Notes under the pieces: model-generated
What the model was told of the DNA's origin: nothing
Database searches by the model: none
What the model saw: only the letters and a program-made list of their open reading frames with translations
In this document: positions 1-64,000 of the stretch, piece after piece
How the letters are laid out: the number at the start of each line of letters is the position of its first letter
How positions within the stretch are numbered: position 1 is the first letter of the stretch
Assembly (NCBI RefSeq): GCF_024508235.1
Contig: NZ_CP101943.1
Coordinates: forward strand, 186,001 to 250,000
Direction of reading: 5' to 3'
Source: Halococcus qingdaonensis
GTDB taxonomy: Archaea; Halobacteriota; Halobacteria; Halobacteriales; Halococcaceae
DNA: 64,000 nt
Translations under genes and position numbers: made by a program

Positions 1-641
1 TCGCCGAACGACACGGCAGCGATGTTGCTGATTCCGAGGTCCACACCCGCCGTTTGGTCGCCCGGCGGTTCAGGGTCGATGGTTGTTCGGCAAACGAACT
101 GAAGCCGCCACTCACCGCGCTTGTGGACGGCCCGAACCTGCTGGATGTCCCACTCGGTGAGGTCCACGTCGGGACGGGTTTCGTACCCACAGAGCACGAA
201 GTCCGAACGGTGTTCTTTGAGATTCCGGCCTTTCGAGAGGCGAACGCGCTGATACTGTTCGTCGTGTTTGAAGCCAGCCGCTTTGAACGACACCGTGGAG
301 CGTGGGTGCGAATCGCCGCGTTTGCGGTAGCCGGGCGGTCGGGCACGGCTATCGCCGTTCCGACGCTTCCCGAACCAGCCGTTGAACGCTTCAGCGAGTT
401 CTTCGAGAACGCGCTGACTGGACTGTGAATGAAGGTCCGTGTAGCGTTCGTGGCCCTTGAGTTCGCGTTTGAGTTCCCCGTCATCGGGAATCTCGCCCGT
501 TTCGTCCCACACGCCTTGTGCATAGTAGCGACCGACGTTCCAGAGCTTCGACGCGGCCCACCCGAGTACATCGAGGTCGTCCTGAACCTGTTGCTGGTTC
601 GGGATGGTGGCCTCGAACGTTCGGATAGTTCGCGTCGGCAT
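1..641 (-). CDS. tnpB: IS1341-type TnpB (OrfB) protein, 3' part outside window
   Basis: RNA-guided nuclease-family protein of IS200/IS605 (IS1341-type) elements. Only the N-terminal 213 residues lie in the window; the frame runs off the left edge just after the RuvC-I motif (GVDLGISN, with the first catalytic Asp). Reading the complement of 641-639 gives ATG followed by PTRTIRTFEAT, then ASKLWNVGRY, HSQSSQRVLEEL and RPPGYRKRG, all typical of haloarchaeal TnpB and clearly homologous to the complete genes at 17362 and 32578. The ATG at 641 was chosen because it aligns with the starts of the two complete copies. No tnpA is adjacent, so the element is not self-mobile by itself. The RuvC-II, zinc-ribbon and RuvC-III parts cannot be judged. 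Confidence 0.9.
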   Translation of the reverse strand, partial: MPTRTIRTFEATIPNQQQVQDDLDVLGWAASKLWNVGRYYAQGVWDETGEIPDDGELKRELKGHERYTDLHSQSSQRVLEELAEAFNGWFGKRRNGDSRARPPGYRKRGDSHPRSTVSFKAAGFKHDEQYQRVRLSKGRNLKEHRSDFVLCGYETRPDVDLTEWDIQQVRAVHKRGEWRLQFVCRTTIDPEPPGDQTAGVDLGISNIAAVSFG

Positions 642-806
642 CTAACTTCATAACTGGTTATGCGCCACGTAAACGTGAATCCACCGATCCGACACCGACG
701 ACGAATATCCGGCTGGCCACCGACGGGTAGCCGGTGGTTGCACAGTAGTGAGACACAGCTTACGGCGCGTATCCCCTCCCTAAAGGGAGAGGTTTTGCGC
801 CTGTCT
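642..806 (-). mobile_element. Left end (non-coding) of the IS1341-type element
   Basis: Upstream of the tnpB start lies a structured non-coding segment shared with the other two elements. On the minus strand it shows GGCGCAAA, a CTCCCT/AGGGAG hairpin, then GATACGCGCCGTAAGCT (near 757-803), followed by a GC-rich hairpin and GGATATTC. The same arrangement precedes the tnpB at 17362 (17191-17280) and, more diverged, the one at 32578. The outer boundary near 806 is approximate, being where similarity between copies ends. Confidence 0.7.
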
Positions 807-892
807 TTCACATAACTCATCGGTCGTCGTCACGCCGAATCTCGTTCGGCGAAATCGGTGACACTCTATGCGTGAATCTCCTTATACGGGTG

Positions 893-1237
893 ATGACACG
901 GATGTGGTGCTTACCGACGGCGATCCTCTGTGACGACCATCTCCGCGGCGAGCACGCGGAACACCACCAACTCGTCGGCACGATCAACAACCACCCTCAC
1001 GGCGAGGCGATCGCCGAGGGCCACGCCGAGAAGGGCAACATCGACACGACACGCCTCGAAGAACGGCACGCCGAACTCGCCGCGGCAATGGAGCGACGCG
1101 GCATGAACCACGACTCACCGCTCGCGTACGACGGTCCCACTTACGGAGCTGGCATGATCGATCTCGAAGCGAACCGTGCCGACCTTCTCGGCCGCTGCGA
1201 GGACTGCGCTTCCAGAGTCGAAGCGCATACTGATTAG
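893..1237 (+). CDS. Pyrimidine dimer DNA glycosylase/endonuclease V-like protein
   Basis: A 114-residue protein beginning MTRMWC, with CDDHLRGEHAEHHQLVG and later ERRGMNHDSPL. These segments resemble the Pyr_excise family (T4 endonuclease V relatives), which in T4 incise DNA at UV-induced cyclobutane dimers; haloarchaea carry short versions with this start. An upstream GTG at 872 is in frame, but 893 gives the family-like N-terminus starting with MTR. The gene stands alone between the IS left end and the aminotransferase. T4 EndoV uses its N-terminal Thr as nucleophile after Met removal, and here Thr2 is present. Assignment is by motif recall, so biochemical activity is inferred. Confidence 0.6.
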   Translation: MTRMWCLPTAILCDDHLRGEHAEHHQLVGTINNHPHGEAIAEGHAEKGNIDTTRLEERHAELAAAMERRGMNHDSPLAYDGPTYGAGMIDLEANRADLLGRCEDCASRVEAHTD

Positions 1238-1321
1238 CAATGCATTCTCCGATCGACAGTAGTCCTGGAGAGTCCGTGTTCTCCCTTGGCAGACCATTGT
1301 GACTAAGCCGATGTCGGTCAA

Positions 1322-2377
1322 ATGGTGTGTATGCTGATGACACCGGGGCCTACCTCGGTCCCAGACCCTGTCCGCGAGGCGATGAGCCGAGAGCTGATCA
1401 ACCCCGACGTCGAGTCGGAGTTCAACGAGCTCTACGCTCGGGTCTGCGAGAAGCTGGCCGACGTCTACGGGACGGACGATCAGGTGATCGTCACCGGTGG
1501 CGAAGGCATTCTCGGACTGGAGTCCGCTATCGCGTGTCTCGTCGACGCGGACACCGACGTGCTTTGCCTCTCGAACGGGCTCTACGGCGATGGGTTCGCC
1601 GATTTCGTCGAGAACTACGGGGGCACCCCGACGGTCGTCGGTACCGACTACGACACGGAACTCGCGCTGTCGGAGTTGGACGACGCACTCGCTGCGGGCG
1701 ACTACGATGTTGCAACGCTCGTCCACTGTGAAACGCCAACGGGCGCGCTCAACGACATCGAACCCGCCCTGGAGCGCCTCCACGATCACGGTGCGGTGAC
1801 GATCCTCGATGCCGTCTCGTCATTGGGCGGGGTACCCGTACCGACCGAGAACGTCGATGTCTGCCTCGGTGCCTCACAGAAATGTTTCAGCGCGCCACCG
1901 GGATTGGCGATCGCGAGCATCAGCGAGCGTGCCTGGGAGCGCAAGGAAGCGATCGATCCGGACAGCCTGTACACCAACTTTCTCCCGTGGCGAGATACCA
2001 GTGAGGGATTCCCCTACACCCATCTCTCGACGAACGTCGTCGCGCTCGACGTTGCCCTCGATCGAATCCTGGAGGAGGGTCTCGACACGGTGTACGAACG
2101 CCACCGTACGGCGGCGAGTCGCTGTCGCGAGCGTGGCTCGGATATCGGGCTCGAACTGTTCGCCGGCCCGGAGCGATCCTCACCGACCGTGTCGGCGTTC
2201 CACGTTCCCGGCCGGGCAGCAGACCTCCAGGCAACGCTCGACGAGCAGTACGACATCACGCTGGCAACCGGGCTCGGGCCGCTCGCCGACGACGTCATCC
2301 GGGTCGGGCATATGGGCTATCAGGCCGATACTGAACTGGTCGAACGGACGATGGACGCATTGGCCGAAACCGTTTGA
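1322..2377 (+). CDS. Class V PLP aminotransferase (alanine-glyoxylate/serine-pyruvate type)
   Basis: A 351-residue fold-type I PLP enzyme of the alanine-glyoxylate, serine-pyruvate or 2-aminoethylphosphonate aminotransferase group. The N-terminus carries the substrate-loop motif MTPGPTSVP, the PLP-binding Asp lies in ILDAVSS (about residue 163), and the Schiff-base Lys is in ASQKCFSAPPG (about residue 187). The C-terminal small domain ends with the usual IRVGHMG. It is somewhat shorter than typical family members (about 380 residues) but complete. A start at 1331 or 1337 would give a more typical M(T)PGPTS N-terminus. A second, different family member lies at 60564. The true amino donor and acceptor cannot be read from sequence. 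Confidence 0.88.
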   Translation: MVCMLMTPGPTSVPDPVREAMSRELINPDVESEFNELYARVCEKLADVYGTDDQVIVTGGEGILGLESAIACLVDADTDVLCLSNGLYGDGFADFVENYGGTPTVVGTDYDTELALSELDDALAAGDYDVATLVHCETPTGALNDIEPALERLHDHGAVTILDAVSSLGGVPVPTENVDVCLGASQKCFSAPPGLAIASISERAWERKEAIDPDSLYTNFLPWRDTSEGFPYTHLSTNVVALDVALDRILEEGLDTVYERHRTAASRCRERGSDIGLELFAGPERSSPTVSAFHVPGRAADLQATLDEQYDITLATGLGPLADDVIRVGHMGYQADTELVERTMDALAETV

Positions 2378-2583
2378 CGACCTCTCGCCGCCTAGTTGGG
2401 GCGAACGCGAACAGCAGCGTGGATTTCCTCCGCTTCCTGAGCTGTCCGATAGAGAGAAGGCATGGTGGTTGCAGCCATCCGTCGCTTGACCAACTACCCT
2501 CCGGAACACATCCCTTGAGATCCGCTACGGAATGCCTCGTGGAAGTCAGTACGTTTTACCGGCCCACGGAGCTACCGGACACA

Positions 2584-3762
2584 GTGAAGCGAGTCTGGGA
2601 CTATCGAGTGACGCTCGTCGCACTCTGTACGCTGGCGTTTTTCGCGACGATGGTCGCACGATTGGTCATCAGCCCGGTCGTTCCCGAAATCGTCGAAACG
2701 TTCGGTTCGTCGACCGGCGTTCTCGGACTCGCTTTGACCGGTCTCTGGATGGCGTACGCTTTCGCACAGTTCCCGAGTGGCGTGCTCGCCGACCGATACG
2801 GCGAGCGAATCATCATCCTCGTGGCAGTTGGGCTGACCACGGTTGCGAGCGCTCTGCTCGCGCTCTCGCCGTCGATGCCGATCTTTCTCGTCCTCACGCT
2901 CATCTTGGGTGGCGTCGCCGGACTGCATTACAGCGTTGCGACGACACTGCTGACTCGCGAACTGAACAACATCGGCACCGCGATCGGTCTGCACAACTCC
3001 GGGGCACCCTTGGCCGGATTGCTCGCGCCGATCGCGGCGGCCGCCGTCAGCCAGCGGTTCGGCTGGCGAGCGGCGATCGCGCTCGGAGCCGTGGCTGCGT
3101 TGCCCGTGTTCGTCCTCTTTCGGTGGAAGGTACGCCCGACGGAACCTGCACGGCCCGAACAGCCGATGGGAGATCGGTTCGCACTCAAACCGGTCATCGA
3201 GTTGCTCTCCCGGCGGAAGATCGCGTTCACTGCCGTGCTGGCGTTTCTGTTCGAATTCGTCTGGCAGGCGACGGCCTCCTTTCTCCCGACGTTTCTGATC
3301 GCGTACCACGGCTACTCGGTGACGTTCGCCAGCACGCTGTTTTCGGCGTATTTCGTCATCCAGGGGCTGACACAGCCCGGCGTGGGCTCGCTGTCGGATC
3401 GGTACGGGCGCGAGGAGACGGCAGGGCTCTGTGCAGTGCTCGGAATCAGCGGGTTCACGCTGCTTCTCGTCGGATCGCGATTGGCGGTGCTTCTCGTCGG
3501 CATCGTTCTCGTCGGCGTTTCGATGGGCTGGGGTGCGGCCCTCCTCCCGCGCTTTGTGGACAACCTCTCGAACGAAGAACGCGGTGCTGGGTTCGGTCTC
3601 GTGCGGACGACGTATATGATGCTGAGCGCGACCGGCAGCGTCGTCGTGGGCACGATCGCGGACACTGCCGGCTGGGGGATCGCGTTCGGCACCTTCGTCG
3701 TGTTCCTCTCGGTGATCTGTCTGTCGCTCGTCGGCAATCGGGTGCTCGACCTCGGTTTCTGA
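2584..3762 (+). CDS. MFS transporter (12 TM)
   Basis: A 392-residue major facilitator of the inner membrane with about twelve hydrophobic segments. The signature loop between TM2 and TM3 reads GVLADRYGER and its repeat in the second half reads GSLSDRYGRE. The frame is open back to 2374, but the upstream part is hydrophilic, lacks MFS features and overlaps the end of the aminotransferase. I therefore place the start at the GTG at 2584, giving VKRVWDYR just before TM1; GTG at 2539 is an alternative. The substrate is unknown. Basic residues around both ADRYG motifs are intact, so the protein is probably functional. Confidence 0.85.
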   Translation: MKRVWDYRVTLVALCTLAFFATMVARLVISPVVPEIVETFGSSTGVLGLALTGLWMAYAFAQFPSGVLADRYGERIIILVAVGLTTVASALLALSPSMPIFLVLTLILGGVAGLHYSVATTLLTRELNNIGTAIGLHNSGAPLAGLLAPIAAAAVSQRFGWRAAIALGAVAALPVFVLFRWKVRPTEPARPEQPMGDRFALKPVIELLSRRKIAFTAVLAFLFEFVWQATASFLPTFLIAYHGYSVTFASTLFSAYFVIQGLTQPGVGSLSDRYGREETAGLCAVLGISGFTLLLVGSRLAVLLVGIVLVGVSMGWGAALLPRFVDNLSNEERGAGFGLVRTTYMMLSATGSVVVGTIADTAGWGIAFGTFVVFLSVICLSLVGNRVLDLGF

Positions 3763-3916
3763 AACGACGATCCGAACACCCCGATCGATATCGAGAGCCA
3801 TCACCGTGTAGTGGACTTCTCGATCTCGACTGCCACCGACGTCTGGAGTGCACTATTGAATCGCAGAAACACCAATAGAGTGTTCGCTGGAAACGGAATC
3901 CATCACACGAACGGTG

Positions 3917-5812
3917 CTAGGGCGCGCGACGGCGTGGGGACGCGTTCCGAGCCGATCCACACTGTCCGGTTCGGTTCAGGATCAGCGTGTACTGTTCGGC
4001 CCGGAAATCCTGATCGTCGCCGTAGGTGATCGTCCACGGATCGACGCCGGTCTTCAGGAGGTCCAACAGCGACGTCTGAGTCCGTGGCTGTGGCCACATC
4101 GGTGGCTGCGGGCCGAACTCGGCTGCCACAGTGTAGTTGTACTGTCCGGTGAGCAGGCTCCGCACGTGTTCGGCCCGTTTCGGTCTCGGCGATCTGGGCG
4201 GCAGTCCACGTCTGTACCCGTCGGCGACCTGTTTCTGGTTTCCAGAGTCCGCCCGGATCGGACTCGCGGTACCGAGATGGACGAGATCCCAGTAGGTGAG
4301 CTGGATGAACTCCGGACACCGGGTCGAGAGGTTGTTCATCCACTGGGCGCGCGTCGGTGGGTCGGAACCCGCCGTCATCCGTGCTTTGCGATAGCTGTTG
4401 ATCTGCATGTCGCGGGGGAACGTCGCATCCCTGAACCGCGACCGATACACCTCCATCGTCGCGTTGTCGGGCGCGTTCGCGTCCAGCCACTCCGCCGCTT
4501 CGTCACGCGGTGTGGTGGCGTAATGAAGATCGCCGACACCGGCATACGCGCTGCTCGTGACGAACAGCACTGCGACGAGCGCCCACATGATGCGCTGGCT
4601 GTGGCCGCGAAGCCGGGAGAGTGCGGCTGCGAGCAAGAGTGCAAGCAGCGGAAACGTGAGGAGGAGGTGATGCAGACGTACGTAGCCCCAGCGAGAGTAT
4701 ACGAGGAGATACATCCCGAGACCGACGAGCAACAGTATTGTCGCGTCCGCCTCGATCGAACGCTCGCGCAGGCGACCGATCCCCGCCGCGATGCCACCGA
4801 GCGCGCCGACGAACAACGGAAGTCCGAGACCGTTGAGATAGCCGCGCACCAGCCACCACCAGCTCGGCGCGACCGGTGCAGCCACACCGACCGATCGCGA
4901 ACCGCCGCCGGCAACCCGCTCGATGAGTACTTCGGGACCGGCAGCGAGCACCTCGGGAAATCCGACGACGATCGCTCCTGCACCGCATGCGACCGCCATG
5001 ACCAACAGTCGTGGTTGCAAGAGTGCGTCGCGCGGGTTCACGCCCGGTCTCCGCGCTCGCAGGACGTACGCGAGACCGAGGAGTATGACGCTCGTTCCGG
5101 CAGTGAGTTTGAACGCGATGGCGATCCCGCCCGCTATACAGCCGGCAAGATAGACCGCCCTGTCGCCCGTCTCGATGTATCGGAGCGCGAGGTAGAACAC
5201 CAGCAGGAGGAAAAACAACGCCGGGATGTCCTCGCTCACCTCGTGGGCCATGATGAGAAATCCCCACGTCAGCGAGAGCAACACGGCTGCCAGGCGTCCG
5301 GTCGTCCGATCGCGCATCGTCCTTCCGAGACGGTAGGTAAGGTAGACACAGCCGATCGCGAGCACGACGGTGAGCAGCCGCGCGAAAAACAGACTCCCCG
5401 TCCAGATCCATTCGGGCGTGCCGGTACGAAACTGCCAGAGACCGGCCGTTCGAAGCTGCGGATTGAACCCGACGAACGCGCCGAGCTGTCCCGTCACGAG
5501 CGCGACGATCGCGACCGGGAGCACGGCGAGCAGATTCACGTAGAACGTCGCCCCAGCGGGCTGCTGTGCCAGGATCGCCGGTCGAATCGCACCGAGTCCG
5601 GGGTCGTCGACGACGGTACCGACCGCCGCGAGTGCGTCGATGAGCCGCCAGCGCTCGTCGATCGTCGCGAACTCGGGAATCCCGTGCCAGAACCAGAATC
5701 CGGCGAGTACCGCCGCCAAGAGGAGAATGTATCGAAGATAGGGGTCGGTCGTGAGATCGTCGCCGACTCGCTTTTTCGCGCGACCCAGCAGTCCACCGCC
5801 GATTCCTCGCAT
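3917..5812 (-). CDS. GT-C (ArnT/PMT-like) membrane glycosyltransferase
   Basis: A 631-residue polytopic protein. TM1 is followed by a loop with FATIDERWRLID (an acidic D/E site as in GT-C fold lipid-linked sugar transferases). About ten to eleven more TM segments follow, including FYVNLLAVLP, ARLLTVVLAIG and a conserved MAHEVSEDIPALFF stretch, and then a soluble C-terminal domain of about 190 residues. Such dolichyl-phosphate-sugar dependent enzymes glycosylate lipids or S-layer proteins on the extracellular face. It lies at the left edge of the dTDP-rhamnose island and is transcribed away from it. TTTTAATA on the minus strand at 5843-5836 sits 24-31 bases upstream of the ATG, fitting a leaderless transcript. 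Donor and acceptor are unknown. Confidence 0.75.
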   Translation of the reverse strand: MRGIGGGLLGRAKKRVGDDLTTDPYLRYILLLAAVLAGFWFWHGIPEFATIDERWRLIDALAAVGTVVDDPGLGAIRPAILAQQPAGATFYVNLLAVLPVAIVALVTGQLGAFVGFNPQLRTAGLWQFRTGTPEWIWTGSLFFARLLTVVLAIGCVYLTYRLGRTMRDRTTGRLAAVLLSLTWGFLIMAHEVSEDIPALFFLLLVFYLALRYIETGDRAVYLAGCIAGGIAIAFKLTAGTSVILLGLAYVLRARRPGVNPRDALLQPRLLVMAVACGAGAIVVGFPEVLAAGPEVLIERVAGGGSRSVGVAAPVAPSWWWLVRGYLNGLGLPLFVGALGGIAAGIGRLRERSIEADATILLLVGLGMYLLVYSRWGYVRLHHLLLTFPLLALLLAAALSRLRGHSQRIMWALVAVLFVTSSAYAGVGDLHYATTPRDEAAEWLDANAPDNATMEVYRSRFRDATFPRDMQINSYRKARMTAGSDPPTRAQWMNNLSTRCPEFIQLTYWDLVHLGTASPIRADSGNQKQVADGYRRGLPPRSPRPKRAEHVRSLLTGQYNYTVAAEFGPQPPMWPQPRTQTSLLDLLKTGVDPWTITYGDDQDFRAEQYTLILNRTGQCGSARNASPRRRAP

Positions 5813-5835
5813 TGACTCGGCTTGCGCGCAATCCG

Positions 5836-5843
5836 TATTAAAA
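5836..5843 (-). promoter_or_regulatory. TATA element of the GT-C gene
   Basis: TTTTAATA on the minus strand, 24-31 bases before the ATG at 5812, the spacing expected for a leaderless haloarchaeal mRNA. Confidence 0.5.
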
Positions 5844-5988
5844 GCGGGTCATCCCGTCACGACGGCCGGCCACTCGACCGCTCCGCCCACGATCGACGGC
5901 CCCCAATCGGATGGACGGTTGTCGTCGTGCGCGATCGTGACTGCAAGGAACCGCCGCTCCTATTACCTCGCTCGTCGTGTCGCCGGCA

Positions 5989-7065
5989 ATGAAAGGCGTA
6001 CTTCTCGCCGGGGGCAAGGGCACCCGCCTCCGACCGATCACACATACCGGCCCGAAACAGCTGGTACCGGTGGCGAACAAGCCCGTCATCCAGTACGCCA
6101 TCGAAGACCTCAAAGACGCTGGCATCACCGATATCGGCGTCATCCTCGGGAACAAGGGACGCGAGGCGATCCAGGACTACCTCGGTGACGGTACTGATTT
6201 CGGGGTCGATATCACGTATATCGTGCAGGGCGATCCGCTCGGGCTCGCCCACGCAGTCGGCTGTGCGCGCGAGTTCGTCGATGGCGACGATTTCGTCGTC
6301 TATCTCGGTGACAACATGCTCAAACAGGGCATCTCCGCTCTCGTCGAGAGCTTCGAGCACGGCCAGTACGATGCGGGTATCGCCCTCCAATCGGTCGCGG
6401 AGCCGGAACAGTTCGGCGTTGCCGACGTCGATGCGAACGGCGACGTCACGCGACTCGTCGAAAAGCCCGACGACCCACCGAGCGATCTCGCGCTCATCGG
6501 CGTCTACGTGTTTTCACCTGTCGTCTTCGACGCCATCGAACGACTCGAACCGTCGTGGCGTGGCGAGTACGAGATCACCGAGGCCATCGGCACGCTGCTC
6601 GACGACGGCTGTGCGATCGACTCGCTCGTCATCGAGGGCTGGTGGAAGGATACCGGCAAGCCGGCCGACGTGCTCGAAGCGAACCGGTTGGTGCTCGACG
6701 ACCGACGGGACGAGACGCCGGCGATCGATAGCGAGAGCGACGCGGAGACCACGGGCTATCTCGACGTCCACGACACGGCGACCATCGAAGCGGGGGCGGT
6801 CGTTCGTGGTCCGGTATCCATCGGCGCGGACACGACGATCGAAGCCGGTGCCTACGTCGGGCCGTACACCTCGATCGGCCCGAACTCGACCCTTCGGAAC
6901 GTCCATCTCGAAAACAGCGTGATCGTGGGCGACTCGTCCATCGCGACCGATGGCAAGATCGTCGACAGTCTCATCGGCCGTGGCACGTCGATCGGCAGTG
7001 CCGACGGACTGCTTCCCGAGGGTCGCCGGTTGGTCGTCGGCGAGAACTCGAATCTCGATCTCTGA
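5989..7065 (+). CDS. rfbA: Glucose-1-phosphate thymidylyltransferase
   Basis: A 358-residue enzyme making dTDP-glucose from glucose-1-phosphate and dTTP, the first step to dTDP-L-rhamnose. The N-terminal nucleotidyltransferase domain begins MKGVLLAGGKGTRLRP (signature G-G-x-G-T-R) and continues with GPKQLVPVANKP, YLGDNML and the catalytic-region motifs EKPDDPPS and WWKDTGKP. After about residue 240 comes a left-handed beta-helix of hexapeptide-type repeats, as in the long archaeal or Gra-orf1 type rather than short E. coli RmlA. Start 5989 is preferred over the GTG at 5977 because it begins at the Rossmann strand. It is the first of the four rhamnose genes here. Confidence 0.9.
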   Translation: MKGVLLAGGKGTRLRPITHTGPKQLVPVANKPVIQYAIEDLKDAGITDIGVILGNKGREAIQDYLGDGTDFGVDITYIVQGDPLGLAHAVGCAREFVDGDDFVVYLGDNMLKQGISALVESFEHGQYDAGIALQSVAEPEQFGVADVDANGDVTRLVEKPDDPPSDLALIGVYVFSPVVFDAIERLEPSWRGEYEITEAIGTLLDDGCAIDSLVIEGWWKDTGKPADVLEANRLVLDDRRDETPAIDSESDAETTGYLDVHDTATIEAGAVVRGPVSIGADTTIEAGAYVGPYTSIGPNSTLRNVHLENSVIVGDSSIATDGKIVDSLIGRGTSIGSADGLLPEGRRLVVGENSNLDL

Positions 7066-7131
7066 GATCGCGTCCCGTCACGTCCGATCTATCTCGCATC
7101 GAGCCACCGATATCGCACGGGGTGCTGGGGA

Positions 7132-8037
7132 TCATAGCGCATCGGTGATCGCGTCGAGATCGTCGGCGAGCGCTGGCTGTTCACGGTCGAGCACATGCTC
7201 GACCTTCTCAACGTCGAGACAGGTATGCAGCGGTCGCGTTGCGGCACGGTCCACGGCCGACTGTGAGCCTTCGGCCAACAGTTCCACGGGCACGTCCAGA
7301 GAGCGTGACGCAGCGAGTCGCTCCCTGATTCGTTCGCCGAATTCGTACGGTGTGATACACGATCGACTGGCGATATGCACCGTCCCCGTGACGTCTGCTG
7401 CAAGGAGATCGAGCAGCGCTGTGGCCGCCTGCCCGGCCCTGCTCGGCGTCACGGTCTGGTCCGTGAACAGCGGGATCGATTCTCCTTTTCCGAGGCGGTC
7501 GCTGACCCACGCCGGAAAGCCGGTGAGGGTTCCCGTGGCACCGTGGGTTCCATAGACGAACGAAAGCCGGGCGAGGAGGGCTCCGTCATGGGCCTTTTCG
7601 ACAGTTCGCTCGCCAGTGAGTTTCGACTCGCCATACACTTGTTGTGGATTCGTCGGTGCGGACTCGGCGTATCTCCGTTCGGCGTTCCCGTCGAACACGT
7701 AATCGGTCGAAACGTGACAGAACGCGAGCTCTCGGTCGGCACAGACACGCGCCAGCTCACCGGGTGCTGCCCCGTTGACGGCGTGGGCGTGCTCCGGATT
7801 TCGTTCACAGCCGTCCACATCGGTCATGGCCGCACAGTTGAGAACGGCATCGAACTCGTGTGCATCGAGTATCGTGGTGAACCGATCGGTGTCTCGGATA
7901 TCCAACTCGTGTAGCGGGATGTCGAACATGGACTCGGTCGCGTGATACGTTCCGGTACACTCCCAGTCGCGCGCAAGCGCTTTCGCGATCACGTTGCTCC
8001 CGAGAAGTCCGTTCGCCCCAACGACGAGCAGCTGCAT
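7132..8037 (-). CDS. rfbD: dTDP-4-dehydrorhamnose reductase
   Basis: A 301-residue short-chain reductase giving the last step to dTDP-L-rhamnose. The Rossmann nucleotide motif GANGLLGSNV is at the N-terminus. The RmlD features follow: the Asp-rich DVDGCERNP, STDYVFDG, and the catalytic YGESK (Tyr-xxx-Lys). It is transcribed divergently from rfbB with only 52 bases between the two starts, so the two genes probably share a control region. The protein is complete and of normal length. Confidence 0.9.
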   Translation of the reverse strand: MQLLVVGANGLLGSNVIAKALARDWECTGTYHATESMFDIPLHELDIRDTDRFTTILDAHEFDAVLNCAAMTDVDGCERNPEHAHAVNGAAPGELARVCADRELAFCHVSTDYVFDGNAERRYAESAPTNPQQVYGESKLTGERTVEKAHDGALLARLSFVYGTHGATGTLTGFPAWVSDRLGKGESIPLFTDQTVTPSRAGQAATALLDLLAADVTGTVHIASRSCITPYEFGERIRERLAASRSLDVPVELLAEGSQSAVDRAATRPLHTCLDVEKVEHVLDREQPALADDLDAITDAL

Positions 8038-8060
8038 ACGCGGTACAGCCGATGAAAACC

Positions 8061-8067
8061 TAAATAC
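8061..8067 (+). promoter_or_regulatory. TATA element of rfbB
   Basis: TAAATAC lies 23-29 bases before the rfbB ATG inside the 52-base divergent rfbD/rfbB spacer, which fits leaderless transcription. Confidence 0.5.
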
Positions 8068-8089
8068 ATACTGTCACCGACGTCCCTCC

Positions 8090-9019
8090 ATGAGCGTGCT
8101 CGTCACCGGTGGTGCAGGGTTCATCGGCTCGAACTTCGTTCGCCACCTCCTCGACACGACGAACCGATCGGTCATCACTCTCGATGCGCTCACGTATGCC
8201 GGTTCGATGCGTCATCTCGACGATGTCCTCGACCATCCGCGCCACGATTTCGTCGAGGGCGATATTCGAGATCAGTCGCTGATTGCGGAGCTCTTCGAGG
8301 AGATCGATAGCGTCGTGAACTTCGCCGCCGAGTCACACGTCGACCGCTCGATCGACTCGGCCGAACCGTTCGTTGCGACGAACGTTCAGGGAACGCGGAC
8401 GCTTCTCGACGCCGCACGGGACGCCGACATCGACCGATTCGTCCAGATATCGACCGACGAAGTCTACGGCGAGATCCACGACGGGACGTTCGCCGAGACG
8501 GACCCACTCGACCCGCGAAACCCCTACGCCGCCACGAAAGCGAGTGCGGATCTACTCGCATTGAGCTACCACTCCACGTACGATCTACCGGTGCTCGTCA
8601 CCCGTTCGTCGAACAATTTCGGGCCACACCAGCACTCGGAGAAACTCATCCCCAAACTCATCGACCGCGCGGCACGCGGGGAGTCGCTCCCGATCTATGG
8701 CGACGGGTCGAACGTTCGCGAATGGACCTACGTACAGGACAACTGTCGCGCGATCCGGACGGTTCTCGACGAGGGAACGACCGGTGAGATATACAACGTC
8801 GGCAGCGGTGACGAGCGGACGAACCTCGACGTCGCTCGGACGGTGCTCGATGCCGTGGGAGCACCCGAAACCCTCATCGAGTTCGTCGAGGATCGTCCTG
8901 GCCACGACGAGCGGTACGCACTCGATGCAAGCAAGATGGCGGCGCTCGGCTGGGAACCCGAGTGGTCGTTCGAGGAGGGGCTCGAACGAACGGTCGAACT
9001 GACTGTCGGGCAGAACTGA
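8090..9019 (+). CDS. rfbB: dTDP-glucose 4,6-dehydratase
   Basis: A 309-residue extended short-chain dehydrogenase converting dTDP-glucose to dTDP-4-keto-6-deoxyglucose. MSVLVTGGAGFIGSNF holds the NAD-binding GxxGxxG, HVDRSIDS is a family signature, STDEVYG precedes the active site, and YAATK is the catalytic Tyr-xxx-Lys. The protein begins exactly at the Rossmann motif and an appropriately spaced TATA element precedes it. The reading frame is open further upstream to 7994, but that region overlaps rfbD and is not coding. Confidence 0.93.
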   Translation: MSVLVTGGAGFIGSNFVRHLLDTTNRSVITLDALTYAGSMRHLDDVLDHPRHDFVEGDIRDQSLIAELFEEIDSVVNFAAESHVDRSIDSAEPFVATNVQGTRTLLDAARDADIDRFVQISTDEVYGEIHDGTFAETDPLDPRNPYAATKASADLLALSYHSTYDLPVLVTRSSNNFGPHQHSEKLIPKLIDRAARGESLPIYGDGSNVREWTYVQDNCRAIRTVLDEGTTGEIYNVGSGDERTNLDVARTVLDAVGAPETLIEFVEDRPGHDERYALDASKMAALGWEPEWSFEEGLERTVELTVGQN

Positions 9020-9128
9020 TCGGAACCCCGTGAGGTGACACGTCGCTTGTTGTAGCGGCGTTTTTGAATCTGCTCCCCACGCACTTTCGTCCGACAGTAC
9101 ACTCCGAGTCGCGCGTCGAGTCGAATCG

Positions 9129-9593
9129 TTATCCCTGATGCGTCTCGTCCCAATCGTACGGGATCTCGTCGGTATCGGGCGGTAGCCGCTCCTCGTCGGG
9201 GTCGTCGTAGTCGTAGAGGTTCGTCGGGAAGTTGATCAGCAATGCGGAGTCGTCACCGATCGTCTTGAACCCGTGCCAGCAATCACCGGGGATACGGACG
9301 ACTCGCTGGTTGTGTTCGCCGATGACGAACGTATCGAGTTCCCCGCGTGTCGGTGACGATTCGCGATCGTCGTAGATGGCGACCTTGATGCGTCCCGTCG
9401 GACAGACGAAGTGGTCTATCTGGCCCCGCTCGTGGCGGTGCCACGCGCGGACGACGCCTGGATAGCTCATCGAGTAGTAGCTCATCGCCGGATCGGGGTC
9501 GTACAGCTCCCAGTCCTCGCGGAAGATCTCGACGAGATGGCCGCGCTCGTCCGCGTTGACCTGCAGATCGCGCGCTGTCACTCCCTCTATCAT
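9129..9593 (-). CDS. rfbC: dTDP-4-dehydrorhamnose 3,5-epimerase-like cupin
   Basis: A 154-residue RmlC-type cupin that would epimerise dTDP-4-keto-6-deoxyglucose, completing the dTDP-rhamnose set. Visible hallmarks are ADERGHLVEIFRED at the N-terminus, the histidine-containing VVRAWHRHERGQIDHFVC segment and PGDCWHGFKTIGD. The ATG at 9593 is chosen over the in-frame 9611 because a TATTTATA element lies 28-35 bases upstream of 9593. It is shorter than bacterial RmlC (about 180 residues), like other archaeal copies. Some relatives of this length act on other sugar nucleotides, so the exact substrate is inferred from the neighbouring rfbA, rfbB and rfbD. Confidence 0.82.
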   Translation of the reverse strand: MIEGVTARDLQVNADERGHLVEIFREDWELYDPDPAMSYYSMSYPGVVRAWHRHERGQIDHFVCPTGRIKVAIYDDRESSPTRGELDTFVIGEHNQRVVRIPGDCWHGFKTIGDDSALLINFPTNLYDYDDPDEERLPPDTDEIPYDWDETHQG

Positions 9594-9620
9594 GGCTGTC
9601 CACACGTCCAATGCTGTGCG

Positions 9621-9628
9621 TATAAATA
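9621..9628 (-). promoter_or_regulatory. TATA element of rfbC
   Basis: TATTTATA on the minus strand, 28-35 bases before the ATG at 9593. It supports this start against the one at 9611. Confidence 0.5.
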
Positions 9629-9704
9629 CTCCGGAGCGACGTCGATGAGCGTCGGCGGTCGTCGAACAGGTAGTTTATTCTCCTTGCTCGTTCGTGATCG
9701 GCGT

Positions 9705-10466
9705 ATGCCGGACGACAGCCTGCTTCGCCGTTCGCTTCGCCGGAGTGGGGTTCTCGACTGGATTCGAACGGCGATCGACCGGTACAACCGGATCTACCGA
9801 TCTCCACCGTACGACCCCCCGACCGACCACCGCGAGTTTCGTGCGGTGCGACGCCACTCGCAGGAACCGACCGATATCAGTGATCATCTCGAACGACTGT
9901 TCGTCGAGGCGATGCAGGCTTCTCCCGACACCATCGTCGAATGCGGCGTCCGCAGTGGCGAGTCGACGTTCGTCTTCGAGCGCGTTGCACGCCTCACTGA
10001 CGCCGACGTGGTGAGCGTCGATATCGAGGCGACGTCCTACACCACCGACTACGACGGCTGGCAGTTCGTCAACGCCGATGATGTCGATTTCGCCGCGGAG
10101 TTTGGGAGCTGGTGTGACGAGAACGACGTCGATCCCGCCATCGACGTCCTGTTCGTGGACACGAGCCATCGCTACGAGCACACGCTCGCCGAGATCGAGG
10201 CGTGGTTTCCCCATCTCAGCGAGAACGCAGTCGTCCTCTTTCACGACACCAACATGCAGCGATTTTATCGGCGCAAAGACCGGACGAGAGGGTTGAGTCC
10301 GATCGCGGACCGGGGCGTCATCCGAGCGATAGAGGACCACTTCGACTGCGACCTCGACGAAACCGAATCGTTCGTCACTGTTCTGGATGACTTTGTCTTC
10401 GAACAGTATCCGTATTGTAGTGGCCTCGCCGTCCTCCGAAAACTCGGTTCGACGGCGGCTCCGTAG
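9705..10466 (+). CDS. Class I SAM methyltransferase (Methyltransf_24/CmcI-like)
   Basis: A 253-residue soluble protein. Motif I is seen as TIVECGVRSGEST, the acidic strand 2 end as VVSVDIEA, and the hallmark of this family as DVLFVDTSHRYEHTLAEIEAW followed by VVLFHDT. Families with the FxDxxHxYE and HD motifs include sugar and macrolide O-methyltransferases and cephalosporin hydroxylase-type MTases, with the acidic residues and His often binding a metal. Its position in the rhamnose island suggests glycan O-methylation. ATG 9705 is preceded by GTAGTTTATT about 26-35 bases upstream, while the longer open frame back to 9411 overlaps rfbC. Confidence 0.7.
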   Translation: MPDDSLLRRSLRRSGVLDWIRTAIDRYNRIYRSPPYDPPTDHREFRAVRRHSQEPTDISDHLERLFVEAMQASPDTIVECGVRSGESTFVFERVARLTDADVVSVDIEATSYTTDYDGWQFVNADDVDFAAEFGSWCDENDVDPAIDVLFVDTSHRYEHTLAEIEAWFPHLSENAVVLFHDTNMQRFYRRKDRTRGLSPIADRGVIRAIEDHFDCDLDETESFVTVLDDFVFEQYPYCSGLAVLRKLGSTAAP

Positions 10467-10558
10467 ATCGTCTTCCGTCCGATTTTCGAGACCGAAATCG
10501 ATGGTCGGATTGTTTCCATCTAGAAAGAACCATCACGGGCGGCGGTAGTGATGTTCGT

Positions 10559-11362
10559 ATGGCTCTCAGATCGTATGTAACCGGTGCAGGCCGACTCTAC
10601 CGTCGCGACGGGTTCGATTCGGTCTTTCGCCGCGGTCTCGAAAAGGTCGAACGGGACGTGGGCAATGCACTCCCCGCCATCGGCGATACCCTCTGTCGAG
10701 CGCTGTCCGTCCGAGAGCTGCGTGGCTACCAATCGTCCGAGGACGATCTCACCGATATCATCGACACAGCGTACGACTATCGGGGCTACGGTGCGTATCG
10801 ATCCATCGAGCCGATGCAGATCCGTTCGGAGCTCCGGGATTTCGTCGAAGCGGTCGCTGCCAGCGATCCCGAGACGGTGTGTGAGATCGGCACCGCCCGC
10901 GGCGGGAGCTACTACGTGTGGGCGCAGTATCTCGCTGCCACGAACTACCTCAGCATCGACCTTCCCGGCGGCCGTTTCGGCGGCGGACACTCGCTCAGAC
11001 GTGCCGAGTTCCTCCGCGACGTCTGTGATCGCCCGGACATCGACCAGGCGTTTCTCCGCGGCAATTCCCACTCGCCGGCGACCGCTCGCCACGTCGAGGA
11101 GATCCTCGACGGTGATACCATCGACTTCCTGTTTATCGATGGCGATCATACCTACGACGGTGTCAAAGACGACTTCGAGCGGTATTCACCGTTCGTCGCC
11201 GACGGCGGGCTCATCGCGTTCCACGATATCGTCACTATCGACCACGACCCCGACTGCGAGGTCGACCGATTCTGGCGCGAACTCCGTGAGGAGTACGAGA
11301 CGACCGAGATCGTTGCCGATCCACAGCAGGATCGCGGCGGCGTCGGTCTCGTTCACTGGTGA
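10559..11362 (+). CDS. Class I SAM methyltransferase (Methyltransf_24/CmcI-like), second copy
   Basis: A 267-residue protein. Motif I reads TVCEIGTARGGSYYVW, strand 2 ends in YLSIDLPGG, and the metal/substrate motif is IDFLFIDGDHTYDGVKDDFERY followed by LIAFHDIV. It is distantly related to the gene ending at 10466, with the same architecture but low identity, so the two are unlikely to be a recent duplication. A basic 60-residue N-terminal extension may pack against membrane or partner. It probably methylates a sugar of the glycan made by this island; the substrate is not deducible. Confidence 0.72.
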   Translation: MALRSYVTGAGRLYRRDGFDSVFRRGLEKVERDVGNALPAIGDTLCRALSVRELRGYQSSEDDLTDIIDTAYDYRGYGAYRSIEPMQIRSELRDFVEAVAASDPETVCEIGTARGGSYYVWAQYLAATNYLSIDLPGGRFGGGHSLRRAEFLRDVCDRPDIDQAFLRGNSHSPATARHVEEILDGDTIDFLFIDGDHTYDGVKDDFERYSPFVADGGLIAFHDIVTIDHDPDCEVDRFWRELREEYETTEIVADPQQDRGGVGLVHW

Positions 11363-11389
11363 CGAGTCCATCGCTGTCGCCGATATTGG

Positions 11390-12250
11390 TCACGATACGG
11401 ACGTCGCATCGACGAACGCGTCGGCCGAACGAGGGTAGGCAGTGCAGTAGATCACCAGCGGATTGAGAACGATACTGGCGGCTGCAACGACGACTGGCAG
11501 CAGTGAATCGGTGTTTTTCCGATGTACGACGACCCGCGCCCGGATCATCTTCGCCAAGGTGACGAAATTTCGTATGCTTGGGGCGTACATATCGTCGTTG
11601 TCCGGGTGGATCGAGTGTGTGTCCAGTATCGCTCGCATCGGCACGCCGGCATCGGCGAGCCGCAACGACAGATCGACGTCCTCGACGCGCAGCGGCATCG
11701 CCGGATCGAACACCTGCCCCGAAAGCACGGTCCGATATATCTCTCGGGGAACGATCACGCCATCACCGGGAACGTAGTTCACCGCAGCATCCCCGGACAG
11801 CGAATCGACGCGATACGGGAGCGTAAACCGATACCGGGAGAGGAGGCGTACACACGTCCGTTCGGAAGACACACGGTAGTTGCGCCGGGCCGTCGTCCAT
11901 ACCGCGTCCGGCGTGACCCGCTCGGAAAGCGTCCGCAAGTATCCGTCAGGGAACAGCGTATCGTGATTGTAACAGCAGATATACTGCCCATCGCTTTCGC
12001 GGATGCCTCGGTTGATACCCCGGCTGAAGCCACGATTTCGTTCGTTTTCGACTATCCGTACCGAATCGTCCTCCGAGTAGGCGTTCCGAAGCAGCTGTAC
12101 CGTGTCGTCCTGACTGTCGTTGTCCACGACGACGACCTCGTAGTCGGTGAACGACTGCTGCTCGACCGATTCGAGCGTCCGGAGGATCGCCTCTCCTGCG
12201 TTCCACGTGAGAAATACGAGCGAGAACAGCGGCCGCGAGTCCGTCTCCAT
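11390..12250 (-). CDS. Family 2 glycosyltransferase
   Basis: A 286-residue GT-A enzyme beginning with LFSLVFLTWNAGEAIL, then VVVDNDSQDDT, RNRGFSRGINRGI and YICCYNHDT (the DxD region appears as NHD). A C-terminal RVEDVDLSLRLADAG is the ED acceptor-base motif of rhamnosyltransferase-like GT2 members. A hydrophobic segment near the C-terminus may anchor it. With dTDP-rhamnose made next door it is a candidate rhamnosyltransferase, which is an inference from context. The ATG at 12250 is used; the upstream codon at 12253 is GTG. Confidence 0.8.
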   Translation of the reverse strand: METDSRPLFSLVFLTWNAGEAILRTLESVEQQSFTDYEVVVVDNDSQDDTVQLLRNAYSEDDSVRIVENERNRGFSRGINRGIRESDGQYICCYNHDTLFPDGYLRTLSERVTPDAVWTTARRNYRVSSERTCVRLLSRYRFTLPYRVDSLSGDAAVNYVPGDGVIVPREIYRTVLSGQVFDPAMPLRVEDVDLSLRLADAGVPMRAILDTHSIHPDNDDMYAPSIRNFVTLAKMIRARVVVHRKNTDSLLPVVVAAASIVLNPLVIYCTAYPRSADAFVDATSVS

Positions 12251-12358
12251 CACTGGTTTGTTGGTCGACAGCGCATTGGTGAAACGGTCATGGATCGTGG
12301 CTTCGTTCCATCGAGATTGCTATCAGACTGACGGCACAGTCGTCTCGGTCACGCTCGT

Positions 12359-13456
12359 TCACCTGATCCACGTGGTGAAGATGGTGCGAGCGAGGCCGAG
12401 TGCGTAGCCGAGTTTCGGCTTTTTCGTCGTTCCGGTTTCACGCTGCGCGATGGAGACCGGGATCTCTCGGATCCGCAGCCCGTTTTTGCGGGCTTCGATG
12501 ATGAGTTCGGGCGCACTGAACCGCTCTTCGGTGAGTGTGAGGTCGTCGAGCTGTGCCCCGCGGATCGCGCGAAACCCGTTCGTACAGTCGGTGATGTTCG
12601 ACTTGGTGATCACGTTGATCACCTTCGTGAACAGTCGGATTCCGGCTCGGCGAGCGACACCGTTCCCCGATTCGTCGACACCCGCATACCGTGAGCCGAC
12701 CACGTAGTCGGCCGCATCGTCGGCGATCGGCGCGACGAGCGCGTCGAGCTGGTCGATCGGGTGTTGGCCATCGGCGTCGATCGTGACGACGATGTCGGCA
12801 CCGCGCTGCTGGGCGAGTTCGAAGCCCGTCTTGAGTGCGCCGCCCTGTCCCTGATTGAGCGGATGCTCGACGGCAGTCGCCCCGGTCGATGCAACCCGGT
12901 CGACCGTTCCATCGGTCGATCCATCGGAGACGACGAGCGTTTCGACCGCGTAGCCGTGGACCGATTCCGGCAGTGAACTGACGACGTTTCGGATGCTTTC
13001 GGCCTCGTTGTAGGCGGGAATCACCACACAGACCGTTCGTTCCGTGCTGGTGTCGTTGCTGGCCGTCTCGGTGGCTCGCTCCACTGCGAGATCCCGTGTG
13101 AGTTCGGTGATCGACAGTTGGTTGCTCCGCACCTGAGCCAACAGATACAGGACGAGCAACACCAGCGCGCTGTTCGCGAGCAACGACACGATGAGCGACC
13201 GGCGTTCGACGTGAAACGCCGACGCGAGGGCACTGTACACGGCCGGAAACGCTCCGGCGGCGAACACGCCGAGCGAGAGGGCGATCGCGATCAGGAACTC
13301 CTGCCGCGAGAACGTGGTTCGGTAGCGCTCGAACCCCCAGAGGAAAATCACGACGGCGAGGCCGATGAGGAACGCGGTGAGCGTGCCACTGTCGAGCCCG
13401 AAGGCTTGCAACACGGGTCCGTTTGCAGTCTGCAGGCCTGCTTCCCACACCGGCAT
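12359..13456 (-). CDS. DUF2304-like membrane domain fused to DPM1-like GT2
   Basis: A 365-residue two-domain protein. Residues about 20-120 form three hydrophobic segments typical of DUF2304, with FERYRTTFSRQEF between them. Residues about 142-360 are a polyprenyl-phosphate glycosyltransferase, with VCVVIPAYNEAESI, VVSDGSTDGT, HPLNQGQGGALKTGF, IDADGQHPID (DxD) and SNITDCTNGFRAI. Enzymes of this type load a sugar onto dolichyl or polyprenyl phosphate for use by GT-C enzymes such as the one at 3917. In many genomes DUF2304 is a separate small protein beside a DPM1-like gene, and here the two are fused. Confidence 0.82.
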   Translation of the reverse strand: MPVWEAGLQTANGPVLQAFGLDSGTLTAFLIGLAVVIFLWGFERYRTTFSRQEFLIAIALSLGVFAAGAFPAVYSALASAFHVERRSLIVSLLANSALVLLVLYLLAQVRSNQLSITELTRDLAVERATETASNDTSTERTVCVVIPAYNEAESIRNVVSSLPESVHGYAVETLVVSDGSTDGTVDRVASTGATAVEHPLNQGQGGALKTGFELAQQRGADIVVTIDADGQHPIDQLDALVAPIADDAADYVVGSRYAGVDESGNGVARRAGIRLFTKVINVITKSNITDCTNGFRAIRGAQLDDLTLTEERFSAPELIIEARKNGLRIREIPVSIAQRETGTTKKPKLGYALGLARTIFTTWIR

Positions 13457-13608
13457 TGTTGCCTGTTCGGTCTCTCGACGACACGACTATTAGCGCTTGT
13501 GGCTGCAGCCCCGCTCTCCCGGTTGGTGGCTGCTGGCCGGACCCGCCGGTATCGACATTGACAAAGCACATGAGTTATCCCGACTGCTAAACCAGTATCG
13601 TCTGATCG

Positions 13609-14487
13609 ATGACTCACTCGCCGGCCGTTCTCTCGGTCGATCTCGAATTCTTCACCCATCTTCCCGCCTATCGGAACGCACGCGGGCGGACCGACCGAGA
13701 CGACATCGGTCTCGCTGCCGTCGACGATCTCCTCGCCGTCTTCGACGACTACGACGTATCGACGACGTTTTTCGTGGTTAGCGACATCGCCGAGCGCCAT
13801 CCCGACTGTGTCGAACGGGTCGCCGCTGCTGGTCACGAGATCGCCTCACATACCCACCGCCATCGCCATCTCACGACGCTGGACGAGCGCGATCGTCGCG
13901 ACGAAATCGATCGCTCTCGGACGCTCCTCGAAGACGTGACGGGAACGTCGGTCACGGGATTTCGTGCGCCGTCGTTCGATACTGCTGCGGACCACTTCTC
14001 GATGCTCGCGGCAGCCGGCTACGAGTACGACTCCAGCATCGTTCCGTGTCGGTCGATTCCGGGCTGGTACGGCGGCGACCACGATATCGACAGCCCCGTG
14101 CCGGCGACGCAGGTGCAGTCGGCCGCTCCCGACACGATCACCGAACTGCCGGTGAGTGCCTTCCCCGGGCTCCGCCTTCCGCTTACGGGTACCTGGCTCC
14201 GATTTTTCGGTCCCCGATATACGACCACTGGCATGCGACTGCTCGCCCGTCGTGGGATCCGTCCGGTTCTCTACGTCCATCCGTGGGAGTTCGCCGACCT
14301 TCCGGACGTGGCAGGCGTTCCGAACCGGGTGTACTGGCACACCGGTAGCTGGATGCGCCGCTCACTGCTCAGGATACTCGACGGTCCGTTCGAGTTCGTC
14401 ACCGCACGGTCGGCCGTCGAGAGCGCGACCGAGAGCGATGACCCGGCCAGCAGTACCGCCAGCGACACTGTCGTTGGAGGGCGGTAG
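13609..14487 (+). CDS. Polysaccharide deacetylase (NodB-type, CE4)
   Basis: A 292-residue protein with CE4 motifs: SVDLEFF (motif 1 Asp), ASHTHRHRHLT (metal-binding H-xxx-H), GFRAPSFD (motif 3) and a late YVHPWEF (motif 5 His). It resembles the XrtA/PEP-CTERM type deacetylases (DUF3473-like C-terminus) that remove N-acetyl groups from hexosamine-containing glycans. The next gene starts only four bases after its TAG, so the two are probably co-transcribed. No signal peptide is apparent; a cytoplasmic or membrane-associated role acting before export is possible. Confidence 0.85.
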   Translation: MTHSPAVLSVDLEFFTHLPAYRNARGRTDRDDIGLAAVDDLLAVFDDYDVSTTFFVVSDIAERHPDCVERVAAAGHEIASHTHRHRHLTTLDERDRRDEIDRSRTLLEDVTGTSVTGFRAPSFDTAADHFSMLAAAGYEYDSSIVPCRSIPGWYGGDHDIDSPVPATQVQSAAPDTITELPVSAFPGLRLPLTGTWLRFFGPRYTTTGMRLLARRGIRPVLYVHPWEFADLPDVAGVPNRVYWHTGSWMRRSLLRILDGPFEFVTARSAVESATESDDPASSTASDTVVGGR

Positions 14488-14491
14488 CGTG

Positions 14492-15526
14492 ATGGATTCG
14501 AAACGTCGGGCATGGCTGTTCAGAGCTGCCCAGTATCTCCTCGGAGCGCTCACGCTCGCATGGGTGCTTGGACAGGTCGAGTGGGAACGCACGGTATCGC
14601 TGTTCGCTTCGGTCTCCATCGAAACGACCGTGGCGCTCATCGCCGTGAGCGGCGTTGGACTTCTCGTTGCGCTTGCCATGTGGCACGTGCTGCTCGACAG
14701 GATCGAAGACACACGCTTTCGGGCCGCCATCGATACCGGTCTCATCGTCCTCTTCGTCAACCATCTCCTGCCATCACGGCTGTCGGGGCGGGCCGTCGCC
14801 CCGTTCGTCGTCCACCACCGGACCGGCATGGCGTATCCGGGTGCCGTCGGCGTTTCGGGCGTTCACACCGGCCTGTATGCGATTCTGTACGGTCTCGTTG
14901 CATTCCTCGGTCTCGTACTCAGTGTGGGCCAACTGCCGCTGGGACTTGCGCTCGTTCTCGTGCTCTCGACCGCACTGTATGCCGCCGCCGGAACGGCCGT
15001 GTTGCTCGCCGGTATCAATCTCAGCGCCGTCGAGCGCATTGCGGGCGGGATCGAGCGCATCGCTCGCCGTGTTCCGGTCGTGGGCGATCGGCTCGCAGCA
15101 CTTGCGAGAAAACTCCCCGAATTCTCGGCGGCATCGGCGGCTACCTTCCGTACGCTGCTGCGCGACCCCGTTGCGATCGTCTCCTACACGGCCGGGTTCG
15201 TGGTTGCACAGCTGATCGTCCCCGGCCTGCGAGTGTGGCTGATCTTCGAGAGTCTTGGCGTCAGTCTGGAGCCAGCGCTCTTCCTGCCGTTCTATCTCAT
15301 CATGGCATACAGCGTCACGCTGTTACCGCTCACGCCGGGCGGCGTCGGCGTCACCGAGGCGACGGCGACGGCGGTGTTCATCGCCCTCGGCGTGCCGAGT
15401 ACGGCGATCGTCACGGCGATTTTCGTCGATCGACTGCTCGGCTCCTATCTCCCAGCGCTCGTCGGCTGGTATCCCTCCCTCAAGATGGATCTCTCGAAAC
15501 TCGTCGAGTCACCGAGTCAGGACTGA
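14492..15526 (+). CDS. LPG-synthase-TM-like membrane protein (flippase-like, UPF0104)
   Basis: A 344-residue polytopic protein with seven to eight TM segments. Features include FVNHLLPSRLSGRAVAPFVV (the conserved N-x-x-L-P-x-R patch), and YSVTLLPLTPGGVGVTEA (the PxxPGGxGxxE motif), which together define the lysylphosphatidylglycerol-synthase TM / glycosyltransferase-associated flippase-like superfamily. Family members associate with glycan lipids. Four bases separate it from the deacetylase and thirty from the phosphodiesterase, suggesting an operon. GTG at 14489 is an alternative start. Confidence 0.82.
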   Translation: MDSKRRAWLFRAAQYLLGALTLAWVLGQVEWERTVSLFASVSIETTVALIAVSGVGLLVALAMWHVLLDRIEDTRFRAAIDTGLIVLFVNHLLPSRLSGRAVAPFVVHHRTGMAYPGAVGVSGVHTGLYAILYGLVAFLGLVLSVGQLPLGLALVLVLSTALYAAAGTAVLLAGINLSAVERIAGGIERIARRVPVVGDRLAALARKLPEFSAASAATFRTLLRDPVAIVSYTAGFVVAQLIVPGLRVWLIFESLGVSLEPALFLPFYLIMAYSVTLLPLTPGGVGVTEATATAVFIALGVPSTAIVTAIFVDRLLGSYLPALVGWYPSLKMDLSKLVESPSQD

Positions 15527-15556
15527 AACGAGAACCTATTTCCTCGTTGCAGTATC

Positions 15557-17110
15557 ATGGCGGGCATGACACGGACGTTCGTCGTCGGTCTCGACGGTGC
15601 GGGCTGGCGATTGCTCGAACCGTGGATCGAGGCCGGTGAGCTCCCGAATCTCGCCGCGCTTCGGTCCGGCGGCGTGTGGGCCGAGAGTCGGAGCTGCCTC
15701 CCGCCCGTGACGTTCCCGAACTGGAAGTGTTACTCTTCCGGCAAAGATCCCGGCGGCTTCGGCGTGTTCTGGTTCGAAAACGTCGACCTCGCGAACGAAC
15801 GCATCGAAACGACCGACAGCCGTGATTTCCACACTGCGGAGCTGTGGGACTACCTCAACGACGCCGGACGCTCGACGGGCGTCGTCAACATGCCGACGAT
15901 GTACCCGCCGCGTGAACTCGACGGCGTCGTCGTCTCCGGCGGACCGAGCACCGTCGAGGGGGAGTATCGCTCGATCAGTTCGGGGTATACCTATCCCGAG
16001 GGACTCGATCAGCGGCTCACCGAGGAGTTCGATTACCGAGTCCATCCCGAACCGCTCCTCTCCTCGAACGAGGAACGCGGTGCGGAAGTCGACGCCATTC
16101 TCTCGGTGCTCGAAAGCCGCTTCGAAGTCGCACTGCGGCTGTTCGAGGAGCAGGAGCTCGATTTCATGCACGTGACGCTGTTTTACCTCAACGTCCTGCA
16201 TCACTTCTTCTGGGACGACGAGCCAACCCTGCGGGCGTGGAAACTCGTCGACGAGTGGCTCGGACGACTGGACGACCTCGACGACACCAACCTCGTCGTT
16301 CTCTCGGATCATGGGAGCGCGCCGACGACGACGGAGTTCTATATCAACGAGTGGCTCGCCGAGAACGACTACCAGTCCCGCGAACGGACCATCGAGGACG
16401 TCCTCCGAACGGTCGGTCTCGATCGGGAGAACGTTCTGCGCGTCGCAAAACGCGTCGGTGCCGTCGACGTCCTGAAACGAACCGTTCCCGAACGGCTTCA
16501 ACAGCTGGTCCCACAGCGAGCGGGCGTCAAGCGCGGACGGAAACTCGAAGCGATCGATCTCGATCGGACGAGCGCCGTCGCGAGTTCACAGGGTCCGATC
16601 TATCTCAACCCCGAGTTCGAGACCGACGCCCTCCGCGACGAACTCATCGAGACGCTCCGCTCGGTCTCGGACGAGGAGGGGCCACTGTTCACTGCAGTTC
16701 ATCGCGGTGAGGACGTTTACTCCGGTCCATATCTCGACCTCGCACCCGAAATCGTCGTCGACCAGCGATCAGGCGTCCACGTCAACGATGGGGTCGGCGG
16801 TGGCTCGATCCACACCGATCCCGACCGCTGGGCAGCGGAGAACACACCACACGGCATCTTCATGGCCAACGGCCCCGATTTCGACACTCGCGGTGAGATC
16901 GACCGGATCAGTATCCTCGATATCGCACCGACGCTGTTGGTCACGAACGGAACTGCCGTTCCGGAGGACATGCGTGGTGACGTGCTGCCGATCTTCACTG
17001 AGGACCCCTCGTGGGACTCTCGTGAGCCGATACAGCTGGATCGGCACGACACGAAGCAACACTCCGAACAGGTCTCGGACCGACTCAAGCAGTTGGGGTA
17101 TATGGAGTAG
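15557..17110 (+). CDS. Type I phosphodiesterase/nucleotide pyrophosphatase family protein
   Basis: A 517-residue alkaline-phosphatase-superfamily hydrolase. The first metal site is VVGLDGAGWR, the nucleophile region PPVTFPNWKCYSSGKDPG (Thr or Ser), the middle metal site VVLSDHGSAP, and the last IHTDPD with HGIFMANGP. Archaeal members are often encoded in surface-glycan loci and may cleave sugar- or lipid-phosphodiesters. ATG 15566 (MTRTFVVG) is an equally good start and is better spaced from CCTATTT at 15534-15540. A second, more distant family member is at 56528. The gene ends the glycan island just before the IS element. Confidence 0.82.
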   Translation: MAGMTRTFVVGLDGAGWRLLEPWIEAGELPNLAALRSGGVWAESRSCLPPVTFPNWKCYSSGKDPGGFGVFWFENVDLANERIETTDSRDFHTAELWDYLNDAGRSTGVVNMPTMYPPRELDGVVVSGGPSTVEGEYRSISSGYTYPEGLDQRLTEEFDYRVHPEPLLSSNEERGAEVDAILSVLESRFEVALRLFEEQELDFMHVTLFYLNVLHHFFWDDEPTLRAWKLVDEWLGRLDDLDDTNLVVLSDHGSAPTTTEFYINEWLAENDYQSRERTIEDVLRTVGLDRENVLRVAKRVGAVDVLKRTVPERLQQLVPQRAGVKRGRKLEAIDLDRTSAVASSQGPIYLNPEFETDALRDELIETLRSVSDEEGPLFTAVHRGEDVYSGPYLDLAPEIVVDQRSGVHVNDGVGGGSIHTDPDRWAAENTPHGIFMANGPDFDTRGEIDRISILDIAPTLLVTNGTAVPEDMRGDVLPIFTEDPSWDSREPIQLDRHDTKQHSEQVSDRLKQLGYME

Positions 17111-17361
17111 TCTCACCGACCAGCGTACTGGTCGGATCGAACGGGAGCGCCGTCGCCATTCGATGGAAACAGTGCCGTCTTATCCGGGTAACAGGCGCAA
17201 GACCCCTCCCTCAAGGAGCGCAGGGTCGTCCGATTTATCGGACGCACAAGCGAGTAGGGAGGGGATACGCGCCGTAAGCTTGGTTACATTCCCGGCGGTG
17301 GTTGCCGGGTCGGATATTCACCAGACCAAACACTTACTAGCGGACAGATACATGGTTATGT

Positions 17362-18657
17362 ATGGCGAAAAAGGTCGTCACGCGCACCCAGCGCGCTCGC
17401 ATCTGCAACCTCTCGCAGGTGCGTGACGACCTCGATTCGCTCGGGTTCGCCGCCAGCAAGCTCTGGAACGTGGCCCGCTGGACAGCGGGCCGCGTTTGGG
17501 ATGCTTGCGGCCAAATTCCCGGTGCTGGCGACCTCAAATCGTACCTCAAAGGCAGTGGACGCTATGTGGATTTACACAGCCAATCCAGTCAGCGAGTTCT
17601 CGAAGAACTCGATGAGGCGTTCACCGGATGGTACGGCCACCGCGACAACGGGAACGAGAAAGCGAACCCGCCCGGCTACCGCAAACACAACGAACAACAC
17701 CCACGCTCGACGGTCACGTTCAAGCAGAAAGGCTTCAAACACGACGCCGACAACGGCCGAATTCGCCTCTCGAAAGGACGAAATCTCAAAGAAAGCCGCT
17801 CTGACTTCGTACTCTGCGAGTACGATGTCATCGGTCCACGCGGAACAACCATCGAGAACGTCCAACAGGTGCGTGCCGTCTACGAACACGGCGTCTGGCG
17901 CTTGCATATCGTCTGTGACGTTGCAATCGAGGCCTCCGACACACCCGGCAACGGAGTTGCCGGGGTTGACCTCGGTATCTGCAACGTCGCTGCCGTCTCG
18001 TTCGGTGACGAATCCCTGTTGTATCCTGGTGGCGCGTTCAAGGAGGACGAATACTACTTCCTCAAGAAGCGGGCCAGATGTGATGAGAGTACGTCGCGCG
18101 AAGCGCGACGACTCGACCAACGGCGAACCGACCGCCGTACGCACTTCTTCCATACCCTCTCGAAAGACATCATCGAGGAATGTGTCGGGCGAGAGGTCGG
18201 GACGTTGATCGTCGGGGACCTCGGCGGCATCCGCGAAGATACTGAGACCGGCGAGGCCGTCAATTGGGGTACACACGGCAACCTCGATCTACACGGCTGG
18301 CCGTTCAACCGCTTGTGGAAGATGCTCAAGTACAAAGGCGAAATCAAAGGTATCGACGTGGTTCGCAAGAGCGAGCGGGACACGTCGAGGACGTGTGCCG
18401 TGTGCGGCCACGAAGATGAGAGTCAGCGCAAAGAGCGTGGGTTGTACGTTTGTGAGAAATGCGGAACCGTGGCGAATGCCGATTGTGGTGGCGCGGAGAA
18501 TATCCGGCAGAGAGCAGAAGTACCTCCGAATCCGAGCGCTCCGCGCTCGGATAGGAGTAACGGCTGGTTGGCACAGCCAGTGGTTCGCCTGTTCGACCGT
18601 AGCGAGGGCCGTTTTGCCCCGCGAGAACAGGTCGCTCAAACGAACCGCGAACCCTAA
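17362..18657 (+). CDS. tnpB: TnpB RNA-guided nuclease-family protein
   Basis: A 431-residue protein. The N-terminal wedge/REC part (ASKLWNVARW, HSQSSQRVLEEL, NPPGYRKHN) is followed by RuvC-I GVDLGICN (Asp about 203), RuvC-II LIVGDLGGIREDT (about 283-293), a zinc ribbon CAVCG...CEKCG (Cys about 345, 348, 364, 367) and RuvC-III NADCGGAENI (Asp about 374). At RuvC-II the usual E-D-L triplet reads G-D-L, so the canonical catalytic glutamate is missing; the nearest acidic residues are Glu292 and Asp293. The start agrees with the other copies. The C-terminal tail after about residue 390 is diverged. Confidence 0.9.
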   Translation: MAKKVVTRTQRARICNLSQVRDDLDSLGFAASKLWNVARWTAGRVWDACGQIPGAGDLKSYLKGSGRYVDLHSQSSQRVLEELDEAFTGWYGHRDNGNEKANPPGYRKHNEQHPRSTVTFKQKGFKHDADNGRIRLSKGRNLKESRSDFVLCEYDVIGPRGTTIENVQQVRAVYEHGVWRLHIVCDVAIEASDTPGNGVAGVDLGICNVAAVSFGDESLLYPGGAFKEDEYYFLKKRARCDESTSREARRLDQRRTDRRTHFFHTLSKDIIEECVGREVGTLIVGDLGGIREDTETGEAVNWGTHGNLDLHGWPFNRLWKMLKYKGEIKGIDVVRKSERDTSRTCAVCGHEDESQRKERGLYVCEKCGTVANADCGGAENIRQRAEVPPNPSAPRSDRSNGWLAQPVVRLFDRSEGRFAPREQVAQTNREP

Positions 18658-18729
18658 TATCCCAAACGCGGTCGGGAATCCCCGTCCTCAGCGAACCCCG
18701 AAGGGGTGAGCAGGGCGGGGAGGATGTCA
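18640..18729 (+). ncRNA. Predicted omega-RNA/right-end RNA scaffold of the 17.2 kb element
   Basis: The tnpB 3' end and the following bases form a GC-rich structured tail: CGGTCGGGAATCCCCG, then CCCCGAAGGGG (a tight hairpin), closing with GGGGAGGATGTCA. In IS605-family elements the right-end transcript is the TnpB guide scaffold, and sense-overlapping transcripts are known from haloarchaeal IS1341-type elements. The guide would be the bases from 18730. The 5' limit is arbitrary. Confidence 0.55.
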
Positions 18730-18758
18730 ATGCAAACCCTTCTGACTGCTTACTAGTG

Positions 18759-19691
18759 ATGCAATTCACTGCATCCCGTCACGAGGTGGGGAGGGTACAG
18801 GCTTCCGATCCATCGCCCGCCGTGAAGACGTCACGCCGGCGATTCCTCACGGCGGGGGCAGCGGGGATCGCCGGACTCGGCACGCTCGGCAGCGCACGCG
18901 CGGCCCCCGACAGGCACACGCTCACCATCGACGGCTTCGGCCCGTCGACCACCTACTCGTTCACCGTCGGCGGCGATCTCGAAAAGAGCACGGCCGACGG
19001 CGCAACGATCGATCGCAGCGACCGGATCGTCGATCGGAGCGCCCACGGGGCGGTCGGCGACGGCAAAGACGCCTACACGTTCACCGGCGAGCTCTCCTCG
19101 TTCGACTTCGATGGTTCGGGCGAGATCAACGTCCTGCTCGATGGTGAGCCAGCGCACGTCGGGAACCGCCCCGATCACACGCTCGTCATCGACGGGTTCG
19201 GCACGACCACGCCCTACTCGTTCGTCATCGGGAAGGGGACTGCCAGCCAGAGCGACGCCTGCGATGCAAGCGTCAACGACAGCGACCGTACCACCGACTT
19301 CGGCACTGGCGGCGCGGTCCGGTCCGGAACGGACGCGTACGTCTACGACGGCTTCCTCCAGTCGTTCGACTTCGATCGGACCGGCGAGATCAACGTCACC
19401 ATCGACGGGGAGGCCGCCCACGTCGGCCGGCGTCCCGATCGAACGCTGACGATCGCCGGCGATGGCGAGTACACCCCCTACGAGCTCTCGGTCAGCGGCT
19501 CGATCCGGGGGATAATCGAGATCGACGAGGAACAGGCTATCGTCGACAGCCCCACCGTCTCCGGTGCCGTGAGCGGCGACGGACGTGACACGTACACCTA
19601 CGATGGCGACCTGACCGAACTCACGTACCCCGACGACTGCTCGCCCGTGATACACAGCAACGACGAGGTCGTCACCAGAACCGACTACTGA
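18759..19691 (+). CDS. Tat-exported protein with three tandem repeats
   Basis: A 310-residue protein with a twin-arginine signal (TSRRRFLTAGAAGIAG, cleavage near SARAA). Three repeats of about 85 residues follow, each starting with TLxIDGFG-x-TTPYSF, passing GAVxxGxDAYxYxG and SFDFD-x-x-GEINV, and ending EPAHVGxRPD. The third repeat is diverged and ends SPVIHSNDE. No family is recognised; the pattern suggests repeated beta-sandwich modules acting outside the cell. ATG 18759 starts only about 30 bases after the IS right end, while GTG 18822 (VKTSRRRFL) would give a compact Tat signal. The insertion may have displaced the native promoter. Confidence 0.75.
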   Translation: MQFTASRHEVGRVQASDPSPAVKTSRRRFLTAGAAGIAGLGTLGSARAAPDRHTLTIDGFGPSTTYSFTVGGDLEKSTADGATIDRSDRIVDRSAHGAVGDGKDAYTFTGELSSFDFDGSGEINVLLDGEPAHVGNRPDHTLVIDGFGTTTPYSFVIGKGTASQSDACDASVNDSDRTTDFGTGGAVRSGTDAYVYDGFLQSFDFDRTGEINVTIDGEAAHVGRRPDRTLTIAGDGEYTPYELSVSGSIRGIIEIDEEQAIVDSPTVSGAVSGDGRDTYTYDGDLTELTYPDDCSPVIHSNDEVVTRTDY

Positions 19692-19785
19692 GAACGATAT
19701 CGATCGTCCCCGAACTGCCCAAATACTACATTCGTTCCCTTCCTGTGTTTTTCGGGTGTATCAGTCGGCTGATCGCGACCACCGC

Positions 19786-21255
19786 TCAGTCCGTGGCGGG
19801 ATCGGCCCGTTCGGTGTTCGCACCATCTCCGCTTTCCCCGCGTGGGAGCCCGAAGACGACCACGAGCGAAACGAGCCCGATGACAGCCGAAACGACGAAC
19901 GCCGACGAGAGCCCGCTCGCCAGCGCGGCGGCCGCCCCCGCCGGCGGCGTGTTCGTCTCGAAGAGCACGCGCTGGAGGTCACCGAGCGTCGACACGCCGG
20001 GGACGGCCGCGAGCTGTCCGCGTGCGAGCGTCGTGATCACGAACCCGAGCACGGACACACCCATCGCGCCGCCGAGCTGGCGGAAGAACTGCTGGGAGGA
20101 GGTCGCGAGCCCCATCTGCTCGGCTCCGAGATGGTTCTGGATCACGGTGAGCAACGGTGGCGTCACCGTCCCCATGCCGACACCCATGACGAACGCGACG
20201 GCGACGATCACGACGAGCGACGTTGCGGGCGTCCAGAACGCGCCCGCGGCGAAACTCACCGCGATACAGGCCGTGCCGACGATCGAGAGCCGGCGTTCGC
20301 CGATGCGTTCGGTCATACGGCCCGCGAGTACACTCATGCCCGACCAGCCGATCGAGATCGGCACGACCGCGATCGCCGAGCTGTTCGCGCCGCCGTGAAC
20401 ACTCTGGACGAACAGCGGGATGTAGGTCAGCCCGGCGAAGACGACGAAGCTCGTGAGGAAACCGGCGGTGATGGTGGCGAGAAAGGTCCGATCGCCGAAC
20501 AGCGCCAGTGGAATGATCGGTTCGCTGGCCCGGCGTTCGGCGAGATAGAAGCCGCCGAGCGAGGCGAGACCGATCACGACGGCGACGCCGGCAGCGAGCG
20601 GCTGAGTCGTGAGCAGTTCGAGGCCGATCAGGATCGTGCCGACGCCCACTGCGATGGCGAGTGCCCCTGCGTAGTCGATATCGCCCGTGGCTGCGCCCGT
20701 CGATTCGTCGAGCGTCGTCGCGATGAACGCGACCGCGATGATTCCGACGGGGACGTTCACGTAGAAGACCCAGCGCCAGCCGAGCGTCGAGACGATCGCG
20801 TAGCCGAGCGGTGGGCCGAGCACGCTCGCAACGCCCCAGACCGAGCCGCCGAGTCCGATGGCCCAGCCACGGCGCTCTGGCGGGTAGATCACGCCGAGAA
20901 TGGTGTAGGGTAGCGCGAGCATCGCCCCACCGCCGATGCCCTGGATCGCACGAAAGGCGACGAGTTCGGCCATGCTGCCGGCCGCACCCGAGAGCACGCT
21001 ACCGGCGACGAAGGCGGCGATGCCGACGTAGAAGAGCTTCTTCCGGCCGTAGGCGTCGGCCAGTCGGCCGAACAGCGGCATCGTCACCGCGGTGAACAGC
21101 ATATACGAGGTGAACACCCATGGGTAGAGTTCGAGCCCGCCGAGCGCGGCGACAACCGTCGGCATCGCGGTCGTCACGACGGTGCCGTCGATCGCGGCGA
21201 GGAAGATCCCGACCAGTACGCCGATGGTCACGAACTGCCGTTCTCGCTCCTCCAC
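19786..21255 (-). CDS. DHA2-family (EmrB/QacA-like) MFS drug exporter
   Basis: A 489-residue protein with about fourteen hydrophobic segments. DGTVVTTAMPTVV in TM1 and GRLADAYGRKKLF (motif A) are the classical DHA2 signatures, followed by RAIQGIGGGAML (motif B-like) and LGPPLGYAIV (antiporter motif C region). Such proteins expel hydrophobic or cationic compounds against protons. No adjacent regulator is seen. The start has DGTVV in the usual place, about 25 residues from the N-terminus. Confidence 0.88.
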   Translation of the reverse strand: MEERERQFVTIGVLVGIFLAAIDGTVVTTAMPTVVAALGGLELYPWVFTSYMLFTAVTMPLFGRLADAYGRKKLFYVGIAAFVAGSVLSGAAGSMAELVAFRAIQGIGGGAMLALPYTILGVIYPPERRGWAIGLGGSVWGVASVLGPPLGYAIVSTLGWRWVFYVNVPVGIIAVAFIATTLDESTGAATGDIDYAGALAIAVGVGTILIGLELLTTQPLAAGVAVVIGLASLGGFYLAERRASEPIIPLALFGDRTFLATITAGFLTSFVVFAGLTYIPLFVQSVHGGANSSAIAVVPISIGWSGMSVLAGRMTERIGERRLSIVGTACIAVSFAAGAFWTPATSLVVIVAVAFVMGVGMGTVTPPLLTVIQNHLGAEQMGLATSSQQFFRQLGGAMGVSVLGFVITTLARGQLAAVPGVSTLGDLQRVLFETNTPPAGAAAALASGLSSAFVVSAVIGLVSLVVVFGLPRGESGDGANTERADPATD

Positions 21256-21440
21256 GGACTAAGCCTCCCGAGGACTGCGGGATCCATCCGATCGAACGCT
21301 GCGTGTTCCGTGCATGGGGATGGTACTCGATTTGGCCTTTTAAATTCGGGGCCCCCAGCTTCCATCTTCCCGTCACTACTGCCGTCGGCCCCTGGGTGGA
21401 AGGGTGGAGGATTTTAGCCGCCGGCGGTCAGACAGTAGGT

Positions 21441-21953
21441 ATGGAGTTCACCGTGGTACAGGGCGATATCGCCGCCCAGGAGGCCGATGCGCTCGTGAAC
21501 GCCGCCGGCACGAGTCTGGAGATGGGATCGGGCGTTGCGGGGGCGCTCAGACGCGGTGCGGGCGAGGAGATCAACAAGGCGGCCGTCTCACAGGGACCCA
21601 TCGATCTCGGTACCGTGGCCGTCACCGACGCCTACGACCTCGATGCCGAGTGGGTGCTCCACGCCGCCGCGATGCCACATTACGGGGACGGACAAGCCAC
21701 CGCCGAGAGCATCCGTGCGGCGACGCGAAACAGCCTCGCACGTGCCGACGATCTGGGCTGTGAGTCGCTCGTGCTGCCGGCACTGGGCTGTGGCGTCGCC
21801 GGATTCGATCTCAGGGAGGGCGTCCGACTCATCTGCGAGGAACTCGCAGCGTACGATCCGGCTTCGTTGACCGACGTTCGACTCATCGGCTACAGCGACA
21901 GCGAGGTCGAAACCATCCGCGAAGTGGTGACCGACGTTCATGACGACGAGTAA
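21441..21953 (+). CDS. Macro domain protein (ADP-ribose/O-acetyl-ADP-ribose hydrolase-like)
   Basis: A 170-residue single macro domain. VVQGDIAAQEADALVNAAG is the ADP-ribose-binding first strand and loop, MGSGVAGALRRGAG the phosphate loop, HAAAMPHYG and LPALGCGVAGFDL complete the pocket. Members hydrolyse O-acetyl-ADP-ribose or reverse ADP-ribosylation of proteins and nucleic acids. ATG 21441 gives the canonical N-terminus; GATTTTAG lies about 25-32 bases upstream. Confidence 0.88.
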   Translation: MEFTVVQGDIAAQEADALVNAAGTSLEMGSGVAGALRRGAGEEINKAAVSQGPIDLGTVAVTDAYDLDAEWVLHAAAMPHYGDGQATAESIRAATRNSLARADDLGCESLVLPALGCGVAGFDLREGVRLICEELAAYDPASLTDVRLIGYSDSEVETIREVVTDVHDDE

Positions 21954-22109
21954 ATGTAGGAGCCGTACAGGTTCGACACGGACCTGACCATCGCTGAGGC
22001 GGGCATCATCGCTCCACGGCATCGATAGCGAAAAAATCGCGTCACGGCACGACTATCATGGACGATCGTCTCCGGTAGATTAATGCCGGCGGAGCCGCCT
22101 CGATAATGT

Positions 22110-23297
22110 ATGGCAAAAAATGACTCTAGTGGGAACCTGAAGGGAGACACGACGGGCTCCTCCCGACGGACGTTCCTGCGAACGGCCGGCGCGCTCGGCG
22201 TCGTCGGTGCGACCGGGCTCGCAGGCTGTGCCGGTGGCGGCGGTGGCAACGGCTCCGGCGGCAACGGGACGAGCGGCGGGAGCGGTGGTGGCAACGGCTC
22301 CGGCGGGAACGGCTCCGGTGGTGGGGGCGGCTCCAACAACCTCGTCTGGGACGCCGGCGGCACCGGCGGGACCTACTACCCGCTCTCGAACGAGATCAAA
22401 CAGATCGTCCAGTCGAACACCGACTTCAGCCTGCAGGTGCGTTCGACGGGTGCCTCCGTCGAGAACGTTGGCAGCCTCGCCGACGGGTCGGCCGACTTCG
22501 CGCTGATCCAGAACGACATCGCCTCGTTCGCGAAAAACGGCACGGGTATCGACGCCTTCCAGGACAACGCGATCAAGAACCTGCGCGGCGTCGCCACGCT
22601 CTACCCGGAGACGATCACCGTCGTCACGCCCGGCAGCAGCGACGTCGAAAAGATCGCCGACCTGAGCGGCAAGACGATCAACACCGGCGATCTCGGCAGC
22701 GGGACGCAGGTCGACGCGAAGACGATCCTCGAAGCAGTAGGTGTCTCCGATTTCACCGAACAGAACACCGACTTCTCGCAGGCCGCCGAACAGATCCAGA
22801 ACGGCGACATCGACGCCTCGTTCGTCGTCGGCGGCTGGCCGGTCGGCGCGATCTCGGAGCTCGCCGAGACGAGTTCGATCGGCATCGTCGCCATCGACGG
22901 CGACGAGCGCAAGCAGGTCAAACAGGCCGCGGACTTCTTCGCCAACGACGAGATTCCGGGCGGCACCTACCAGGGCGTCAGCGACGCCAAACCCACCGTC
23001 GCCGTCCAGGCGATGATCGCCACGACGACGCAGGTGCCCGAGGAGACGGTCCAGAACGTGACGGCCGCGATCTTCGACAACGTCTCCGATCTCACGATCA
23101 AGACGGACTCCATCAGCGCCGACTCCGCCCAGGACGGGATGTCGATCGATCTCCATCCCGGTGCGGCGGCGTACTTCGACTCGGCGGGCGGTGGCTCCGG
23201 CACCGCGAGCGGTGGGACGACGATGGATGGCGGTACCGACGAGGGGATGGGAACGGAGGCCGGAACCGCGATGGGCAACGACACCACCTCGTCCTAA
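22110..23297 (+). CDS. TAXI-family TRAP transporter solute receptor (Tat lipoprotein)
   Basis: A 395-residue extracellular binding protein. Tat motif SSRRTFLRTAG is followed by lipobox GATGLAGC, so the mature N-terminus is a lipid-anchored Cys. A glycine/serine-rich linker of about 45 residues (GGGGNGSGGNG type) leads to the TAXI domain, with AGGTGGTYYPLSNEI, DLSGKTINTGDLGSGT and GGWPVGAISELA. A second low-complexity Gly/Thr tail ends the protein. It delivers substrate to the permease at 23864; TAXI systems often carry glutamate or other carboxylates, but the ligand is unknown. AGATTAATG at 22079-22087 is a plausible TATA element. Confidence 0.9.
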   Translation: MAKNDSSGNLKGDTTGSSRRTFLRTAGALGVVGATGLAGCAGGGGGNGSGGNGTSGGSGGGNGSGGNGSGGGGGSNNLVWDAGGTGGTYYPLSNEIKQIVQSNTDFSLQVRSTGASVENVGSLADGSADFALIQNDIASFAKNGTGIDAFQDNAIKNLRGVATLYPETITVVTPGSSDVEKIADLSGKTINTGDLGSGTQVDAKTILEAVGVSDFTEQNTDFSQAAEQIQNGDIDASFVVGGWPVGAISELAETSSIGIVAIDGDERKQVKQAADFFANDEIPGGTYQGVSDAKPTVAVQAMIATTTQVPEETVQNVTAAIFDNVSDLTIKTDSISADSAQDGMSIDLHPGAAAYFDSAGGGSGTASGGTTMDGGTDEGMGTEAGTAMGNDTTSS

Positions 23298-23360
23298 CGC
23301 GGTGGCCGACCACGCGTTTCGAACCGTCCGTCGAACACCGACGACCGAACAGCATTACCG

Positions 23361-23867
23361 ATGACCGACCGACAGCGACGGACCGTTCGTCTGTTACTCG
23401 TGGTAGTAGCCATCGGGCTGGCGGTCACTGCCGTCGCCGCGGCGACGCCGGCCGGGCGTACGCTCGTCGTCAACGATGCAAGCAGTGGCGAGAAACTGCT
23501 CGCAACCCCCGTCTCGAACGGGACGCCGGTCGTCCTCAGCTACAATCACAGCGTCGAGAAGACGCCCGTCCACGACATCTACGTCGTCCGGAACGACTCG
23601 CTCGTGATGACGGGCATGGAGTTTCAGTCCTATGGCTGGGGGTTACCGGCGCGCGCGAACGTCACCCGCGAGAACGGTTCGTTCACCTTCGATCCGCAGG
23701 GACGCTACGAGGAACTGTACGTGAAACCGGGTCGGACCGCCGGCCACCGGCTTCGGGTGGGCAACACCAGCTATGATCTCGTTGCACGGTCGGATGCCGA
23801 GGGTGTCCGCCTCCACCTCACCGAACGATCGGTCCTGCAGAACACACTCGATACTCTTGATTCATGA
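23361..23867 (+). CDS. DUF1850 protein of the TAXI-TRAP operon
   Basis: A 168-residue protein with one N-terminal TM (LLLVVVAIGLAVTAVAAAT) or signal anchor and a small domain facing outside, with SYNHSVEKTPVHDIY, the family hallmark (H-S-V-x-K). DUF1850 genes are regularly found between TAXI receptor and fused permease genes; their role in transport is not established. It starts 64 bases after the receptor gene, and its TGA overlaps the ATG of the permease by four bases, so translation is probably coupled. Confidence 0.85.
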   Translation: MTDRQRRTVRLLLVVVAIGLAVTAVAAATPAGRTLVVNDASSGEKLLATPVSNGTPVVLSYNHSVEKTPVHDIYVVRNDSLVMTGMEFQSYGWGLPARANVTRENGSFTFDPQGRYEELYVKPGRTAGHRLRVGNTSYDLVARSDAEGVRLHLTERSVLQNTLDTLDS

Positions 23868-26602
23868 GCACTGATACAGCAACCGACGAGACAGGCGTCA
23901 CAGGTGACGCTGCCGAAGACGCCGACGAACTGATCGACGAACTCGAACGCCGGCGCTCGCTGCGTGGGCTGGCGGGGATGGCCGTCATCGTCGTCGCAGT
24001 CGCGTTCTCGGCGTACCAGCTCTGGCTCGCCGCCCGCGGGTTCACGTTCACGTTCTCGCTCCCGCTGTATGGCGAGATCAACCTCGGCTCGCTCCAGTCG
24101 CTGCAGGTCAACAGCATCCACGTCACGTTTGGCCTGTTGCTCACCTTCCTGCTCTTTCCGGCGACGCAGGGCGATGGCTTTCTCTCGCGGCGGCTGGCAC
24201 GGCTCGTCCCGATACTCGAAACGCGGCTGGGCGAGACGAACCCGGTTACTCGCGGGGCGCGCGGCGTTCGTGGCGTGATCCGCTGGCTCCTGCTCGATCC
24301 CGACCGCGAACGCGTCACGCCCGTCGATATTCTCTTGATCGCCGTCTCGATCCTCACCACACTCTACATCCTGCTCGATTTCGACGAGGTCCAGCTGCTC
24401 CGCTCGCTCGGGCTTGACTCCGGGCAGACGATCGCCGAACTGGTGCCAGCACTGTCGACACCCGTCGGCGCGCTCTCCGCGATTGGGATCCCTCTCGACG
24501 AGACCTCGGCCGCGTTCGTTCTCGGGGCGCTCGGCGTGTTGCTCGTGCTCGAAGCGACCCGGCGGACGCTCGGCTTCTATCTCATGTCGATCGTCGGGCT
24601 GTTCATCGTCTACGCGCGCTTTGGCTACCTGATCCCGGGTGACGCACCGATCGTCGGCGTACTCGGACAGATCCCGCAGAGTCCGTGGTCGACCGTCATC
24701 CAGAACCTCTGGTACAACACCGCCAACGGCGTCTTCGGCGTTCCGGTTCGGGTGAGCGTCCAGTTCATCTATATCTTCATCCTCTTCGGGGCCTTCCTCG
24801 AGATGAGCGGTGCGGGCAAGTGGTTCATCGATCTCGCCTACTCGGTCACGGGCCGACGCAAGGGCGGGCCGGCGAAGGCGTCGATCCTCGCTTCGGGGTT
24901 CATGGGGATGATCTCGGGTTCGTCGATCGCGAACACCGTCACCACCGGCGCGTTCACGATCCCGCTGATGAAGAAGACGGGCTACCGGGCCGAGTTCTCC
25001 GGTGCGGTCGAAGCCTCCGCTTCCTCGGGCGGGCAGATCCTCCCGCCCGTGATGGGTGCGGCGGCGTTCCTCATCGTCGAGTACACCCAGACGCCGTTCG
25101 CGAACGTCATCGTCGCGGCGGCGATCCCCGCGATCGTCTTCTTCTTCGGCGTCTGGGTGATGGTCCATCTCGAAGCCTCGCGGGCGGGGATCGGCGGCGT
25201 CGATGCGTCCGATCTCGTCGGGCTTCGCTCGCATCTGCGACAGGGCTGGTTCTATCTCGTACCGCTCGTGCTCTTGCTCTACTACCTTCTCGTCGCACGG
25301 CTGACGGTCGCGCGCTCGGCGTGGTATACGATCCTGGCGATCACCGCGCTCATCGCGTTCGTCGCGGCCTACAACAAGCGCACGCGCTGGCCGCTGGTCG
25401 GCGTCATCGGCGGGCTCGCGATCGCGGAATTCCTCGCCCATCTCGTTGCCGGTGTCGGTGTCATCGCTGCGCTCACCGGTGCGGGCGGTGCGGGGATGGC
25501 TCCCGGCGCGGCCGCAGCGGCTATCGCGGGCAAGATGGGCTGGCTCGTCATCGCCGTGAGTTTCCTCACGCTGCTCGCGCGCTCACACGGTGACGCGCCG
25601 CTGATCGACTACGACGATCAGGTCGACGACGCCATCGACACCGTGACGAGCGCGGTTGGTCGCCCACAGTTCGGCAACAACCGGGCGGTCGGATTTCTCA
25701 CGTTCCTCGAAAAGGCGATGGAGTCCGGTGCGCGCACCGCCACCCCCGTGGTGATCGCGGTCGCCGCCGCCGGTATCATCCCCGGCGTCATCAGTACCAC
25801 GGGGCTGGGACCGAACCTGACGACGCTGATCCTCAGCGTCGCGGGCGATTCGCTCGTCCTCCTGCTGGTGATCACCGCGATCTCCTCGATCATCCTCGGG
25901 ATGGGGATGCCGACGACCGTCACCTACATCATCCTCGTCTCGCTGCTCGGCCCGGCCATCTCCAACTTCGAGGTGCCGCTGCTGGCCGCCCACCTGTTCA
26001 TCCTCTACTTCGGTGTGATCGCCGACATCACGCCACCGGTGGCGGTCGCGGCGTATGCGGCCTCCGGCGTGGCGAAATCCGACCCGTTTCAGACGGGTAT
26101 CGAGGCATTCTCGCTGTCGCTCAACAAGGCGATCGTGCCGTTCGCGTTCGTGCTGGTGCCGGGCGTCGTGTTGCTGCGGCGGATCCCGGGCGTGCCGGCC
26201 GACGCCGATCAGGTCTACCGCGTCATCGGGGTCAGTGACGTACTCGACGTCGGCTACTTCGTTCCTGAAGTACTGATCCCGATCGTGGGCGTGTTCCTCG
26301 GCGTGGTCGCGCTCGGGGCGACGGTCATCGGCTTCCTCTACAGCGAGGTGTCGTGGGCCGAGCGGGCCGCGTTCGCGCTCACGGCGCTCCTGTTGATGGC
26401 CCCCGGACTGCTGTTCAACAGCGCCGAGAGCATCCTCGCGGCGCTCGGCATGGCCGTCTCGTTCGACGCGCTCACCTTCGATCTCGCGTTGCGCGCCATC
26501 GGCGGCGTGCTGTTCGCCGCGCTCGCGCTCACCAATCGCCGGCAGATGAAGCCGGAGGCCGAGCGCGCGGAGCAAGGCGACGATGCGGCAGCTGAGGCCT
26601 AG
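23864..26602 (+). CDS. TRAP transporter fused permease (DctQM/TAXI type)
   Basis: A 912-residue inner-membrane protein combining the small (Q) and large (M) TRAP subunits. About four TM segments in the first 220 residues are followed by the DctM-like region with FMGMISGSSIANTVTTGAF, SASSGGQILPPVMGAAAF, LGMGMPTTVTYII and GVIADITPPVAVAAYAASG (the two Na+/substrate site hairpins). A C-terminal extension of four further TM segments is typical of the 4TM-12TM fused type. Its stop shares the CTAG at 26599-26602 with the convergent gene. Confidence 0.92.
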   Translation: MSTDTATDETGVTGDAAEDADELIDELERRRSLRGLAGMAVIVVAVAFSAYQLWLAARGFTFTFSLPLYGEINLGSLQSLQVNSIHVTFGLLLTFLLFPATQGDGFLSRRLARLVPILETRLGETNPVTRGARGVRGVIRWLLLDPDRERVTPVDILLIAVSILTTLYILLDFDEVQLLRSLGLDSGQTIAELVPALSTPVGALSAIGIPLDETSAAFVLGALGVLLVLEATRRTLGFYLMSIVGLFIVYARFGYLIPGDAPIVGVLGQIPQSPWSTVIQNLWYNTANGVFGVPVRVSVQFIYIFILFGAFLEMSGAGKWFIDLAYSVTGRRKGGPAKASILASGFMGMISGSSIANTVTTGAFTIPLMKKTGYRAEFSGAVEASASSGGQILPPVMGAAAFLIVEYTQTPFANVIVAAAIPAIVFFFGVWVMVHLEASRAGIGGVDASDLVGLRSHLRQGWFYLVPLVLLLYYLLVARLTVARSAWYTILAITALIAFVAAYNKRTRWPLVGVIGGLAIAEFLAHLVAGVGVIAALTGAGGAGMAPGAAAAAIAGKMGWLVIAVSFLTLLARSHGDAPLIDYDDQVDDAIDTVTSAVGRPQFGNNRAVGFLTFLEKAMESGARTATPVVIAVAAAGIIPGVISTTGLGPNLTTLILSVAGDSLVLLLVITAISSIILGMGMPTTVTYIILVSLLGPAISNFEVPLLAAHLFILYFGVIADITPPVAVAAYAASGVAKSDPFQTGIEAFSLSLNKAIVPFAFVLVPGVVLLRRIPGVPADADQVYRVIGVSDVLDVGYFVPEVLIPIVGVFLGVVALGATVIGFLYSEVSWAERAAFALTALLLMAPGLLFNSAESILAALGMAVSFDALTFDLALRAIGGVLFAALALTNRRQMKPEAERAEQGDDAAAEA

Positions 26603-27075
26603 TCGACCGCGAACGGGCTTTCGCTTCGTTTCCACTCCCAGCCGGGGAGCCGCGTCTGAAACCCTGCCGCAAGCGCCGCGAGCGCGTCGTCGGCACCCGC
26701 CGGTCCCTCGATGTGAGTGTGAATATCCGTGTAGTGGAAGGTCGCCTCGCCGAGCAGTCTGAGCGGTTGCTGACCGGCGATCGTCCCGGCGAGCTCGCGG
26801 CCGAGCAGTTCGTCGACGACGAACCCTGGATAGTCGCCCTCGACGTCGAGCTCTTCGAGCAGCGCGAGCAGCGCGGCGACGTTGACCGCGCGATCACCGT
26901 CGGCGAAGACGGTGTCGGCCTCGTCGCGGTAGGCCTCGACGGTGACGCTCGCGACGTCGGTGTCGAAGGCGTCGCCGAGATCGGCGCGCACGTCGTTGAT
27001 GAGTGCAACGACCGTTGGGGCGCGGTCGACGGTGTGCTCGTGGGCGGCGGCGACGGTGTCGGTAGTGACTCGCAT
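26599..27075 (-). CDS. Uncharacterised acidic haloarchaeal protein
   Basis: A 158-residue soluble, acidic protein that I do not assign to a family. It has an alpha-helical appearance, with TVVALINDVRADLG, AALLALLEELDVEGDYPGFVVDELL and a C-terminal LPGWEWKRSESP. Codon usage and acidity match its neighbours, and the frame is intact over its length. It is convergent with the TRAP permease and shares a CTAG tetranucleotide as stop. It is not obviously part of transport. Confidence 0.7.
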   Translation of the reverse strand: MRVTTDTVAAAHEHTVDRAPTVVALINDVRADLGDAFDTDVASVTVEAYRDEADTVFADGDRAVNVAALLALLEELDVEGDYPGFVVDELLGRELAGTIAGQQPLRLLGEATFHYTDIHTHIEGPAGADDALAALAAGFQTRLPGWEWKRSESPFAVD

Positions 27076-27118
27076 GTGTCGCCGGAGGGGCCGGGGATAC
27101 CAAAACTGTCGGCCGCCA

Positions 27119-27174
27119 ATGCCCCATCCTCAAGCGCGAGCCGTCAGGCGAGCGGTAGGATGGGGAGGATGTCA
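27119..27174 (+). mobile_element. Solo IS1341-type right end (omega-RNA scaffold relic)
   Basis: A 56-base segment with no tnpB. CCCCATCCT (27122-27130) pairs perfectly with AGGATGGGG (27158-27166), and GGGGAGGATGTCA closes it (27162-27174). One frame still reads PILKREPSGER then TAG, the last codons of a TnpB related to the relic at 56.2 kb. It stands between the convergent gene and aCPSF1. Confidence 0.75.
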
Positions 27175-27410
27175 CGGTTTTGCGAAAGGTTTTATAATCG
27201 CCGTCCTATACCTCCGAATACACGCGGGTTTTCCGGACTCTCAGCACCGAACGCGGGGTCCGAACCCGAACCCGCCCGCTGGGTCGAAGACCTCCAGAGC
27301 GTACCGCATAGGCTACGCGTCGTGTTCGCGACGGCGAGCGACGAGATCCGATCGCCGGTGGCGATCGGGGGTGACCCGGACGGGCGAAATCTCATGGACT
27401 GAGTTCCAGT
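27175..27410. other. Intergenic region upstream of aCPSF1
   Basis: Together with the solo IS end this makes a gap of about 335 bases without a gene. It holds a good TATA element (TTTATAATC, 27190-27198), about 215 bases before the aCPSF1 ATG. A short open frame ends at 27402 (FATASDEIRSPVAIGGD) but has no recognisable family or convincing start. I see nothing else. Confidence 0.4.
27190..27198 (+). promoter_or_regulatory. Strong TATA-like element
   Basis: TTTATAATC in a short AT-rich island, predicting transcription from about 27222 and a leader of about 190 bases before aCPSF1, or a separate small RNA. Confidence 0.4.
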
Positions 27411-29321
27411 ATGAGCACGGTAGACAAGCAACTCGACGAGATAACGTCGACGATAACGGACGAACTGCCAAACGACATCTCGGTTTCGGACGTCACCTAC
27501 GAAGGGCCGGAGCTGGTCATCTACACGCGTGACCCGAAGAAGTTCGCGCGCAACGGCGACCTGATCCGGACCCTCGCGGGCAAACTCAGAAAGCGCATCA
27601 CGGTGCGCCCCGAGCCCGACGCGCTCACGCCGCCCGAGAGCGCCCGCGAGACGGTGCGGTCGGTGATCCCCGACGATGCCGACGTCTCGAACGTCGATTT
27701 CCACGAGGACACCGGCGAAGTCGTCATCGAGGCCGCGAAACCGGGCATGGTGATCGGCCGCCACGGCTCGACTCTCCGGGAGATCACCCAGGAGGTCGGC
27801 TGGACGCCCGAGGTCGTCAGAACGCCGCCGATCGAGTCCTCGACGGTCTCAAATGTCAGAAACTTCCTCAAACAGGAACGCGAGGAGCGCCGTGACATCC
27901 TCGAACGGGTCGGCCGCCAGATCCACCGCGAGGAGATGTCCGATGGCGAGTGGGTGCGCATCACGACGCTCGGCTGCTGTCGCGAAGTGGGCCGAGCGAG
28001 CTTCATCCTCTCGACGCCGGAGACGCGCATCCTCATCGACTGTGGCGACAAACCCGGCTCCGACGACGCGCCCTACCTCCAGGTGCCGGAAGCGAACCCA
28101 CTCAACTCGATCGACGCCGTCGTCCTCACGCACGCCCACCTCGATCACTCGGCGCTGATCCCGCTGCTGTTCAAATACGGCTACGACGGCCCGATCTACA
28201 CGACCGAGCCGACGCGCGATCTGATGGGGCTGCTCCAGCTGGACTACCTGGACGTCGCGGCGAAAGAAGGCCGCAGCCCACCCTACGACAGCGCGATGGT
28301 GCGCGAGGCGGTCAAACACACGATCCCCATCGAGTACGGCGACGTGACCGACATCGCGCCCGACGTCAAACTGACGATGCACAACGCGGGTCACATCCTC
28401 GGGAGCGCGGTCTCGCACTTCCACATCGGCGAGGGCCACTACAACGTCGCCTTCTCCGGCGACATCCACTACGACGATACCCGGCTGTTCAACGGTGCGG
28501 TCAACGACTTCCCGCGCGTCGAGACGCTCGTGATGGAGTCGACCTACGGCGGGCGCAACGACTACAAGACCGACCAGGCCGATTCCGAGGAACGCCTCGT
28601 CGAGATCATCAACGAGACCGCCGATCGCGGCGGCAAGGTCCTGGTGCCCTCCTTCGCGGTCGGGCGCTCCCAGGAGATCATGCTCGTGCTCGAAGAGGCG
28701 ATGCGCAACGGGAAGATCCCGGAGATGCCGGTCCACCTCGACGGGATGATCTGGGAGGCGACGGCGATCCACTCGACCTACCCCGAATATCTCCGTGACG
28801 ACCTCCGCGATCGCATCTTCCACGACGACGAGAACCCCTTCCTCGCGCCGCAGTTCAACCACATCGACGAGGGTGAGGACGAACGCGAGGAGGTCGCCGC
28901 CGGCGATCCCGCGATCATCCTCTCGACGTCGGGGATGGTCACCGGTGGCCCGATCATGTCCTGGCTCGAACATCTGGGAACCGATTCCGACAGCACGATG
29001 ACCTTCGTCGGCTATCAGGCACAGGGGACGCTCGGCCGCCGCATTCAGAACGGGTGGGACGAGATCCCGATGAACGGCGGGCGCGGGCGCTCGGGCACGC
29101 TGAACCTCGAACTCGAAGTCGAAACCGTCGACGGGTTCTCGGGCCACGCCGACCGACAGGGTCTAGAGAACTTCGTCAAGACGATGAACCCGCGCCCGGA
29201 GAAGGTGCTCTGCGTCCACGGCGACGAACAGAGCGTTCAGGACTTCTCCTCGGCGCTCTATCACAACTACAACATGCGGACGTTCGCGCCGAAGAACCTC
29301 GAAACGTTCCGATTCAAGTAG
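27411..29321 (+). CDS. aCPSF1 (FttA) beta-CASP ribonuclease with KH domains
   Basis: A 636-residue archaeal termination and RNA-processing nuclease. The N-terminal KHa/KHb region (about 1-145) contains GMVIGRHGSTL. The metallo-beta-lactamase core follows, with VVLTHAHLDHS (zinc motif near residues 240-246), HNAGHILGSAV, FSGDIHYDD and ESTYGGRN, then the beta-CASP domain (VLVPSFAVGRSQEIM, ILSTSGMVTGGP) and the C-terminal VDGFSGHADRQGL. aCPSF1 cleaves nascent RNA at U-rich sites to end transcription in archaea. Length and all metal ligands are as expected. Confidence 0.95.
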   Translation: MSTVDKQLDEITSTITDELPNDISVSDVTYEGPELVIYTRDPKKFARNGDLIRTLAGKLRKRITVRPEPDALTPPESARETVRSVIPDDADVSNVDFHEDTGEVVIEAAKPGMVIGRHGSTLREITQEVGWTPEVVRTPPIESSTVSNVRNFLKQEREERRDILERVGRQIHREEMSDGEWVRITTLGCCREVGRASFILSTPETRILIDCGDKPGSDDAPYLQVPEANPLNSIDAVVLTHAHLDHSALIPLLFKYGYDGPIYTTEPTRDLMGLLQLDYLDVAAKEGRSPPYDSAMVREAVKHTIPIEYGDVTDIAPDVKLTMHNAGHILGSAVSHFHIGEGHYNVAFSGDIHYDDTRLFNGAVNDFPRVETLVMESTYGGRNDYKTDQADSEERLVEIINETADRGGKVLVPSFAVGRSQEIMLVLEEAMRNGKIPEMPVHLDGMIWEATAIHSTYPEYLRDDLRDRIFHDDENPFLAPQFNHIDEGEDEREEVAAGDPAIILSTSGMVTGGPIMSWLEHLGTDSDSTMTFVGYQAQGTLGRRIQNGWDEIPMNGGRGRSGTLNLELEVETVDGFSGHADRQGLENFVKTMNPRPEKVLCVHGDEQSVQDFSSALYHNYNMRTFAPKNLETFRFK

Positions 29322-29454
29322 CGAGCATAGCGACCCTGCACGGGGCGGCGTGTGCTGACTGTCTTGACTGTCGTTTGGCGCGACACAGCGTCCTTCCAGA
29401 CTCAGTTCTGTCGGCGAAACGACTAACACGGAGCGACAGCGTATCTTCACATGG

Positions 29455-29748
29455 GTGTCGAGAGTGTACACACCACACGGATCGACTGGCAACGGCCGGC
29501 CGACCGTCTCCGACAGTGACGGGGCAAAACGCATCGGATCGCTCGAGCATCATCTCTGTGGCGCTGGCGGCTTGCTGGTGGCCATCGTACTCACGGTACT
29601 GTTCTACCCGCTGTTGGTCTCGCTCGCACTCGGACTCGAGATGCTTGCCACGACGGCGCTCGTTTCGGCGGTCGTTCTCGTCTGGTGTCTCGCGTGGATC
29701 GGTCTCGAACTGCTCTGGGAATGGCAGACGGAGCGCGATTCAACATAA
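29455..29748 (+). CDS. Small two-TM membrane protein
   Basis: A 97-residue frame with two hydrophobic stretches, GAGGLLVAIVLTVLFYPLLVSLALGL and TTALVSAVVLVWCLAWIGLELLW, joined by a very short turn (hairpin), with a hydrophilic N-terminus and a charged C-terminal tail. No family recognised. GTG 29455 is the annotated start; a later GTG is possible. It stands alone between aCPSF1 and the DMT transporter. Reality of the gene rests on the clean membrane pattern. Confidence 0.5.
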   Translation: MSRVYTPHGSTGNGRPTVSDSDGAKRIGSLEHHLCGAGGLLVAIVLTVLFYPLLVSLALGLEMLATTALVSAVVLVWCLAWIGLELLWEWQTERDST

Positions 29749-29871
29749 CTACTGCTTGATTCTGTTGCCCAGCGTGCCACGAACGAGGCAGCGAATCGCC
29801 TTGCGTACGGGTGGACGTGTTCCAGTGAAATGCGCCGCTCGCTGCGTCACGACTCGGTTCGACATCGTTAT

Positions 29872-29888
29872 TGATCGTAAATCGATCA
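29872..29888. promoter_or_regulatory. Operator-like palindrome upstream of DMT transporter
   Basis: TGATCG-TAAAT-CGATCA is a perfect 6-5-6 inverted repeat centred 43 bases before the ATG at 29923. The AT-rich centre could double as TATA element, so a bound dimer would block transcription. Confidence 0.4.
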
Positions 29889-29922
29889 CAAAAGCTATCC
29901 AGGGATCGATACAGTCTCTGCC

Positions 29923-30825
29923 ATGGATACTGTTGTTGTGGGGCTTGCTCTTCTGACTGCAACGAGTTGGGGCATCTCGGATCCGCTCTCGAAGGCAGGC
30001 ATGGAGCGGGGTGGAACGCCACTATTGGCATCGATCGTCGTCGTCTCGGTGAGCGTGATCGGCTACTGGCTCTCGCTCGTCATCAGAGGGTTCGATCTCT
30101 TCGCGCTCCCGCTCTGGGTGGTGGGTGCGTTTTTCGGGATCGGGCTCGTCTCGACCGGGCTCGCTCGCCTGCTGAACTACGTCGGCGTCGAGCGCGCCGG
30201 GGCCAGCGTCAACAGCGCGACGGTCAACACGCGTCCGCTGTGGGCGACGATCCTCGCGATCGTCTTTCTCGGTGAATCGATCACGGCCCAGGGAGTAGTG
30301 GGCATTCTCTGTGTCGTGAGCGGGCTGGGACTCGTCGCGTTCTCGGGTGGCGGTGACATCACCGGCTGGAACAAACGTGATCTGCTCTTCCCGCTCGGGG
30401 CGGCGCTGACGTTCGCGTTCGGCAACGTCGCCCGCCGATTTCTGTTCACCAACACGGCTGCGACACCGCTGGATGCGGTCGCACTCAACGAACTCGCCGG
30501 TCTCGTCGGACTGCTATCCTTCATCCTCTACTCGCAACGTGGGCAGCTGCGCTCGTTTTTCCGGATTCCGCGTGAGGCGTACGCGTATTTCGTCGGCTGT
30601 GGCGTCTTCAGCGCGCTCGCGCTGTTCGGGCTGTTCGCTGCCTTGGAACGGGGCCAGGTAACCGTCGTCGACCCGCTTTCGAGTCCGACCTCCCTGTTCG
30701 CGATCCTCGTGACGGCTCTGTTCTTCCGCCAGGTCGAATCGATCACACGACGGCTGCTCGTCGGGGCAGTTCTGGTGATATCGGGTGTCGTGCTCATCAC
30801 CGGACCACGGTTCCTGACGCTGTGA
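29923..30825 (+). CDS. EamA/DMT-family transporter (10 TM)
   Basis: A 300-residue permease with ten hydrophobic segments in two EamA repeats, the first ending near GLGLVAFSGG and the second near GVVLITGPRF. Features include ATSWGISDPLSKAG at the first TM and ERAGASVNSATVNTRPLWATILAIVFLGESIT, typical of drug/metabolite exporters. The substrate is unknown. A palindrome lies in its probable promoter. Remains of another gene follow directly after its stop. Confidence 0.85.
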   Translation: MDTVVVGLALLTATSWGISDPLSKAGMERGGTPLLASIVVVSVSVIGYWLSLVIRGFDLFALPLWVVGAFFGIGLVSTGLARLLNYVGVERAGASVNSATVNTRPLWATILAIVFLGESITAQGVVGILCVVSGLGLVAFSGGGDITGWNKRDLLFPLGAALTFAFGNVARRFLFTNTAATPLDAVALNELAGLVGLLSFILYSQRGQLRSFFRIPREAYAYFVGCGVFSALALFGLFAALERGQVTVVDPLSSPTSLFAILVTALFFRQVESITRRLLVGAVLVISGVVLITGPRFLTL

Positions 30826-31036
30826 TCCAGCCGGAAGACGAGAAACAGCCATCGAGTCGACGGTAATCGATAGCGGACTGGAGGGGCCGGAGGTCGTCCG
30901 GCTGTCGCTCGCACCGGACGTGCCGGACGACGTTCGCGAGCGTGTCGATTCGCTGGCCGACCGCATCGTCGCGGGCGAGCTTGCGGTCGACATCGACTAC
31001 GACGGGCCGGAGTTCGATCCGTTCGACGCGGACTGA
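30818..31036 (+). pseudogene. Start-less C-terminal gene remnant (possibly BMP-type binding protein)
   Basis: This frame, open from 30818 to the TGA at 31034-31036, has no ATG or GTG before its conserved-looking part. It reads VIDSGLEGPEVVRLSL, then DVPDDVRERVDSLADRIVAGEL and VDIDYDGPEFDPFDAD. The P-D-x-V-R-x-x-V-x-x-x-x-x-x-I-x-x-G-E-x pattern resembles the C-terminal end of BMP/PnrA-family ABC substrate-binding proteins. It overlaps the stop of the DMT gene and is acidic like real haloarchaeal protein. I read it as the tail of a gene whose front was lost, with the family assignment tentative. Confidence 0.4.
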
Positions 31037-31072
31037 GTCACCGGGACGAAAATCGGAGTATGTTCGACGACC

Positions 31073-31876
31073 TCACTCCGCCTCGGACGGGTCGACGACC
31101 TCGTCGGTCGCGGGATAGACGCCGACCTGCTCGCAGAGATCGCCCATCGGGCAGGCGTCGGGATCGTCGAGACAGGCGGGGCTGCGTGCGGTGCAGTACT
31201 CGCGCCCGAACTGGATCGTCGCCGTGTGGCCGAATCCACATTTCTCGGCGGGCACCTGTGCTTCGAGCACCTCCCGGACACCCTCGTGATCGGCGTCGGC
31301 CGGGGCGATCCCGAGCCGGCGATAGATCCGGTGGACGTGTGTATCGACCGGGAAGACGCCGGCACGCCCGCCGGAAAACAGGAGCACGCAGTCGGCGGTT
31401 TTCGGTCCGACACCCGAGAAGTCGAGCAGCGTCTCGCGTACCGTCGCGGGCTCCTCGTCGGTGACGAACTCGTCGAACGCTGCGGCGCTCCCGTATTCCT
31501 CGACGACGCGCTCGGCGATAGCGATCATCGTCTCGGATTTCTGGTTGTAGAGCCCCGCCGATTCGATCGTCTCGGCGAGCGTCGACTGCTCGGCGTTGGC
31601 GAGTGCTTTCGCGAGATCCGCCCCTTCGCCGTAGTGTGCCATCAGCGCGTCGTGGGCGGGCTGGCTCGCCTTGTCGCTCGTGTTCTGGCTCAGGATCGTG
31701 CGCACGAGACACTCAAAAGCATCCTGGCCGCCGTACGTCTTCTGCCAGTAGAGCTCGCCGAGCCGATCGACGACCGCCTCGGCACGGGTTTCGGCGTCGC
31801 GCTCGTCGAATTCCGCGGCGAGACCGCCACCGTCGGACCCACCACTGATGTTCTCCGTCGGTTCGTCCTCGCTCAT
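31073..31876 (-). CDS. nth: Endonuclease III (DNA-(apurinic/apyrimidinic site) lyase)
   Basis: A 267-residue base-excision-repair enzyme of the HhH-GPD superfamily. CLVRTILSQNTSD opens the fold, LLDFSGVGPKTADCV is the helix-hairpin-helix with the catalytic Lys (about 159), and FPVDTHVHRI holds the catalytic Asp (about 178). Four cysteines for the 4Fe-4S cluster lie at about 228, 235, 242 and 248, with C-x6-C-x6-C-x5-C spacing; the middle loop is four residues longer than the bacterial pattern. About 35 acidic, low-complexity residues precede the catalytic fold, as is usual in haloarchaea. Confidence 0.92.
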   Translation of the reverse strand: MSEDEPTENISGGSDGGGLAAEFDERDAETRAEAVVDRLGELYWQKTYGGQDAFECLVRTILSQNTSDKASQPAHDALMAHYGEGADLAKALANAEQSTLAETIESAGLYNQKSETMIAIAERVVEEYGSAAAFDEFVTDEEPATVRETLLDFSGVGPKTADCVLLFSGGRAGVFPVDTHVHRIYRRLGIAPADADHEGVREVLEAQVPAEKCGFGHTATIQFGREYCTARSPACLDDPDACPMGDLCEQVGVYPATDEVVDPSEAE

Positions 31877-31906
31877 GAACTACCCTCGTGGGCCGACCAC
31901 AAAACG

Positions 31907-32320
31907 CTATTCGACGCGGAACACGCCCGTGATCTCAGCTCCCTCGGCGAGCGCGTCGACGAAAGCTCGGTCGAGATTGGCGGCCGCCGTATCCGCTCCG
32001 ACCATCACGGTTCGATCGTCGACGTAGTCGCTCGTCCGGCAGACGAAGCTTCGGTCGTTCGTGAATTCGAGCTCCGGATGGCCGCGTCCGGTGACGGTCT
32101 CGGTGTGATCGCCGGCGTCGAGCGTCAGCGTGATCGTCGCCTCGCTGTCACGGCAGGCCTCGACGAACGCGGGGTCGAAATCCGCGGGCGCGCGGTCGGC
32201 CTCGATGCCGAGAATGCAGTCGCCCGCCGGCGTCAGATAGTCGTCTTGGGTCAGTTCGAGCGTGCTCGCGTGGCGCGCGGTGACGTTCTCGTGGCCGCGC
32301 GCACGGACGCGTTCGTCCAT
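31907..32320 (-). CDS. DUF371 family protein
   Basis: A 137-residue archaeal protein of unknown function. RARGHENVTARHASTLELTQDDYLTPAGDCILGIEAD is the family signature, and TGRGHPELEFTNDRSFVCRTSDYVDDRT completes it. DUF371 is widely conserved in archaea, which argues for a core role. The ATG at 32320 (MDERVRA) is preferred; the upstream in-frame ATG at 32329 adds only MAG. It is co-directional with nth, 30 bases upstream of it. Confidence 0.85.
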   Translation of the reverse strand: MDERVRARGHENVTARHASTLELTQDDYLTPAGDCILGIEADRAPADFDPAFVEACRDSEATITLTLDAGDHTETVTGRGHPELEFTNDRSFVCRTSDYVDDRTVMVGADTAAANLDRAFVDALAEGAEITGVFRVE

Positions 32321-32577
32321 ACCAGCCATCGCCGGAATCGACGGTTATAGCTTCGTGTTTCGGGCGCTGACCCACGACACAAGGGCTATCTTAATTCAGC
32401 GAGAGAATCCCGTCCCGAGGCCGGAGGCCGAGGGGCGGGCGTGAATCGCGTAAGCTTCATCCCAGAGGGTCGCAACCGCAGGCCACCCGGCGACGGCCCG
32501 GCTGGATATTCCACCGTGGCGTTCACTTTCACTCTGCACTCCGAACGTTTATGTCGGCTTAGCACAACAGGCTATAC

Positions 32578-33843
32578 ATGGCGATTCGGTCCATCACTCG
32601 CACCCACCGCGCTTCCATACGGAACCAGCGACAGGTACGGGATGGGCTGGATACGCTTGGTTTCGCCGCCGCAAAACTCTGGAATGTCGCCCGGTGGACG
32701 GCAGGGCGCGTTTGGGACGCTTGCGGCCAGATCCCTGACGACTCGGTACTCAAGTCGTACCTCAAGAGCCACGAACGCTACGCGGACCTCAACGCTCAGT
32801 CCAGTCAAGCAACTCTTGAAGAGTTGGATGAAGCGTTCAAAGGCTGGTACGGCCACCGGAACAACGGGAACGAGAAAGCGAACCCGCCCGGCTACCGCAA
32901 GTATGGCGACGACCACCCGCGCTCGACGGTCACGTTCAAAGAAGACGGCTTCAAGCACGACGAAAAGAACGGCTACATCCGGCTGTCGAAAGGCCGGAAT
33001 ACGAAGGCACACTGGTCCGACTTCATCCTGTGTGCCTACGACGCCGACCCGGACGTTGCCATCGAGAACGTCCAGCAGGTGCGCGCCGTGTACGAACGCG
33101 GCGAGTGGCGGTTGCACATCGTCTGTCGCCACGACATCGAGGTCGAACCACCCGGCGACCGAACCGCCGGGGTTGACCTCGGGATATGCAACGTCGCCGC
33201 CGTCTCCTTTGGCGACGAGTCGTTGCTGTTCCCTGGCGGCGGACTCAAAGAGGACGAATACTACTTCGCCAAACAGCGTGCGGAGTGCGACGATTCGTTC
33301 TCACGCGAGGCACAGCGCCTCGACCGGAAGCGCACTGAACGCCGCACGCACTTCTTGCACGCGCTGTCGAAAGCGATTGTCGCGGAGTGTGTTGAGCGGG
33401 GCGTCGGCACGCTTGTCGTGGGCGACCTCAGCGGAATCCGCGACGATGAGAACGGCAACCCGACGAATTGGGGCGACCACGGCAATCTCGACCTCCACGG
33501 GTGGGCGTTCGACCGCTTCACGACGATGCTCGACTACAAGGCCGAAGCCGAAGGTATCACCGTTGAGCAGGTGTCCGAACGCGACACGTCGAAGTCGTGT
33601 TCGGTCTGTGGCCGGTGCGACGACAGCCAGCGCGTCGAGCGCGGGCTGTACGTGTGCGACGACTGCGGGACCGTGGCGAACGCCGACACGAACGGCGCGG
33701 AGAACATCCGACAAAAGGTACTCTCGAATCCTCAACGAGAGGATAGGGATAACGGCTGGATGGCACAGCCAGCGGTCCGCCTGTTCGACTGCAGGGAGGG
33801 CGTTTTCGCCCCCCAAGAACAGGTCGCAGACCGCGAACCCTAA
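32578..33843 (+). CDS. tnpB: TnpB RNA-guided nuclease-family protein
   Basis: A 421-residue protein collinear with the one at 17362. RuvC-I is GVDLGICN (Asp about 200), RuvC-II LVVGDLSGIRDDENG (about 279-293), the zinc ribbon CSVCG...CDDCG, and RuvC-III NADTNGAENI. As in the other complete copy, the canonical RuvC-II glutamate is replaced by Gly in G-D-L, with Asp289, Asp290 and Glu291 shifted downstream. The ATG at 32578 matches the start of the other copies. The frame is intact with no frameshift, consistent with selection to keep it. Confidence 0.9.
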   Translation: MAIRSITRTHRASIRNQRQVRDGLDTLGFAAAKLWNVARWTAGRVWDACGQIPDDSVLKSYLKSHERYADLNAQSSQATLEELDEAFKGWYGHRNNGNEKANPPGYRKYGDDHPRSTVTFKEDGFKHDEKNGYIRLSKGRNTKAHWSDFILCAYDADPDVAIENVQQVRAVYERGEWRLHIVCRHDIEVEPPGDRTAGVDLGICNVAAVSFGDESLLFPGGGLKEDEYYFAKQRAECDDSFSREAQRLDRKRTERRTHFLHALSKAIVAECVERGVGTLVVGDLSGIRDDENGNPTNWGDHGNLDLHGWAFDRFTTMLDYKAEAEGITVEQVSERDTSKSCSVCGRCDDSQRVERGLYVCDDCGTVANADTNGAENIRQKVLSNPQREDRDNGWMAQPAVRLFDCREGVFAPQEQVADREP

Positions 33844-33894
33844 TATCCCAACTGCGGTCGGGAAACTCCGGCGTTCATGCCGGGGAGGATGTCA
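33830..33894 (+). ncRNA. Predicted omega-RNA/right-end RNA scaffold of the 32.4 kb element
   Basis: The tnpB stop is followed by CCCAACTGCGGTCGGG and a hairpin CTCCGGCGTTCATGCCGGGGAG (CCGGC pairs with GCCGG), ending in GATGTCA. Its guide would start at 33895 and run into the 5' leader of the GH2-like gene, whose ATG is at 33920. Confidence 0.5.
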
Positions 33895-33919
33895 TGGCTG
33901 CGGCGAACACCCAACTGCT

Positions 33920-35581
33920 ATGAAACTGCACGAGTGGACGGCCGCGACGGTCGAGCCCGGCGACGGCCCACCTGAAGCCGACGACTGGCACGCCGTCGAT
34001 CCGGCGGCCCCCGACGAGTTCGCCGGCGAGCACGCCGTCGCCTACCGAACGGAGTTCGCCGATCCGCGCGAGGACGACGAACGGGCGCTGCTCACCCTTC
34101 GCGGACTTTACGCCCACGCTCGTGTCTGGCTGAACGGCGCGTTCGTCGGCCGCCACGACACCTACTTCACGCCGTTCCGAACGGTGGTCGATCCCGACAC
34201 GAAAAACGAACTGCTCGTCGAGTGTCGCGCGCCCGAGGACCGTTTCGGCGGCGTCTTCGGGACGGAACTCGTCTCCGAACGCGAACGCGTGCCCGGGATA
34301 CGCTGGGGTGCCAGCGTCGAGGGCGTGCCGGAAGCCGTCATCACCGATCTCACGGTTCGCACTACCGAGGCCGACGAGGAAGTGGGCGTCAACGCCATCG
34401 TCACGATCGATGCTGGCAGCGATCTCGACGGCCGCGTGCGACTCTCGCTGCAGCCCGAAGGGAGCGACGGCGCGAGCGCGCTGACGCAGGTCGGCGTCCA
34501 GGCGAGTGCGGGCGAGCGCGTCGTCGTCCAGGGACAGCTGTCGGTGCGCGATCCCGACCGGTGGTGGCCTCGCGGCACCGGTCCACAGAACCGCTACACC
34601 GTCCGTGCACAGCTCGGCAGGCACGAACGGACGGCGACGACCGGCTTTCGGAGTGTCGACTACGGCCCGGACGGGCTGTCGATCAACGGAACGCACGTCC
34701 CGGTTCGCGGGCTCGTCTCGCTGCCCGGCGAAAGCGCGACCGATATCATCGACCGCGCGATCGCGGCGAACGCGACGCTCGTTCGCCCGTACGGCCACGT
34801 GCTGCCCGAATCGTTCTACGAGGCTGCCGACGCCGCCGGGATGCTCGTCTGTCAGGACGTGCCGATGAGTGCGGGTGCGCTCGACGTCGAGCGCGCGCGG
34901 CTAGTCGCGCGCACGCTTGCTGGCGCGGTCGGTCATCGGCCGAGCCTCGCCGCGTTCGGCGTTCGCGACGACGCCCACGGGTTCGATGTCACGACCGAGG
35001 AAGCGGACTGGCGCGTGCTCCGCTCGACGGGGGACGGTGACGGCGGCGCGGCGACGGCGACGGCAGCCAAAACGTCGCTGCCCGACGACGTGATCGTGCT
35101 CTCGATACCGGGTCTCGATACCGGGGCCGATGCCGACGACGAGGCCGTGGAATCCTGGATGCTCGATGGCCATGCGAGCGACGGAGCCCGAACGCGCTAC
35201 GTGGTGCCAGAAGCCGATGGCGAGGCGACGCGGGCACGACGGGCGATCGGGACGCTGCGGCTGTCGGCGAAACCGTTCGTCACGGCCTTCGATCCGTCGG
35301 GAGAGGGTATCGACACTGTCGAAGCCGCCTTCGAGCCGGTCGCGGTGATACTCGACGACACGGCGGCGGAGTCACGGGCCGTCGTCGTCAACGACACACC
35401 TGAAACGGTCACCGGCGAGGTCGACTGGCAGGCCGACACCGAGAGCGGAAGTCTGTCAGTCACCGTCGGTCCGTTCTCGCAGGCGGTGGCTGGCGAACTC
35501 GACGCGTCGACCGACCGCGAACGGATCGCGTTGACGCTCGTGACCGACGATCGGCAGGTGGAACACGAGAACGAGCGGTGA
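33920..35581 (+). CDS. GH2-like (beta-galactosidase/mannosidase fold) protein with degenerate active site
   Basis: A 553-residue protein. Residues about 1-110 form a jelly-roll sugar-binding domain (LTLRGLYAHARVWLNGAFVGRHDTYFTPF, typical of GH2), then an Ig-like domain (about 125-240, ending WWPRGTGPQNRY) and a TIM-barrel-like part (GLSINGTHVPVRGLVSLPG, VRPYGHVLPESFYEAADAAGMLVCQDVPM). Where GH2 enzymes have the acid/base N-E after the barrel strand, this reads AAFGVRDDAHG. It is also shorter than family norm (700 or more), so I infer a binding or altered-function protein. Its ATG is 26 bases after the IS end. Confidence 0.7.
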   Translation: MKLHEWTAATVEPGDGPPEADDWHAVDPAAPDEFAGEHAVAYRTEFADPREDDERALLTLRGLYAHARVWLNGAFVGRHDTYFTPFRTVVDPDTKNELLVECRAPEDRFGGVFGTELVSERERVPGIRWGASVEGVPEAVITDLTVRTTEADEEVGVNAIVTIDAGSDLDGRVRLSLQPEGSDGASALTQVGVQASAGERVVVQGQLSVRDPDRWWPRGTGPQNRYTVRAQLGRHERTATTGFRSVDYGPDGLSINGTHVPVRGLVSLPGESATDIIDRAIAANATLVRPYGHVLPESFYEAADAAGMLVCQDVPMSAGALDVERARLVARTLAGAVGHRPSLAAFGVRDDAHGFDVTTEEADWRVLRSTGDGDGGAATATAAKTSLPDDVIVLSIPGLDTGADADDEAVESWMLDGHASDGARTRYVVPEADGEATRARRAIGTLRLSAKPFVTAFDPSGEGIDTVEAAFEPVAVILDDTAAESRAVVVNDTPETVTGEVDWQADTESGSLSVTVGPFSQAVAGELDASTDRERIALTLVTDDRQVEHENER

Positions 35582-35600
35582 ACGGGTCGAGAGGGCGAGG

Positions 35601-35616
35601 GAGAGAGAGAGAGAGA
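35601..35616 (+). repeat. (GA)8 simple sequence repeat
   Basis: Eight perfect GA units, within a longer GA-rich purine run beginning about 35588, lie 20 bases after the GH2-like stop codon. Such a run is unusual in this GC-rich context. No gene is affected. Confidence 0.8.
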
Positions 35617-35789
35617 ACGACCCACACGATCACAACGCTTAAACCGTTTCTGGCAGTATTGGTACATGCCAGAACGCTGCCGGCGTCACAGTGGTATCGC
35701 ACAGAGAATGATACGGACCACTCCTCAGAGACGACGAGCGCCCGTGAGTGGCAACCGTACGCTGGCACGGCTGGGATAGCAACAGAACC

Positions 35790-36680
35790 ATGGCAAGCAC
35801 GATCGATCAATCCGAAAACGTCGAACTGACCGACGACGACCTCGAAAGCGACTCGAAAGGACAGCTCATCAAACTCGCCGGCAAGCTCCGCGACCGGCGC
35901 AACGACCTGAACCAGGCGGCCTCCGAGCGCGCCGACAAGCGCGACGAGCTCAACGCGAAGACACGAGAGCAGGTCGACCTCGCACAGGAACACCGCGAGA
36001 AACGCGACGAGCTCAACGAAGAGGTACAGGAGCACAAACAGAAGCGCAACGAGCTCAACGCCGAGGCCAACGAGCTGTTCGACGAGGTCGATGAGATGAA
36101 AGGCGACCTCGAACTCGACGAGGGGAAGGACCTTGACGAGCTCGAAGACGAGATCGAGAAACTCGAGTTCCGCCAGCAGACCGAGGTGCTCTCGACGGAG
36201 GACGAGCGCGAACTCATCGAGAAAATCGAGAACAAACGCGAGCAGTATCGCGAGCGAAAGGAGGCGCTCGACGACACTGACGGGCTCGAGGAAGTCAAAG
36301 CCGAGGCCGAGGAGATCCGCGCCGAAGCCTCCGAGCACCACGAGAAGGTGACGGAGCTCGCCGACGAGGCCCAGGAGCATCACAACCAGATGATCGAGGC
36401 CTACCGCGAGGCCGACGACGTCCGTGACGAGGCCGACGAGTGGCACGAGAAGTTCGTCGACGCCCAGGAAGCCGCCGACCGCCACCACGAGGACTTCGTC
36501 GAGGTGCAAAAGCGCCTGCGCGAGATGGACAAAGAGGAGGAAGAGGAGCGCAAATCCGAGCGCGACCAGCGTCGCGAGGAGGCCGAGGCCGAGGCCGAGG
36601 AGATCTACGAGCAGTTCAAGCAGGGCGAGACCCTCGACACCGAGGACCTGATGAAACTGCAGAAAGCCGGCAAGCTCTAG
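35790..36680 (+). CDS. Long coiled-coil protein
   Basis: A 296-residue, highly charged protein that is almost entirely predicted coiled coil. Heptads of Glu/Lys/Arg/Leu run from about 25 to 270, for example KLRDRRNDLNQAASERADKRDELN, with repeated KRDELNxE units. The C-terminus EIYEQFKQGETLDTEDLMKLQKAG is a globular tail seen in related archaeal proteins. It is widely present in haloarchaea and sometimes labelled phosphoserine-phosphatase-like without an active site. A structural or scaffold role is inferred. Start chosen at MASTIDQ; the frame further upstream is not coding-like. Confidence 0.8.
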   Translation: MASTIDQSENVELTDDDLESDSKGQLIKLAGKLRDRRNDLNQAASERADKRDELNAKTREQVDLAQEHREKRDELNEEVQEHKQKRNELNAEANELFDEVDEMKGDLELDEGKDLDELEDEIEKLEFRQQTEVLSTEDERELIEKIENKREQYRERKEALDDTDGLEEVKAEAEEIRAEASEHHEKVTELADEAQEHHNQMIEAYREADDVRDEADEWHEKFVDAQEAADRHHEDFVEVQKRLREMDKEEEEERKSERDQRREEAEAEAEEIYEQFKQGETLDTEDLMKLQKAGKL

Positions 36681-36757
36681 TTACCACGATCGACAGCGAA
36701 ACCCACGATCGCCGCCACGAGCGAACGATTCATCCGCCGCGCGCCCGACGAGTAGGT

Positions 36758-37666
36758 ATGCCGACCGATTCACGAGCGAAATTCATGAGTGCAGCCATCG
36801 GCGCGAGCGCGGGCGCTGGCATCTGGGGGACGGTCAAACGGCTCCGCGCGCAGACGAAAAACGGGTACAACACCGTCGAGGTCGCCGTCGAGGGCCCCAT
36901 TTCCCGCGAAGGGAGTCGCCTTCCGAGCAGTAGTCAGCGTTCGATCCCGGCGGACAAGATCGTCGAGCAGATCGAGCGCGCCGACGAGGACCCGAACGTC
37001 GAGGCGCTGGTCGTCAAGCTCAACACGCCGGGCGGCGAGGTCCTGCCGAGCGAGGACATCCGGCTTGCAGCCGAGCGCTTCGACGGTCCGACGATCGGCT
37101 ACGCGACCGACACCTGCGCGAGCGGTGGCTACTGGATCGCCGCCGGCTGTGACGAACTCTGGGCGCGCGAGGCGAGCGTCGTCGGGAGCATCGGCGTGCG
37201 TGGCTCGTCGGTCAACGCGAAGGGACTGGCCGACAAGCTCGGACTCGACTACCGCCCGAAGACCGCCGGCGAGTACAAAGACGCGGGCTTCCCGCTCAAG
37301 GAACCCGAAGAGCAGGACGACGAATACCTCCAAGGACTCGTCGACGACTACTACGAGACGTTCGTCGAACACGTCGCCGAGGGCCGCGGGCTCGACGAGG
37401 AGACGATCCGCGAGACCGAAGCCCGCGTCTATCTCGGGACCGACGCGATCGAGAACGGGCTCGTCGACGAGCTCGGCACCCGCGAGGACGTCGAGGAGCG
37501 CATCGAAGAGCGCCTCGGCCACGACGTCGAGATCGAGGAGTTCACGCCCGAGCAGAGCCTGATGGAGCGCATCAGAAGCCAGTCGCAGGGCGTGGCCTAC
37601 GCGTTCGGTGCGGGTGTTGCCGATTCGGTCGGCGTCAGCGACGAGTTCAGCCTGGAACTCCGATAG
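36758..37666 (+). CDS. sppA: Signal peptide peptidase SppA (S49 family)
   Basis: A 302-residue serine protease that degrades cleaved signal peptides. A weak N-terminal hydrophobic stretch (SAAIGASAGAGIWG) may anchor it. VVKLNTPGGEV is the conserved N-terminal motif, TDTCASGGYWIAAGCDE holds the nucleophile Ser (about 122), and KTAGEYKDAGFPL holds the general-base Lys (about 174). The Ser-Lys distance of 52 residues matches Bacillus SppA. It ends five bases short of the convergent deaminase gene. The longer frame back to 36440 overlaps the coiled-coil gene and is rejected. Confidence 0.9.
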   Translation: MPTDSRAKFMSAAIGASAGAGIWGTVKRLRAQTKNGYNTVEVAVEGPISREGSRLPSSSQRSIPADKIVEQIERADEDPNVEALVVKLNTPGGEVLPSEDIRLAAERFDGPTIGYATDTCASGGYWIAAGCDELWAREASVVGSIGVRGSSVNAKGLADKLGLDYRPKTAGEYKDAGFPLKEPEEQDDEYLQGLVDDYYETFVEHVAEGRGLDEETIRETEARVYLGTDAIENGLVDELGTREDVEERIEERLGHDVEIEEFTPEQSLMERIRSQSQGVAYAFGAGVADSVGVSDEFSLELR

Positions 37667-37670
37667 CGAG

Positions 37671-38159
37671 CTACTCGTTCAGTTCCTGCCAGCGCTCGTA
37701 GATCGAGAGGGCGTCCTCGTCGGCCTCGTCGGCGTGGACCAGCGGGAGGTTCCGATCCTCCCAGTCTTTCTCGTACTCGTCGTAGAACTCGCCGAACTCG
37801 AAGTACTTTCTACTGTCCGTGTAGTATTCCTCATACCTCTCGCGCTGGGTGAGGAAGAAGACGTTGTCCGGACTGCAGTAGTACAGCGCACCGAGACACA
37901 TCGGGCAGGGGTGGGCCATTACGTAGGCGTCACAGCCCGAGAGGTCCTCGCTGCCGACGCGTTTGCAGGCCTGCTCGATGGCCACGGTTTCGGCGTGGGC
38001 CACGGGATTGTTCGTCTGGGCGACGAGATTGGGGCTTTCGGCGAGGATTTCGCCGTCGCGCACGATGAGACAGGAGAAAGGTCGCCCGCCGTCCTCGACG
38101 TTCTCGCGAGCGATCTCTAGGGTTCGGTCGACGAACTCGGGGTCTGCAGTGGTGGACAC
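37671..38159 (-). CDS. Nucleoside deaminase (cytidine/guanine deaminase-like)
   Basis: A 162-residue zinc enzyme. VAHAETVAIEQAC is the H-A-E motif (zinc His and proton-shuttle Glu) and HPCPMCLGALYYC the P-C-x-x-C motif. The insert after the second motif and C-terminal YFEFGEFYDEYEKDW resemble guanine deaminase and other purine or pyrimidine salvage enzymes more than tRNA deaminases. Its exact base is not assignable. It is complete and of normal length. Confidence 0.85.
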   Translation of the reverse strand: MSTTADPEFVDRTLEIARENVEDGGRPFSCLIVRDGEILAESPNLVAQTNNPVAHAETVAIEQACKRVGSEDLSGCDAYVMAHPCPMCLGALYYCSPDNVFFLTQRERYEEYYTDSRKYFEFGEFYDEYEKDWEDRNLPLVHADEADEDALSIYERWQELNE

Positions 38160-38246
38160 GACCGAACGACGCCGGCCGGCGACATGGATGTTCGCAAACC
38201 GGCACCATCGCGGGTGTTTTCATGGCGGGGTCGTGAACAGTGAGCC

Positions 38247-39389
38247 GTGAGTACGCTCGTCGTCTGTATCGACCGCGGCGAGACCGTCGCCGACGTCGCT
38301 GGCGAGCTGCCGGTGGTCGGCGAGCGGGCAGTCCGCTCGCTCGTCACCGACGTGGGCCTCGCCGACCCCGAGAGCAGCCGCGTGAACTGCCTGCTCGAAG
38401 GGCTGCGCCTCGCCGGCGAGCTTCGCGACTCGGGTGCGGAGCCGGTGGTTGCGGTCGTTTCGGGCGTCGACGACTCGGTCGATGCCGACCGCGCTCTCGC
38501 GAGACAGATCGAACGCCTGCTCGCCGATCGGTCGATCGAGTCGGCGGTCGTCGTCACCGACAGCACGGCCGAGGAACGCGTCGTCCACGTCGTCGAGAGC
38601 CGGGTGCGCGTCGATGCCGTCTCGCGGGTCGTCGTTCGGCAGGCTCGCGATCTCGAATCGACCTACTATCTCCTGAAGCAGTTCCTCGCCAACGAGGAGC
38701 TCCGACAGACAGTGTTGGTACCGATCGGCGTCGCGCTGCTCGCAGTGCCCGTGCTGGTGGTGTTCGCACAGAGCCTGCGGGCCGCCGTCGCCGCCGTCGC
38801 CGCCATCACGGGTTTGTTCGTGCTCTACAAAGGGCTCGGTGTCGACGACGTGCTCGCGGCGCTCACCGGCGGGGTGCGCGACGGGCTCTACACCGGCCGG
38901 CTCTCGGTCGTTACGGGGGTGATCGCCGGCGGGTTCGCGCTCGTGGGCCTGGTCGTGGGAGTCATCAGTGCCTCGCCGCTCGCGGGCGAGGCGAGTGCGC
39001 TCGTGACGGTCATGGCGTTTCTGTTCGACAGCGTACCGTGGCTGACGACAGCAGGGCTGACCGCGAGCACTGGTCGGGCGATCGACGAGTGGCTGCACAG
39101 CGGTCGCGTCGGCAACGCCACGCTCAACCTCCCGTTCGTGCTGGCGGCGGTCGGACTCGTCGTCAGAGGGTTCGGAGCCTACTTCCTCGAACGTGCCGCC
39201 GTCATCGACCCGTTACGGATGCCGGCGACGAGTCTCGGTGTCGTCTCGATCCGTGGGTTCACGATCGGCGGCGACGCCCGACTCGTGGCGTTCGTGATCG
39301 CCGGCGTGTTCGTGAGCCTGCTCGGCGTCGTCGTTGCAATGCGGATGGGCGAGAGCAGCGCCGACGAACGCACGGAGAGCATCGACTAG
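38247..39389 (+). CDS. DUF373 family membrane protein
   Basis: A 380-residue archaeal protein. A soluble N-terminal alpha/beta domain (about 1-145) begins STLVVCIDRGETVADV (Asp/Gly-rich loop after strand 1), with AVVSGVDDSVDADRALARQ and VSRVVVRQARDLESTYYLLKQ. It is followed by about seven TM segments. Function is unknown. GTG at 38247 gives the family-like start. Its TAG overlaps the stop of aroD in a shared CTAG. Confidence 0.85.
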   Translation: MSTLVVCIDRGETVADVAGELPVVGERAVRSLVTDVGLADPESSRVNCLLEGLRLAGELRDSGAEPVVAVVSGVDDSVDADRALARQIERLLADRSIESAVVVTDSTAEERVVHVVESRVRVDAVSRVVVRQARDLESTYYLLKQFLANEELRQTVLVPIGVALLAVPVLVVFAQSLRAAVAAVAAITGLFVLYKGLGVDDVLAALTGGVRDGLYTGRLSVVTGVIAGGFALVGLVVGVISASPLAGEASALVTVMAFLFDSVPWLTTAGLTASTGRAIDEWLHSGRVGNATLNLPFVLAAVGLVVRGFGAYFLERAAVIDPLRMPATSLGVVSIRGFTIGGDARLVAFVIAGVFVSLLGVVVAMRMGESSADERTESID

Positions 39390-40051
39390 TCGAGAGTATC
39401 GAGCAGTCCGGCGAGCGTCGCGAGATCGTACTGGCCGGGTGCGGTCGCCCGTTCTGGATCGACCGGTGCGTAGGCGATGCGCGAGCCGTAAAGGGGGGCG
39501 ATGGCCCGCGAGTGGCCGCCGATCGCGCCCATCGCCATCGTCGCCACGCGGCCGCCGCGCTCCGTGCAGGCGTGTGTGGCCGCGAGTAGATCGAGTACAT
39601 CGTCCGGATCGGTGGCCGTGACGGCAAGTTTCGCGACCGTACCGTACTCGCTCGCGCGTGCCAGCGTGCCCTCCATCGCCGATCGTGATGGGGTCGCGTC
39701 GAAATCGTGCGTCGAGACGATACAGTCCGCGTCGTGGTCGCGAGCCTCGTCGGCGAGCCATTCCTCGTCCGTGACCGTCGCCAGTTCGATATCGATCGCC
39801 GCGACGGTCGGGAACTCGGCAGCACGCGCGAGCGCATCGAGTCGATCGGAATTTTCGGGAGCTTCGCCACCCTCTTCGACCGTTCGGTTGGTCGCGATCA
39901 GTGGGAGTTCGCCGTCGTAGGTCGCGAGCGCGTCGAGCGGGTCGTCGGCGAGGTCCATGCGGAACTCGACGGCATCGGCGTGGGCGCGGGCAGCGGGTTC
40001 GTCGCTCAGATCGGCGGTGGCCGCCGCGAGCACGAGCGAGTCAAAGTCCAT
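39386..40051 (-). CDS. aroD: Type I 3-dehydroquinate dehydratase
   Basis: A 221-residue enzyme of the shikimate pathway forming 3-dehydroshikimate via a Schiff base. HADAVEFRMDLADD is the substrate-binding E-x-R motif, IVSTHDF holds the catalytic His (about 115), TVAKLAVTATDPDD the Schiff-base Lys (about 141), and TMAMGAIGGHSR the C-terminal S/GxxR motif. ATG 40051 begins MDFDSLVLAA as in haloarchaeal relatives; the longer frame to 40216 is low-complexity Arg/Pro and not coding. Convergent with the DUF373 gene through the shared CTAG. Confidence 0.92.
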   Translation of the reverse strand: MDFDSLVLAAATADLSDEPAARAHADAVEFRMDLADDPLDALATYDGELPLIATNRTVEEGGEAPENSDRLDALARAAEFPTVAAIDIELATVTDEEWLADEARDHDADCIVSTHDFDATPSRSAMEGTLARASEYGTVAKLAVTATDPDDVLDLLAATHACTERGGRVATMAMGAIGGHSRAIAPLYGSRIAYAPVDPERATAPGQYDLATLAGLLDTLD

Positions 40052-40563
40052 GTTCGCCCTCGGCCCGAGCGGGCGAAAACTCGTTCGGCCTGCGGCTGCG
40101 GCCGCGGTGCGGTCGCGGCGCGGCCGTGGTGGCGGTTGCGGAGCGGTGCGGTCCTGGCGTCTCGGTGAGCGGAGCGAGCCGAGGCTCAGGAGAGTGGTTC
40201 GAAAGACGCGAGGCATCTTTCGTCATCACGAGAGAACTTCGCTCTCTCGAACGACTATGCTCTCCTGGTGGATGAAGGGCGAGGGGCGCGAGCGAGGCCA
40301 CAGGCCGAGCGAGTAGCGAACGGAGTGAGCGTTCCCCGAGGGCTTCGGCGGAGGCGGTGCTGTGCGGGGCGGAATGGTCGTGTCCGTGCGAACACAGTGA
40401 GCGCGGTTCGCCGTGAGCGAACGAGCGGAGCGAGTGAGTGAGCGGTCCTTTTTAGTCCAGGTTTTTGGTCGGGGGTTGAGCGCGCGAGTGAAACGAGTGC
40501 GCTCAACCCCCGTCTAAAAAAGTGGTTCGTAAAACACAAAGCGGGCCGTCACGCGGTGTTCGT
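40052..40563. other. Gene-poor 512-base region with GC-rich repeats and a strong stem-loop
   Basis: No gene is supported; the open frames are Arg/Pro/Ser-rich shadows. The region shows runs of degenerate pentamers (GAGCG/GAACG/GAGTG) near 40285-40445, including GCGAACGGAGTGAGCG and GCGAACGAGCGGAGCGAG, a pattern common in haloarchaeal spacers. The large inverted repeat is annotated separately. Confidence 0.6.
40447..40522. repeat. Nested inverted repeat (stem-loop) before the DUF5789 gene
   Basis: GGGGGTTGAGCGC (40471-40483) is a perfect 13-base complement of GCGCTCAACCCCC (40499-40511), with a 15-base loop. Outside it, CCTTTTTAG (40447-40455) nearly complements CTAAAAAAG (40514-40522). It could be a bidirectional terminator or a structured leader; it ends 41 bases before the next ATG. 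Confidence 0.7.
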
Positions 40564-40857
40564 ATGGCCGATGACGAAGCCGACGAGGAAACAGAGGGAC
40601 CAGTCGTCGAGCTGGGCGAGGGCCCGTCCGTCGAGGGTGTGCCGCTGGCGCGCGTCAGTTCGCGGCTGACGTGGGGGATGGAGCATTCGACGGTCGAACA
40701 GCGCGTGGGCGATATCGAGATCCGGACGCCGGACGGCCCGACCAGTCTGAGCGACGTGCTCGCGGAGGTCGATAAGCCGTACTTCGAACGCCGTCAGGAG
40801 TTCGAGGAAAGCGTGCGCGAGGTCGTCGGATCGGGGCCCGTCCAGACCGAGGAGTAG
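40564..40857 (+). CDS. DUF5789 family protein
   Basis: A 97-residue acidic haloarchaeal protein. VVELGEGPSVEGVPLARVSSRLTWGMEHSTV and IRTPDGPTSLSDVLAEVDKPYFERRQEFEESVREVVGSGPV match the DUF5789 pattern as I know it. Function unknown. One base separates its TAG from the GTG of the CPBP protease gene, so the two are an operon. The start at 40564 is fixed by the family-typical MADDE beginning. Confidence 0.8.
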   Translation: MADDEADEETEGPVVELGEGPSVEGVPLARVSSRLTWGMEHSTVEQRVGDIEIRTPDGPTSLSDVLAEVDKPYFERRQEFEESVREVVGSGPVQTEE

Positions 40858-40858
40858 G

Positions 40859-41527
40859 GTGGGTCGCTCGTCGGGGCGGCGGTGGGTCGTGCTCGCGCTC
40901 CTCTGGGGCGCGGTGCTCGCGATCGCGTGGATGGCGCTCGAACGCAGCACGAGCACGGCGCTGTGGGCGCGTGTCGTCCGTGACGGACTGCTCTATCTCG
41001 TCGGGCCGGCGGCGCTCGCGCGACTGTACGGCCGGCGGCTCGGCTGGCGTGTCGATCGACGCGCGCTGCGCAACACGCTTTTGCTCGCCCTGTTCGTGCT
41101 GCCGTTCTATCTGGTCGGGTCGTCGTTGCCGACGGTGCGGGCGTACTACCCGATGTGGAGCGTCGAGCCGACCGTTTCGTCGTTCGTGCCCCACGCTGTC
41201 GGACAGTTCGTCGTCGTGCTCGCCGCCGAAACCTATTTTCGCGGGTTGCTCTGTGTCGGCGTGCGCGAGATCGGCTTCAAGAGCGTGTTCATCAGTCCGG
41301 TGGTCTACGCGCTCCAGCACGCGAGCAAGCCACCGATCGAACTACTGCTGTCGGGGCCGACGGACGTGCTCTTCGGCGCAGTCGATTATCGGAGCCGATC
41401 GATTCTCCCCTCGGTCGTCGCTCATGGGTTCGGGCTGACGCTGCTCGATTGGCTCGTGCTTCATCCGCCGCTGCTCGCGCCTGAGCAGGTGGCCGGCTGG
41501 CTGCGGTGGCTCCCGGTGCCGGTGTAA
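40859..41527 (+). CDS. CPBP-family intramembrane protease-like protein, degenerate motifs
   Basis: A 222-residue membrane protein with about six to seven TM segments and the CPBP (Abi/CAAX-protease-like) architecture. The motif 1 position reads AETYFRG instead of E-E-x-x-x-R, motif 2 is YALQHASKP, and motif 3 VVAHGFGLTLLD, where the usual H-x-x-x-N Asn is replaced. The loss of the first Glu suggests weakened or different catalysis. It starts at a GTG one base after the DUF5789 stop and faces a canonical CPBP gene convergently. Confidence 0.75.
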   Translation: MGRSSGRRWVVLALLWGAVLAIAWMALERSTSTALWARVVRDGLLYLVGPAALARLYGRRLGWRVDRRALRNTLLLALFVLPFYLVGSSLPTVRAYYPMWSVEPTVSSFVPHAVGQFVVVLAAETYFRGLLCVGVREIGFKSVFISPVVYALQHASKPPIELLLSGPTDVLFGAVDYRSRSILPSVVAHGFGLTLLDWLVLHPPLLAPEQVAGWLRWLPVPV

Positions 41528-41544
41528 TGTGAGCCAGCGGCCGA

Positions 41545-42300
41545 TCAAAAAAGCACGCTGACCGGCAGGTCCGCCTGGAGGACGAAATAGAGCAGCGTGA
41601 ACAGCGTCGCGTTGTACGCGCCGTGGATGAACGCCGGTACGACGAGATTGTCGGAGACCTCGTAGGCCGCACCGAAGACCAGGCTCGGCAGGAAGAGCAC
41701 CGTGATGGTCGCCAGCCGCCCGCCGACGCCGCCGGTCAGGGACTGAAAGTGGATCGCGGCGAAGACGGCGCTCGCGAGCACTACACCGGGGACGGGGCCG
41801 AACGACTCCCGGAGCCGACCCTGGACGATGCCACGGAAGAGCAGTTCCTCGCCGGGGCCGATGATGATAAACGAGGCTGGAATCAACAGGAGCAGCAGTT
41901 CGGGGTTCTGGGCGGCGATCTGCCCGATCTGGTTTTCCGCCGGCTGGACCCCCACGACGGTGAGCAGTATCGATCCGACGAACTGTGCGATGAGCGCCAG
42001 CGCATAGCCGCTCAGCGCCGTAACGACGTCCCGAAGCGAGGGTACATCGATGCCGAGATACGTCCGTCCGAGACCTCTGAATCGGAGATACAACAGGGCG
42101 GCACTGCCGAAGGCGACCCCCTGCCCCGTTATCAGGGAGATGACCAGCAATCCCAGTGCACTGAGTTCGATATCGAGGAACGCGAGCGAGCGCACGATCG
42201 CCCTGCCGAGAACGGACGCGACCCCGATACCGAGACCCCCGACGGCGAGCGCGACGACGAGGGCGCGCACGCGACTAGTCTGCCCGCCTGTGACGCTCAT
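41545..42300 (-). CDS. CPBP-family intramembrane glutamic protease
   Basis: A 251-residue polytopic protein with eight hydrophobic segments and all three motifs intact: GPGEELLFRGIVQ (E-E-x-x-x-R), VFAAIHFQ (F-x-x-x-H) and FIHGAYNATLF (H-x-x-x-N). CPBP proteases cleave substrates within the membrane, as in CAAX processing or bacteriocin immunity. The archaeal substrate is unknown. It converges on the degenerate relative ending at 41527, with 17 bases between stops. Confidence 0.88.
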   Translation of the reverse strand: MSVTGGQTSRVRALVVALAVGGLGIGVASVLGRAIVRSLAFLDIELSALGLLVISLITGQGVAFGSAALLYLRFRGLGRTYLGIDVPSLRDVVTALSGYALALIAQFVGSILLTVVGVQPAENQIGQIAAQNPELLLLLIPASFIIIGPGEELLFRGIVQGRLRESFGPVPGVVLASAVFAAIHFQSLTGGVGGRLATITVLFLPSLVFGAAYEVSDNLVVPAFIHGAYNATLFTLLYFVLQADLPVSVLF

Positions 42301-42341
42301 GTCTCGTGTCGAGTGGCCGGGGGGCGAAAGGATTCCGCCTT

Positions 42342-43610
42342 TCAGTTCCCGAACGACGACAGACTGGACTGAACGCCCGCCACGAGCGATGACTTCCGGC
42401 GGAGGCGCGCAAGCGAGATCGGCAGCTGGGGTTCGAGCTGGCGGAGGGCGTCACCGAACGATTCGGCCGTGCCCGACTCGCCGTCGAAGGCGTTTCGTAC
42501 CGACTCGCGGACCTGCCACACTCCTGTGGGTCCCCAGTAGTCGGGCGTCACGTGGCGCACGACGAGCACCGACGCCTGTCGGCCACGCTCGACGAGCTGT
42601 TCGAGCACGCCCAAGCGAGCGGCGTAGTACGCGCCGGCGGTCTCGTCGACGTAGGACGTCCGACCCTCGTGGCCCTCGCGATCGGCGGCGAGCACCATCC
42701 CTCGCTCGGGGGCGGGGTTCCAGACGCTGCCGGGAGCCTTGCACTCGACGAGTTCGAACTCCCACTGGCCGGGTGTGAATAGGATCCAGAACCGGTTGCC
42801 GAGATACTCGTTGTAGAACAGTTCGGGTTTGTCCACCGCCGTCGCATTGCGGATCTGTCCGCGGAGGAACTGCCCCACCGTGTCGTCGACGGCGGTGATC
42901 GACCAGCGTGTAGGGACGAGCCGCCGGTTGTCGCTCTCGCCGAGCGCGCCGGCCGAGAGGATCGTGTTGATGTCGTAGACGTCGAAGCCACGATTGTAGA
43001 GGTAGTTCATCGCACCCTCGGCGCGCCAGTCGTCGTCTTCGAGGGTCTTCTTGACCGGCCGCGTGACGTGTGGATTCTCGGTCAGCGTCGCGCTCTCGGC
43101 CCGTGCGCGCGGCCCGGTCGGCGAGGTGACGTCCTCGGCCGACACGGAGAAATCCACGTCGAGCGAGCTGTCGAGCCCGATCTCCACATCCACGGGTCTG
43201 TCGGCGATAGCGACCTCACGCTGCGTCCCCAGAAAGCCGGTCCAGGCGTCGGCGACGTTCGTCACGCTGGTCGTCTTCGCGGTGTTCACCAGTCCCGTGC
43301 GATGCTGGAAGACGTCCTCGATCGAGAAGTCGCGATCGTACCAGTGGCCACCCGTCTCGAAGTCGGCGGCGCGTTCTTCGTGGCCGACGGGCGAGAGCAC
43401 GCCCGTCGAGACGTTCGGATACGAGGAGCGACCGACGAAGATCGTGGGCGAGGTGCTGCCGAGCAGCGCGTCGTCGGAGACCCGTTGCTCGAAGTTCGTC
43501 TCGACATCGTCGAGGTAGTCGGTGATGGCGTAGGATTTCTCGGCCGCCAACTGCCGGCGCTCGGCGCGCTCGTCGCGTTCGATCTCCTCGAAGTATTCGT
43601 CGAGCCGCAT
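42342..43610 (-). CDS. nreA: NreA-type DNA repair protein with PCNA-binding motif
   Basis: A 422-residue archaeal Nre protein. PTIFVGRSSYPNVSTGVLSP is the family N-terminal signature, followed by VDVEIGLDSSLDVDFSVSAEDVTSPTGPRA and a C-terminal domain containing GNRFWILFTPGQWEFELVECKAPGSVW. The last residues, QSSLSSFGN, are a PIP-box-like motif (Q-x-x-L-x-x-F) as described for haloarchaeal NreA, which acts in repair of mitomycin-type damage together with PCNA. Length and architecture are normal. Confidence 0.9.
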   Translation of the reverse strand: MRLDEYFEEIERDERAERRQLAAEKSYAITDYLDDVETNFEQRVSDDALLGSTSPTIFVGRSSYPNVSTGVLSPVGHEERAADFETGGHWYDRDFSIEDVFQHRTGLVNTAKTTSVTNVADAWTGFLGTQREVAIADRPVDVEIGLDSSLDVDFSVSAEDVTSPTGPRARAESATLTENPHVTRPVKKTLEDDDWRAEGAMNYLYNRGFDVYDINTILSAGALGESDNRRLVPTRWSITAVDDTVGQFLRGQIRNATAVDKPELFYNEYLGNRFWILFTPGQWEFELVECKAPGSVWNPAPERGMVLAADREGHEGRTSYVDETAGAYYAARLGVLEQLVERGRQASVLVVRHVTPDYWGPTGVWQVRESVRNAFDGESGTAESFGDALRQLEPQLPISLARLRRKSSLVAGVQSSLSSFGN

Positions 43611-43669
43611 CGACTGAATCGAGGGCTCTCGGACGCTTCAACCCTCGGATGGGCGAAGACGACCGTTCG

Positions 43670-43867
43670 TCACGCCGTCTTCGAGTCCTCGTTCAGCCCG
43701 AATCCGATAGCGCTCCCGACCGCGGCACCGACGAGCGTGATGACAGTCACCCAGACGGGTTGGTTGTCGTAGAACCCGAGCCAAAAAAGGACGAGTCCAC
43801 CGATAAGCGCGCCGACGAGACCACCACCGAAGCCCGTCAGCACCGCTCGCAGCGTCGCTTCGTCCAT
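43670..43867 (-). CDS. Small two-TM glycine-zipper membrane protein
   Basis: A 65-residue protein with two hydrophobic helices rich in small residues: LTGFGGGLVGALIGGLVLFWLGF and VTVITLVGAAVGSAIGFGL, joined by YDNQPVW. The G-x-x-x-G spacing suggests tightly packed helices. No family assigned. ATG 43867 is 39 bases upstream of the tfb stop region and co-directional with nreA, 59 bases before it. Confidence 0.65.
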   Translation of the reverse strand: MDEATLRAVLTGFGGGLVGALIGGLVLFWLGFYDNQPVWVTVITLVGAAVGSAIGFGLNEDSKTA

Positions 43868-43906
43868 ACGCTCACGATGCGGCCCGCGAAAGTATGTGGT
43901 TCGGTC

Positions 43907-44872
43907 CTAGCTGTGAATGCCCATCGCCTCGATCTGCTCTTGATACCGGTTGCGGATCGTCACTTCGGTGACCTGGGCGACGTCGGCGACCTCGCGCTGG
44001 GTCTTCTTCTCGTTGCAGAGGAGGGAGGCGGCGTAGATCGCCGCGGCGGCGTAGCCGGTCGGCGATTTGCCCGAGAGGAGCCCCTCGTCGGCGGTCGTCT
44101 CGATGATGTCGTTGGCCTTTGCCTGAACCTCCTCCGAAAGGGTGAGCTCCGAACAGAAGCGGGGGACGTATTTTTTGGGGTCGACGGGGCGCATTTCGAG
44201 GGCGAGTTCTTGGGAGACGTACCGATACGTCCGACCGATCTCCTTGCGTTCGACGCGCGATACCTCCGAAATCTCCTCCAGGCTTCGGGGGATGCCTTCC
44301 TTCCGACAGGCCGCATACAGCGCCGATGTGGCGACGCCCTCGATCGAGCGCCCGCGGATGAGATCGTCGGCGAGCGAACGACGATAGATGACCGAGGCGA
44401 CCTCCCGTACCGACCGCGGGACGCCGAGTGCGCTCGCCATCCGGTCGATCTCCGAGAGCGCGAACTGAAGGTTGCGCTCGCCAGCGTCCTTCGTTCGGAT
44501 GCGCTCTTGCCACTTGCGCAGCCGGTGCATCTGCGAGCGCTTCTTCGAGGAGATCGATCGCCCGTAGGCGTCCTTGTCCTTCCAGTCGATCGTGGTCGTG
44601 AGTCCCTTGTCGTGCATCGTCTGGGTGGTCGGCGCACCCACACGGGATTTCTGCTGGCGTTCGGCGTGGTTGAACGCCCGCCACTCGGGACCGGGATCGA
44701 TGTTCTCCTCCTCGACGACCAGCCCGCAGTCCTCACAGACCAGCTCGCCACGGTCGGTGCTCTTGGCGAGATTGTCCGAATCACACTCCGGACAGCGACG
44801 TACCCCCTCGTTTTCGTCGTCCACCTGCTCCGGTTCGGCCTGACGCTCCCGCTGACGAGTGGACCGTGTCAT
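43907..44872 (-). CDS. tfb: Transcription initiation factor B (TFB)
   Basis: A 321-residue general transcription factor that recruits RNA polymerase to TBP-bound promoters. The zinc ribbon [24 protein letters not shown] uses Cys 27, 30, 46 and 49; the B-reader follows with [16 protein letters not shown], and two cyclin repeats come after, from [17 protein letters not shown] and from [15 protein letters not shown]. The C-terminal helix-turn-helix for BRE recognition contains [19 protein letters not shown]. Haloarchaea have several TFBs; this one lies next to rnhA as in other genomes. It is complete. Confidence 0.95.
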
Positions 44873-44901
44873 TGCACTTTTATAGTAGTATCCTCAGAGC
44901 G

Positions 44902-44907
44902 TATAAA
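44902..44907 (-). promoter_or_regulatory. TATA element of tfb
   Basis: TTTATA on the minus strand, 30-35 bases before the ATG at 44872. A second AT-rich box (CTATAAAAG) only about 8-16 bases from the ATG is too close for a leaderless start and may instead be a control site. Confidence 0.45.
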
Positions 44908-45022
44908 CTCTTGGGGGCGAACGGCCGATATTCGACCCATCGGATCGCCGCTGCCGCTCGGTGTGCGCTCTCGACAGTATCGTATCGCAACCGCTATGCG
45001 ACCGCTACGGCGAATGTCGACA

Positions 45023-45613
45023 ATGCCGGTCATCGAGTGTGACGTCGATCAGGCCCGCGAGCGCCTCGAATCAGCCGGGGTCGCGATCGAACCGGGCAAC
45101 ACCGATCACGAGCGCTGGCGAGCCGTCGATGCGGAGGCGACCGCCGTCGCCTACGACGGCAAGGTCGTGATCCAGGGCGCAACACCGGCCCGTCTCGAAG
45201 GGCTGCTCCGGGAGGACGGCGGGCGCGCACACTGCTATTTCGACGGCGCATCGCGTGGCAACCCCGGTCCGGCGGCCATCGGCTGGGTGATCGTCGACAG
45301 CAGCGGGATCGTCGCCGAGGGTGGCGAGCGCGTCGGCGAGACGACCAACAACCGCGCCGAGTACGACGCGCTCACTCGGGTGCTCGAACGCGCCGCCGAC
45401 TACGGGTTCGACACTGTCGAACTCCGTGGTGACTCACAGCTCGTCGTCGAGCAAGTCCGGGGCGCGTGGCAGACCAACGACCCCGAACTGCGCGAGCGCC
45501 GGGTACGGGTGCGCGAGCTGCTCGAACGGTTCGACGACTGGTCGATCGAGCACGTCCCGCGCGAGGCGAACGAACGGGCCGATGCCCGCGCGAACGAGGC
45601 CTTCGATGAGTGA
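45023..45613 (+). CDS. rnhA: Ribonuclease HI, archaeal type
   Basis: A 196-residue enzyme degrading RNA in RNA-DNA hybrids. After a haloarchaeal N-terminal extension (about 1-70), the catalytic domain carries CYFDGASRGNPGPAAIGWV (first Asp), TTNNRAEYDAL (Glu), VELRGDSQLVVEQV (second Asp) and ANERADARANEA (last Asp). MPVIECDV at 45023 is chosen because related proteins begin there; 45014 and 44996 are in-frame alternatives. The stop overlaps the next ATG, indicating coupling. Divergent from tfb. Confidence 0.92.
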   Translation: MPVIECDVDQARERLESAGVAIEPGNTDHERWRAVDAEATAVAYDGKVVIQGATPARLEGLLREDGGRAHCYFDGASRGNPGPAAIGWVIVDSSGIVAEGGERVGETTNNRAEYDALTRVLERAADYGFDTVELRGDSQLVVEQVRGAWQTNDPELRERRVRVRELLERFDDWSIEHVPREANERADARANEAFDE

Positions 45614-46154
45614 GCTTCCAGAAAGGATCGTCGACGAGGCCGAACGACTCACGCGGCTGGCACGCACCGTCACCGACGAGGACGAGCGCGAGGCCTACCG
45701 CGAGCGCCGCCGCGAACTGCTCGCCGAGCACGACTTTCGGGTGCGCGTCCGCGAGACCGACGACACGCTCGTCTGTCATCCCGACGAGTGGCTCGTCGAT
45801 GGCGAGATCCGCCCCGAACGCATCGAGGACACCGATCGGGCTGTCGAGCGATCGCTGTCGGGAGCCGGCGATCCCGACGACTGGGAGCAGGTTGCGGCGC
45901 ACAACGATACGGTCGTCGAGGCGGTCGCCGCACACGGCACGATCCACGGCGCGAACGCACGGGCCTTCGCTGATTTCATGAGCAACCACTACGCACGACC
46001 CGTCGAGTCGGCCACCGAGGCCGAGCGCCGGGAGTTCCGCACCGAATACTTCGTCCGTAACGCGTGGCCGACCGACGAGCAGCGCACGGCCATCGAGGAA
46101 TCACTGTCGCTCGTCTTCGCTGAAGCCGACGCTCTCGACAGTACGACCGAGTAA
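45606..46154 (+). CDS. Conserved rnhA-operon protein (DUF7108-like)
   Basis: A 182-residue acidic, mostly helical protein, always found beside rnhA in haloarchaea as far as I recall. IVDEAERLTRLARTVTDEDEREAYRERRRELLAEHDFRVRVRETDDTLVCHPDEWL and HGANARAFADFMSNHYARPV are its conserved stretches. Function is unknown; a role with RNase H is suggested only by synteny. The ATG lies inside the last codons of rnhA (eight-base overlap). Confidence 0.8.
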   Translation: MSELPERIVDEAERLTRLARTVTDEDEREAYRERRRELLAEHDFRVRVRETDDTLVCHPDEWLVDGEIRPERIEDTDRAVERSLSGAGDPDDWEQVAAHNDTVVEAVAAHGTIHGANARAFADFMSNHYARPVESATEAERREFRTEYFVRNAWPTDEQRTAIEESLSLVFAEADALDSTTE

Positions 46155-46171
46155 AACCGCGTGAGCGGTGG

Positions 46172-46522
46172 TTAGTTGTCGATCAGGTCACGGACGGTCT
46201 CGGCGCGTTCCCCGTCGGTAACGAACTTGTCGAGCGTCCAGTCGAGCTGGTCGACGACCGCCTCGTAGCCGTCGTCGGTGAGCGCGTAGTCGTTGGTACG
46301 CTTGTCCCGCTCGGATTTCTCGACCAGATCCATCTCCACGAGATCGTCGAGGTTCGGGTAGAGTCGGCCGTGGTTGACCTCCGAGTCGTAGTACGATTCA
46401 AGCTGGCGCTTGATTGCAAGACCGTACATCGGCTCGTCCGACAGGATGGCGAGGATGTTCTGTTGGAACGCCGTAAGATCGCGGGCGATACCACTGTCCT
46501 GGACCGCTTTTGCCTCTGGCAT
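46172..46522 (-). CDS. PadR-family winged-helix transcription regulator
   Basis: A 116-residue repressor-type protein. DLTAFQQNILAILSDEPMYGLAIKRQLE begins the winged helix, VNHGRLYPNLDDLVEMDLVEKS is the PadR hallmark (G-R-L-Y-P-x-L), and TNDYALTDDGYEAV the wing. MPEAKAV at 46522 is the start because TTAAATAT (46550-46543 on the minus strand) lies just 21-28 bases upstream. The upstream frame continuing to 46618 would place this TATA element inside the gene. It is divergent from ppa, so it may control its own promoter region. Confidence 0.88.
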   Translation of the reverse strand: MPEAKAVQDSGIARDLTAFQQNILAILSDEPMYGLAIKRQLESYYDSEVNHGRLYPNLDDLVEMDLVEKSERDKRTNDYALTDDGYEAVVDQLDWTLDKFVTDGERAETVRDLIDN

Positions 46523-46542
46523 CAGCAGGAAGATGTCACCCA

Positions 46543-46550
46543 CATATTTA
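46543..46550 (-). promoter_or_regulatory. TATA element of padR-type gene
   Basis: TTAAATAT on the minus strand, 21-28 bases before the ATG at 46522. It decides the start codon against 46618. Confidence 0.5.
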
Positions 46551-46703
46551 ATCCTTCGCAACCATAACGGACGTTGTCCAAAATAGGGAACGTGACTGGA
46601 ATAAACAGGTGGTACCACTTATTAATACTACCGTCGAACCGCCAATCGGCGCGGGCGATGCGATAGAAAACGCTTTTTCGTCGCCTCGTCGGACGAGGGG
46701 GTG

Positions 46704-47237
46704 ATGACGAACCTCTGGGAAGACCTCGAAACCGGCCCGAACGCACCCGAGACGATCCACGCCGTCGTCGAGTGTCTCAAGGGCGAGCGCAACAAATACG
46801 AGTACGACAAGGACGTACCCGGCGTCGTTCTCGATCGCGTGCTCCACTCGAACGTCCACTACCCCAACGACTACGGCTTCATCCCGCAGTCGTACTACGA
46901 CGACGAGGACCCCTTCGACGTGATGGTGCTCGTCGAGGACGCGACCTTCCCCGGCTGCATCATCGAGGCCCGCCCCGTCGCACTGATGCGCATGGACGAC
47001 GACGGCGAACAGGACGACAAGGTGATCGCCGTCCCAGCCGAGGACCCCCGATTCGATCATATCGAAGACCTCGACGACATCCCTCAGCAGGAACTCGACG
47101 AGATCGACGAGTTCTTCGAGACCTACAAGAACCTCGAAGCCGGCAAGGAAGTCGAAACCCAGGGCTGGGAGGACCGACAGGCCGCCTACGACGCCATCGA
47201 ACACGCCCAGGATCTCTACGACGAGCAGTTCGCCTGA
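46704..47237 (+). CDS. ppa: Inorganic pyrophosphatase, soluble family I
   Basis: A 177-residue enzyme hydrolysing pyrophosphate. GERNKYEYDKDVPGVVLDRVL holds the substrate Lys/Arg/Glu residues, HYPNDYGFIPQSYYDDEDPFDVMVLVED the metal-binding Asp cluster (D-x-D-P-x-D), and VIAVPAEDPRFDHIEDLDDIP the last sites. A continuous haloarchaeal acidic surface is evident. ATG 46704 is preceded by GTG 46701; either may be used. TATTAATA at 46620-46627 could be the promoter, with a leader of about 50 bases. Confidence 0.93.
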   Translation: MTNLWEDLETGPNAPETIHAVVECLKGERNKYEYDKDVPGVVLDRVLHSNVHYPNDYGFIPQSYYDDEDPFDVMVLVEDATFPGCIIEARPVALMRMDDDGEQDDKVIAVPAEDPRFDHIEDLDDIPQQELDEIDEFFETYKNLEAGKEVETQGWEDRQAAYDAIEHAQDLYDEQFA

Positions 47238-47343
47238 GTCGTTTCGGTCAAAATAGCCGCACTCATCTCGATATATCGTAACACCTCAGCGACAAGACCA
47301 GCCGAGCGAACGATTTTTGCCCCCACTGATCCTATGCTTCCCG

Positions 47344-48042
47344 ATGGTCCCGCCGTCGCAGTCCGCAGTGGGCTTGCGTGTGACTCTCGATATCTGGCAC
47401 CCTGACTGCTGGACGCTCGCGGTGACCGAAGATAGGGATGGCGGCCTGCTCGGCCACGGGGTCTATCCGATCGATGGTGCCGCTACCGGTCGATTTACCG
47501 TGTACGGTGAGACGGACAGTTCGGTCGAGCGACTCGTCGCCGCTATCCGGAACTCGCCGCTTACCGACTCAGTCTGGGAGGCGGACCGTCTCGACGCCAC
47601 GGGCGAGGCGGTTCCCGGGAGCGCTTCCCGTGCGATCGTCGTACGCTATGCGATGGAGAACTCGATCAACGACGCGCTCGTCTCACGCGGCTTCATCCCG
47701 GACGAGCCGGTTAGAATGCACGGCGGAAGGGAGTATTGGACGGTCATTGTCGAGACCGACCGCGAGACGCTCGGCGAGCGCCTCGACGCCGTCCGCGCGG
47801 AGAAGGACGCCGAGATCCGGATCGAGGACATCGTGGTCCCCCGCGGCGGACCCGGCGTGCTCCCGACGGACGACCTCTCGGAACGCCAGCGGGAGGTCTT
47901 CGATCTCGCCCGTCGACGGAACTACTACGCGTGGCCACGGGAGGCGAGCGCCGCCGAGCTGGCCGAGGAACTCGGCATCGCGAAGACGACCCTTCTCGAA
48001 CATCTCCGGAAAGCCGAGGCCAAGCTTCTCGGCCACGAGTGA
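47344..48042 (+). CDS. HTH-10 (bacterio-opsin activator-type) regulator
   Basis: A 232-residue protein. The N-terminal ligand-sensing-like domain (about 1-165) begins VTLDIWHPDCWTLAV; the C-terminal HTH_10 domain reads LSERQREVFDLARRRNYYAWPREASAAELAEELGIAKTTLLEHLRKAEAKLL, the classical Bat C-terminus. It lies 86 bases before the APC permease and M20 peptidase, the same way round, and may control them; this is inference from position. MVPPSQ at 47344 is preferred over the in-frame 47317. Confidence 0.85.
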   Translation: MVPPSQSAVGLRVTLDIWHPDCWTLAVTEDRDGGLLGHGVYPIDGAATGRFTVYGETDSSVERLVAAIRNSPLTDSVWEADRLDATGEAVPGSASRAIVVRYAMENSINDALVSRGFIPDEPVRMHGGREYWTVIVETDRETLGERLDAVRAEKDAEIRIEDIVVPRGGPGVLPTDDLSERQREVFDLARRRNYYAWPREASAAELAEELGIAKTTLLEHLRKAEAKLLGHE

Positions 48043-48097
48043 CCCCGATCGGAGTGGGGATGTCGCTGTGTGAACGACCCGTTCATGCTAGGGAGGT

Positions 48098-48104
48098 GGC
48101 TTAT
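48098..48104 (+). promoter_or_regulatory. TATA-like element of the APC permease gene
   Basis: CTTATTG lies 25-31 bases before the ATG at 48129, with a purine-rich BRE-like stretch upstream. Confidence 0.35.
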
Positions 48105-48128
48105 TGATCCACTATAGTATGATAGCAT

Positions 48129-49547
48129 ATGGCACAATCGAGCGAGAAAGACGACCGTAGTCTCGCACGCGATATCGGACCGTATGGAGCGATGAGCACC
48201 GTCATCGGCGGGACGCTCGGAGCGGGGCTGTTCGTCACGCTCGGGACCGCGAGTTCCACGACCGGCCCGAGCGTGATCCTCGTGGTGTTGCTCGCGGGCG
48301 TGGTCGCAACAGCTGTCGCCATCAACTACAGCTGGATGTCGACGATCTTTCCCGCCGCGGCGGGGTCGTACTCGTACGTCTCGCGCACGTTCAACAGCCG
48401 TCTGCCCGGATTCATCGTCACATGGTCGAAATGGCTCGGGTATATGGCCGCCGACGCGAGCCTCGCCATCGGTTTCGGAAGCTATCTCCAGGTGTTCTTT
48501 CCCGATCTCATCGCGGGTCGGACCGGAATCGCTCTCGCCGGTTTCGGGGTTCTCACCGTCCTCTTTTTGATCAATCTCGTCGGAACGCGCGGGTACAGCA
48601 TCGCCCAAAGCGCCATTCTCGGGGTGCTCGTTCTCGCGATCCTCGTGCTCGTCCTCCCCGGATCACTCTCCATCGACACCGCGAACTATCGACCGTTTTT
48701 CACCGGGGGATCGAGCGGCTTCCTCGCCGCTGCCGCGCCGTTGTTCTACGCCTACATCGGGATCGCCGTCGCGGGCCAGATGGGTGCCGAGGTGAAAAAT
48801 CCCGGCCGGAACCTCCCGCTGGCGATGATCGGCGGGACGATCATCCTCACCCTGCTGTACATGTGGACCGCGGCGGTGATCTACGGCGTAGTCGGCGATT
48901 ACACCGTCCTCGCCAACTCGGCGCGCCCGCTCGCCACCGCCGCCGAGACGTTCCTCGGGACGGACGCGACCGCCATCGTCGCCTTCGGCGGCCTGCTCGC
49001 CACCGCATCGAGCGTGAACGCCGTGATGGCGGCGGCGATCAAGATGCCCTACTCGTGGTCGTGGGACGAGATCTTCCCGCAGCGGTTCTCGATGGTGAGC
49101 GAGCGGTTCGGCTCGCCCCACTGGTCGTTGCTCACGCTGTACGTGGTTTCCTCAGCACTGACGTTCTACGCCTCGGGACTCAATCAGGTGATCGTGATCG
49201 CTACCTTCAGCTATCTCATCGCGTACTTCGCGGTCTCGGTGTCGTTGCTGTATGCCCAGTACGCCAGGCCGGATATCGTCGAACAGGCCGACTTCAACCC
49301 CCGCGTCGGTCTCCTCGTTTCGGGCCTCGTCGGTGCGATCGGCGCGTTCGTATTACTCATCCAGGCCTACCAGGGCACGCTCACGGTCTACGTCCCGTGG
49401 GTGATTATCGGTTTCATCGTGTTCGGCATCTACTGGTATCGTGGCCAGCAGTCCGGCACCGACGTCGAATCGATCCTCGACACGCTGCCGGGTGTCCCCT
49501 CTGCCGAATATGATCCCGATATTCAGGAGATCACCGCCGATGACTGA
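48129..49547 (+). CDS. APC-superfamily amino-acid/polyamine permease
   Basis: A 472-residue transporter with twelve TM segments. GAMSTVIGGTLGAGLFVTLG in TM1 holds the helix-breaking G-G-G substrate loop, and FLAAAAPLFYAYIGIAVAGQMGAEVKNPGRNLPLAM is the TM6 and TM6-TM7 region typical of LeuT-fold APC transporters. The substrate is unknown; the overlapping peptidase gene suggests a peptide or N-acyl amino acid. Its last codons overlap the M20 gene by eight bases, so they are co-translated. Confidence 0.88.
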   Translation: MAQSSEKDDRSLARDIGPYGAMSTVIGGTLGAGLFVTLGTASSTTGPSVILVVLLAGVVATAVAINYSWMSTIFPAAAGSYSYVSRTFNSRLPGFIVTWSKWLGYMAADASLAIGFGSYLQVFFPDLIAGRTGIALAGFGVLTVLFLINLVGTRGYSIAQSAILGVLVLAILVLVLPGSLSIDTANYRPFFTGGSSGFLAAAAPLFYAYIGIAVAGQMGAEVKNPGRNLPLAMIGGTIILTLLYMWTAAVIYGVVGDYTVLANSARPLATAAETFLGTDATAIVAFGGLLATASSVNAVMAAAIKMPYSWSWDEIFPQRFSMVSERFGSPHWSLLTLYVVSSALTFYASGLNQVIVIATFSYLIAYFAVSVSLLYAQYARPDIVEQADFNPRVGLLVSGLVGAIGAFVLLIQAYQGTLTVYVPWVIIGFIVFGIYWYRGQQSGTDVESILDTLPGVPSAEYDPDIQEITADD

Positions 49548-50793
49548 CGATCCCGCCGACATGCTCGACACTGCAACGGTCGACCCAGGAAGGCTCGCAG
49601 AGCGAATCGATCACGACGAAACCATCGAGCTCCTCCAGGATCTCGTCCGCATCCGCAGTCCGTACTTCGAGGAGAAAGCGATCGCCGAGTTCGTCTACGA
49701 TTGGCTCAGTTCACGAGGGCACGATCCAGAGTACCATCCAGTGAACGAACCCGATATCACGGAGTTCGAGGGCAACAACGTCCTCGCCCGATTGGAAGGC
49801 TCCGACCCGGAGGCTCCAACGCTGCTGTTGAACGCCCACCTGGACACCGTCGAGATCGTCGAGGCGTGGGACGAGGATCCGCTCTCAGGACGGATCGAGG
49901 ACGGCAAACTCTACGGCCAGGGTGCCTGTGACATGAAGGGCGGTCTCGCGGGCATCATGGTCGCGTTCGACGGGCTCGCTGCGGCAGACGTGGATCTCGC
50001 GGGTGATCTTCTCTTCAGCGCGGTCGTCGACGAGGAAGGTCCCTACGGACTGGGTGCAAATCAACTCATTCGTGACGGAATCACCGACGAGTGTGACGCT
50101 GCGATCGTCACCGAACCCGGCCCGATTCTCGCCCAGACGACGATCGAGAACCCCGCCCTGCTGCTCGGTGCGCGCGGACGGTTCCTCTACGACATCACCG
50201 TGACTGGCGAGGCCGCACACGGCTCACAGCCGCGGAAGGGGACGAACGCCGTGGTCGATGCGGGACGGTTGGCCGATGCGCTCGCGGCGATGGACGTCGG
50301 CACACACGAGCAACTCGGCGATGGCTCCGTCTGTCCGATCGAAATCGAGGGTGGCGGTGAGACACTTTCTGTACCGGAATCGTGCCGTCTGCTTGTCGAT
50401 CGCCACGTCGTCATCGGTGAGACGGAAGACGTCGTCCGAGCGGACGCAGAACGCGTCGTCGCGGATCTCGACCCCGACTCCGACGTACAGATCGACTTTC
50501 GGGAAGCACCCGCTCCGGACGTTCACTACGGTCCCTACGTCACCGATGCCGATGACCCGCTCGTGGACGCGCTATCGAGTGGTGTCGAGACGGTCACCGA
50601 CGACGAACCAGCCATCGGCTACTTTTCGAGCGTCGGCGACTTCAACTACTTCGGCCACCGTGCCGATCTGCCGACCGTGATCGTCGGTCCCGACGGCGAG
50701 AATATCCACGGTGCCGGCGAGTTCGTCCACACCGACGACGTGGTCGACGTGGCACGCATCGTCGCCGCTGGCTGTGCCTCCCTGCTCGGCTGA
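49540..50793 (+). CDS. M20-family amidohydrolase (ArgE/DapE/carboxypeptidase G2-like)
   Basis: A 417-residue zinc peptidase/deacylase. LLNAHLDTVEI holds the first zinc His and the catalytic Asp, YGQGACDMKGGLAG the bridging Asp, VVDEEGPYGLG the general-base Glu and next ligand, and the dimerisation domain begins near GARGRFLYDITVTGEAAHGSQP. A late ENIHGAGEFVHTDD gives the last His. The start at MTDDPADM overlaps the permease. The two proteins probably import and then hydrolyse the same acylated amino acid or dipeptide. Confidence 0.9.
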   Translation: MTDDPADMLDTATVDPGRLAERIDHDETIELLQDLVRIRSPYFEEKAIAEFVYDWLSSRGHDPEYHPVNEPDITEFEGNNVLARLEGSDPEAPTLLLNAHLDTVEIVEAWDEDPLSGRIEDGKLYGQGACDMKGGLAGIMVAFDGLAAADVDLAGDLLFSAVVDEEGPYGLGANQLIRDGITDECDAAIVTEPGPILAQTTIENPALLLGARGRFLYDITVTGEAAHGSQPRKGTNAVVDAGRLADALAAMDVGTHEQLGDGSVCPIEIEGGGETLSVPESCRLLVDRHVVIGETEDVVRADAERVVADLDPDSDVQIDFREAPAPDVHYGPYVTDADDPLVDALSSGVETVTDDEPAIGYFSSVGDFNYFGHRADLPTVIVGPDGENIHGAGEFVHTDDVVDVARIVAAGCASLLG

Positions 50794-50812
50794 CCGTTTC
50801 TGGGTATATCAG

Positions 50813-51874
50813 TCACTCCCTGTCGAGTAGCCTGTCGACATCGAGACGATCGACGAGCAGCGACTGCATCCGTTCGATGGTGTCGGCGCTCCGTGCAGGG
50901 CCAGCAGCGATGGCGTCCTCGGCGCGGTCGACGGCCGTAATCGTGTCGGAGGGGACGCGGAGCACCGGCACGTTTGCCTTCTCAGCGCGGCCGAGAACCG
51001 CCTGTGGGGGGCTGTGACCGCCGGTGAGAAGCAGACAGGCGATGCCCGACGCCTGCAGCGCCGCGGTCTGTATCTCGGATCGATCGCCACCGGTGATCAT
51101 CGCGGCCGAGCGCGTGCGACGGAACTGCCCGAGTGCGGCTTCGGATCCCATCGCGCCGACGGAAACCCGTTCGACGAGACCGTCGAGCGGGGTTTCGTCG
51201 GTGAGCACTCGTGCGCCGAGCTCGTCGGCGAGATCCGCCACCGTGATGCCCGCGAGCTCGCGCTGGTGGGGCACCACGCCGAGGATCGGTATTCCACGGT
51301 CTTCGAGGAAGGGGATGGCGTCGGTCGTCAGCTCGTCGTAGTTGTCGTCCGACACGCCGTTGAACAGCACGCCATCCACCTCGTCGAGCTGTCGGGTCGC
51401 CGCGAGCACGTCGTCGATATCGCCGGGCTCGTCGTAGTGGGCGATGAGAATCACCCGTGCGTCGAGCAGCTCCGCGACGTCCCGATCGGTGAGACCGATG
51501 ATCCCGCCCGTCGAGAGTCGGCTGCCGCCCTCGATTACGATCAGCTCGTGATCGGCGGCGAGTTCGCGGTAGCTCTCGGTGACACGCTCGCGCAGCTCCG
51601 CCGGATCGGCCTGGCCACGCAGTGCCGTTTCGACGAGTGTCTGTGAGTAGACCACCGGCTCCAGGTCGTGCACTTCGGCATCGAGATCGAGCAGTTCGCC
51701 CGCGAGTAGCGGATCCTTGTCGAGTGTCTTGCCGACGTTGCTCTGGAGGCGCGTGCCCTTCGGTTTCATGTAGCCGGCGTCCACGTCGCGGTCGGCGGCG
51801 ATCCGTGCGATCGCGAGTGCGATGGCCGTCTTGCCGGTGCCTTCGTCGGTCGTGGTGAATAGTATCGGGTTCAT
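50813..51874 (-). CDS. DRTGG-domain phosphotransacetylase-like P-loop protein
   Basis: A 353-residue protein. The N-terminal P-loop domain resembles dethiobiotin synthetase/CobQ-type ATPases: TDEGTGKTAIALAIARIA and GYMKPKGTRL, with VIEGGSRLSTGGIIGLTDRD. The C-terminal part is a DRTGG-like domain as in the N-terminus of long Pta proteins: VGAMGSEAALGQFRRTRSAAMITGGDRSEIQTAAL. It has no phosphotransacetylase catalytic domain. It overlaps the end of the acyl-CoA synthetase gene by four bases; both were probably recruited to control or support acetyl-CoA/acetate conversion. Confidence 0.85.
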   Translation of the reverse strand: MNPILFTTTDEGTGKTAIALAIARIAADRDVDAGYMKPKGTRLQSNVGKTLDKDPLLAGELLDLDAEVHDLEPVVYSQTLVETALRGQADPAELRERVTESYRELAADHELIVIEGGSRLSTGGIIGLTDRDVAELLDARVILIAHYDEPGDIDDVLAATRQLDEVDGVLFNGVSDDNYDELTTDAIPFLEDRGIPILGVVPHQRELAGITVADLADELGARVLTDETPLDGLVERVSVGAMGSEAALGQFRRTRSAAMITGGDRSEIQTAALQASGIACLLLTGGHSPPQAVLGRAEKANVPVLRVPSDTITAVDRAEDAIAAGPARSADTIERMQSLLVDRLDVDRLLDRE

Positions 51875-53973
51875 CGGTCGAGTTCCTCCGGGTCGATCGT
51901 CGCCGCGAGATCCACCGCCACGACGCCGTCCGGCGTGGCGACGAGTGGGTTGATGTCGAGTTCGAGAAGCGAGGGGAAATCGGTCACCAGCTGCGAGATG
52001 CGCTGGATCGTCTCGACGAGCGCCGCCTCGTCGACAGGATCGCGGCCCCGAGCGCCGCGAAGCAACGGCGCGGCATCGATCCCGTCGATCATGGCCGCCG
52101 CCATCGGTTCGCTCACGGGGGCGACCCTGATGGCAACGTCTTCGAGCGTTTCGACGAAGATCCCGCCGAGACCGAACAGGAGCAGGGGACCGAACTGCGG
52201 GTCGCGGTTCACGCCGACGATGGTCTCGGTACCGGCGTCGAGGTCGACCTGTTCCTGGAGTTGGACACCGAGCACGGTCGCGTTCGGCTGGTAGTTCTTC
52301 GCGCGAGCGACGAGATCCTCGTAGGTGTCCGCCACCGCGTCGTCGGGAACGCCGACACGGACGCCGCCGATGTCGGATTTGTGCTGGATATCCGGGCTGG
52401 CGACTTTCATGACGACGTCGCCGTCGATCTCGGCCGCACGGCGTTCGGCGTCGCTTGGCGTGTCGACGACGGCCCCTTCGGGCGTTGGAATCCCGTAGGC
52501 ATCGAGCAGCTCCATCGCTTCGATGCCGAGCGCGTTCGAGGGACGGTCGGCCGCCCGCTCGATGATCTCCCGGGCGGCCGTCTCGTCGACGTCGAACGTC
52601 GTCGGGGCTGCGTACTCGCGGGTCGAGATCTCCCGATAGCGCGCGAGCGAGTCGAGACCCGTGACCGCTCGTGCCGGATCGAAATACGTCGGGATGCCCG
52701 CGTCGTCGAGGATTGACTGGGCCGCCTGTGTCGACTCGCCGCCCATCAGACAGGCGGCCACCGGGAGGCCGTGCTCGGCCTGTGTCGCAGTCGTGATCTC
52801 GGCGAGTTCCTCGAAGGAGAGCACGGCCGTCGGACAGGCGAGCACGAGCGCCGCACCGACGTTCGGATCGGCAAGCGCGACGTCGAGCGCGTCGCTGAAG
52901 CGCTCGGCCGCCGCATCGCCGATGACGTCGACCGGATTGTAGATGTTCGCTTCGTCGGGGAGGATCTCCGCGAACGAGTCGAGCGTGTCGTCGGTGAACG
53001 AGGCCAGCTCCAGCTGTGAGTCGCCGATCGCATCGGTCGCCAGCACGCCCGGCCCGCCGGCGTTCGTGATGACGGCAACCCCATCGCTCTCGGGGAGCGG
53101 CTGGCCGTCGAGCATGGTCGCGGCGTCGAACAGTTCCTCGACCGTCTCCGCACGGATGACGCCCGCCTGTTCGAGACCCGCCTCGTACGCGCGCTCGCTG
53201 CCGGCGATCGCTCCCGTGTGCGAGGAGGCTGCCTGCGCGCCAGCCTCTGTCCGACCGGATTTCACCACCACGATCGGCGTCTCCTGCGTTACCTCCCGGG
53301 CCGTCTCGATGAAGCCGCTGCCGTCGGCGATATCCTCCAGATAGCCGATAACGGCGCTCGTGTCGTCGCTCTCGCCCCACGCCGCGACGAAATCGCGCTC
53401 GTCGAGGACGGCTTTGTTGCCGAGTGACACCACGTCGCGAAAGCCGATATCGCGGTCGTTGGCCCAGTCGAGCACGGCGGTGATGAACGCACCCGACTGG
53501 CTCATGAACGATATCGAGCCGTCTCGAGCGCTCTCGGGACCGAACGTCGCGTTCATGTTTACCGCGGTGCTCATCACGCCGACGCTGTTCGGCCCGACGA
53601 GATTCAGCCCGTATTCGCTGGCCGTCTCCTGGAGGTCGCGCTCGCGTGTGGCTCCTTTGCTGCCGGTCTCGCCGAAGCCGGCCGTGAGCACGACGACGTT
53701 TTCGATACCGGCCTCCCCGGCGTCGCGGACGACGTCGACGGCGATGTCTGCCGGCACGACCACGACGGCGAGATCGACGGGATCGGGAACCGAGCCGAGA
53801 TCGGGATAGCACGCGCGGTCGAACACCGTCTCCGTGCCCGGGTTGACGGGAACCACGTCACCGTCGAATTCGAGGAGGTTGGCCGTGACCGCCCGCCCAA
53901 CCGACCCGTCGCGCTCGGTTGCACCGACGATGGCGACGCGCTCGGGGGCGAACAGGCCCGGGAGTTCACTCAT
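51871..53973 (-). CDS. acd: ADP-forming acetate/acyl-CoA ligase, fused alpha-beta
   Basis: A 700-residue enzyme converting acyl-CoA plus ADP and Pi to acid plus ATP (or the reverse). A CoA-binding Rossmann domain (RVAIVGATERDGSVGRAV) comes first, then the ligase domains with MSQSGAFITAVLDWA and the phospho-His loop SSHTGAIAGS, and after about residue 480 an ATP-grasp domain (VMKVASPDIQHKSDIGGV, FGLGGIFVETLEDV). The alpha-then-beta fusion is typical of haloarchaeal Acd. The ATG at 53973 lies two bases after the stop of the GT-C gene. Confidence 0.93.
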   Translation of the reverse strand: MSELPGLFAPERVAIVGATERDGSVGRAVTANLLEFDGDVVPVNPGTETVFDRACYPDLGSVPDPVDLAVVVVPADIAVDVVRDAGEAGIENVVVLTAGFGETGSKGATRERDLQETASEYGLNLVGPNSVGVMSTAVNMNATFGPESARDGSISFMSQSGAFITAVLDWANDRDIGFRDVVSLGNKAVLDERDFVAAWGESDDTSAVIGYLEDIADGSGFIETAREVTQETPIVVVKSGRTEAGAQAASSHTGAIAGSERAYEAGLEQAGVIRAETVEELFDAATMLDGQPLPESDGVAVITNAGGPGVLATDAIGDSQLELASFTDDTLDSFAEILPDEANIYNPVDVIGDAAAERFSDALDVALADPNVGAALVLACPTAVLSFEELAEITTATQAEHGLPVAACLMGGESTQAAQSILDDAGIPTYFDPARAVTGLDSLARYREISTREYAAPTTFDVDETAAREIIERAADRPSNALGIEAMELLDAYGIPTPEGAVVDTPSDAERRAAEIDGDVVMKVASPDIQHKSDIGGVRVGVPDDAVADTYEDLVARAKNYQPNATVLGVQLQEQVDLDAGTETIVGVNRDPQFGPLLLFGLGGIFVETLEDVAIRVAPVSEPMAAAMIDGIDAAPLLRGARGRDPVDEAALVETIQRISQLVTDFPSLLELDINPLVATPDGVVAVDLAATIDPEELDR

Positions 53974-53975
53974 CA

Positions 53976-55877
53976 CTAGCGACCATTGGGACGCAGCATA
54001 AAGACACTAGTACATTCTGGGGCGGCTCTGATGACGACCGTTCCGTTCTCCCTCGTTGCTTCGACCGAAAGGCGGTCGTACGGTGGCCGCAGTTCGTGAT
54101 GGCCGACCAGTTCGACCGCCCTGTTCTGCGGTGGCTCCTGGAGCTCGAACCACGCCTCGAACGAGTACGACTGGAGCCGTTTGACCGACGTCGTGTGGGG
54201 TGGATCGGCACTGCCGGTCGTCGGCTGGGCGAGCAGGCGGACTGGCGCGTTGGCCGCTGTTCCGTCGAGTTCGTCCTTGAGCCCGGTGAGAAGCTGCTGG
54301 TTCAATTGGCCTGCGGCGTTCCAATCACCATTCGATACGATGAGGGGAGACGTCACGACGAGCGGGAGAACCAACGATACTGTGAGCACGAGGAGTGCGA
54401 CGGTCGCATCGATGCGGGCCGTCCTCGACCGAATCGCAGCGGCGACCGCTTCGGCGGCAGTGAGCCCGAGCAAACTCAGGGCGGCCATTGCCGGGACGAG
54501 ACAGAGATAGCCGGTTTGGATCTGATCGTCGATCCGCAACGGATCGCCGATGCCAGCACCGGTCGCCAGCAGCAGTCCGGGGACGATCACCGACCAGCTG
54601 GCGAAGAACACGAGATGGGTCCGCATCGACGAGTTGAGGGTCCGACAGCCGCGGATCGCCGCCAGTAGCCCTGCCATACAGCCGACGATGAACAGCGAAT
54701 CGACGAGATAGCCGATCGCGATGGCCGACTCGGTCGGGTCGAACGGCAGCACGGTTTCCATGGCGGGAGCCAGCAGGTGTACCCCGAGCATCCCCTCGAC
54801 GGCGACACTGGCGACGACCAGCGCCACCAGTCCGACTGTGTCGAGACCGCGACGCCGGGCGTACCGAACGAGTGCGAGGCCGATGGCCGCACCGCCGAGC
54901 ACCGCCACGAGGAGTACCGATCGCGGGAGAGCGGTGAGGACGCTCTCCACGACGTCCGTCGGCTGGAACACCCATCGAAGATATTTGAGCGGGACGAACA
55001 GGATGGCGAGTCCCGGTCCCGACGCAGCACTGGCGCGGTAGCCGCCAACCCCACCGAGAACGACGAGCCGAACGAGGGCGTAGGCGACGGTCACCGCCAC
55101 GAACGGGACCGTTCCCGTCACGGCCCGCCGGAGGGTTGATCGCCACTCGTCGATCCCTCGATAGAGGACGAGCCACATGAAGATCATCCCCGGAAGGGCG
55201 ACTGCCGGCTCCTTCGTTCCGAGGGCCGCTGCATACGCACCGAGCGCCCCGACAAGCAGCCGGCGGGAGTTCGCGCGACGGCTACGGATGAACAGGAGGA
55301 ATGCACCGAGAACGAAAACCGTCAGCAGCACGTCCTGGCGGCGGGCGATCGGCGGCACGACACCGGCCGTGAGCGGATGGATGGCGAAGAGGACCGCACC
55401 GAGATAGCCGACGGCGGGCCGGCGCGTGATCTCGGCGATGGTGACGGCAGCAAGCACCGCTGCGGTCCCGTGGAGCAGGAGGTTCGTGAGGTGATAGCCG
55501 GTCGGTGAGAGCCCCCAGACTGCGTATTCGAGCGTGTACGAGAGGCTCGACACCGGCCGGTAGAACAGCGCAGTATCGACGAAATCCGTGCCCGCCATCA
55601 ACGGCTGTGTGAACAGTTCGGCGACGCCGCTCGGGCTCTGCACGCGACTGGTTTCGATCAGCGGCAGCGTATCGGTCGCGACGAACCAGTATTGAAGTGT
55701 TTCCGCGTGAGTGGCGATCGCAATGGCGAAGACGACGAGCAGCCACAGCGAGCGACTGTCGCGCAGGACGGCCCACAACCGCGACCGTCGAATCACGATC
55801 GACGTCTCCGAGCCAGCCGGTTCTGACGCGGGGAGATACTCACCGCCATTCGAGAAGCGCTTCGAGAGCGGGTACAT
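53976..55877 (-). CDS. TMTC-like GT-C membrane protein
   Basis: A 633-residue polytopic protein with about twelve TM segments. The loop after TM1 includes ATDTLPLIET, followed by FYRPVSSLSYTLEYAVWGLSPTGYHLTNLLLHGTAAVL (the R-P-x-x-x-L and H-x-x-N-x-x-L-H pattern of TMTC O-mannosyltransferases), then FAIHPLTAGVVPPIARRQDVLL and a GTKEPAVALPGMIF segment. Eukaryotic TMTCs add mannose to cadherins from Dol-P-mannose; the archaeal homologues lack TPRs and are uncharacterised. A short soluble tail ends the protein. It precedes acd by two bases, though its function seems unrelated. Confidence 0.75.
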   Translation of the reverse strand: MYPLSKRFSNGGEYLPASEPAGSETSIVIRRSRLWAVLRDSRSLWLLVVFAIAIATHAETLQYWFVATDTLPLIETSRVQSPSGVAELFTQPLMAGTDFVDTALFYRPVSSLSYTLEYAVWGLSPTGYHLTNLLLHGTAAVLAAVTIAEITRRPAVGYLGAVLFAIHPLTAGVVPPIARRQDVLLTVFVLGAFLLFIRSRRANSRRLLVGALGAYAAALGTKEPAVALPGMIFMWLVLYRGIDEWRSTLRRAVTGTVPFVAVTVAYALVRLVVLGGVGGYRASAASGPGLAILFVPLKYLRWVFQPTDVVESVLTALPRSVLLVAVLGGAAIGLALVRYARRRGLDTVGLVALVVASVAVEGMLGVHLLAPAMETVLPFDPTESAIAIGYLVDSLFIVGCMAGLLAAIRGCRTLNSSMRTHLVFFASWSVIVPGLLLATGAGIGDPLRIDDQIQTGYLCLVPAMAALSLLGLTAAEAVAAAIRSRTARIDATVALLVLTVSLVLPLVVTSPLIVSNGDWNAAGQLNQQLLTGLKDELDGTAANAPVRLLAQPTTGSADPPHTTSVKRLQSYSFEAWFELQEPPQNRAVELVGHHELRPPYDRLSVEATRENGTVVIRAAPECTSVFMLRPNGR

Positions 55878-56038
55878 AAATGGCTTCGATGGGGAAGCTC
55901 CGTGGTTCGTGTGCGGCGAACAGCGTCGGAAAATTACGATAATCGTTCAGGATATTCCTCGTAGTTATCCGGTGTTCCCCACGAATGTGTTGGAATTATG
56001 GGTAGTCTTTTGCGTACGTGGCCGGTAGTGCTGGTGTG

Positions 56039-56167
56039 ATGGCAGCGAAACGAACCACGGTCGCGTTGGATCATCCCACGGTGGTCCCCGACAGCGCCGA
56101 CGACGAGCACGAGCAGCATATCGTGCGCTGTCCGGCCTGTGGCCGGCCGCTGGCCGACCACGAGTGA
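56039..56167 (+). CDS. 42-aa CPxCG zinc-finger microprotein
   Basis: A tiny frame: M-A-A-K-R-T-T-V-A-L-D, then DEHEQHIVRCPACGRPLADHE and TGA. A single C-P-x-C-G knuckle near the C-terminus is typical of the many one- or two-knuckle zinc microproteins of haloarchaea, whose roles are mostly unknown. The other two zinc ligands could be the His residues (HEQH, DH) or a partner. It is below the usual size limit for gene calling. Its stop codon directly abuts the IS relic at 56165, so the insertion may have changed its 3' end. Confidence 0.6.
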   Translation: MAAKRTTVALDHPTVVPDSADDEHEQHIVRCPACGRPLADHE

Positions 56168-56410
56168 CATCCTCCCCACCCTACCGCTCGCCTGACGGCT
56201 TACGCTTGAGGGTGGGGCTTCCTGTTTCCGTGACGTGGTTTGCAGCGACCGACTGAAAGGCGGTCGCCGTAGGGACCACGGTCTCCGCAGGCGTTGATTC
56301 GGCAGTGCCCATGCCTATATCCGTTTTTCGACACCGCGTTGGAGGACGTTCCACGCGGCGTTCTCATCTCGGTCGGCGGTGAAGCCACACGCCGGTGGTA
56401 GATACGCTTA
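56165..56410 (-). pseudogene. tnpB: Frameshifted C-terminal tnpB relic with intact right end
   Basis: On the minus strand the zinc-ribbon/RuvC-III end CGFTADRDENAAWNVLQRGVEKR is readable, then the frame shifts by one base near 56313 and continues GMGTAESTPAETVVP to PTLKRKPSGER and TAG. A hairpin CCCCACCCT/AGGGTGGGG and GGGGAGGATGTCA (56177-56165) close it. Sequence upstream of the zinc ribbon is gone. This TnpB belongs to a different subfamily from the three other tnpB genes (DRDENAAW rather than NADxxGAEN), one more typical of active-type TnpBs. Confidence 0.8.
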
Positions 56411-56527
56411 AGCCTATCGCTCGTGGTCCAGTTAGCTGACACGCCGAAATCTCGGAAGGTCAGCGCCTGAAATTAGATAAGGAGATCGAAACGAATCTTC
56501 TTTGTGCGCGCCCGAACTGACCCACTC

Positions 56528-57874
56528 ATGGGACTGTTCGACCGCCTCACTGGCGACGACGCTCCGCGGGTTGCCTTCTTCGGCATCGACGGGGTTCCGT
56601 ACAGCCTGATCGAAGACAACCCCGACGTCTTCGAGAACCTCACCGCGATCGCCGAGGAGGGCAGCGCCGGCCCGATGGATTCGATCGTACCGCCCGAATC
56701 GAGCGCCTGCTGGCCCGCGCTCACGACGGGTGTCAACCCCGGGGAGACGGGAGTGTACGGCTTCCAGGACCGCGAGATCGGCTCCTATGACACCTACGTG
56801 CCGATGGGTCGTGACGTGCAGGCGACCCGCGTCTGGGATCGCGTCGAAGAGGAGGGCCGCGACGCCACCGTGATGAACGTGCCCGTCACGTTCCCGCCCC
56901 AGCGCGACGTCCAGCGGATGGTCTCGGGCTTTCTCTCGCCGGGTGTCGACGAGGCTGCCTACCCCGACGAACTGCGCGAGACGCTCAACGGGACCGGCTA
57001 CCGGATCGACAACAACGCGAAGCTCGGCCACGACGACGACAAGACCGACTTCGTCGAGGACGCCCACGCGACTCTCGACGGCCGTTTCGAGGGGTTCTCC
57101 CACTACATCGAGCAGGACGACTGGGACCTCTTCTTCGGCGTGTTCATGACGACCGATCGAGTGAACCACTTCCTGTTCAAACACTACGAGGAGGACGGCG
57201 AGTACAAAGAGGAGTTCCTCGACATCTACAGCAAAGTCGACGACTACCTCGGCCGTCTGCGCGAGATGCTGCCCGAGGACGTGACGATGGTCGTCGCCGC
57301 CGATCACGGCTTCACCAGCCTCGACCACGAGGTCCACTTCAACGAATGGCTCCAGCGCGAGGGCTGGCTCTCGTACGGCGAGGACGATCACGACAGCCTC
57401 GCGGACATCTCCGAGGACACCGAGGCATACGCGTTCATCCCCGGACGGTTCTACATCAATCTCGAAGGACGCGAGCCACGCGGCGCAGTGGCCGAAGAGG
57501 ACTACGAGGACAAGCGCACCGAACTGAAGAAAGCCCTCGAAACGCTCGAAGGCCCCGACGGTCGGAAGGTCTGCGAGCGCGTCGTCGAGAAGGGCGACGC
57601 CTTCCGGGGCGCGCACGACGACATCGCCCCCGATCTCGTGGCGATCCCGAACCACGGTTTCGACCTCAAAGCGGGCTTTTCGGGCCACGACGAGGTCTTC
57701 GACACCGGTCCGCGCAACGGGATGCACAGCTTCGACAACGCCACGCTGCTCGTCGACGACCCGACCGCCCGGATCGGCGGCGACACCGACCTCTTCGACG
57801 TCGCGCCGACGCTGCTCGATCTCATGGAGATCGACTACGACCGCAGCGAGTTCGACGGTGCGAGCCTCGCCTGA
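56528..57874 (+). CDS. Type I phosphodiesterase/nucleotide pyrophosphatase family protein, second copy
   Basis: A 448-residue alkaline-phosphatase-superfamily hydrolase. RVAFFGIDGVPYS is the first metal site, VPPESSACWPALTTGVNPG the nucleophile loop (Thr or Ser), VVAADHGFTSLDHEV the middle site, and GFSGHDEVFDTGPRNGMHSFDN the last. It resembles the protein at 15557 in fold and motif order but is far diverged, lacking that protein's long insert. The substrate may be a sugar- or nucleotide-phosphodiester. The start MGLFDRL follows the IS relic by about 120 bases. Confidence 0.85.
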   Translation: MGLFDRLTGDDAPRVAFFGIDGVPYSLIEDNPDVFENLTAIAEEGSAGPMDSIVPPESSACWPALTTGVNPGETGVYGFQDREIGSYDTYVPMGRDVQATRVWDRVEEEGRDATVMNVPVTFPPQRDVQRMVSGFLSPGVDEAAYPDELRETLNGTGYRIDNNAKLGHDDDKTDFVEDAHATLDGRFEGFSHYIEQDDWDLFFGVFMTTDRVNHFLFKHYEEDGEYKEEFLDIYSKVDDYLGRLREMLPEDVTMVVAADHGFTSLDHEVHFNEWLQREGWLSYGEDDHDSLADISEDTEAYAFIPGRFYINLEGREPRGAVAEEDYEDKRTELKKALETLEGPDGRKVCERVVEKGDAFRGAHDDIAPDLVAIPNHGFDLKAGFSGHDEVFDTGPRNGMHSFDNATLLVDDPTARIGGDTDLFDVAPTLLDLMEIDYDRSEFDGASLA

Positions 57875-57898
57875 GCGGAAAAATCTAGAACTGAACCG

Positions 57899-58099
57899 CT
57901 ATTCGTCGAGTTCGAAGGCGATCTCGACTTCGGCCTGATACTCGCGACCGTCGACTTCGGCGATCTCGACGCCAAGGTTCTCGGTCGTCGCCCATTTGAC
58001 GTTGTTGAGCGTGTCCTCGGCGCGGTCGACGGCATCGTCGACGGCCGCCTCGAACCCGTCGTCGCTCGTTCCGATCATCGTGATTTTCTTGTAGACCAT
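57899..58099 (-). CDS. Dodecin (flavin-storage protein)
   Basis: A 66-residue protein forming hollow dodecamers that bind riboflavin or [67 protein letters not shown] is a full match to the haloarchaeal dodecin pattern; Trp36 is the isoalloxazine-stacking residue and Gln55 corresponds to the ring-clamping Gln. A TTTTATA element 28-34 bases upstream supports the ATG at 58099 rather than the longer frame. Confidence 0.93.
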
Positions 58100-58126
58100 C
58101 GCGGCATGCGCTTCAGCCGGTAGGAG

Positions 58127-58133
58127 TATAAAA
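58127..58133 (-). promoter_or_regulatory. TATA element of the dodecin gene
   Basis: TTTTATA on the minus strand, 28-34 bases before the ATG at 58099. Confidence 0.6.
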
Positions 58134-58170
58134 CCCCACTTCGCGGCCCTTCTCACTCGGTTGTGGACGG

Positions 58171-58839
58171 CTATCCGGTCTCGCGTTCGCGGGTGTCGAG
58201 CCGTGCGACGATGGCATCGACGACGCCACTCAGTCGTGCGCCGCCCCAGATGGCGACGACGGCCGCGCCGATCGTATCGAAGATGAGGTCGAGCATCGTG
58301 TCTTCGAGCCCGTACTGGGTGAGGACAGTGCCCGAGCCGATCAGCGCCGAGAGCGAGCTGACGGTGAACTCGATGACCTCCCAGAGAACGCCGAAGGCGA
58401 GCACGAACAGAAAGATGAACACGACCATGAACTCCGAGGGAAAGGAGACCTCCTCGCTGTGGACGTCGAGCGCGCGGGCGGCCGCGTAGCCGACGGCGGC
58501 GACGACCGACGCCGACAGCCCGTGGGTGAGATGGTCGTACCACCACAGCGACTGGTAGGGCGACAGCGACGTCCAGGGCAGGCCGACGCCGCCGAAGGCG
58601 TGCAGGAAGACCGCGGCCGTGATCCAGAGCGTCAGCCCCGCGTCCATCGGGATGCCGTAATCACGCTGGAGTATTCCGGGCAGTCGCGTCACCCCGAGCG
58701 CGAGCAGCGTATTGACGATGACGGTCGTGTTGCCCTGCAGGAGGCCGAGAACGAACATGCCGACGAGGCCGACCTCCATCGCGCGCGTGAGCTGGCGCTG
58801 GCGGCGTTCGGAGATACCGAGCCGATCGCGCAGCCTCAT
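58171..58839 (-). CDS. DUF2238-like (YjdF-type) membrane protein
   Basis: A 222-residue membrane protein with five to six TM segments. The central [24 protein letters not shown] and [12 protein letters not shown] hold the D-x-x-x-H and W-E-x-x-E residues that mark the DUF2238 family. Function unknown. MRLRDRLG at 58839 overlaps the stop of the upstream gene by four bases. The pair forms an operon behind which dodecin is independently promoted. Confidence 0.75.
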
Positions 58840-59420
58840 CGAGCCACCTCGGGCAGCCGTTCGGGCGGCAGTCGCCGACGGACGTACCCTTCGAAGAAGA
58901 GGCCGGCACCGACGCCGGCGACCGTCGAGGCGACGAACTCCCACATCAGCGCGTCCTCCGAGCCGAGAAAGCCGGTGCCGAGATAGAGATCGGCGACCCA
59001 GCGGATGACCGCCCAGCCGCCCGCGGCCGCGAGCGTCGCGATCACGACGAAGCCGACGGCGAAGCGATAGCTCATCTCCACGGACGTGAACAGATGGAGT
59101 TCAACCGCGACGATGAGCGCGAGCGCCGCCACCGCGAGATAGGTCGCAACCCCGCTGACTGGGGGACTGAACGCACGCGCGAGCGTCGGCAGGGCTGCGA
59201 GGGCGAGCACCTCCCAGGGAACCATCACCAGCGCTGAGCGGAGCGCGACGGCCGGCAGCACCGAGAGCACGACGATGCTCGCGGCGAAGATCGCCCAGAG
59301 CAGCCGGCCGCGAACCAGCGAGACGACCGCGACGACGGCGACGAACGCGACGAAGGTCCAGGCGAGCAGGGCGTTGGCCCGCTTGCTTTCGAGGAGTCGG
59401 TCGAGCTCCGCGCGTGACAT
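58836..59420 (-). CDS. Uncharacterised five-TM membrane protein
   Basis: A 194-residue protein with five or six hydrophobic helices (LLAWTFVAFVAVVAVVSLV, LWAIFAASIVVLSVLPAVAL, LAVAALALIVAVELHLF, VGFVVIATLAAAGGWAVI). It ends with a short basic tail ([14 protein letters not shown]). No family is recognised with confidence; the pairing with the DUF2238-like gene (four-base ATGA overlap) suggests a joint membrane role. Confidence 0.75.
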   Translation of the reverse strand: MSRAELDRLLESKRANALLAWTFVAFVAVVAVVSLVRGRLLWAIFAASIVVLSVLPAVALRSALVMVPWEVLALAALPTLARAFSPPVSGVATYLAVAALALIVAVELHLFTSVEMSYRFAVGFVVIATLAAAGGWAVIRWVADLYLGTGFLGSEDALMWEFVASTVAGVGAGLFFEGYVRRRLPPERLPEVAR

Positions 59421-59457
59421 GGCTCGCCTTCGTCGGCGGGGGACTTCATCCCTCCCC

Positions 59458-60465
59458 TCAGAGCACGAGATAGACGGCGGCGTAGGCGATCGACGCGAGC
59501 GTCACCGCCGCCAGCCCGGTGAGTGTGGCCGTCAACACGCTCTCGCCGTCGAGCGCTCGTCGGGATCGACGGAGGCGGCGGACGAGCGGGGCCGGCCCGA
59601 CGGCACCAACCGCGAGCACGCTGAAGACGAACTCGTAGGACGAATCGACCGTCGGCGCGGGCACCGCGAGCGCGGCCACCGCGTAGGCGACCCCGAGCGT
59701 CGCGCGCCCGTGAATGTAGCTCGTCGGGCTGCGGTCGGTGAGCTCGCAGTAGACGATCGCCGCGAGCCAGATGGTGAGCAGTTCGAGCCAGAACGAGCCG
59801 AGCAGATGCAGCGTCGGATCGGCGGTGAGGACGATACGCTCGCTCACGAGCCGAGTGGCGAACGGGTAGAGCATGTGTGGCGGTTCGCCGGTGAACAGAT
59901 CGCCGAACGGATGGCTGATGAAGCCGATCAGCGCCGTCAACAGTATCGCTTTCGGCCCGAGATCGCCGTAGTGCGCACCGAGTTCGGCGATCGCGAGGCT
60001 CGTGAGCGCGAACGCGGCCATCACGAGCGCGCCGAGTGGCCCGCTCACGACGCCGGCGACCGCGACCAGCCCGCCGAGCGCGACCAGTGCGCCACCGCTC
60101 TCGGCGTTCAACAGCGAGCGGAGACGCTCGCTGTTCGGCGGCGACTCGTCGCTCCCGTCGCTTGCTGCTTCGCTCCGTGCACGACTCCAGAACCAGAGCG
60201 CGACGGCCACGACCGTGCCGACGACCAGCGAGTGGGTCACGGCGCGGTGGACGAGGTTGCCGGCCGACCAGAAGCTCTCGGCGGCGTCGGCGACACCGCT
60301 GGCCGAGGCCAGCCCGACCGGCGCGTAGAGGATGTCGACGTCGGGGGCGGTGGCGAACGCGCCCGCCGACGCGCCGAGGGCCAACGAGCGCTTGCGCGAG
60401 CAGCCGACCAGGCGCGCTCCGCCCGCGACGGTCGCGAACGCACCCAGTGCGTGGCCGACGAACAT
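59458..60465 (-). CDS. Membrane-bound metal-dependent hydrolase (DUF457/YdjM-like)
   Basis: A 335-residue polytopic protein. MFVGHALGAFATVAGGARLVG and AFATAPDVDILYAP, then NLVHRAVTHSLVVG (the conserved H-R-x-x-T-H-S), FISHPFGDLFTGEPPHMLYPF (H-P-x-x-D) and a string of TM segments define the family of YdjM/LexA-regulated membrane hydrolases. All the metal-binding His/Asp residues are present. TTTATG (60490-60495 on minus) at 25-30 bases upstream favours 60465 over the in-frame ATG at 60492. Confidence 0.85.
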   Translation of the reverse strand: MFVGHALGAFATVAGGARLVGCSRKRSLALGASAGAFATAPDVDILYAPVGLASASGVADAAESFWSAGNLVHRAVTHSLVVGTVVAVALWFWSRARSEAASDGSDESPPNSERLRSLLNAESGGALVALGGLVAVAGVVSGPLGALVMAAFALTSLAIAELGAHYGDLGPKAILLTALIGFISHPFGDLFTGEPPHMLYPFATRLVSERIVLTADPTLHLLGSFWLELLTIWLAAIVYCELTDRSPTSYIHGRATLGVAYAVAALAVPAPTVDSSYEFVFSVLAVGAVGPAPLVRRLRRSRRALDGESVLTATLTGLAAVTLASIAYAAVYLVL

Positions 60466-60563
60466 ACCGCTGCTGACGGCCGGGACGGGCATAAACCGTT
60501 CGTGGTGGGATCGTCAGCATCACGAAACGAACGGCATTTCAACGCTGCCCGAATCACCCCGGT

Positions 60564-61739
60564 ATGGAACGACCCGCGGTGGGTGAACTCACCCCGCCCA
60601 ACCGAACGCTGATGGGTCCCGGCCCGAGCGACGTCCACCCGCGCGTTCGCCGCGCGATGGCCACGCCGCTCGTCGGTCATCTCGACCCCGCGTTCGTCGA
60701 TCTGATGGACGAAGTCCAGGACCTCCTCCGATACGTCTTCCGGACCGACAACGAGTGGACGATCCCGATCAGTGGGACCGGCTCGGCGGCGATGGAGGCC
60801 GCCATCGCGAACCTCACCGAACCGGGCGACACGGTCGTGGTCCCCGGCAACGGCTACTTCGGCGGGCGGATGGCGTCGATGGTCGAGCGGGTCGGCGGCG
60901 AGACCGTGACGGTCGACGCCCCGTGGGGCGAACCGCTCGATATCGACGACGTGCGTGCGGCCTTCGACGCTCACGATCCCGACCTGCTGGCGTTCGTCCA
61001 CGGCGAGACGAGCACCGGTGTGCTCCAGCCCGACGTGCCGGCGCTCACCGAACTCGCCCACGACAACGACGCGCTCACCATCGTCGACGCGGTGACGACG
61101 TTCGGTGGCGTCGAGCTCAAAGTCGACGAGTGGGAGGTCGACGCGGCGTACTCGGCCGCCCAGAAGTGTCTCTCCGCGCCGCCGGGGGCGAGCCCGCTCA
61201 CGCTCGGCGAGCAGGCGATGGCGAAGATCGAAGGGCGTGAATCGTCGGTGAACTCCTGGTATCTCGATCTCACCGAGCTCACCGATTACTGGGGCGAGGA
61301 GCGTGCCTACCACCACACAGCGCCGATCACGAACGTCTACGCGCTGCGGGAGGCGCTGCGCCTCGCCGCCGAGGAAGGGATCGAAGCGCGCTGGGAGCGC
61401 CACGAACGCGTCGCGAACGGGCTCCGAGCCGGCATCGAGGCGATGGGCCTCGAACTCGCGAGCACGAGCTGGCTGCCGAGCCTGAACACCGTTCGCCTGC
61501 CCGCCGACGTCGAGGACGCGGACGTGACCGACGCGCTGCTCGACGGCTACGATATCGAGGTCGCAGGCGGGCTGGGCGATCTCTCCGGCGAGATCCTCCG
61601 GGTCGGCTGTATGGGCCATTCTGCGCGCCGCTCGAACGTGTTATCGGTTCTCGGCGCGCTCGGCGACGTTCTCGGCGAGAGCGACGGGATCGACGCCGAC
61701 GCGGGACTCGCGGCGGCGCGAAAAGAGCTGTCGAACTAG
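60564..61739 (+). CDS. Class V PLP aminotransferase (alanine/serine-glyoxylate type), second gene
   Basis: A 391-residue enzyme. MGPGPSDVHPRV is the N-terminal substrate loop, SGTGSAAMEAAIANL the cofactor-phosphate loop, IVDAVTTFGG the Asp (about 175) and SAAQKCLSAPPG the Schiff-base Lys (about 201). It has full family length, unlike the shorter gene at 1322, and keeps the SxWYLD and YHHTAPI segments characteristic of alanine/serine-glyoxylate enzymes. Its TAG overlaps the stop of the convergent gene in a shared CTAG. Confidence 0.92.
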   Translation: MERPAVGELTPPNRTLMGPGPSDVHPRVRRAMATPLVGHLDPAFVDLMDEVQDLLRYVFRTDNEWTIPISGTGSAAMEAAIANLTEPGDTVVVPGNGYFGGRMASMVERVGGETVTVDAPWGEPLDIDDVRAAFDAHDPDLLAFVHGETSTGVLQPDVPALTELAHDNDALTIVDAVTTFGGVELKVDEWEVDAAYSAAQKCLSAPPGASPLTLGEQAMAKIEGRESSVNSWYLDLTELTDYWGEERAYHHTAPITNVYALREALRLAAEEGIEARWERHERVANGLRAGIEAMGLELASTSWLPSLNTVRLPADVEDADVTDALLDGYDIEVAGGLGDLSGEILRVGCMGHSARRSNVLSVLGALGDVLGESDGIDADAGLAAARKELSN

Positions 61740-62074
61740 GCGAGCAGCGTCGGCCCGAGCGACGGGTGGAGCACGTCGTACTCGCCCGTACCGTCGACAC
61801 CGATGACTGCCCAGTCGTAGTCGGGTTTGGCGTCGAGCAGGCGGTCCCTGAGATCGTGGGCCGCGTCCATCCACGCGACGAAACAGCGAAGCTCGCCCGA
61901 TTCGGGCAGTTCGGTCGCCTCGTCGGCGGCCGTGACGCGGACGACGCGCCACTTGCGTTCGGCTCTGAGCTCGCAGCCGCTGCCCGAGACGGTGTAGCCG
62001 AGTTCCGTGAATATCGACCGGGCCTCCTCGGACGGGGTTGTGGTAACAGTCCCCATTGGCAGAGAGGTACGCAT
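61736..62074 (-). CDS. Uncharacterised conserved haloarchaeal protein
   Basis: A 112-residue acidic protein, starting MRTSLPMGTVTTTPSEEARSIFTELGYTVSGSGCELRAERKWRVVRVT and ending YDWAVIGVDGTGEYDVLHPSLGPTLLA. A compact alpha/beta domain is likely. I recognise it as a haloarchaeal-type protein of unknown function, without certain family number. The in-frame ATG at 62131 adds 19 residues (MGGNVKTTILFG) that look less conserved. Convergent with the aminotransferase through a shared CTAG. Confidence 0.65.
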   Translation of the reverse strand: MRTSLPMGTVTTTPSEEARSIFTELGYTVSGSGCELRAERKWRVVRVTAADEATELPESGELRCFVAWMDAAHDLRDRLLDAKPDYDWAVIGVDGTGEYDVLHPSLGPTLLA

Positions 62075-62160
62075 GCCGACATCATAAACGTTCGTGCCAA
62101 ACAATATCGTTGTTTTGACATTCCCTCCCACTAGAAGGGCGAGTTCCCCTCATCGGATCG

Positions 62161-62187
62161 CCCGACAGGAGTTTTCGTACTGTCGGG
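62161..62187. promoter_or_regulatory. Perfect 8-base inverted repeat between divergent genes
   Basis: CCCGACAG (62161-62168) and CTGTCGGG (62180-62187), spaced by eleven bases, lie between the minus gene (ATG 62074) and the HTH-10 gene. Could be an operator for the adjacent regulator or an RNA hairpin. Confidence 0.4.
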
Positions 62188-62301
62188 TGAGAGACCGTCG
62201 ACGGCGCGTTCCGTGAGGCATATACCGCGGTTGATGATGAGGGTGGTACGGAGTGATCAGCGATCCTTCGCGTCGAATTCCGCACCGTCCCGACCGGTGT
62301 G

Positions 62302-62952
62302 ATGGAAAAGCTCGGCTCTCGCGTCGACGGCGTCCGTAGCATCGAGCTCGACAACGCCTTCTACATCGAGGACGGGAAGTGGATCGAATCGCTCACCATA
62401 TCCTCGACGACTGATTTCGATCCCCACGACGCCATCGCGGACATCTGGGGCGTGCGGATGTTCTACACGCACGAAATTCCGACCGGGCCGTCCGATATCG
62501 TCGTCCGTCGGCTCACGCTCGTCGCCAACGAGTCGTATCCGTTCATCCTCGGACTGGTGCTGCGCCGCGAGGCGATCCCGAACCGGATCGTTCTCCAGGG
62601 GAACGAGTTCGAGGCCGTCGTGACCGCGCGGAACTGGGAGTCGTTTCGGGCGCTCGCCGACGATCTCGAAGAATCACTGGGTGCGTTCGAGCTGCAGAGC
62701 GTGAGTCAAATAGAGAACCCCGGCGAGCCGCTGGACGGTGGCCGAATAACCGAGTTCGTCACGACGAAGCTCGCGGACGAACAGCTCGCGGTGCTCGAAA
62801 CCGCCTACGAACTGGGCTATTTCGACGTTCCGCGAACGGCGTCGACGAACGAGATCGCCGAGGCGCTGGACGTCTCCCAGTCGACAGCCAGCGAGCGACT
62901 GCGGGTCGCAGAACGAAACCTCCTCGCGCTGCTCTACGGCTCACGCGAGTAG
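62302..62952 (+). CDS. HTH-10 (Bat-type) transcription regulator
   Basis: A 216-residue regulator. The N-terminal sensor-like domain (about 1-145) is followed by HTH_10: LADEQLAVLETAYELGYFDVPRTASTNEIAEALDVSQSTASERLRVAERNLLALLYG. It may regulate the binding protein gene that starts 116 bases downstream. The frame stays open upstream to 62257 as SAILRVEFRTVPTGV, which looks like the normal family N-terminus (an R-V-E-F-R strand) but offers no ATG, GTG or TTG; GTG at 62299 or ATG at 62302 are the first starts. Confidence 0.82.
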   Translation: MEKLGSRVDGVRSIELDNAFYIEDGKWIESLTISSTTDFDPHDAIADIWGVRMFYTHEIPTGPSDIVVRRLTLVANESYPFILGLVLRREAIPNRIVLQGNEFEAVVTARNWESFRALADDLEESLGAFELQSVSQIENPGEPLDGGRITEFVTTKLADEQLAVLETAYELGYFDVPRTASTNEIAEALDVSQSTASERLRVAERNLLALLYGSRE

Positions 62953-62990
62953 TAGCACGATCAGCAGATGCTGGCCGGTGCAAAGTACTG

Positions 62991-62999
62991 GTATATAAA
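62991..62999 (+). promoter_or_regulatory. TATA element before the binding-protein gene
   Basis: TATATAAAG, an almost perfect archaeal TATA box, 69-77 bases before the ATG at 63068, predicts a leader of about 45 bases. Confidence 0.55.
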
Positions 63000-63067
63000 G
63001 ATCGGTCGTGACCGACGGGTATCGGGAGTAGTTTCAATGAGACACCTTCCATTCGCCAGTTCGTAGC

Positions 63068-64000
63068 ATGGTACCGAACGACCACCACGAACCGACCGAT
63101 GCCACCAGCACGCGGCGGATCAGCCGTCGACGATGGCTCGCCGCCGCGGCCGGCACCGCCGGCCTGTCGATGCTCGCGGGCTGTAGCTCGGCTCTCGGCG
63201 GGCGCGACGCCGGGAACACCCTCGACGCCGACGTTCCGAAAGGAACGCCCGCGAGCGTCGAGACGAAATACTGGCACGACTGGCCGACACTCGACGACGC
63301 GACACAGGCCGAGGGTCCCCCGCTCGACTACACCGCACGTGCGGGAGCAGCGCTCGAAACGCTGACGATGGAGTTTTCGAGCGACGACGACCCGTGGAGC
63401 AAACAGCACGCGCTGATGATGAAGAGCAGCGTCAACGCGTTGGGCGCTCCCGCTCGCATCGTCGACCGGCCGCTGAACCAACTGTACGCACAGAGCTGGG
63501 ACACGCCGGGACTCGAACACGTGTTCTCGATGAGCACCCACGGCCCGGACCCGGTCCGCGGGATCGGACCGAATGCACTGTTGACGCGGCGCTCAAAGGA
63601 CAGTCCGTTCAACTACGACAACTACTGGCACCCGCGGATCAACGAACTCCTCGACGAACAGGACGAAATCACCGAGGACGAGCAACGACGGGCCGAACTC
63701 GTGCGGGAGATCCAGGCGATCTTCGCCGAGGACGTCGGCGCGATCATCAGCCTCTTTCCGGACGTGATCACCGCGGCGAACACGCGTAATTTCAACGGAT
63801 ACGTTCCGACGCCCGGTCCCGGCCCGACCCGGGACACCTTCCAGTGGACGGAGGTCAACCTCCAACCGCGGACGGGTGATCGGAGCTACGTCAAGGGGAC
63901 GACCACGTCGATGAACTCGCTCAATCAGCCGTGGTCGGCCGGCGGTGCCGAGGAGTACCGCCTCAAATACATCTACGACGGGCTGTTCGACGCCTCGCCG
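63068..64000 (+). CDS. SBP_bac_5-type ABC substrate-binding lipoprotein with permuted lobes, 3' part outside window
   Basis: The first 311 residues are present. The Tat signal ISRRRWLAAAAG and lipobox SMLAGC make it a lipid-anchored extracellular protein. After a short linker comes a segment like the C-terminal lobe of oligopeptide-binding proteins: FSMSTHGPDPVRG, NYDNYWHPRINELLDEQDEITEDEQRRAELVREIQAIFAED and IISLFPDVITAANTRNFNGYVPT. Only then, from about residue 280, comes TSMNSLNQPWSAGGAEEYRLKYIYDGLFDAS, which in ordinary family members is at the N-terminus. The rest, and thus the remaining topology, lies beyond 64000. Confidence 0.8.
   Translation, partial: MVPNDHHEPTDATSTRRISRRRWLAAAAGTAGLSMLAGCSSALGGRDAGNTLDADVPKGTPASVETKYWHDWPTLDDATQAEGPPLDYTARAGAALETLTMEFSSDDDPWSKQHALMMKSSVNALGAPARIVDRPLNQLYAQSWDTPGLEHVFSMSTHGPDPVRGIGPNALLTRRSKDSPFNYDNYWHPRINELLDEQDEITEDEQRRAELVREIQAIFAEDVGAIISLFPDVITAANTRNFNGYVPTPGPGPTRDTFQWTEVNLQPRTGDRSYVKGTTTSMNSLNQPWSAGGAEEYRLKYIYDGLFDASP

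Follow-up and report, generated by a model that had tools for sequence, protein, structure and literature searches.

The Arn pathway, which places 4-aminoarabinose on lipid A, runs from a lipid-phosphate sugar synthase (ArnC) through a NodB-type deacylase (ArnD) and a flippase (ArnE/F, small transporters) to a GT-C transferase (ArnT); Archaea are not known to have lipid A that could act as acceptor. In mycobacteria and corynebacteria, galactosamine reaches arabinogalactan through a GT2 synthase (PpgS, Rv3631) with a partner protein (Rv3632) and then a GT-C transferase (Rv3779) outside the membrane. The end sugar is a free amine there, and the deacetylase and flippase are described as “as yet unidentified factors” (PMC9671496). 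The three-component extracytoplasmic systems, such as Gtr and the Citrobacter pentofuranose system, combine a polyprenyl-phosphate sugar synthase, a flippase, and a GT-C transferase (PMC11127046). Amongst Archaea, the Haloferax AglD/AglR/AglS branch loads a sugar on a separate DolP, moves it across the membrane, and adds it to the glycan outside (PMC3871713). One of its proteins, AglD, includes a domain of the PF03706 family (PMC5898192, section 3.4), but the branch, as outlined in these sources, uses DolP-mannose and is named with neither a deacetylase nor DUF2304. A link between a deacetylase and a PF03706 flippase has been published before, for Methanosarcina (Makarova, 2015; PMC5898192, section 3.4), in which an arCOG00899 flippase adjoins a polysaccharide deacetylase (arCOG02876) at MA0797/MA0798, although section 3.4 describes no five-gene set, DUF2304, GT-C partner, or deacetylated lipid-phosphate donor in that context.

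The Halococcus qingdaonensis island described here lies in a stretch of 64,000 nucleotides (the window), and its genes are given in Table 1. Scans of the island proteins with Pfam and NCBIfam profiles bore out the gene families of the original prediction, which had listed a GT-C transferase, two CmcI-like methyltransferases, a synthase with a built-in DUF2304 (both domains are indeed fused in one ORF), a NodB-type deacetylase, and a phosphodiesterase. On the other hand, the scans changed the frame of the flippase-like gene and the placement of RmlC, added the second GT2, which was missing from the earlier gene list, and narrowed the scope of the statement on AglB and Wzx. The long ORF at 14512-15639, previously taken as the flippase, is read in an incorrect frame and matches nothing in Pfam, and the RmlC ORF shares sequence with the beginning of the first methyltransferase ORF, which is listed with too early a start.

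Table 1. Genes of the surface-glycan island, with positions in the window and the profile matches of their products.
Feature	Position	Strand	Profile match
GT-C glycosyltransferase, PMT/ArnT-like, 631 aa	3917..5812	-	PMT_2 and PMT above cut-off
RmlA-long, glucose-1-phosphate thymidylyltransferase	5977..7065	+	TIGR01208 426 bits (cut-off 320)
RmlD, dTDP-4-dehydrorhamnose reductase	7132..8037	-	PF04321 210 bits; TIGR01214 211.5 bits (cut-off 224)
RmlB, dTDP-glucose 4,6-dehydratase	about 8090..9019 (start trimmed from 7994)	+	TIGR01181 422 bits (cut-off 365)
RmlC-like dTDP-sugar 3,5-epimerase, 154 aa	9129..9593	-	PF00908 61 bits (cut-off 27); TIGR01221 38 bits (cut-off 156)
Methyltransferase 1, Methyltransf_24/CmcI-like	9642..10466, start approximate (listed ORF from 9411)	+	PF13578, PF04989 above cut-off
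Methyltransferase 2, Methyltransf_24/CmcI-like	10559..11362	+	PF13578, PF04989 above cut-off
Second GT2, one C-terminal membrane segment, candidate rhamnosyltransferase	11390..12253	-	PF00535
DUF2304-GT2 fusion, predicted polyprenyl-phosphate sugar synthase (PpgS/ArnC/AglJ-like)	12359..13456	-	PF10066 + PF00535
NodB-fold + DUF3473 deacetylase	13609..14487	+	PF01522 + PF11959
LPG_synthase_TM flippase-like membrane protein, 344 aa	14492..15526	+	PF03706 105 bits
AP-superfamily phosphodiesterase, predicted cytoplasmic	15557..17110 (start 15557 or 15566)	+	PF01663 113 bits

Amongst the features observed directly (gene content, conserved motifs, gene order, operon-like spacing, and co-occurrence), the conserved unit is formed by the deacetylase, the flippase-like protein, GT-C, the phosphodiesterase, and DUF2304, and not by the rml set. 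The deacetylase and the LPG_synthase_TM protein occur in the identical 55 of 293 Halobacteriales genomes. GT-C was found in 53 genomes, all amongst these 55 and none outside, a set without G041 and G052, both of which have GT-C proteins of 25% identity near the module (that of G041 scans as PMT_2). Orthologues of the phosphodiesterase (at least 60% identity) are likewise present in 53 of the 55 module genomes and none outside, counting G008, whose copy is broken across two frames, and without G194 and G197, which carry ~45% paralogues. DUF2304 is more widespread (70/293 genomes), including all 55 with the deacetylase. The phyletic association is beyond chance for the five-component module and not for the rml genes, with hypergeometric values that overstate independence because the 55 genomes are related.

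The gene neighborhood is similarly conserved. In the 43 deacetylase loci examined in addition to the window, the flippase-like gene always shares the deacetylase strand and lies at most 80 bases downstream in 37; in the window, it starts a few bases 3' of the deacetylase. Counting genes that lie no more than 8 kb from the deacetylase, 41 of these loci have a GT2, 38 have GT-C, and 34 have the phosphodiesterase. The 43 loci derive from 50 fetched loci (L017-L066) after exclusion of L019 (no match) and of L020, L022, L024, L025, L026, and L027 (no deacetylase), and this count leaves out the 11 module genomes G127, G132, G152, G156, G184, G193, G217, G232, G240, G273, and G276. The archaeon SCG-AAA382B04 has a related gene order, with deacetylase, GT2, DUF2304, flippase-like, phosphodiesterase, and PMT_2 proteins encoded on one strand. 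Within the genus, to which Halococcus morrhuae and H. thailandensis also belong, only 4 of 10 genomes carry the module, which is therefore dispensable for the Halococcus wall. Searches of the literature (titles and abstract openings) for an archaeal pathway with a deacetylated DolP-aminosugar returned no description of the module.

The original prediction placed all island genes on one rhamnose-centered, lipid-linked oligosaccharide, for which AglB and Wzx/Wzy might be replaced by the flippase-like protein and the phosphodiesterase. Several observations are in line with this. The genes stand together in three near-identical Halococcus islands, the island RmlC is the sole PF00908 gene of the genome, and locus L027 links homologues of RmlABCD, GT-C, GT2, the first methyltransferase, and the flippase-like protein, without a deacetylase. 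The dTDP-L-rhamnose set called “complete” is so at the Pfam level only, because RmlC falls far short of its NCBIfam cut-off and RmlD narrowly misses its own (Table 1). However, of the 44 module loci (the 43 above plus the window), just 3 have the full rml set next to the module, namely the window, L017, and L018, and its absence beside the other 41 led us to abandon the idea that the island is built around the rml genes. In the tree, moreover, the window GT-C groups with the GT-C of an rml-free module locus (support 0.995) and not with that of L027, which led us to reject it as part of the rml cluster. Close homologues of the second GT2 were present in 5 genomes out of the 212 used for this count (in place of the 293), and in L154 and L155 it is paired with a fused DUF2304-GT2 where the deacetylase is absent. 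The lipid-linked, deacetylated, and exported sugar of the original prediction fits the evidence well. The rhamnose and O-methylation assigned to the same product are plausible in Halococcus only. There, the rhamnosyl branch (Rml enzymes, second GT2, and two methyltransferases) is probably an addition to the module that extends the unit with O-methylated rhamnose.

The reported absence of AglB and Wzx is true within the island, where no protein matched AglB or PF01943, but is merely local. The genome search for aglB suggested with the original prediction located a sole STT3/AglB gene outside the island (G000:C1:834788-836116), and AglB is accompanied by AglJ (441 bits, cut-off 325), AglG, and two Wzx-like PF01943 proteins at about 790-837 kb. 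Since GT-C is present, transfer is explained without AglB, and GT-C, rather than the phosphodiesterase, is the predicted transferase of the lipid-linked sugar on the outer face of the membrane. The PF03706 membrane protein is a reasonable candidate flippase, but the phosphodiesterase is soluble, with neither signal nor membrane segment; it should therefore be unable to ligate a glycan outside and was rejected as a ligase. Taken together, we consider it unlikely that a rhamnose-centered product accounts for the whole island. The proposed check on S-layer glycans is also poorly suited to this host, as the Halococcus envelope is described as a sulfated heteropolysaccharide where most haloarchaea have an S-layer (PMC13321033).

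For the core of the island, we favor, with somewhat more confidence than doubt, a polyprenyl-phosphate sugar pathway, i.e., extracytoplasmic glycosylation resembling the three-component systems plus a deacetylation step. What each enzyme acts on, the sequence in which they act, the flipping itself, the acceptor, and the part played by the phosphodiesterase are all inferred. The DUF2304-GT2 protein would load dolichyl or polyprenyl phosphate at the cytoplasmic face with an N-acetylated sugar, for which HexNAc donated by UDP-HexNAc is the likeliest candidate, and the cytoplasmic NodB/DUF3473 protein would strip the acetyl group from the lipid-bound sugar, freeing the amine. The LPG_synthase_TM protein may then flip the lipid-linked aminosugar, and GT-C would move it to an acceptor glycan or glycolipid outside, leaving polyprenyl phosphate. 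The soluble AP-superfamily phosphodiesterase would work on the cytoplasmic side, where it might remove a by-product or a donor that has been misused.

The synthase has the DPMS/ArnC-like GT2 domain (PF00535) of a polyprenyl-phosphate sugar synthase, and its closest PDB matches are dolichol monophosphate mannose synthase followed by ArnC. Its best NCBIfam match is PpgS (NF058614, 128.4 bits, cut-off 370), ahead of AglJ (109 bits, cut-off 325), but it falls below every NCBIfam cut-off; we propose that it works like PpgS without classing it as a PpgS member. This likeness is one of NCBIfam profile scores, and the GT2 of SCG-AAA382B04 scores higher for AglJ than for PpgS. DUF2304, which may correspond to the small synthase partner of the PpgS system, is fused to GT2 in one lineage, including the window, and encoded by a separate neighboring gene in another. 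Fused genes also occur without the deacetylase, and hence the fused lineage is not specific to the favored pathway. Moreover, sugar identity cannot be read from the GT2 family, since the DPMS-like GT2 AepG of Haloarcula makes DolP-glucuronic acid according to its published description. The synthase could accordingly make a non-acetylated DolP-sugar (hexose or uronic acid) from which the NodB-like protein removes another group, such as formyl or O-acetyl; the family scores fail to separate PpgS from AglJ-like enzymes, and the NodB relative of the Arn pathway, ArnD, is a deformylase. Yet the invariant NodB positions and the co-occurrence of five components would require deacylation of a shared lipid intermediate in any case, and no formyltransferase was seen amongst the island proteins scanned. 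We consider a non-acetylated donor very unlikely.

The deacetylase has the intact motif of a NodB-type deacylase, as found in the Arn pathway, with D11, E13, H81, H85, R119, P121, and H224 invariant in 39 of 39 sequences, including the residues that we take to be catalytic. Hydropathy indicated no signal or membrane segment, and thus the enzyme should work before export. Its best NCBIfam match, below cut-off, is the XrtA system polysaccharide deacetylase (TIGR03006, 139 bits), which would point to a polymer substrate. The deacetylase could then act on a polymer that is still being built or is attached to lipid pyrophosphate, like those of XrtA-type exopolysaccharide clusters, with GT-C adding a side chain and the aminosugar in the polymer instead of on a lipid-phosphate donor, and published accounts of AepG offer a precedent for DolP-sugars feeding exopolysaccharide in Haloarcula. 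However, a deacetylase with neither signal peptide nor anchor would require a cytoplasmic lipid-linked repeat unit, and none of the conserved module genes encodes a polymerase or Wzx, so that modification of an exopolysaccharide appears quite unlikely.

In the favored polyprenyl-phosphate pathway, the remaining proteins would serve the later steps. The flippase-like protein, with its PF03706 domain, is a reasonable candidate flippase. Searching the PDB by sequence with the alignments of this protein and of GT-C yielded no informative match. The GT-C model (pTM 0.90) has a GT-C fold resembling lipid-phosphate-sugar transferases, with VIA Z scores of 29.4 to ALG12, 26.9 to Pmt4, and 25.5 to ArnT, and, after the first membrane helix, D52 is invariant and E53 nearly so. 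The phosphodiesterase has an NPP/PhnA-like fold, modelled with low confidence near the nucleophile motif (residues 46-70), and weak profile matches to phosphonoacetate hydrolase and NPPs. Its metal site appears changed, with Asn209 in place of an expected metal-binding Asp. It co-occurs with the module even where its gene stands alone, e.g., in Haloarcula, and inspection by eye of its surroundings there (L086, L088, and L089) revealed no glycan genes and no clue to the substrate.

In comparison with the three-component systems, the module has in common a polyprenyl-phosphate sugar synthase, a predicted flippase, and GT-C, but adds a deacetylase and a cytoplasmic phosphodiesterase and has LPG_synthase_TM where those systems use MATE or GtrA-type flippases. 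The order of activities proposed for the module is that of the Arn pathway, with PDB matches to ArnC and ArnT, but the flippases belong to different families (PF03706 and ArnE/F), and no aminoarabinose donor genes (ArnA/ArnB) were found amongst the island proteins scanned. The mycobacterial and corynebacterial galactosamine pathway appears analogous in having a GT2 synthase with a partner and then GT-C outside. Corynebacterium glutamicum has a DUF2304 protein, apparently Cgp_0393, the homologue of Rv3632, and we infer that Rv3632 itself is a DUF2304 protein. Unlike that pathway, the module encodes a candidate deacetylase and flippase next to the synthase. It is possible, though doubtful, that the module is a complete archaeal pathway, with all steps encoded together, in which polyprenyl-phosphate-HexNAc is deacetylated in the cytoplasm before flipping, that NodB-type and LPG_synthase_TM proteins are the kinds of candidates for the deacetylase and flippase missing from the mycobacterial pathway, and that the soluble AP-superfamily hydrolase, an almost constant member of the module, with its Asn substitution carries out an undescribed proofreading or recycling step.

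If the favored pathway is true, haloarchaea would obtain surface amine sugars by a lipid-phosphate route like those that modify lipid A and the mycobacterial wall. The patchy spread of the module (55/293 genomes and 4/10 in the genus) looks like a surface-variation trait. With co-occurrence this close to perfect, every component can be assigned a role that is open to testing in haloarchaeal genera that include named strains (Haloarcula, Halorientalis, Halomarina, and Halosimplex). The module also suggests protein families to test for the two mycobacterial steps that lacked an identified factor in a 2022 paper (PMC9671496).

The regions flanking the flippase-like gene in other Halobacteriales, compared with the window proteins, contain a recurrent set of genes, consisting of a GT2 synthase with or without a fused DUF2304, a deacetylase, the flippase-like protein, a GT-C transferase, and a phosphodiesterase. 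The deacetylase (E-value of 1e-60 or better) and the flippase-like protein (1e-20) occur in an identical 55 out of 293 genomes. The GT-C (profile, 1e-60) and the phosphodiesterase (at least 60% identity) were each found in 53 of the 293 genomes, every one inside those 55, and PF10066 in 70, including all 55; these counts carry no probability because the genomes share ancestry and the 60% limit was set post hoc, after the scores were known. In each of 43 deacetylase-bearing loci, the flippase-like gene shares the strand of the deacetylase, with a gap of 80 bases or less in 37 of them. The window has these two genes and that of the phosphodiesterase in succession, spaced by a few tens of bases. 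Outside the Halobacteriales, the archaeon SCG-AAA382B04 encodes NodB+DUF3473, GT2, DUF2304, PF03706, PF01663, and PMT_2 proteins on a single strand; a methyltransferase gene among them is on the opposite strand. Nine loci of the first set (L021, L023, L049, L051, L055, L056, L058, L060, and L061) carry a second AP-superfamily gene of ~380 aa next to the module (the L021 copy, at 10262-11407, is PF00884); no such gene was noticed in the window island.

In many genomes DUF2304 is encoded on its own (20 such small proteins were grouped, and all four scanned are PF10066), and in others it is fused to GT2 (n = 13). Two GT2 lineages are deeply split in the tree, yet are partnered with the same module genes. 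Loci L136-L143 harbor DUF2304-GT2-type genes without a flippase-like protein or a strong deacetylase match (the match in L138 is weak), and thus the synthase probably serves further pathways.

The gene set of the module is well supported, whereas its predicted chemistry is unproven. A simple hydropathy scan identified three N-terminal hydrophobic segments in the DUF2304-GT2 fusion, eleven in the GT-C, and none in the deacetylase or phosphodiesterase. The NodB motif positions are invariant in 39/39 aligned deacetylases, as are the DxD-like DAD aspartates and adjacent positions of GT2 (13/13). The GT-C model (pTM 0.90) resembles lipid-phosphate sugar transferases, matching ALG12 (Z 29.4, 433 residues, rmsd 4.2), Pmt4 (Z 26.9, 384 residues, rmsd 3.7), and ArnT (Z 25.5, 432 residues, rmsd 5.8). 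Based on these features, we propose that a lipid would be charged with a sugar, which would then be deacetylated, flipped, and transferred by the GT-C. This scheme parallels the activities found in the Arn pathway and in PpgS-type galactosamine addition. Further precedents for the mechanism are AglD/AglR/AglS (PMC3871713) and three-component systems (PMC11127046). With AepG, DolP-glucuronic acid feeds an exopolysaccharide (PMC9943897). PF03706 proteins were put forward as flippases earlier by Makarova and colleagues, who also described a Methanosarcina context that includes a polysaccharide deacetylase and a glycosyltransferase (PMC5898192).

Halococcus morrhuae has a 35-residue GT-C fragment (77% identical) downstream of the phosphodiesterase (L018, 17404-17508; also L069, 13371-13475), perhaps the leftover of a second GT-C copy.

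The phosphodiesterase is the best conserved module protein (61-74% identity to the window, 32 sequences), and in Haloarcula it is distant from the module yet still co-occurs with it. The island protein is 97-99% identical to its counterparts in two other genomes of the genus. The fold is NPP/phosphonoacetate-hydrolase-like, although the model (pTM 0.78) has low confidence near the nucleophile. Among 20 sequences, position 209, presumably a metal ligand judging from NPP enzymes, is Asn in the window protein and 16 relatives and Asp in three more distant ones. The window also encodes a second PF01663 paralogue, 28% identical to that of the island.

Pfam and NCBIfam confirmed the originally predicted island genes, with four corrections needed. 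The ORF 14512-15639, taken as the flippase-like gene, was replaced by the overlapping PF03706 gene. A divergent RmlC was placed on the minus strand, and a second GT2 was added to the island (see table). The absence of AglB and Wzx holds within the island but not genome-wide, as the 2.70 Mb single-contig genome (window, C1:186001-250000) encodes AglB and two PF01943 proteins elsewhere, the latter near AglB, AglJ (441 bits; cut-off 325), and AglG (464 bits; cut-off 440).

Features of the H. qingdaonensis genome (window positions; C1, whole contig)
Feature	Position	Strand	Remark
RmlC	9129-9593	minus	divergent
Second GT2	11390-12253	minus	belongs to island
Flippase-like gene	14492-15526		PF03706
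TnpB/IS605 OrfB-type gene	17362-18657		immediately 3' of island
NMT1_3-type and DctM genes	22110-26602		DctM protein, 912 aa
Phosphodiesterase paralogue	56504-57874		PF01663
STT3/AglB	C1:834788-836116		TIGR04154, 889 bits

The DNA match of the window to both Halococcus relatives is broken at ~17120-18731, so the TnpB/IS605 element is absent or different in both. The neighboring NMT1_3-type binding protein and DctM protein look like a TRAP-type transporter.

A full rml set is located beside the module in only 3 of 44 loci, namely the window and two near-identical Halococcus loci. DNA similarity of locus L027 to the window spans GT-C, RmlABCD, GT2, methyltransferase 1, and the flippase-like protein, so an rml-GT2-methyltransferase set is also found in a setting that lacks the deacetylase. 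The second GT2, a candidate rhamnosyltransferase, has close homologues in 5 out of 212 genomes, and in L154 and L155 the homologue is paired with a fused DUF2304-GT2. Glucosamine and galactosamine are among the Halococcus envelope sugars listed in PMC13321033, and rhamnose is absent from that list. These Halococcus strains likely extend the lipid-linked sugar with rhamnose and O-methylate it, which is the weakest step of the proposal.

Follow-up and report, generated by a model that had tools for sequence, protein, structure and literature searches.

The gene that begins at position 63068 and runs past the end of the window (the whole 64,000-nucleotide stretch analysed, G000:C1:186001-250000 of the Halococcus qingdaonensis genome) very probably encodes a naturally permuted form of a peptide-type SBP_bac_5 lipoprotein, in which circular permutation has turned the order HEAD-TAIL into TAIL-HEAD; the product would be one bilobed, Tat-exported binding protein that serves a Dpp-type importer and belongs to an old haloarchaeal clade. 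TAIL denotes the late C-lobe segment and HEAD the N-lobe with the start of the C-lobe, the canonical order being HEAD-TAIL. SBP_bac_5 is among the largest solute-binding families. It is likely that five or more permutations of this family have occurred in Archaea, with the cut in nearly the same loop of the C-lobe, that an old event founded a haloarchaeal clade that crossed between Archaea and Alphaproteobacteria, and that one further event is recent. If this holds, the loop marks a hot spot where evolution shifts the ends of the protein, and the process has been caught nearly in the act.

Rotated order of the 657-residue protein

The reading frame at 63068-64000 (+ strand) starts with ATG and is open at the window end. 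By reading the gene on past position 64000 in the same genome, we obtained a full gene of 657 amino acids without an internal stop (L008:1069-3042, equal to G000:C1:249068-251041). Its chain comprises a Tat-type lipoprotein signal, TAIL (residues 92-268), HEAD (272-612), a 45-residue stretch and the stop, with the following features in and beside the window part of the gene:

62299-62952, + strand: HTH_10 (Bat-like) regulator gene, upstream (Pfam PF04967, E 1.1e-18)
63068-63184, + strand: Tat-type lipoprotein signal peptide, residues 1-39 (RRISRRRWLAAAAGTAGLSMLAGC), lipidation at Cys39, read from the sequence
63185-63340, + strand: linker and subfamily-specific N-terminal extension (VETKYWHDW...DYTA), residues 40-91, conserved in subfamily orthologues, with no match in solved relatives
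63341-63871, + strand: TAIL (second half of the C-lobe and last crossing), residues 92-268, from profile matches to DppA and CtaP, order set by HMMs
63872-63880, + strand: new junction of old C-terminus to old N-terminus (..NLQPRTGDRSYVKGTTT..); TAIL ends at residue 268 and HEAD begins at 272
63881-64000, + strand: start of HEAD (N-lobe, including YIYDGLFDASP), cut by the window end, HEAD continuing to residue 612 (Pfam SBP_bac_5, HMMs)

The lipobox LAGC (residues 36-39) is invariant in all four aligned orthologues, and the counterpart of TAIL in canonical SBP_bac_5 proteins is the C-terminal stretch of about 150 residues. The original prediction, that a late segment of the family stands before an early one, was confirmed: NYDNYWHPRINELLDEQ (residues 182-198) lies N-terminal to KYIYDGLFDASP (about 300-311). 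A profile of residues 64-273 matched the end of solved members and not their start, namely CtaP/Lmo0135 (5isu) at 354-461 (E 2.6e-4) and E. coli DppA (1dpp) at 350-495 (E 0.003), while the part after TAIL matched the start of solved relatives, HEAD corresponding to DppA 27-339 in the deep alignment. The reversed order is therefore backed by sequence statistics, beyond motif reading.

The Pfam SBP_bac_5 model (PF00496) matched residues 315-625 at model positions 2-288 of 368 (E 2.1e-49; 169.1 bits against a cut-off of 32.4), which assigns the protein to the family by the curated cut-off, with the model left uncovered at its end in canonical order. The last 80 model positions are absent downstream, and the match ends at position 288 because the remaining part of the model stands in front. 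TAIL alone had no match in Pfam. Rotating the window protein gained one profile position and no score over the native order, a shuffled-tail control scoring similarly, and in two rotated relatives the match reached no further than model position 336-344 and spanned a long insert; the clear TAIL matches come from profiles and from other members, not from the Pfam scan of the window protein. Judged from sequence, the cut site is inside a C-lobe loop, at about DppA 340-350, between the AGY-ending helix and the next strand, and on mapping to DppA the hinge crossings appear untouched. Hence, of the proposal that the lobes themselves had been permuted, the rotated order stands, whereas the lobes are not the units exchanged, the cut lying within the C-lobe and not between the lobes.

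Predicted fold and operon context

AlphaFold modelling of residues 39-657 with an alignment of 103 permuted homologues returned one compact, confidently packed domain (mean pLDDT 94.5, pTM 0.93), in keeping with the permutation that had been proposed; an earlier model built from four orthologues (pLDDT 34.8) was set aside. In a Foldseek search of the PDB, the best matches were SBP_bac_5-type binding proteins (AppA, NikZ, CtaP and DppA), with TM scores by target of at most 0.55, mostly over about 370-450 columns. Such low scores are expected if two pieces have changed places, as alignment in sequential order then captures just the bigger one. Among the 60 best PDB chains listed for the deep alignment, none had a best stretch that crossed the TAIL-HEAD junction, and no solved structure with the TAIL-HEAD order was found. 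The rotated chain would probably adopt the bilobed fold of canonical SBP_bac_5 proteins. The earlier suggestion that the rearrangement would change both cleft closure and tethering is kept for the tether, as the anchor would join the body at the C-lobe and not the N-lobe; altered closure is not indicated.

Downstream of the gene lie two BPD_transp_1 permease genes and one ORF with two ABC_tran and two oligo_HPY regions, the composition of a DppABCDF/OppABCDF-type operon (two permeases, two oligo_HPY ATPases) with the ATPases fused in one ORF. This double-ATPase ORF is a fused DppD-DppF, and the gene heads a dppB-dppC-dppDF operon. Because of this position, the product most likely serves a peptide-type ABC importer as its lipid-anchored binding protein. 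The permuted protein reached none of the NCBIfam equivalog cut-offs. A reading in which it is a stand-alone binding or sensor lipoprotein, no longer part of a transporter, would fit the conserved subfamily extensions at both new ends, which have no counterpart in solved relatives; however, the gene comes first in an operon with two permease genes and a double-ATPase gene, and the alphaproteobacterial members with annotated neighbours also adjoin permease and ATPase genes, so that we regard this reading as improbable.

In the mechanism that we favour, a short linker would connect the old C- and N-termini, the C-lobe loop would open to give the new ends, and the chain would fold as one bilobed binding protein. 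Following Tat export, it would be anchored by the lipidated cysteine attached, in the predicted geometry, to the C-lobe, and ligand would be handed to the DppB/DppC permease, powered by the fused DppD-DppF ATPase of the operon.

From its position, the upstream HTH_10 gene is a possible regulator of the operon. A class-V aminotransferase gene also lies upstream (window 60564-61739, + strand; Pfam PF00266, E 1.2e-27), and beyond the window a TnpB/OrfB-like transposon ORF is found near the operon (L008:8006-9145, + strand), with a zinc-finger motif, TSQTCSRCG..HADLNAAANI, recognised by eye.

Origin and spread of the permuted order

A recent permuted/canonical pair was found in family f21 of the same phylum, in genus g129, where three genomes carry the permuted lipoprotein (G386, G394, G433) and three the canonical one (G370, G382, G520). 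Residues 199-514 of the permuted L187 are 86% identical to residues 33-348 of the canonical L191, and residues 29-191 are 85% identical to residues 353-515; against the canonical L193, identity is 84% for the HEAD piece and 89% for the TAIL piece. The swap also shows in the DNA, where identity over the two pieces is 78-80%. In L188 the stop falls directly after AGYSE, at a place where the canonical sequence is AGYSEDNKLKLELWW, and its lipoprotein signal leads into KLKIELWW. The permuted gene of this genus is divergent beside dppBCDF-type genes (names judged by eye from ORF starts), and the two forms occupy different loci in the genomes compared. Since both halves are 84-89% identical to one canonical protein, true permutation occurs in SBP_bac_5.

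This pair bears directly on the suspicion that TAIL and HEAD were taken from two different binding proteins and fused. For the main clade, HEAD and TAIL were placed jointly in one tree and the deep tree is poorly resolved, which leaves such a chimera some room, but in the recent case both halves resemble the same canonical protein, and we consider the idea unlikely. The original prediction had offered, besides permutation, a C-lobe copy fused in front of a full-length domain. Such a duplication also puts the late segment first and could be the expected intermediate, yet the gene ends 45 residues past HEAD, its SBP_bac_5 match stops at 288 of 368, no second TAIL follows in the 657-residue protein, and none of the proteins in the sets scanned has two TAILs. 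By the criterion set with that prediction, this alternative is refuted, and the downstream sequence supports circular permutation instead. As the window cut the gene and left only half of it visible, an assembly or annotation artefact might also be invoked. The same TAIL-HEAD order recurs in many genera and independent assemblies, complete chromosomes and plasmids among them, and its conservation at 60-64% identity in independently assembled genomes of other genera rules out an assembly error; with the signal peptide in frame directly ahead of TAIL as well, the probability of any artefact is negligible. For the circular permutation itself, duplication and fission-fusion models have both been described (PMC3320104). 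We propose that an SBP gene duplicated and fused, and that the redundant ends would then have been lost while the signal peptide was retained; a TAIL-HEAD-TAIL intermediate was not found in any protein fetched, and fission and fusion may be the origin of the permutants instead.

Using TAIL and HEAD HMMs, built mostly from permuted proteins and still able to detect canonical order where present, we classified 164 distinct SBP_bac_5 proteins as 135 permuted and 29 canonical, a ratio that is no frequency, the sample having been drawn by similarity to permuted queries. Classification proceeded in two batches (126 permuted, 25 canonical and one undetermined, then nine permuted and four canonical new proteins). 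The same HMMs assigned canonical order to the three other SBPs of the window's own genome (L009-L011). Across 295 genomes of the order, about 52 proteins matched the window type over their full length, with scores down to 590 bits against 216 for the next best, and many shorter proteins aligned linearly across the TAIL-HEAD junction. In 40 genomes of the order, at least 41 PF00496 matches, counted by hand among the matches listed and possibly including some weak canonical tails, end between model positions 259 and 298, the majority at 283-288, the edge that permutation predicts. Elsewhere in the phylum, almost every match listed covers HEAD alone, as in canonical proteins. On this sequence-based classification, permuted members are common in haloarchaea, with one large haloarchaeal clade and small separate lineages; the arrangement, expected to be unusual for the family, is not unusual in this lineage.

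For the number of origins, a tree was built from HEAD and TAIL realigned in canonical order. In it, 53 permuted rows form a group next to which, or within which, two canonical rows (L120, L121) fall, and one clade for these main 53 rows was not rejected (AU p 0.32). A single origin for all 55 permuted rows was rejected (AU p 0.0001). Six order changes are required on a 54-row tree, and five is the minimum imposed by its well-supported branches. The exact count is less sure than the plurality itself, given the long deep branches and the unusual composition of some rows, and order changes on the tree do not distinguish gain from loss. One permuted lineage, L172 with L194-L196, is sister to the canonical L059 (100/100) and is cut about one helix earlier, with the AGY helix at the N-terminus. 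The permuted L199 is nested with the canonical L010/L011 (100/100) and has a similarly early cut. L153 (5733-7472, - strand) forms a separate permuted lineage with a C-terminal PGF-CTERM sorting signal and no N-terminal lipobox, its anchor being at the other new end, and L187-L189 form a further one. The canonical haloarchaeal proteins L120 (167-2119, - strand) and L121 (80-2026, - strand) have HEAD and TAIL separated by roughly 90-110 additional residues, precisely where the permutants are cut, which suggests a loop tolerant of change. Two permuted SBP genes also lie on the same strand about 1 kb apart in L155 (995-2770 and 3792-5603, - strand), and likewise in L156, possibly by tandem duplication.

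In bacteria, a tblastn search of the junction region against plasmid records found permuted proteins in the Alphaproteobacteria Ketogulonicigenium (L173), Microvirga (L174), Neorhizobium (L175), Maritalea (L176), Nitratireductor (L177) and Roseomonas (L178). The Nitratireductor protein is 40.5% identical to one from Halalkalicoccus jeotgali, and in trees the bacterial rows fall inside the haloarchaeal clade at two places, which points to transfer between Archaea and Alphaproteobacteria, in either direction. Their N-termini resemble ordinary export signals, without a lipobox in the stretch read; the shift of the lipid anchor is thus not obligatory, and the permutation is not explained by lipid anchoring. 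Divergent beside the permuted SBP operon, an M28-family peptidase gene occurs in two alphaproteobacterial orders (L173 1943-3652; L178 1633-3369), hinting at a peptide or amide substrate. A Rhizobium plasmid carries an 804-residue ORF (L185:1460-3871, + strand) in which HEAD pieces flank a TAIL, and which may represent two fused or misread genes.

Relation to known permutants and significance

DppA, AppA and OppA (PF00496, SBP cluster C) are homologous to the present protein over both segments and likewise belong to DppBCDF-type permease/ATPase operons. Their order is HEAD-TAIL, whereas here it is TAIL-HEAD, with the termini in the C-lobe loop near DppA 340-350. Natural circular permutation is already known, including in one binding protein, TpMglB-2 (Tp0684), a glucose-binding lipoprotein and ABC substrate-binding protein that is circularly permuted in nature and retains ligand binding in experiments (PMC4990184). 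It shares with the present protein the permuted ABC substrate-binding lipoprotein architecture but is a Type I, cluster B (Type Ic, cluster Bc) sugar binder of a family unrelated to SBP_bac_5. Its cut adds a fourth hinge crossing, unlike that of the present protein, and its permuted relatives are mainly from treponemes and Gram-positives, with repeated independent events not described there (PMC4990184). The Type I (cluster B) sugar-binding fold does not apply here, the best sequence and structure matches being SBP_bac_5-type proteins. Saposin/swaposin and the transhydrogenases show the same chain relation, with permutation by duplication or by fission and fusion (PMC3320104); by comparison, at least five events fall here at nearly one loop of one family, one of them readable at the DNA level. 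We found no report of permuted SBP_bac_5 or haloarchaeal binding proteins in a search of the open-access literature.

The recent pair allows the DNA-level origin of a natural circular permutation to be tested directly, and a fresh permutant to be compared with a near-identical canonical protein in folding, affinity and transport. The permuted clade, with its fixed cut site, provides natural C-lobe termini that may be of use in sensor design and for questions about the tethering point. Linear annotation models cover only part of permuted SBP_bac_5 proteins, and in the annotated records checked these are labelled just 'ABC transporter substrate-binding protein'.
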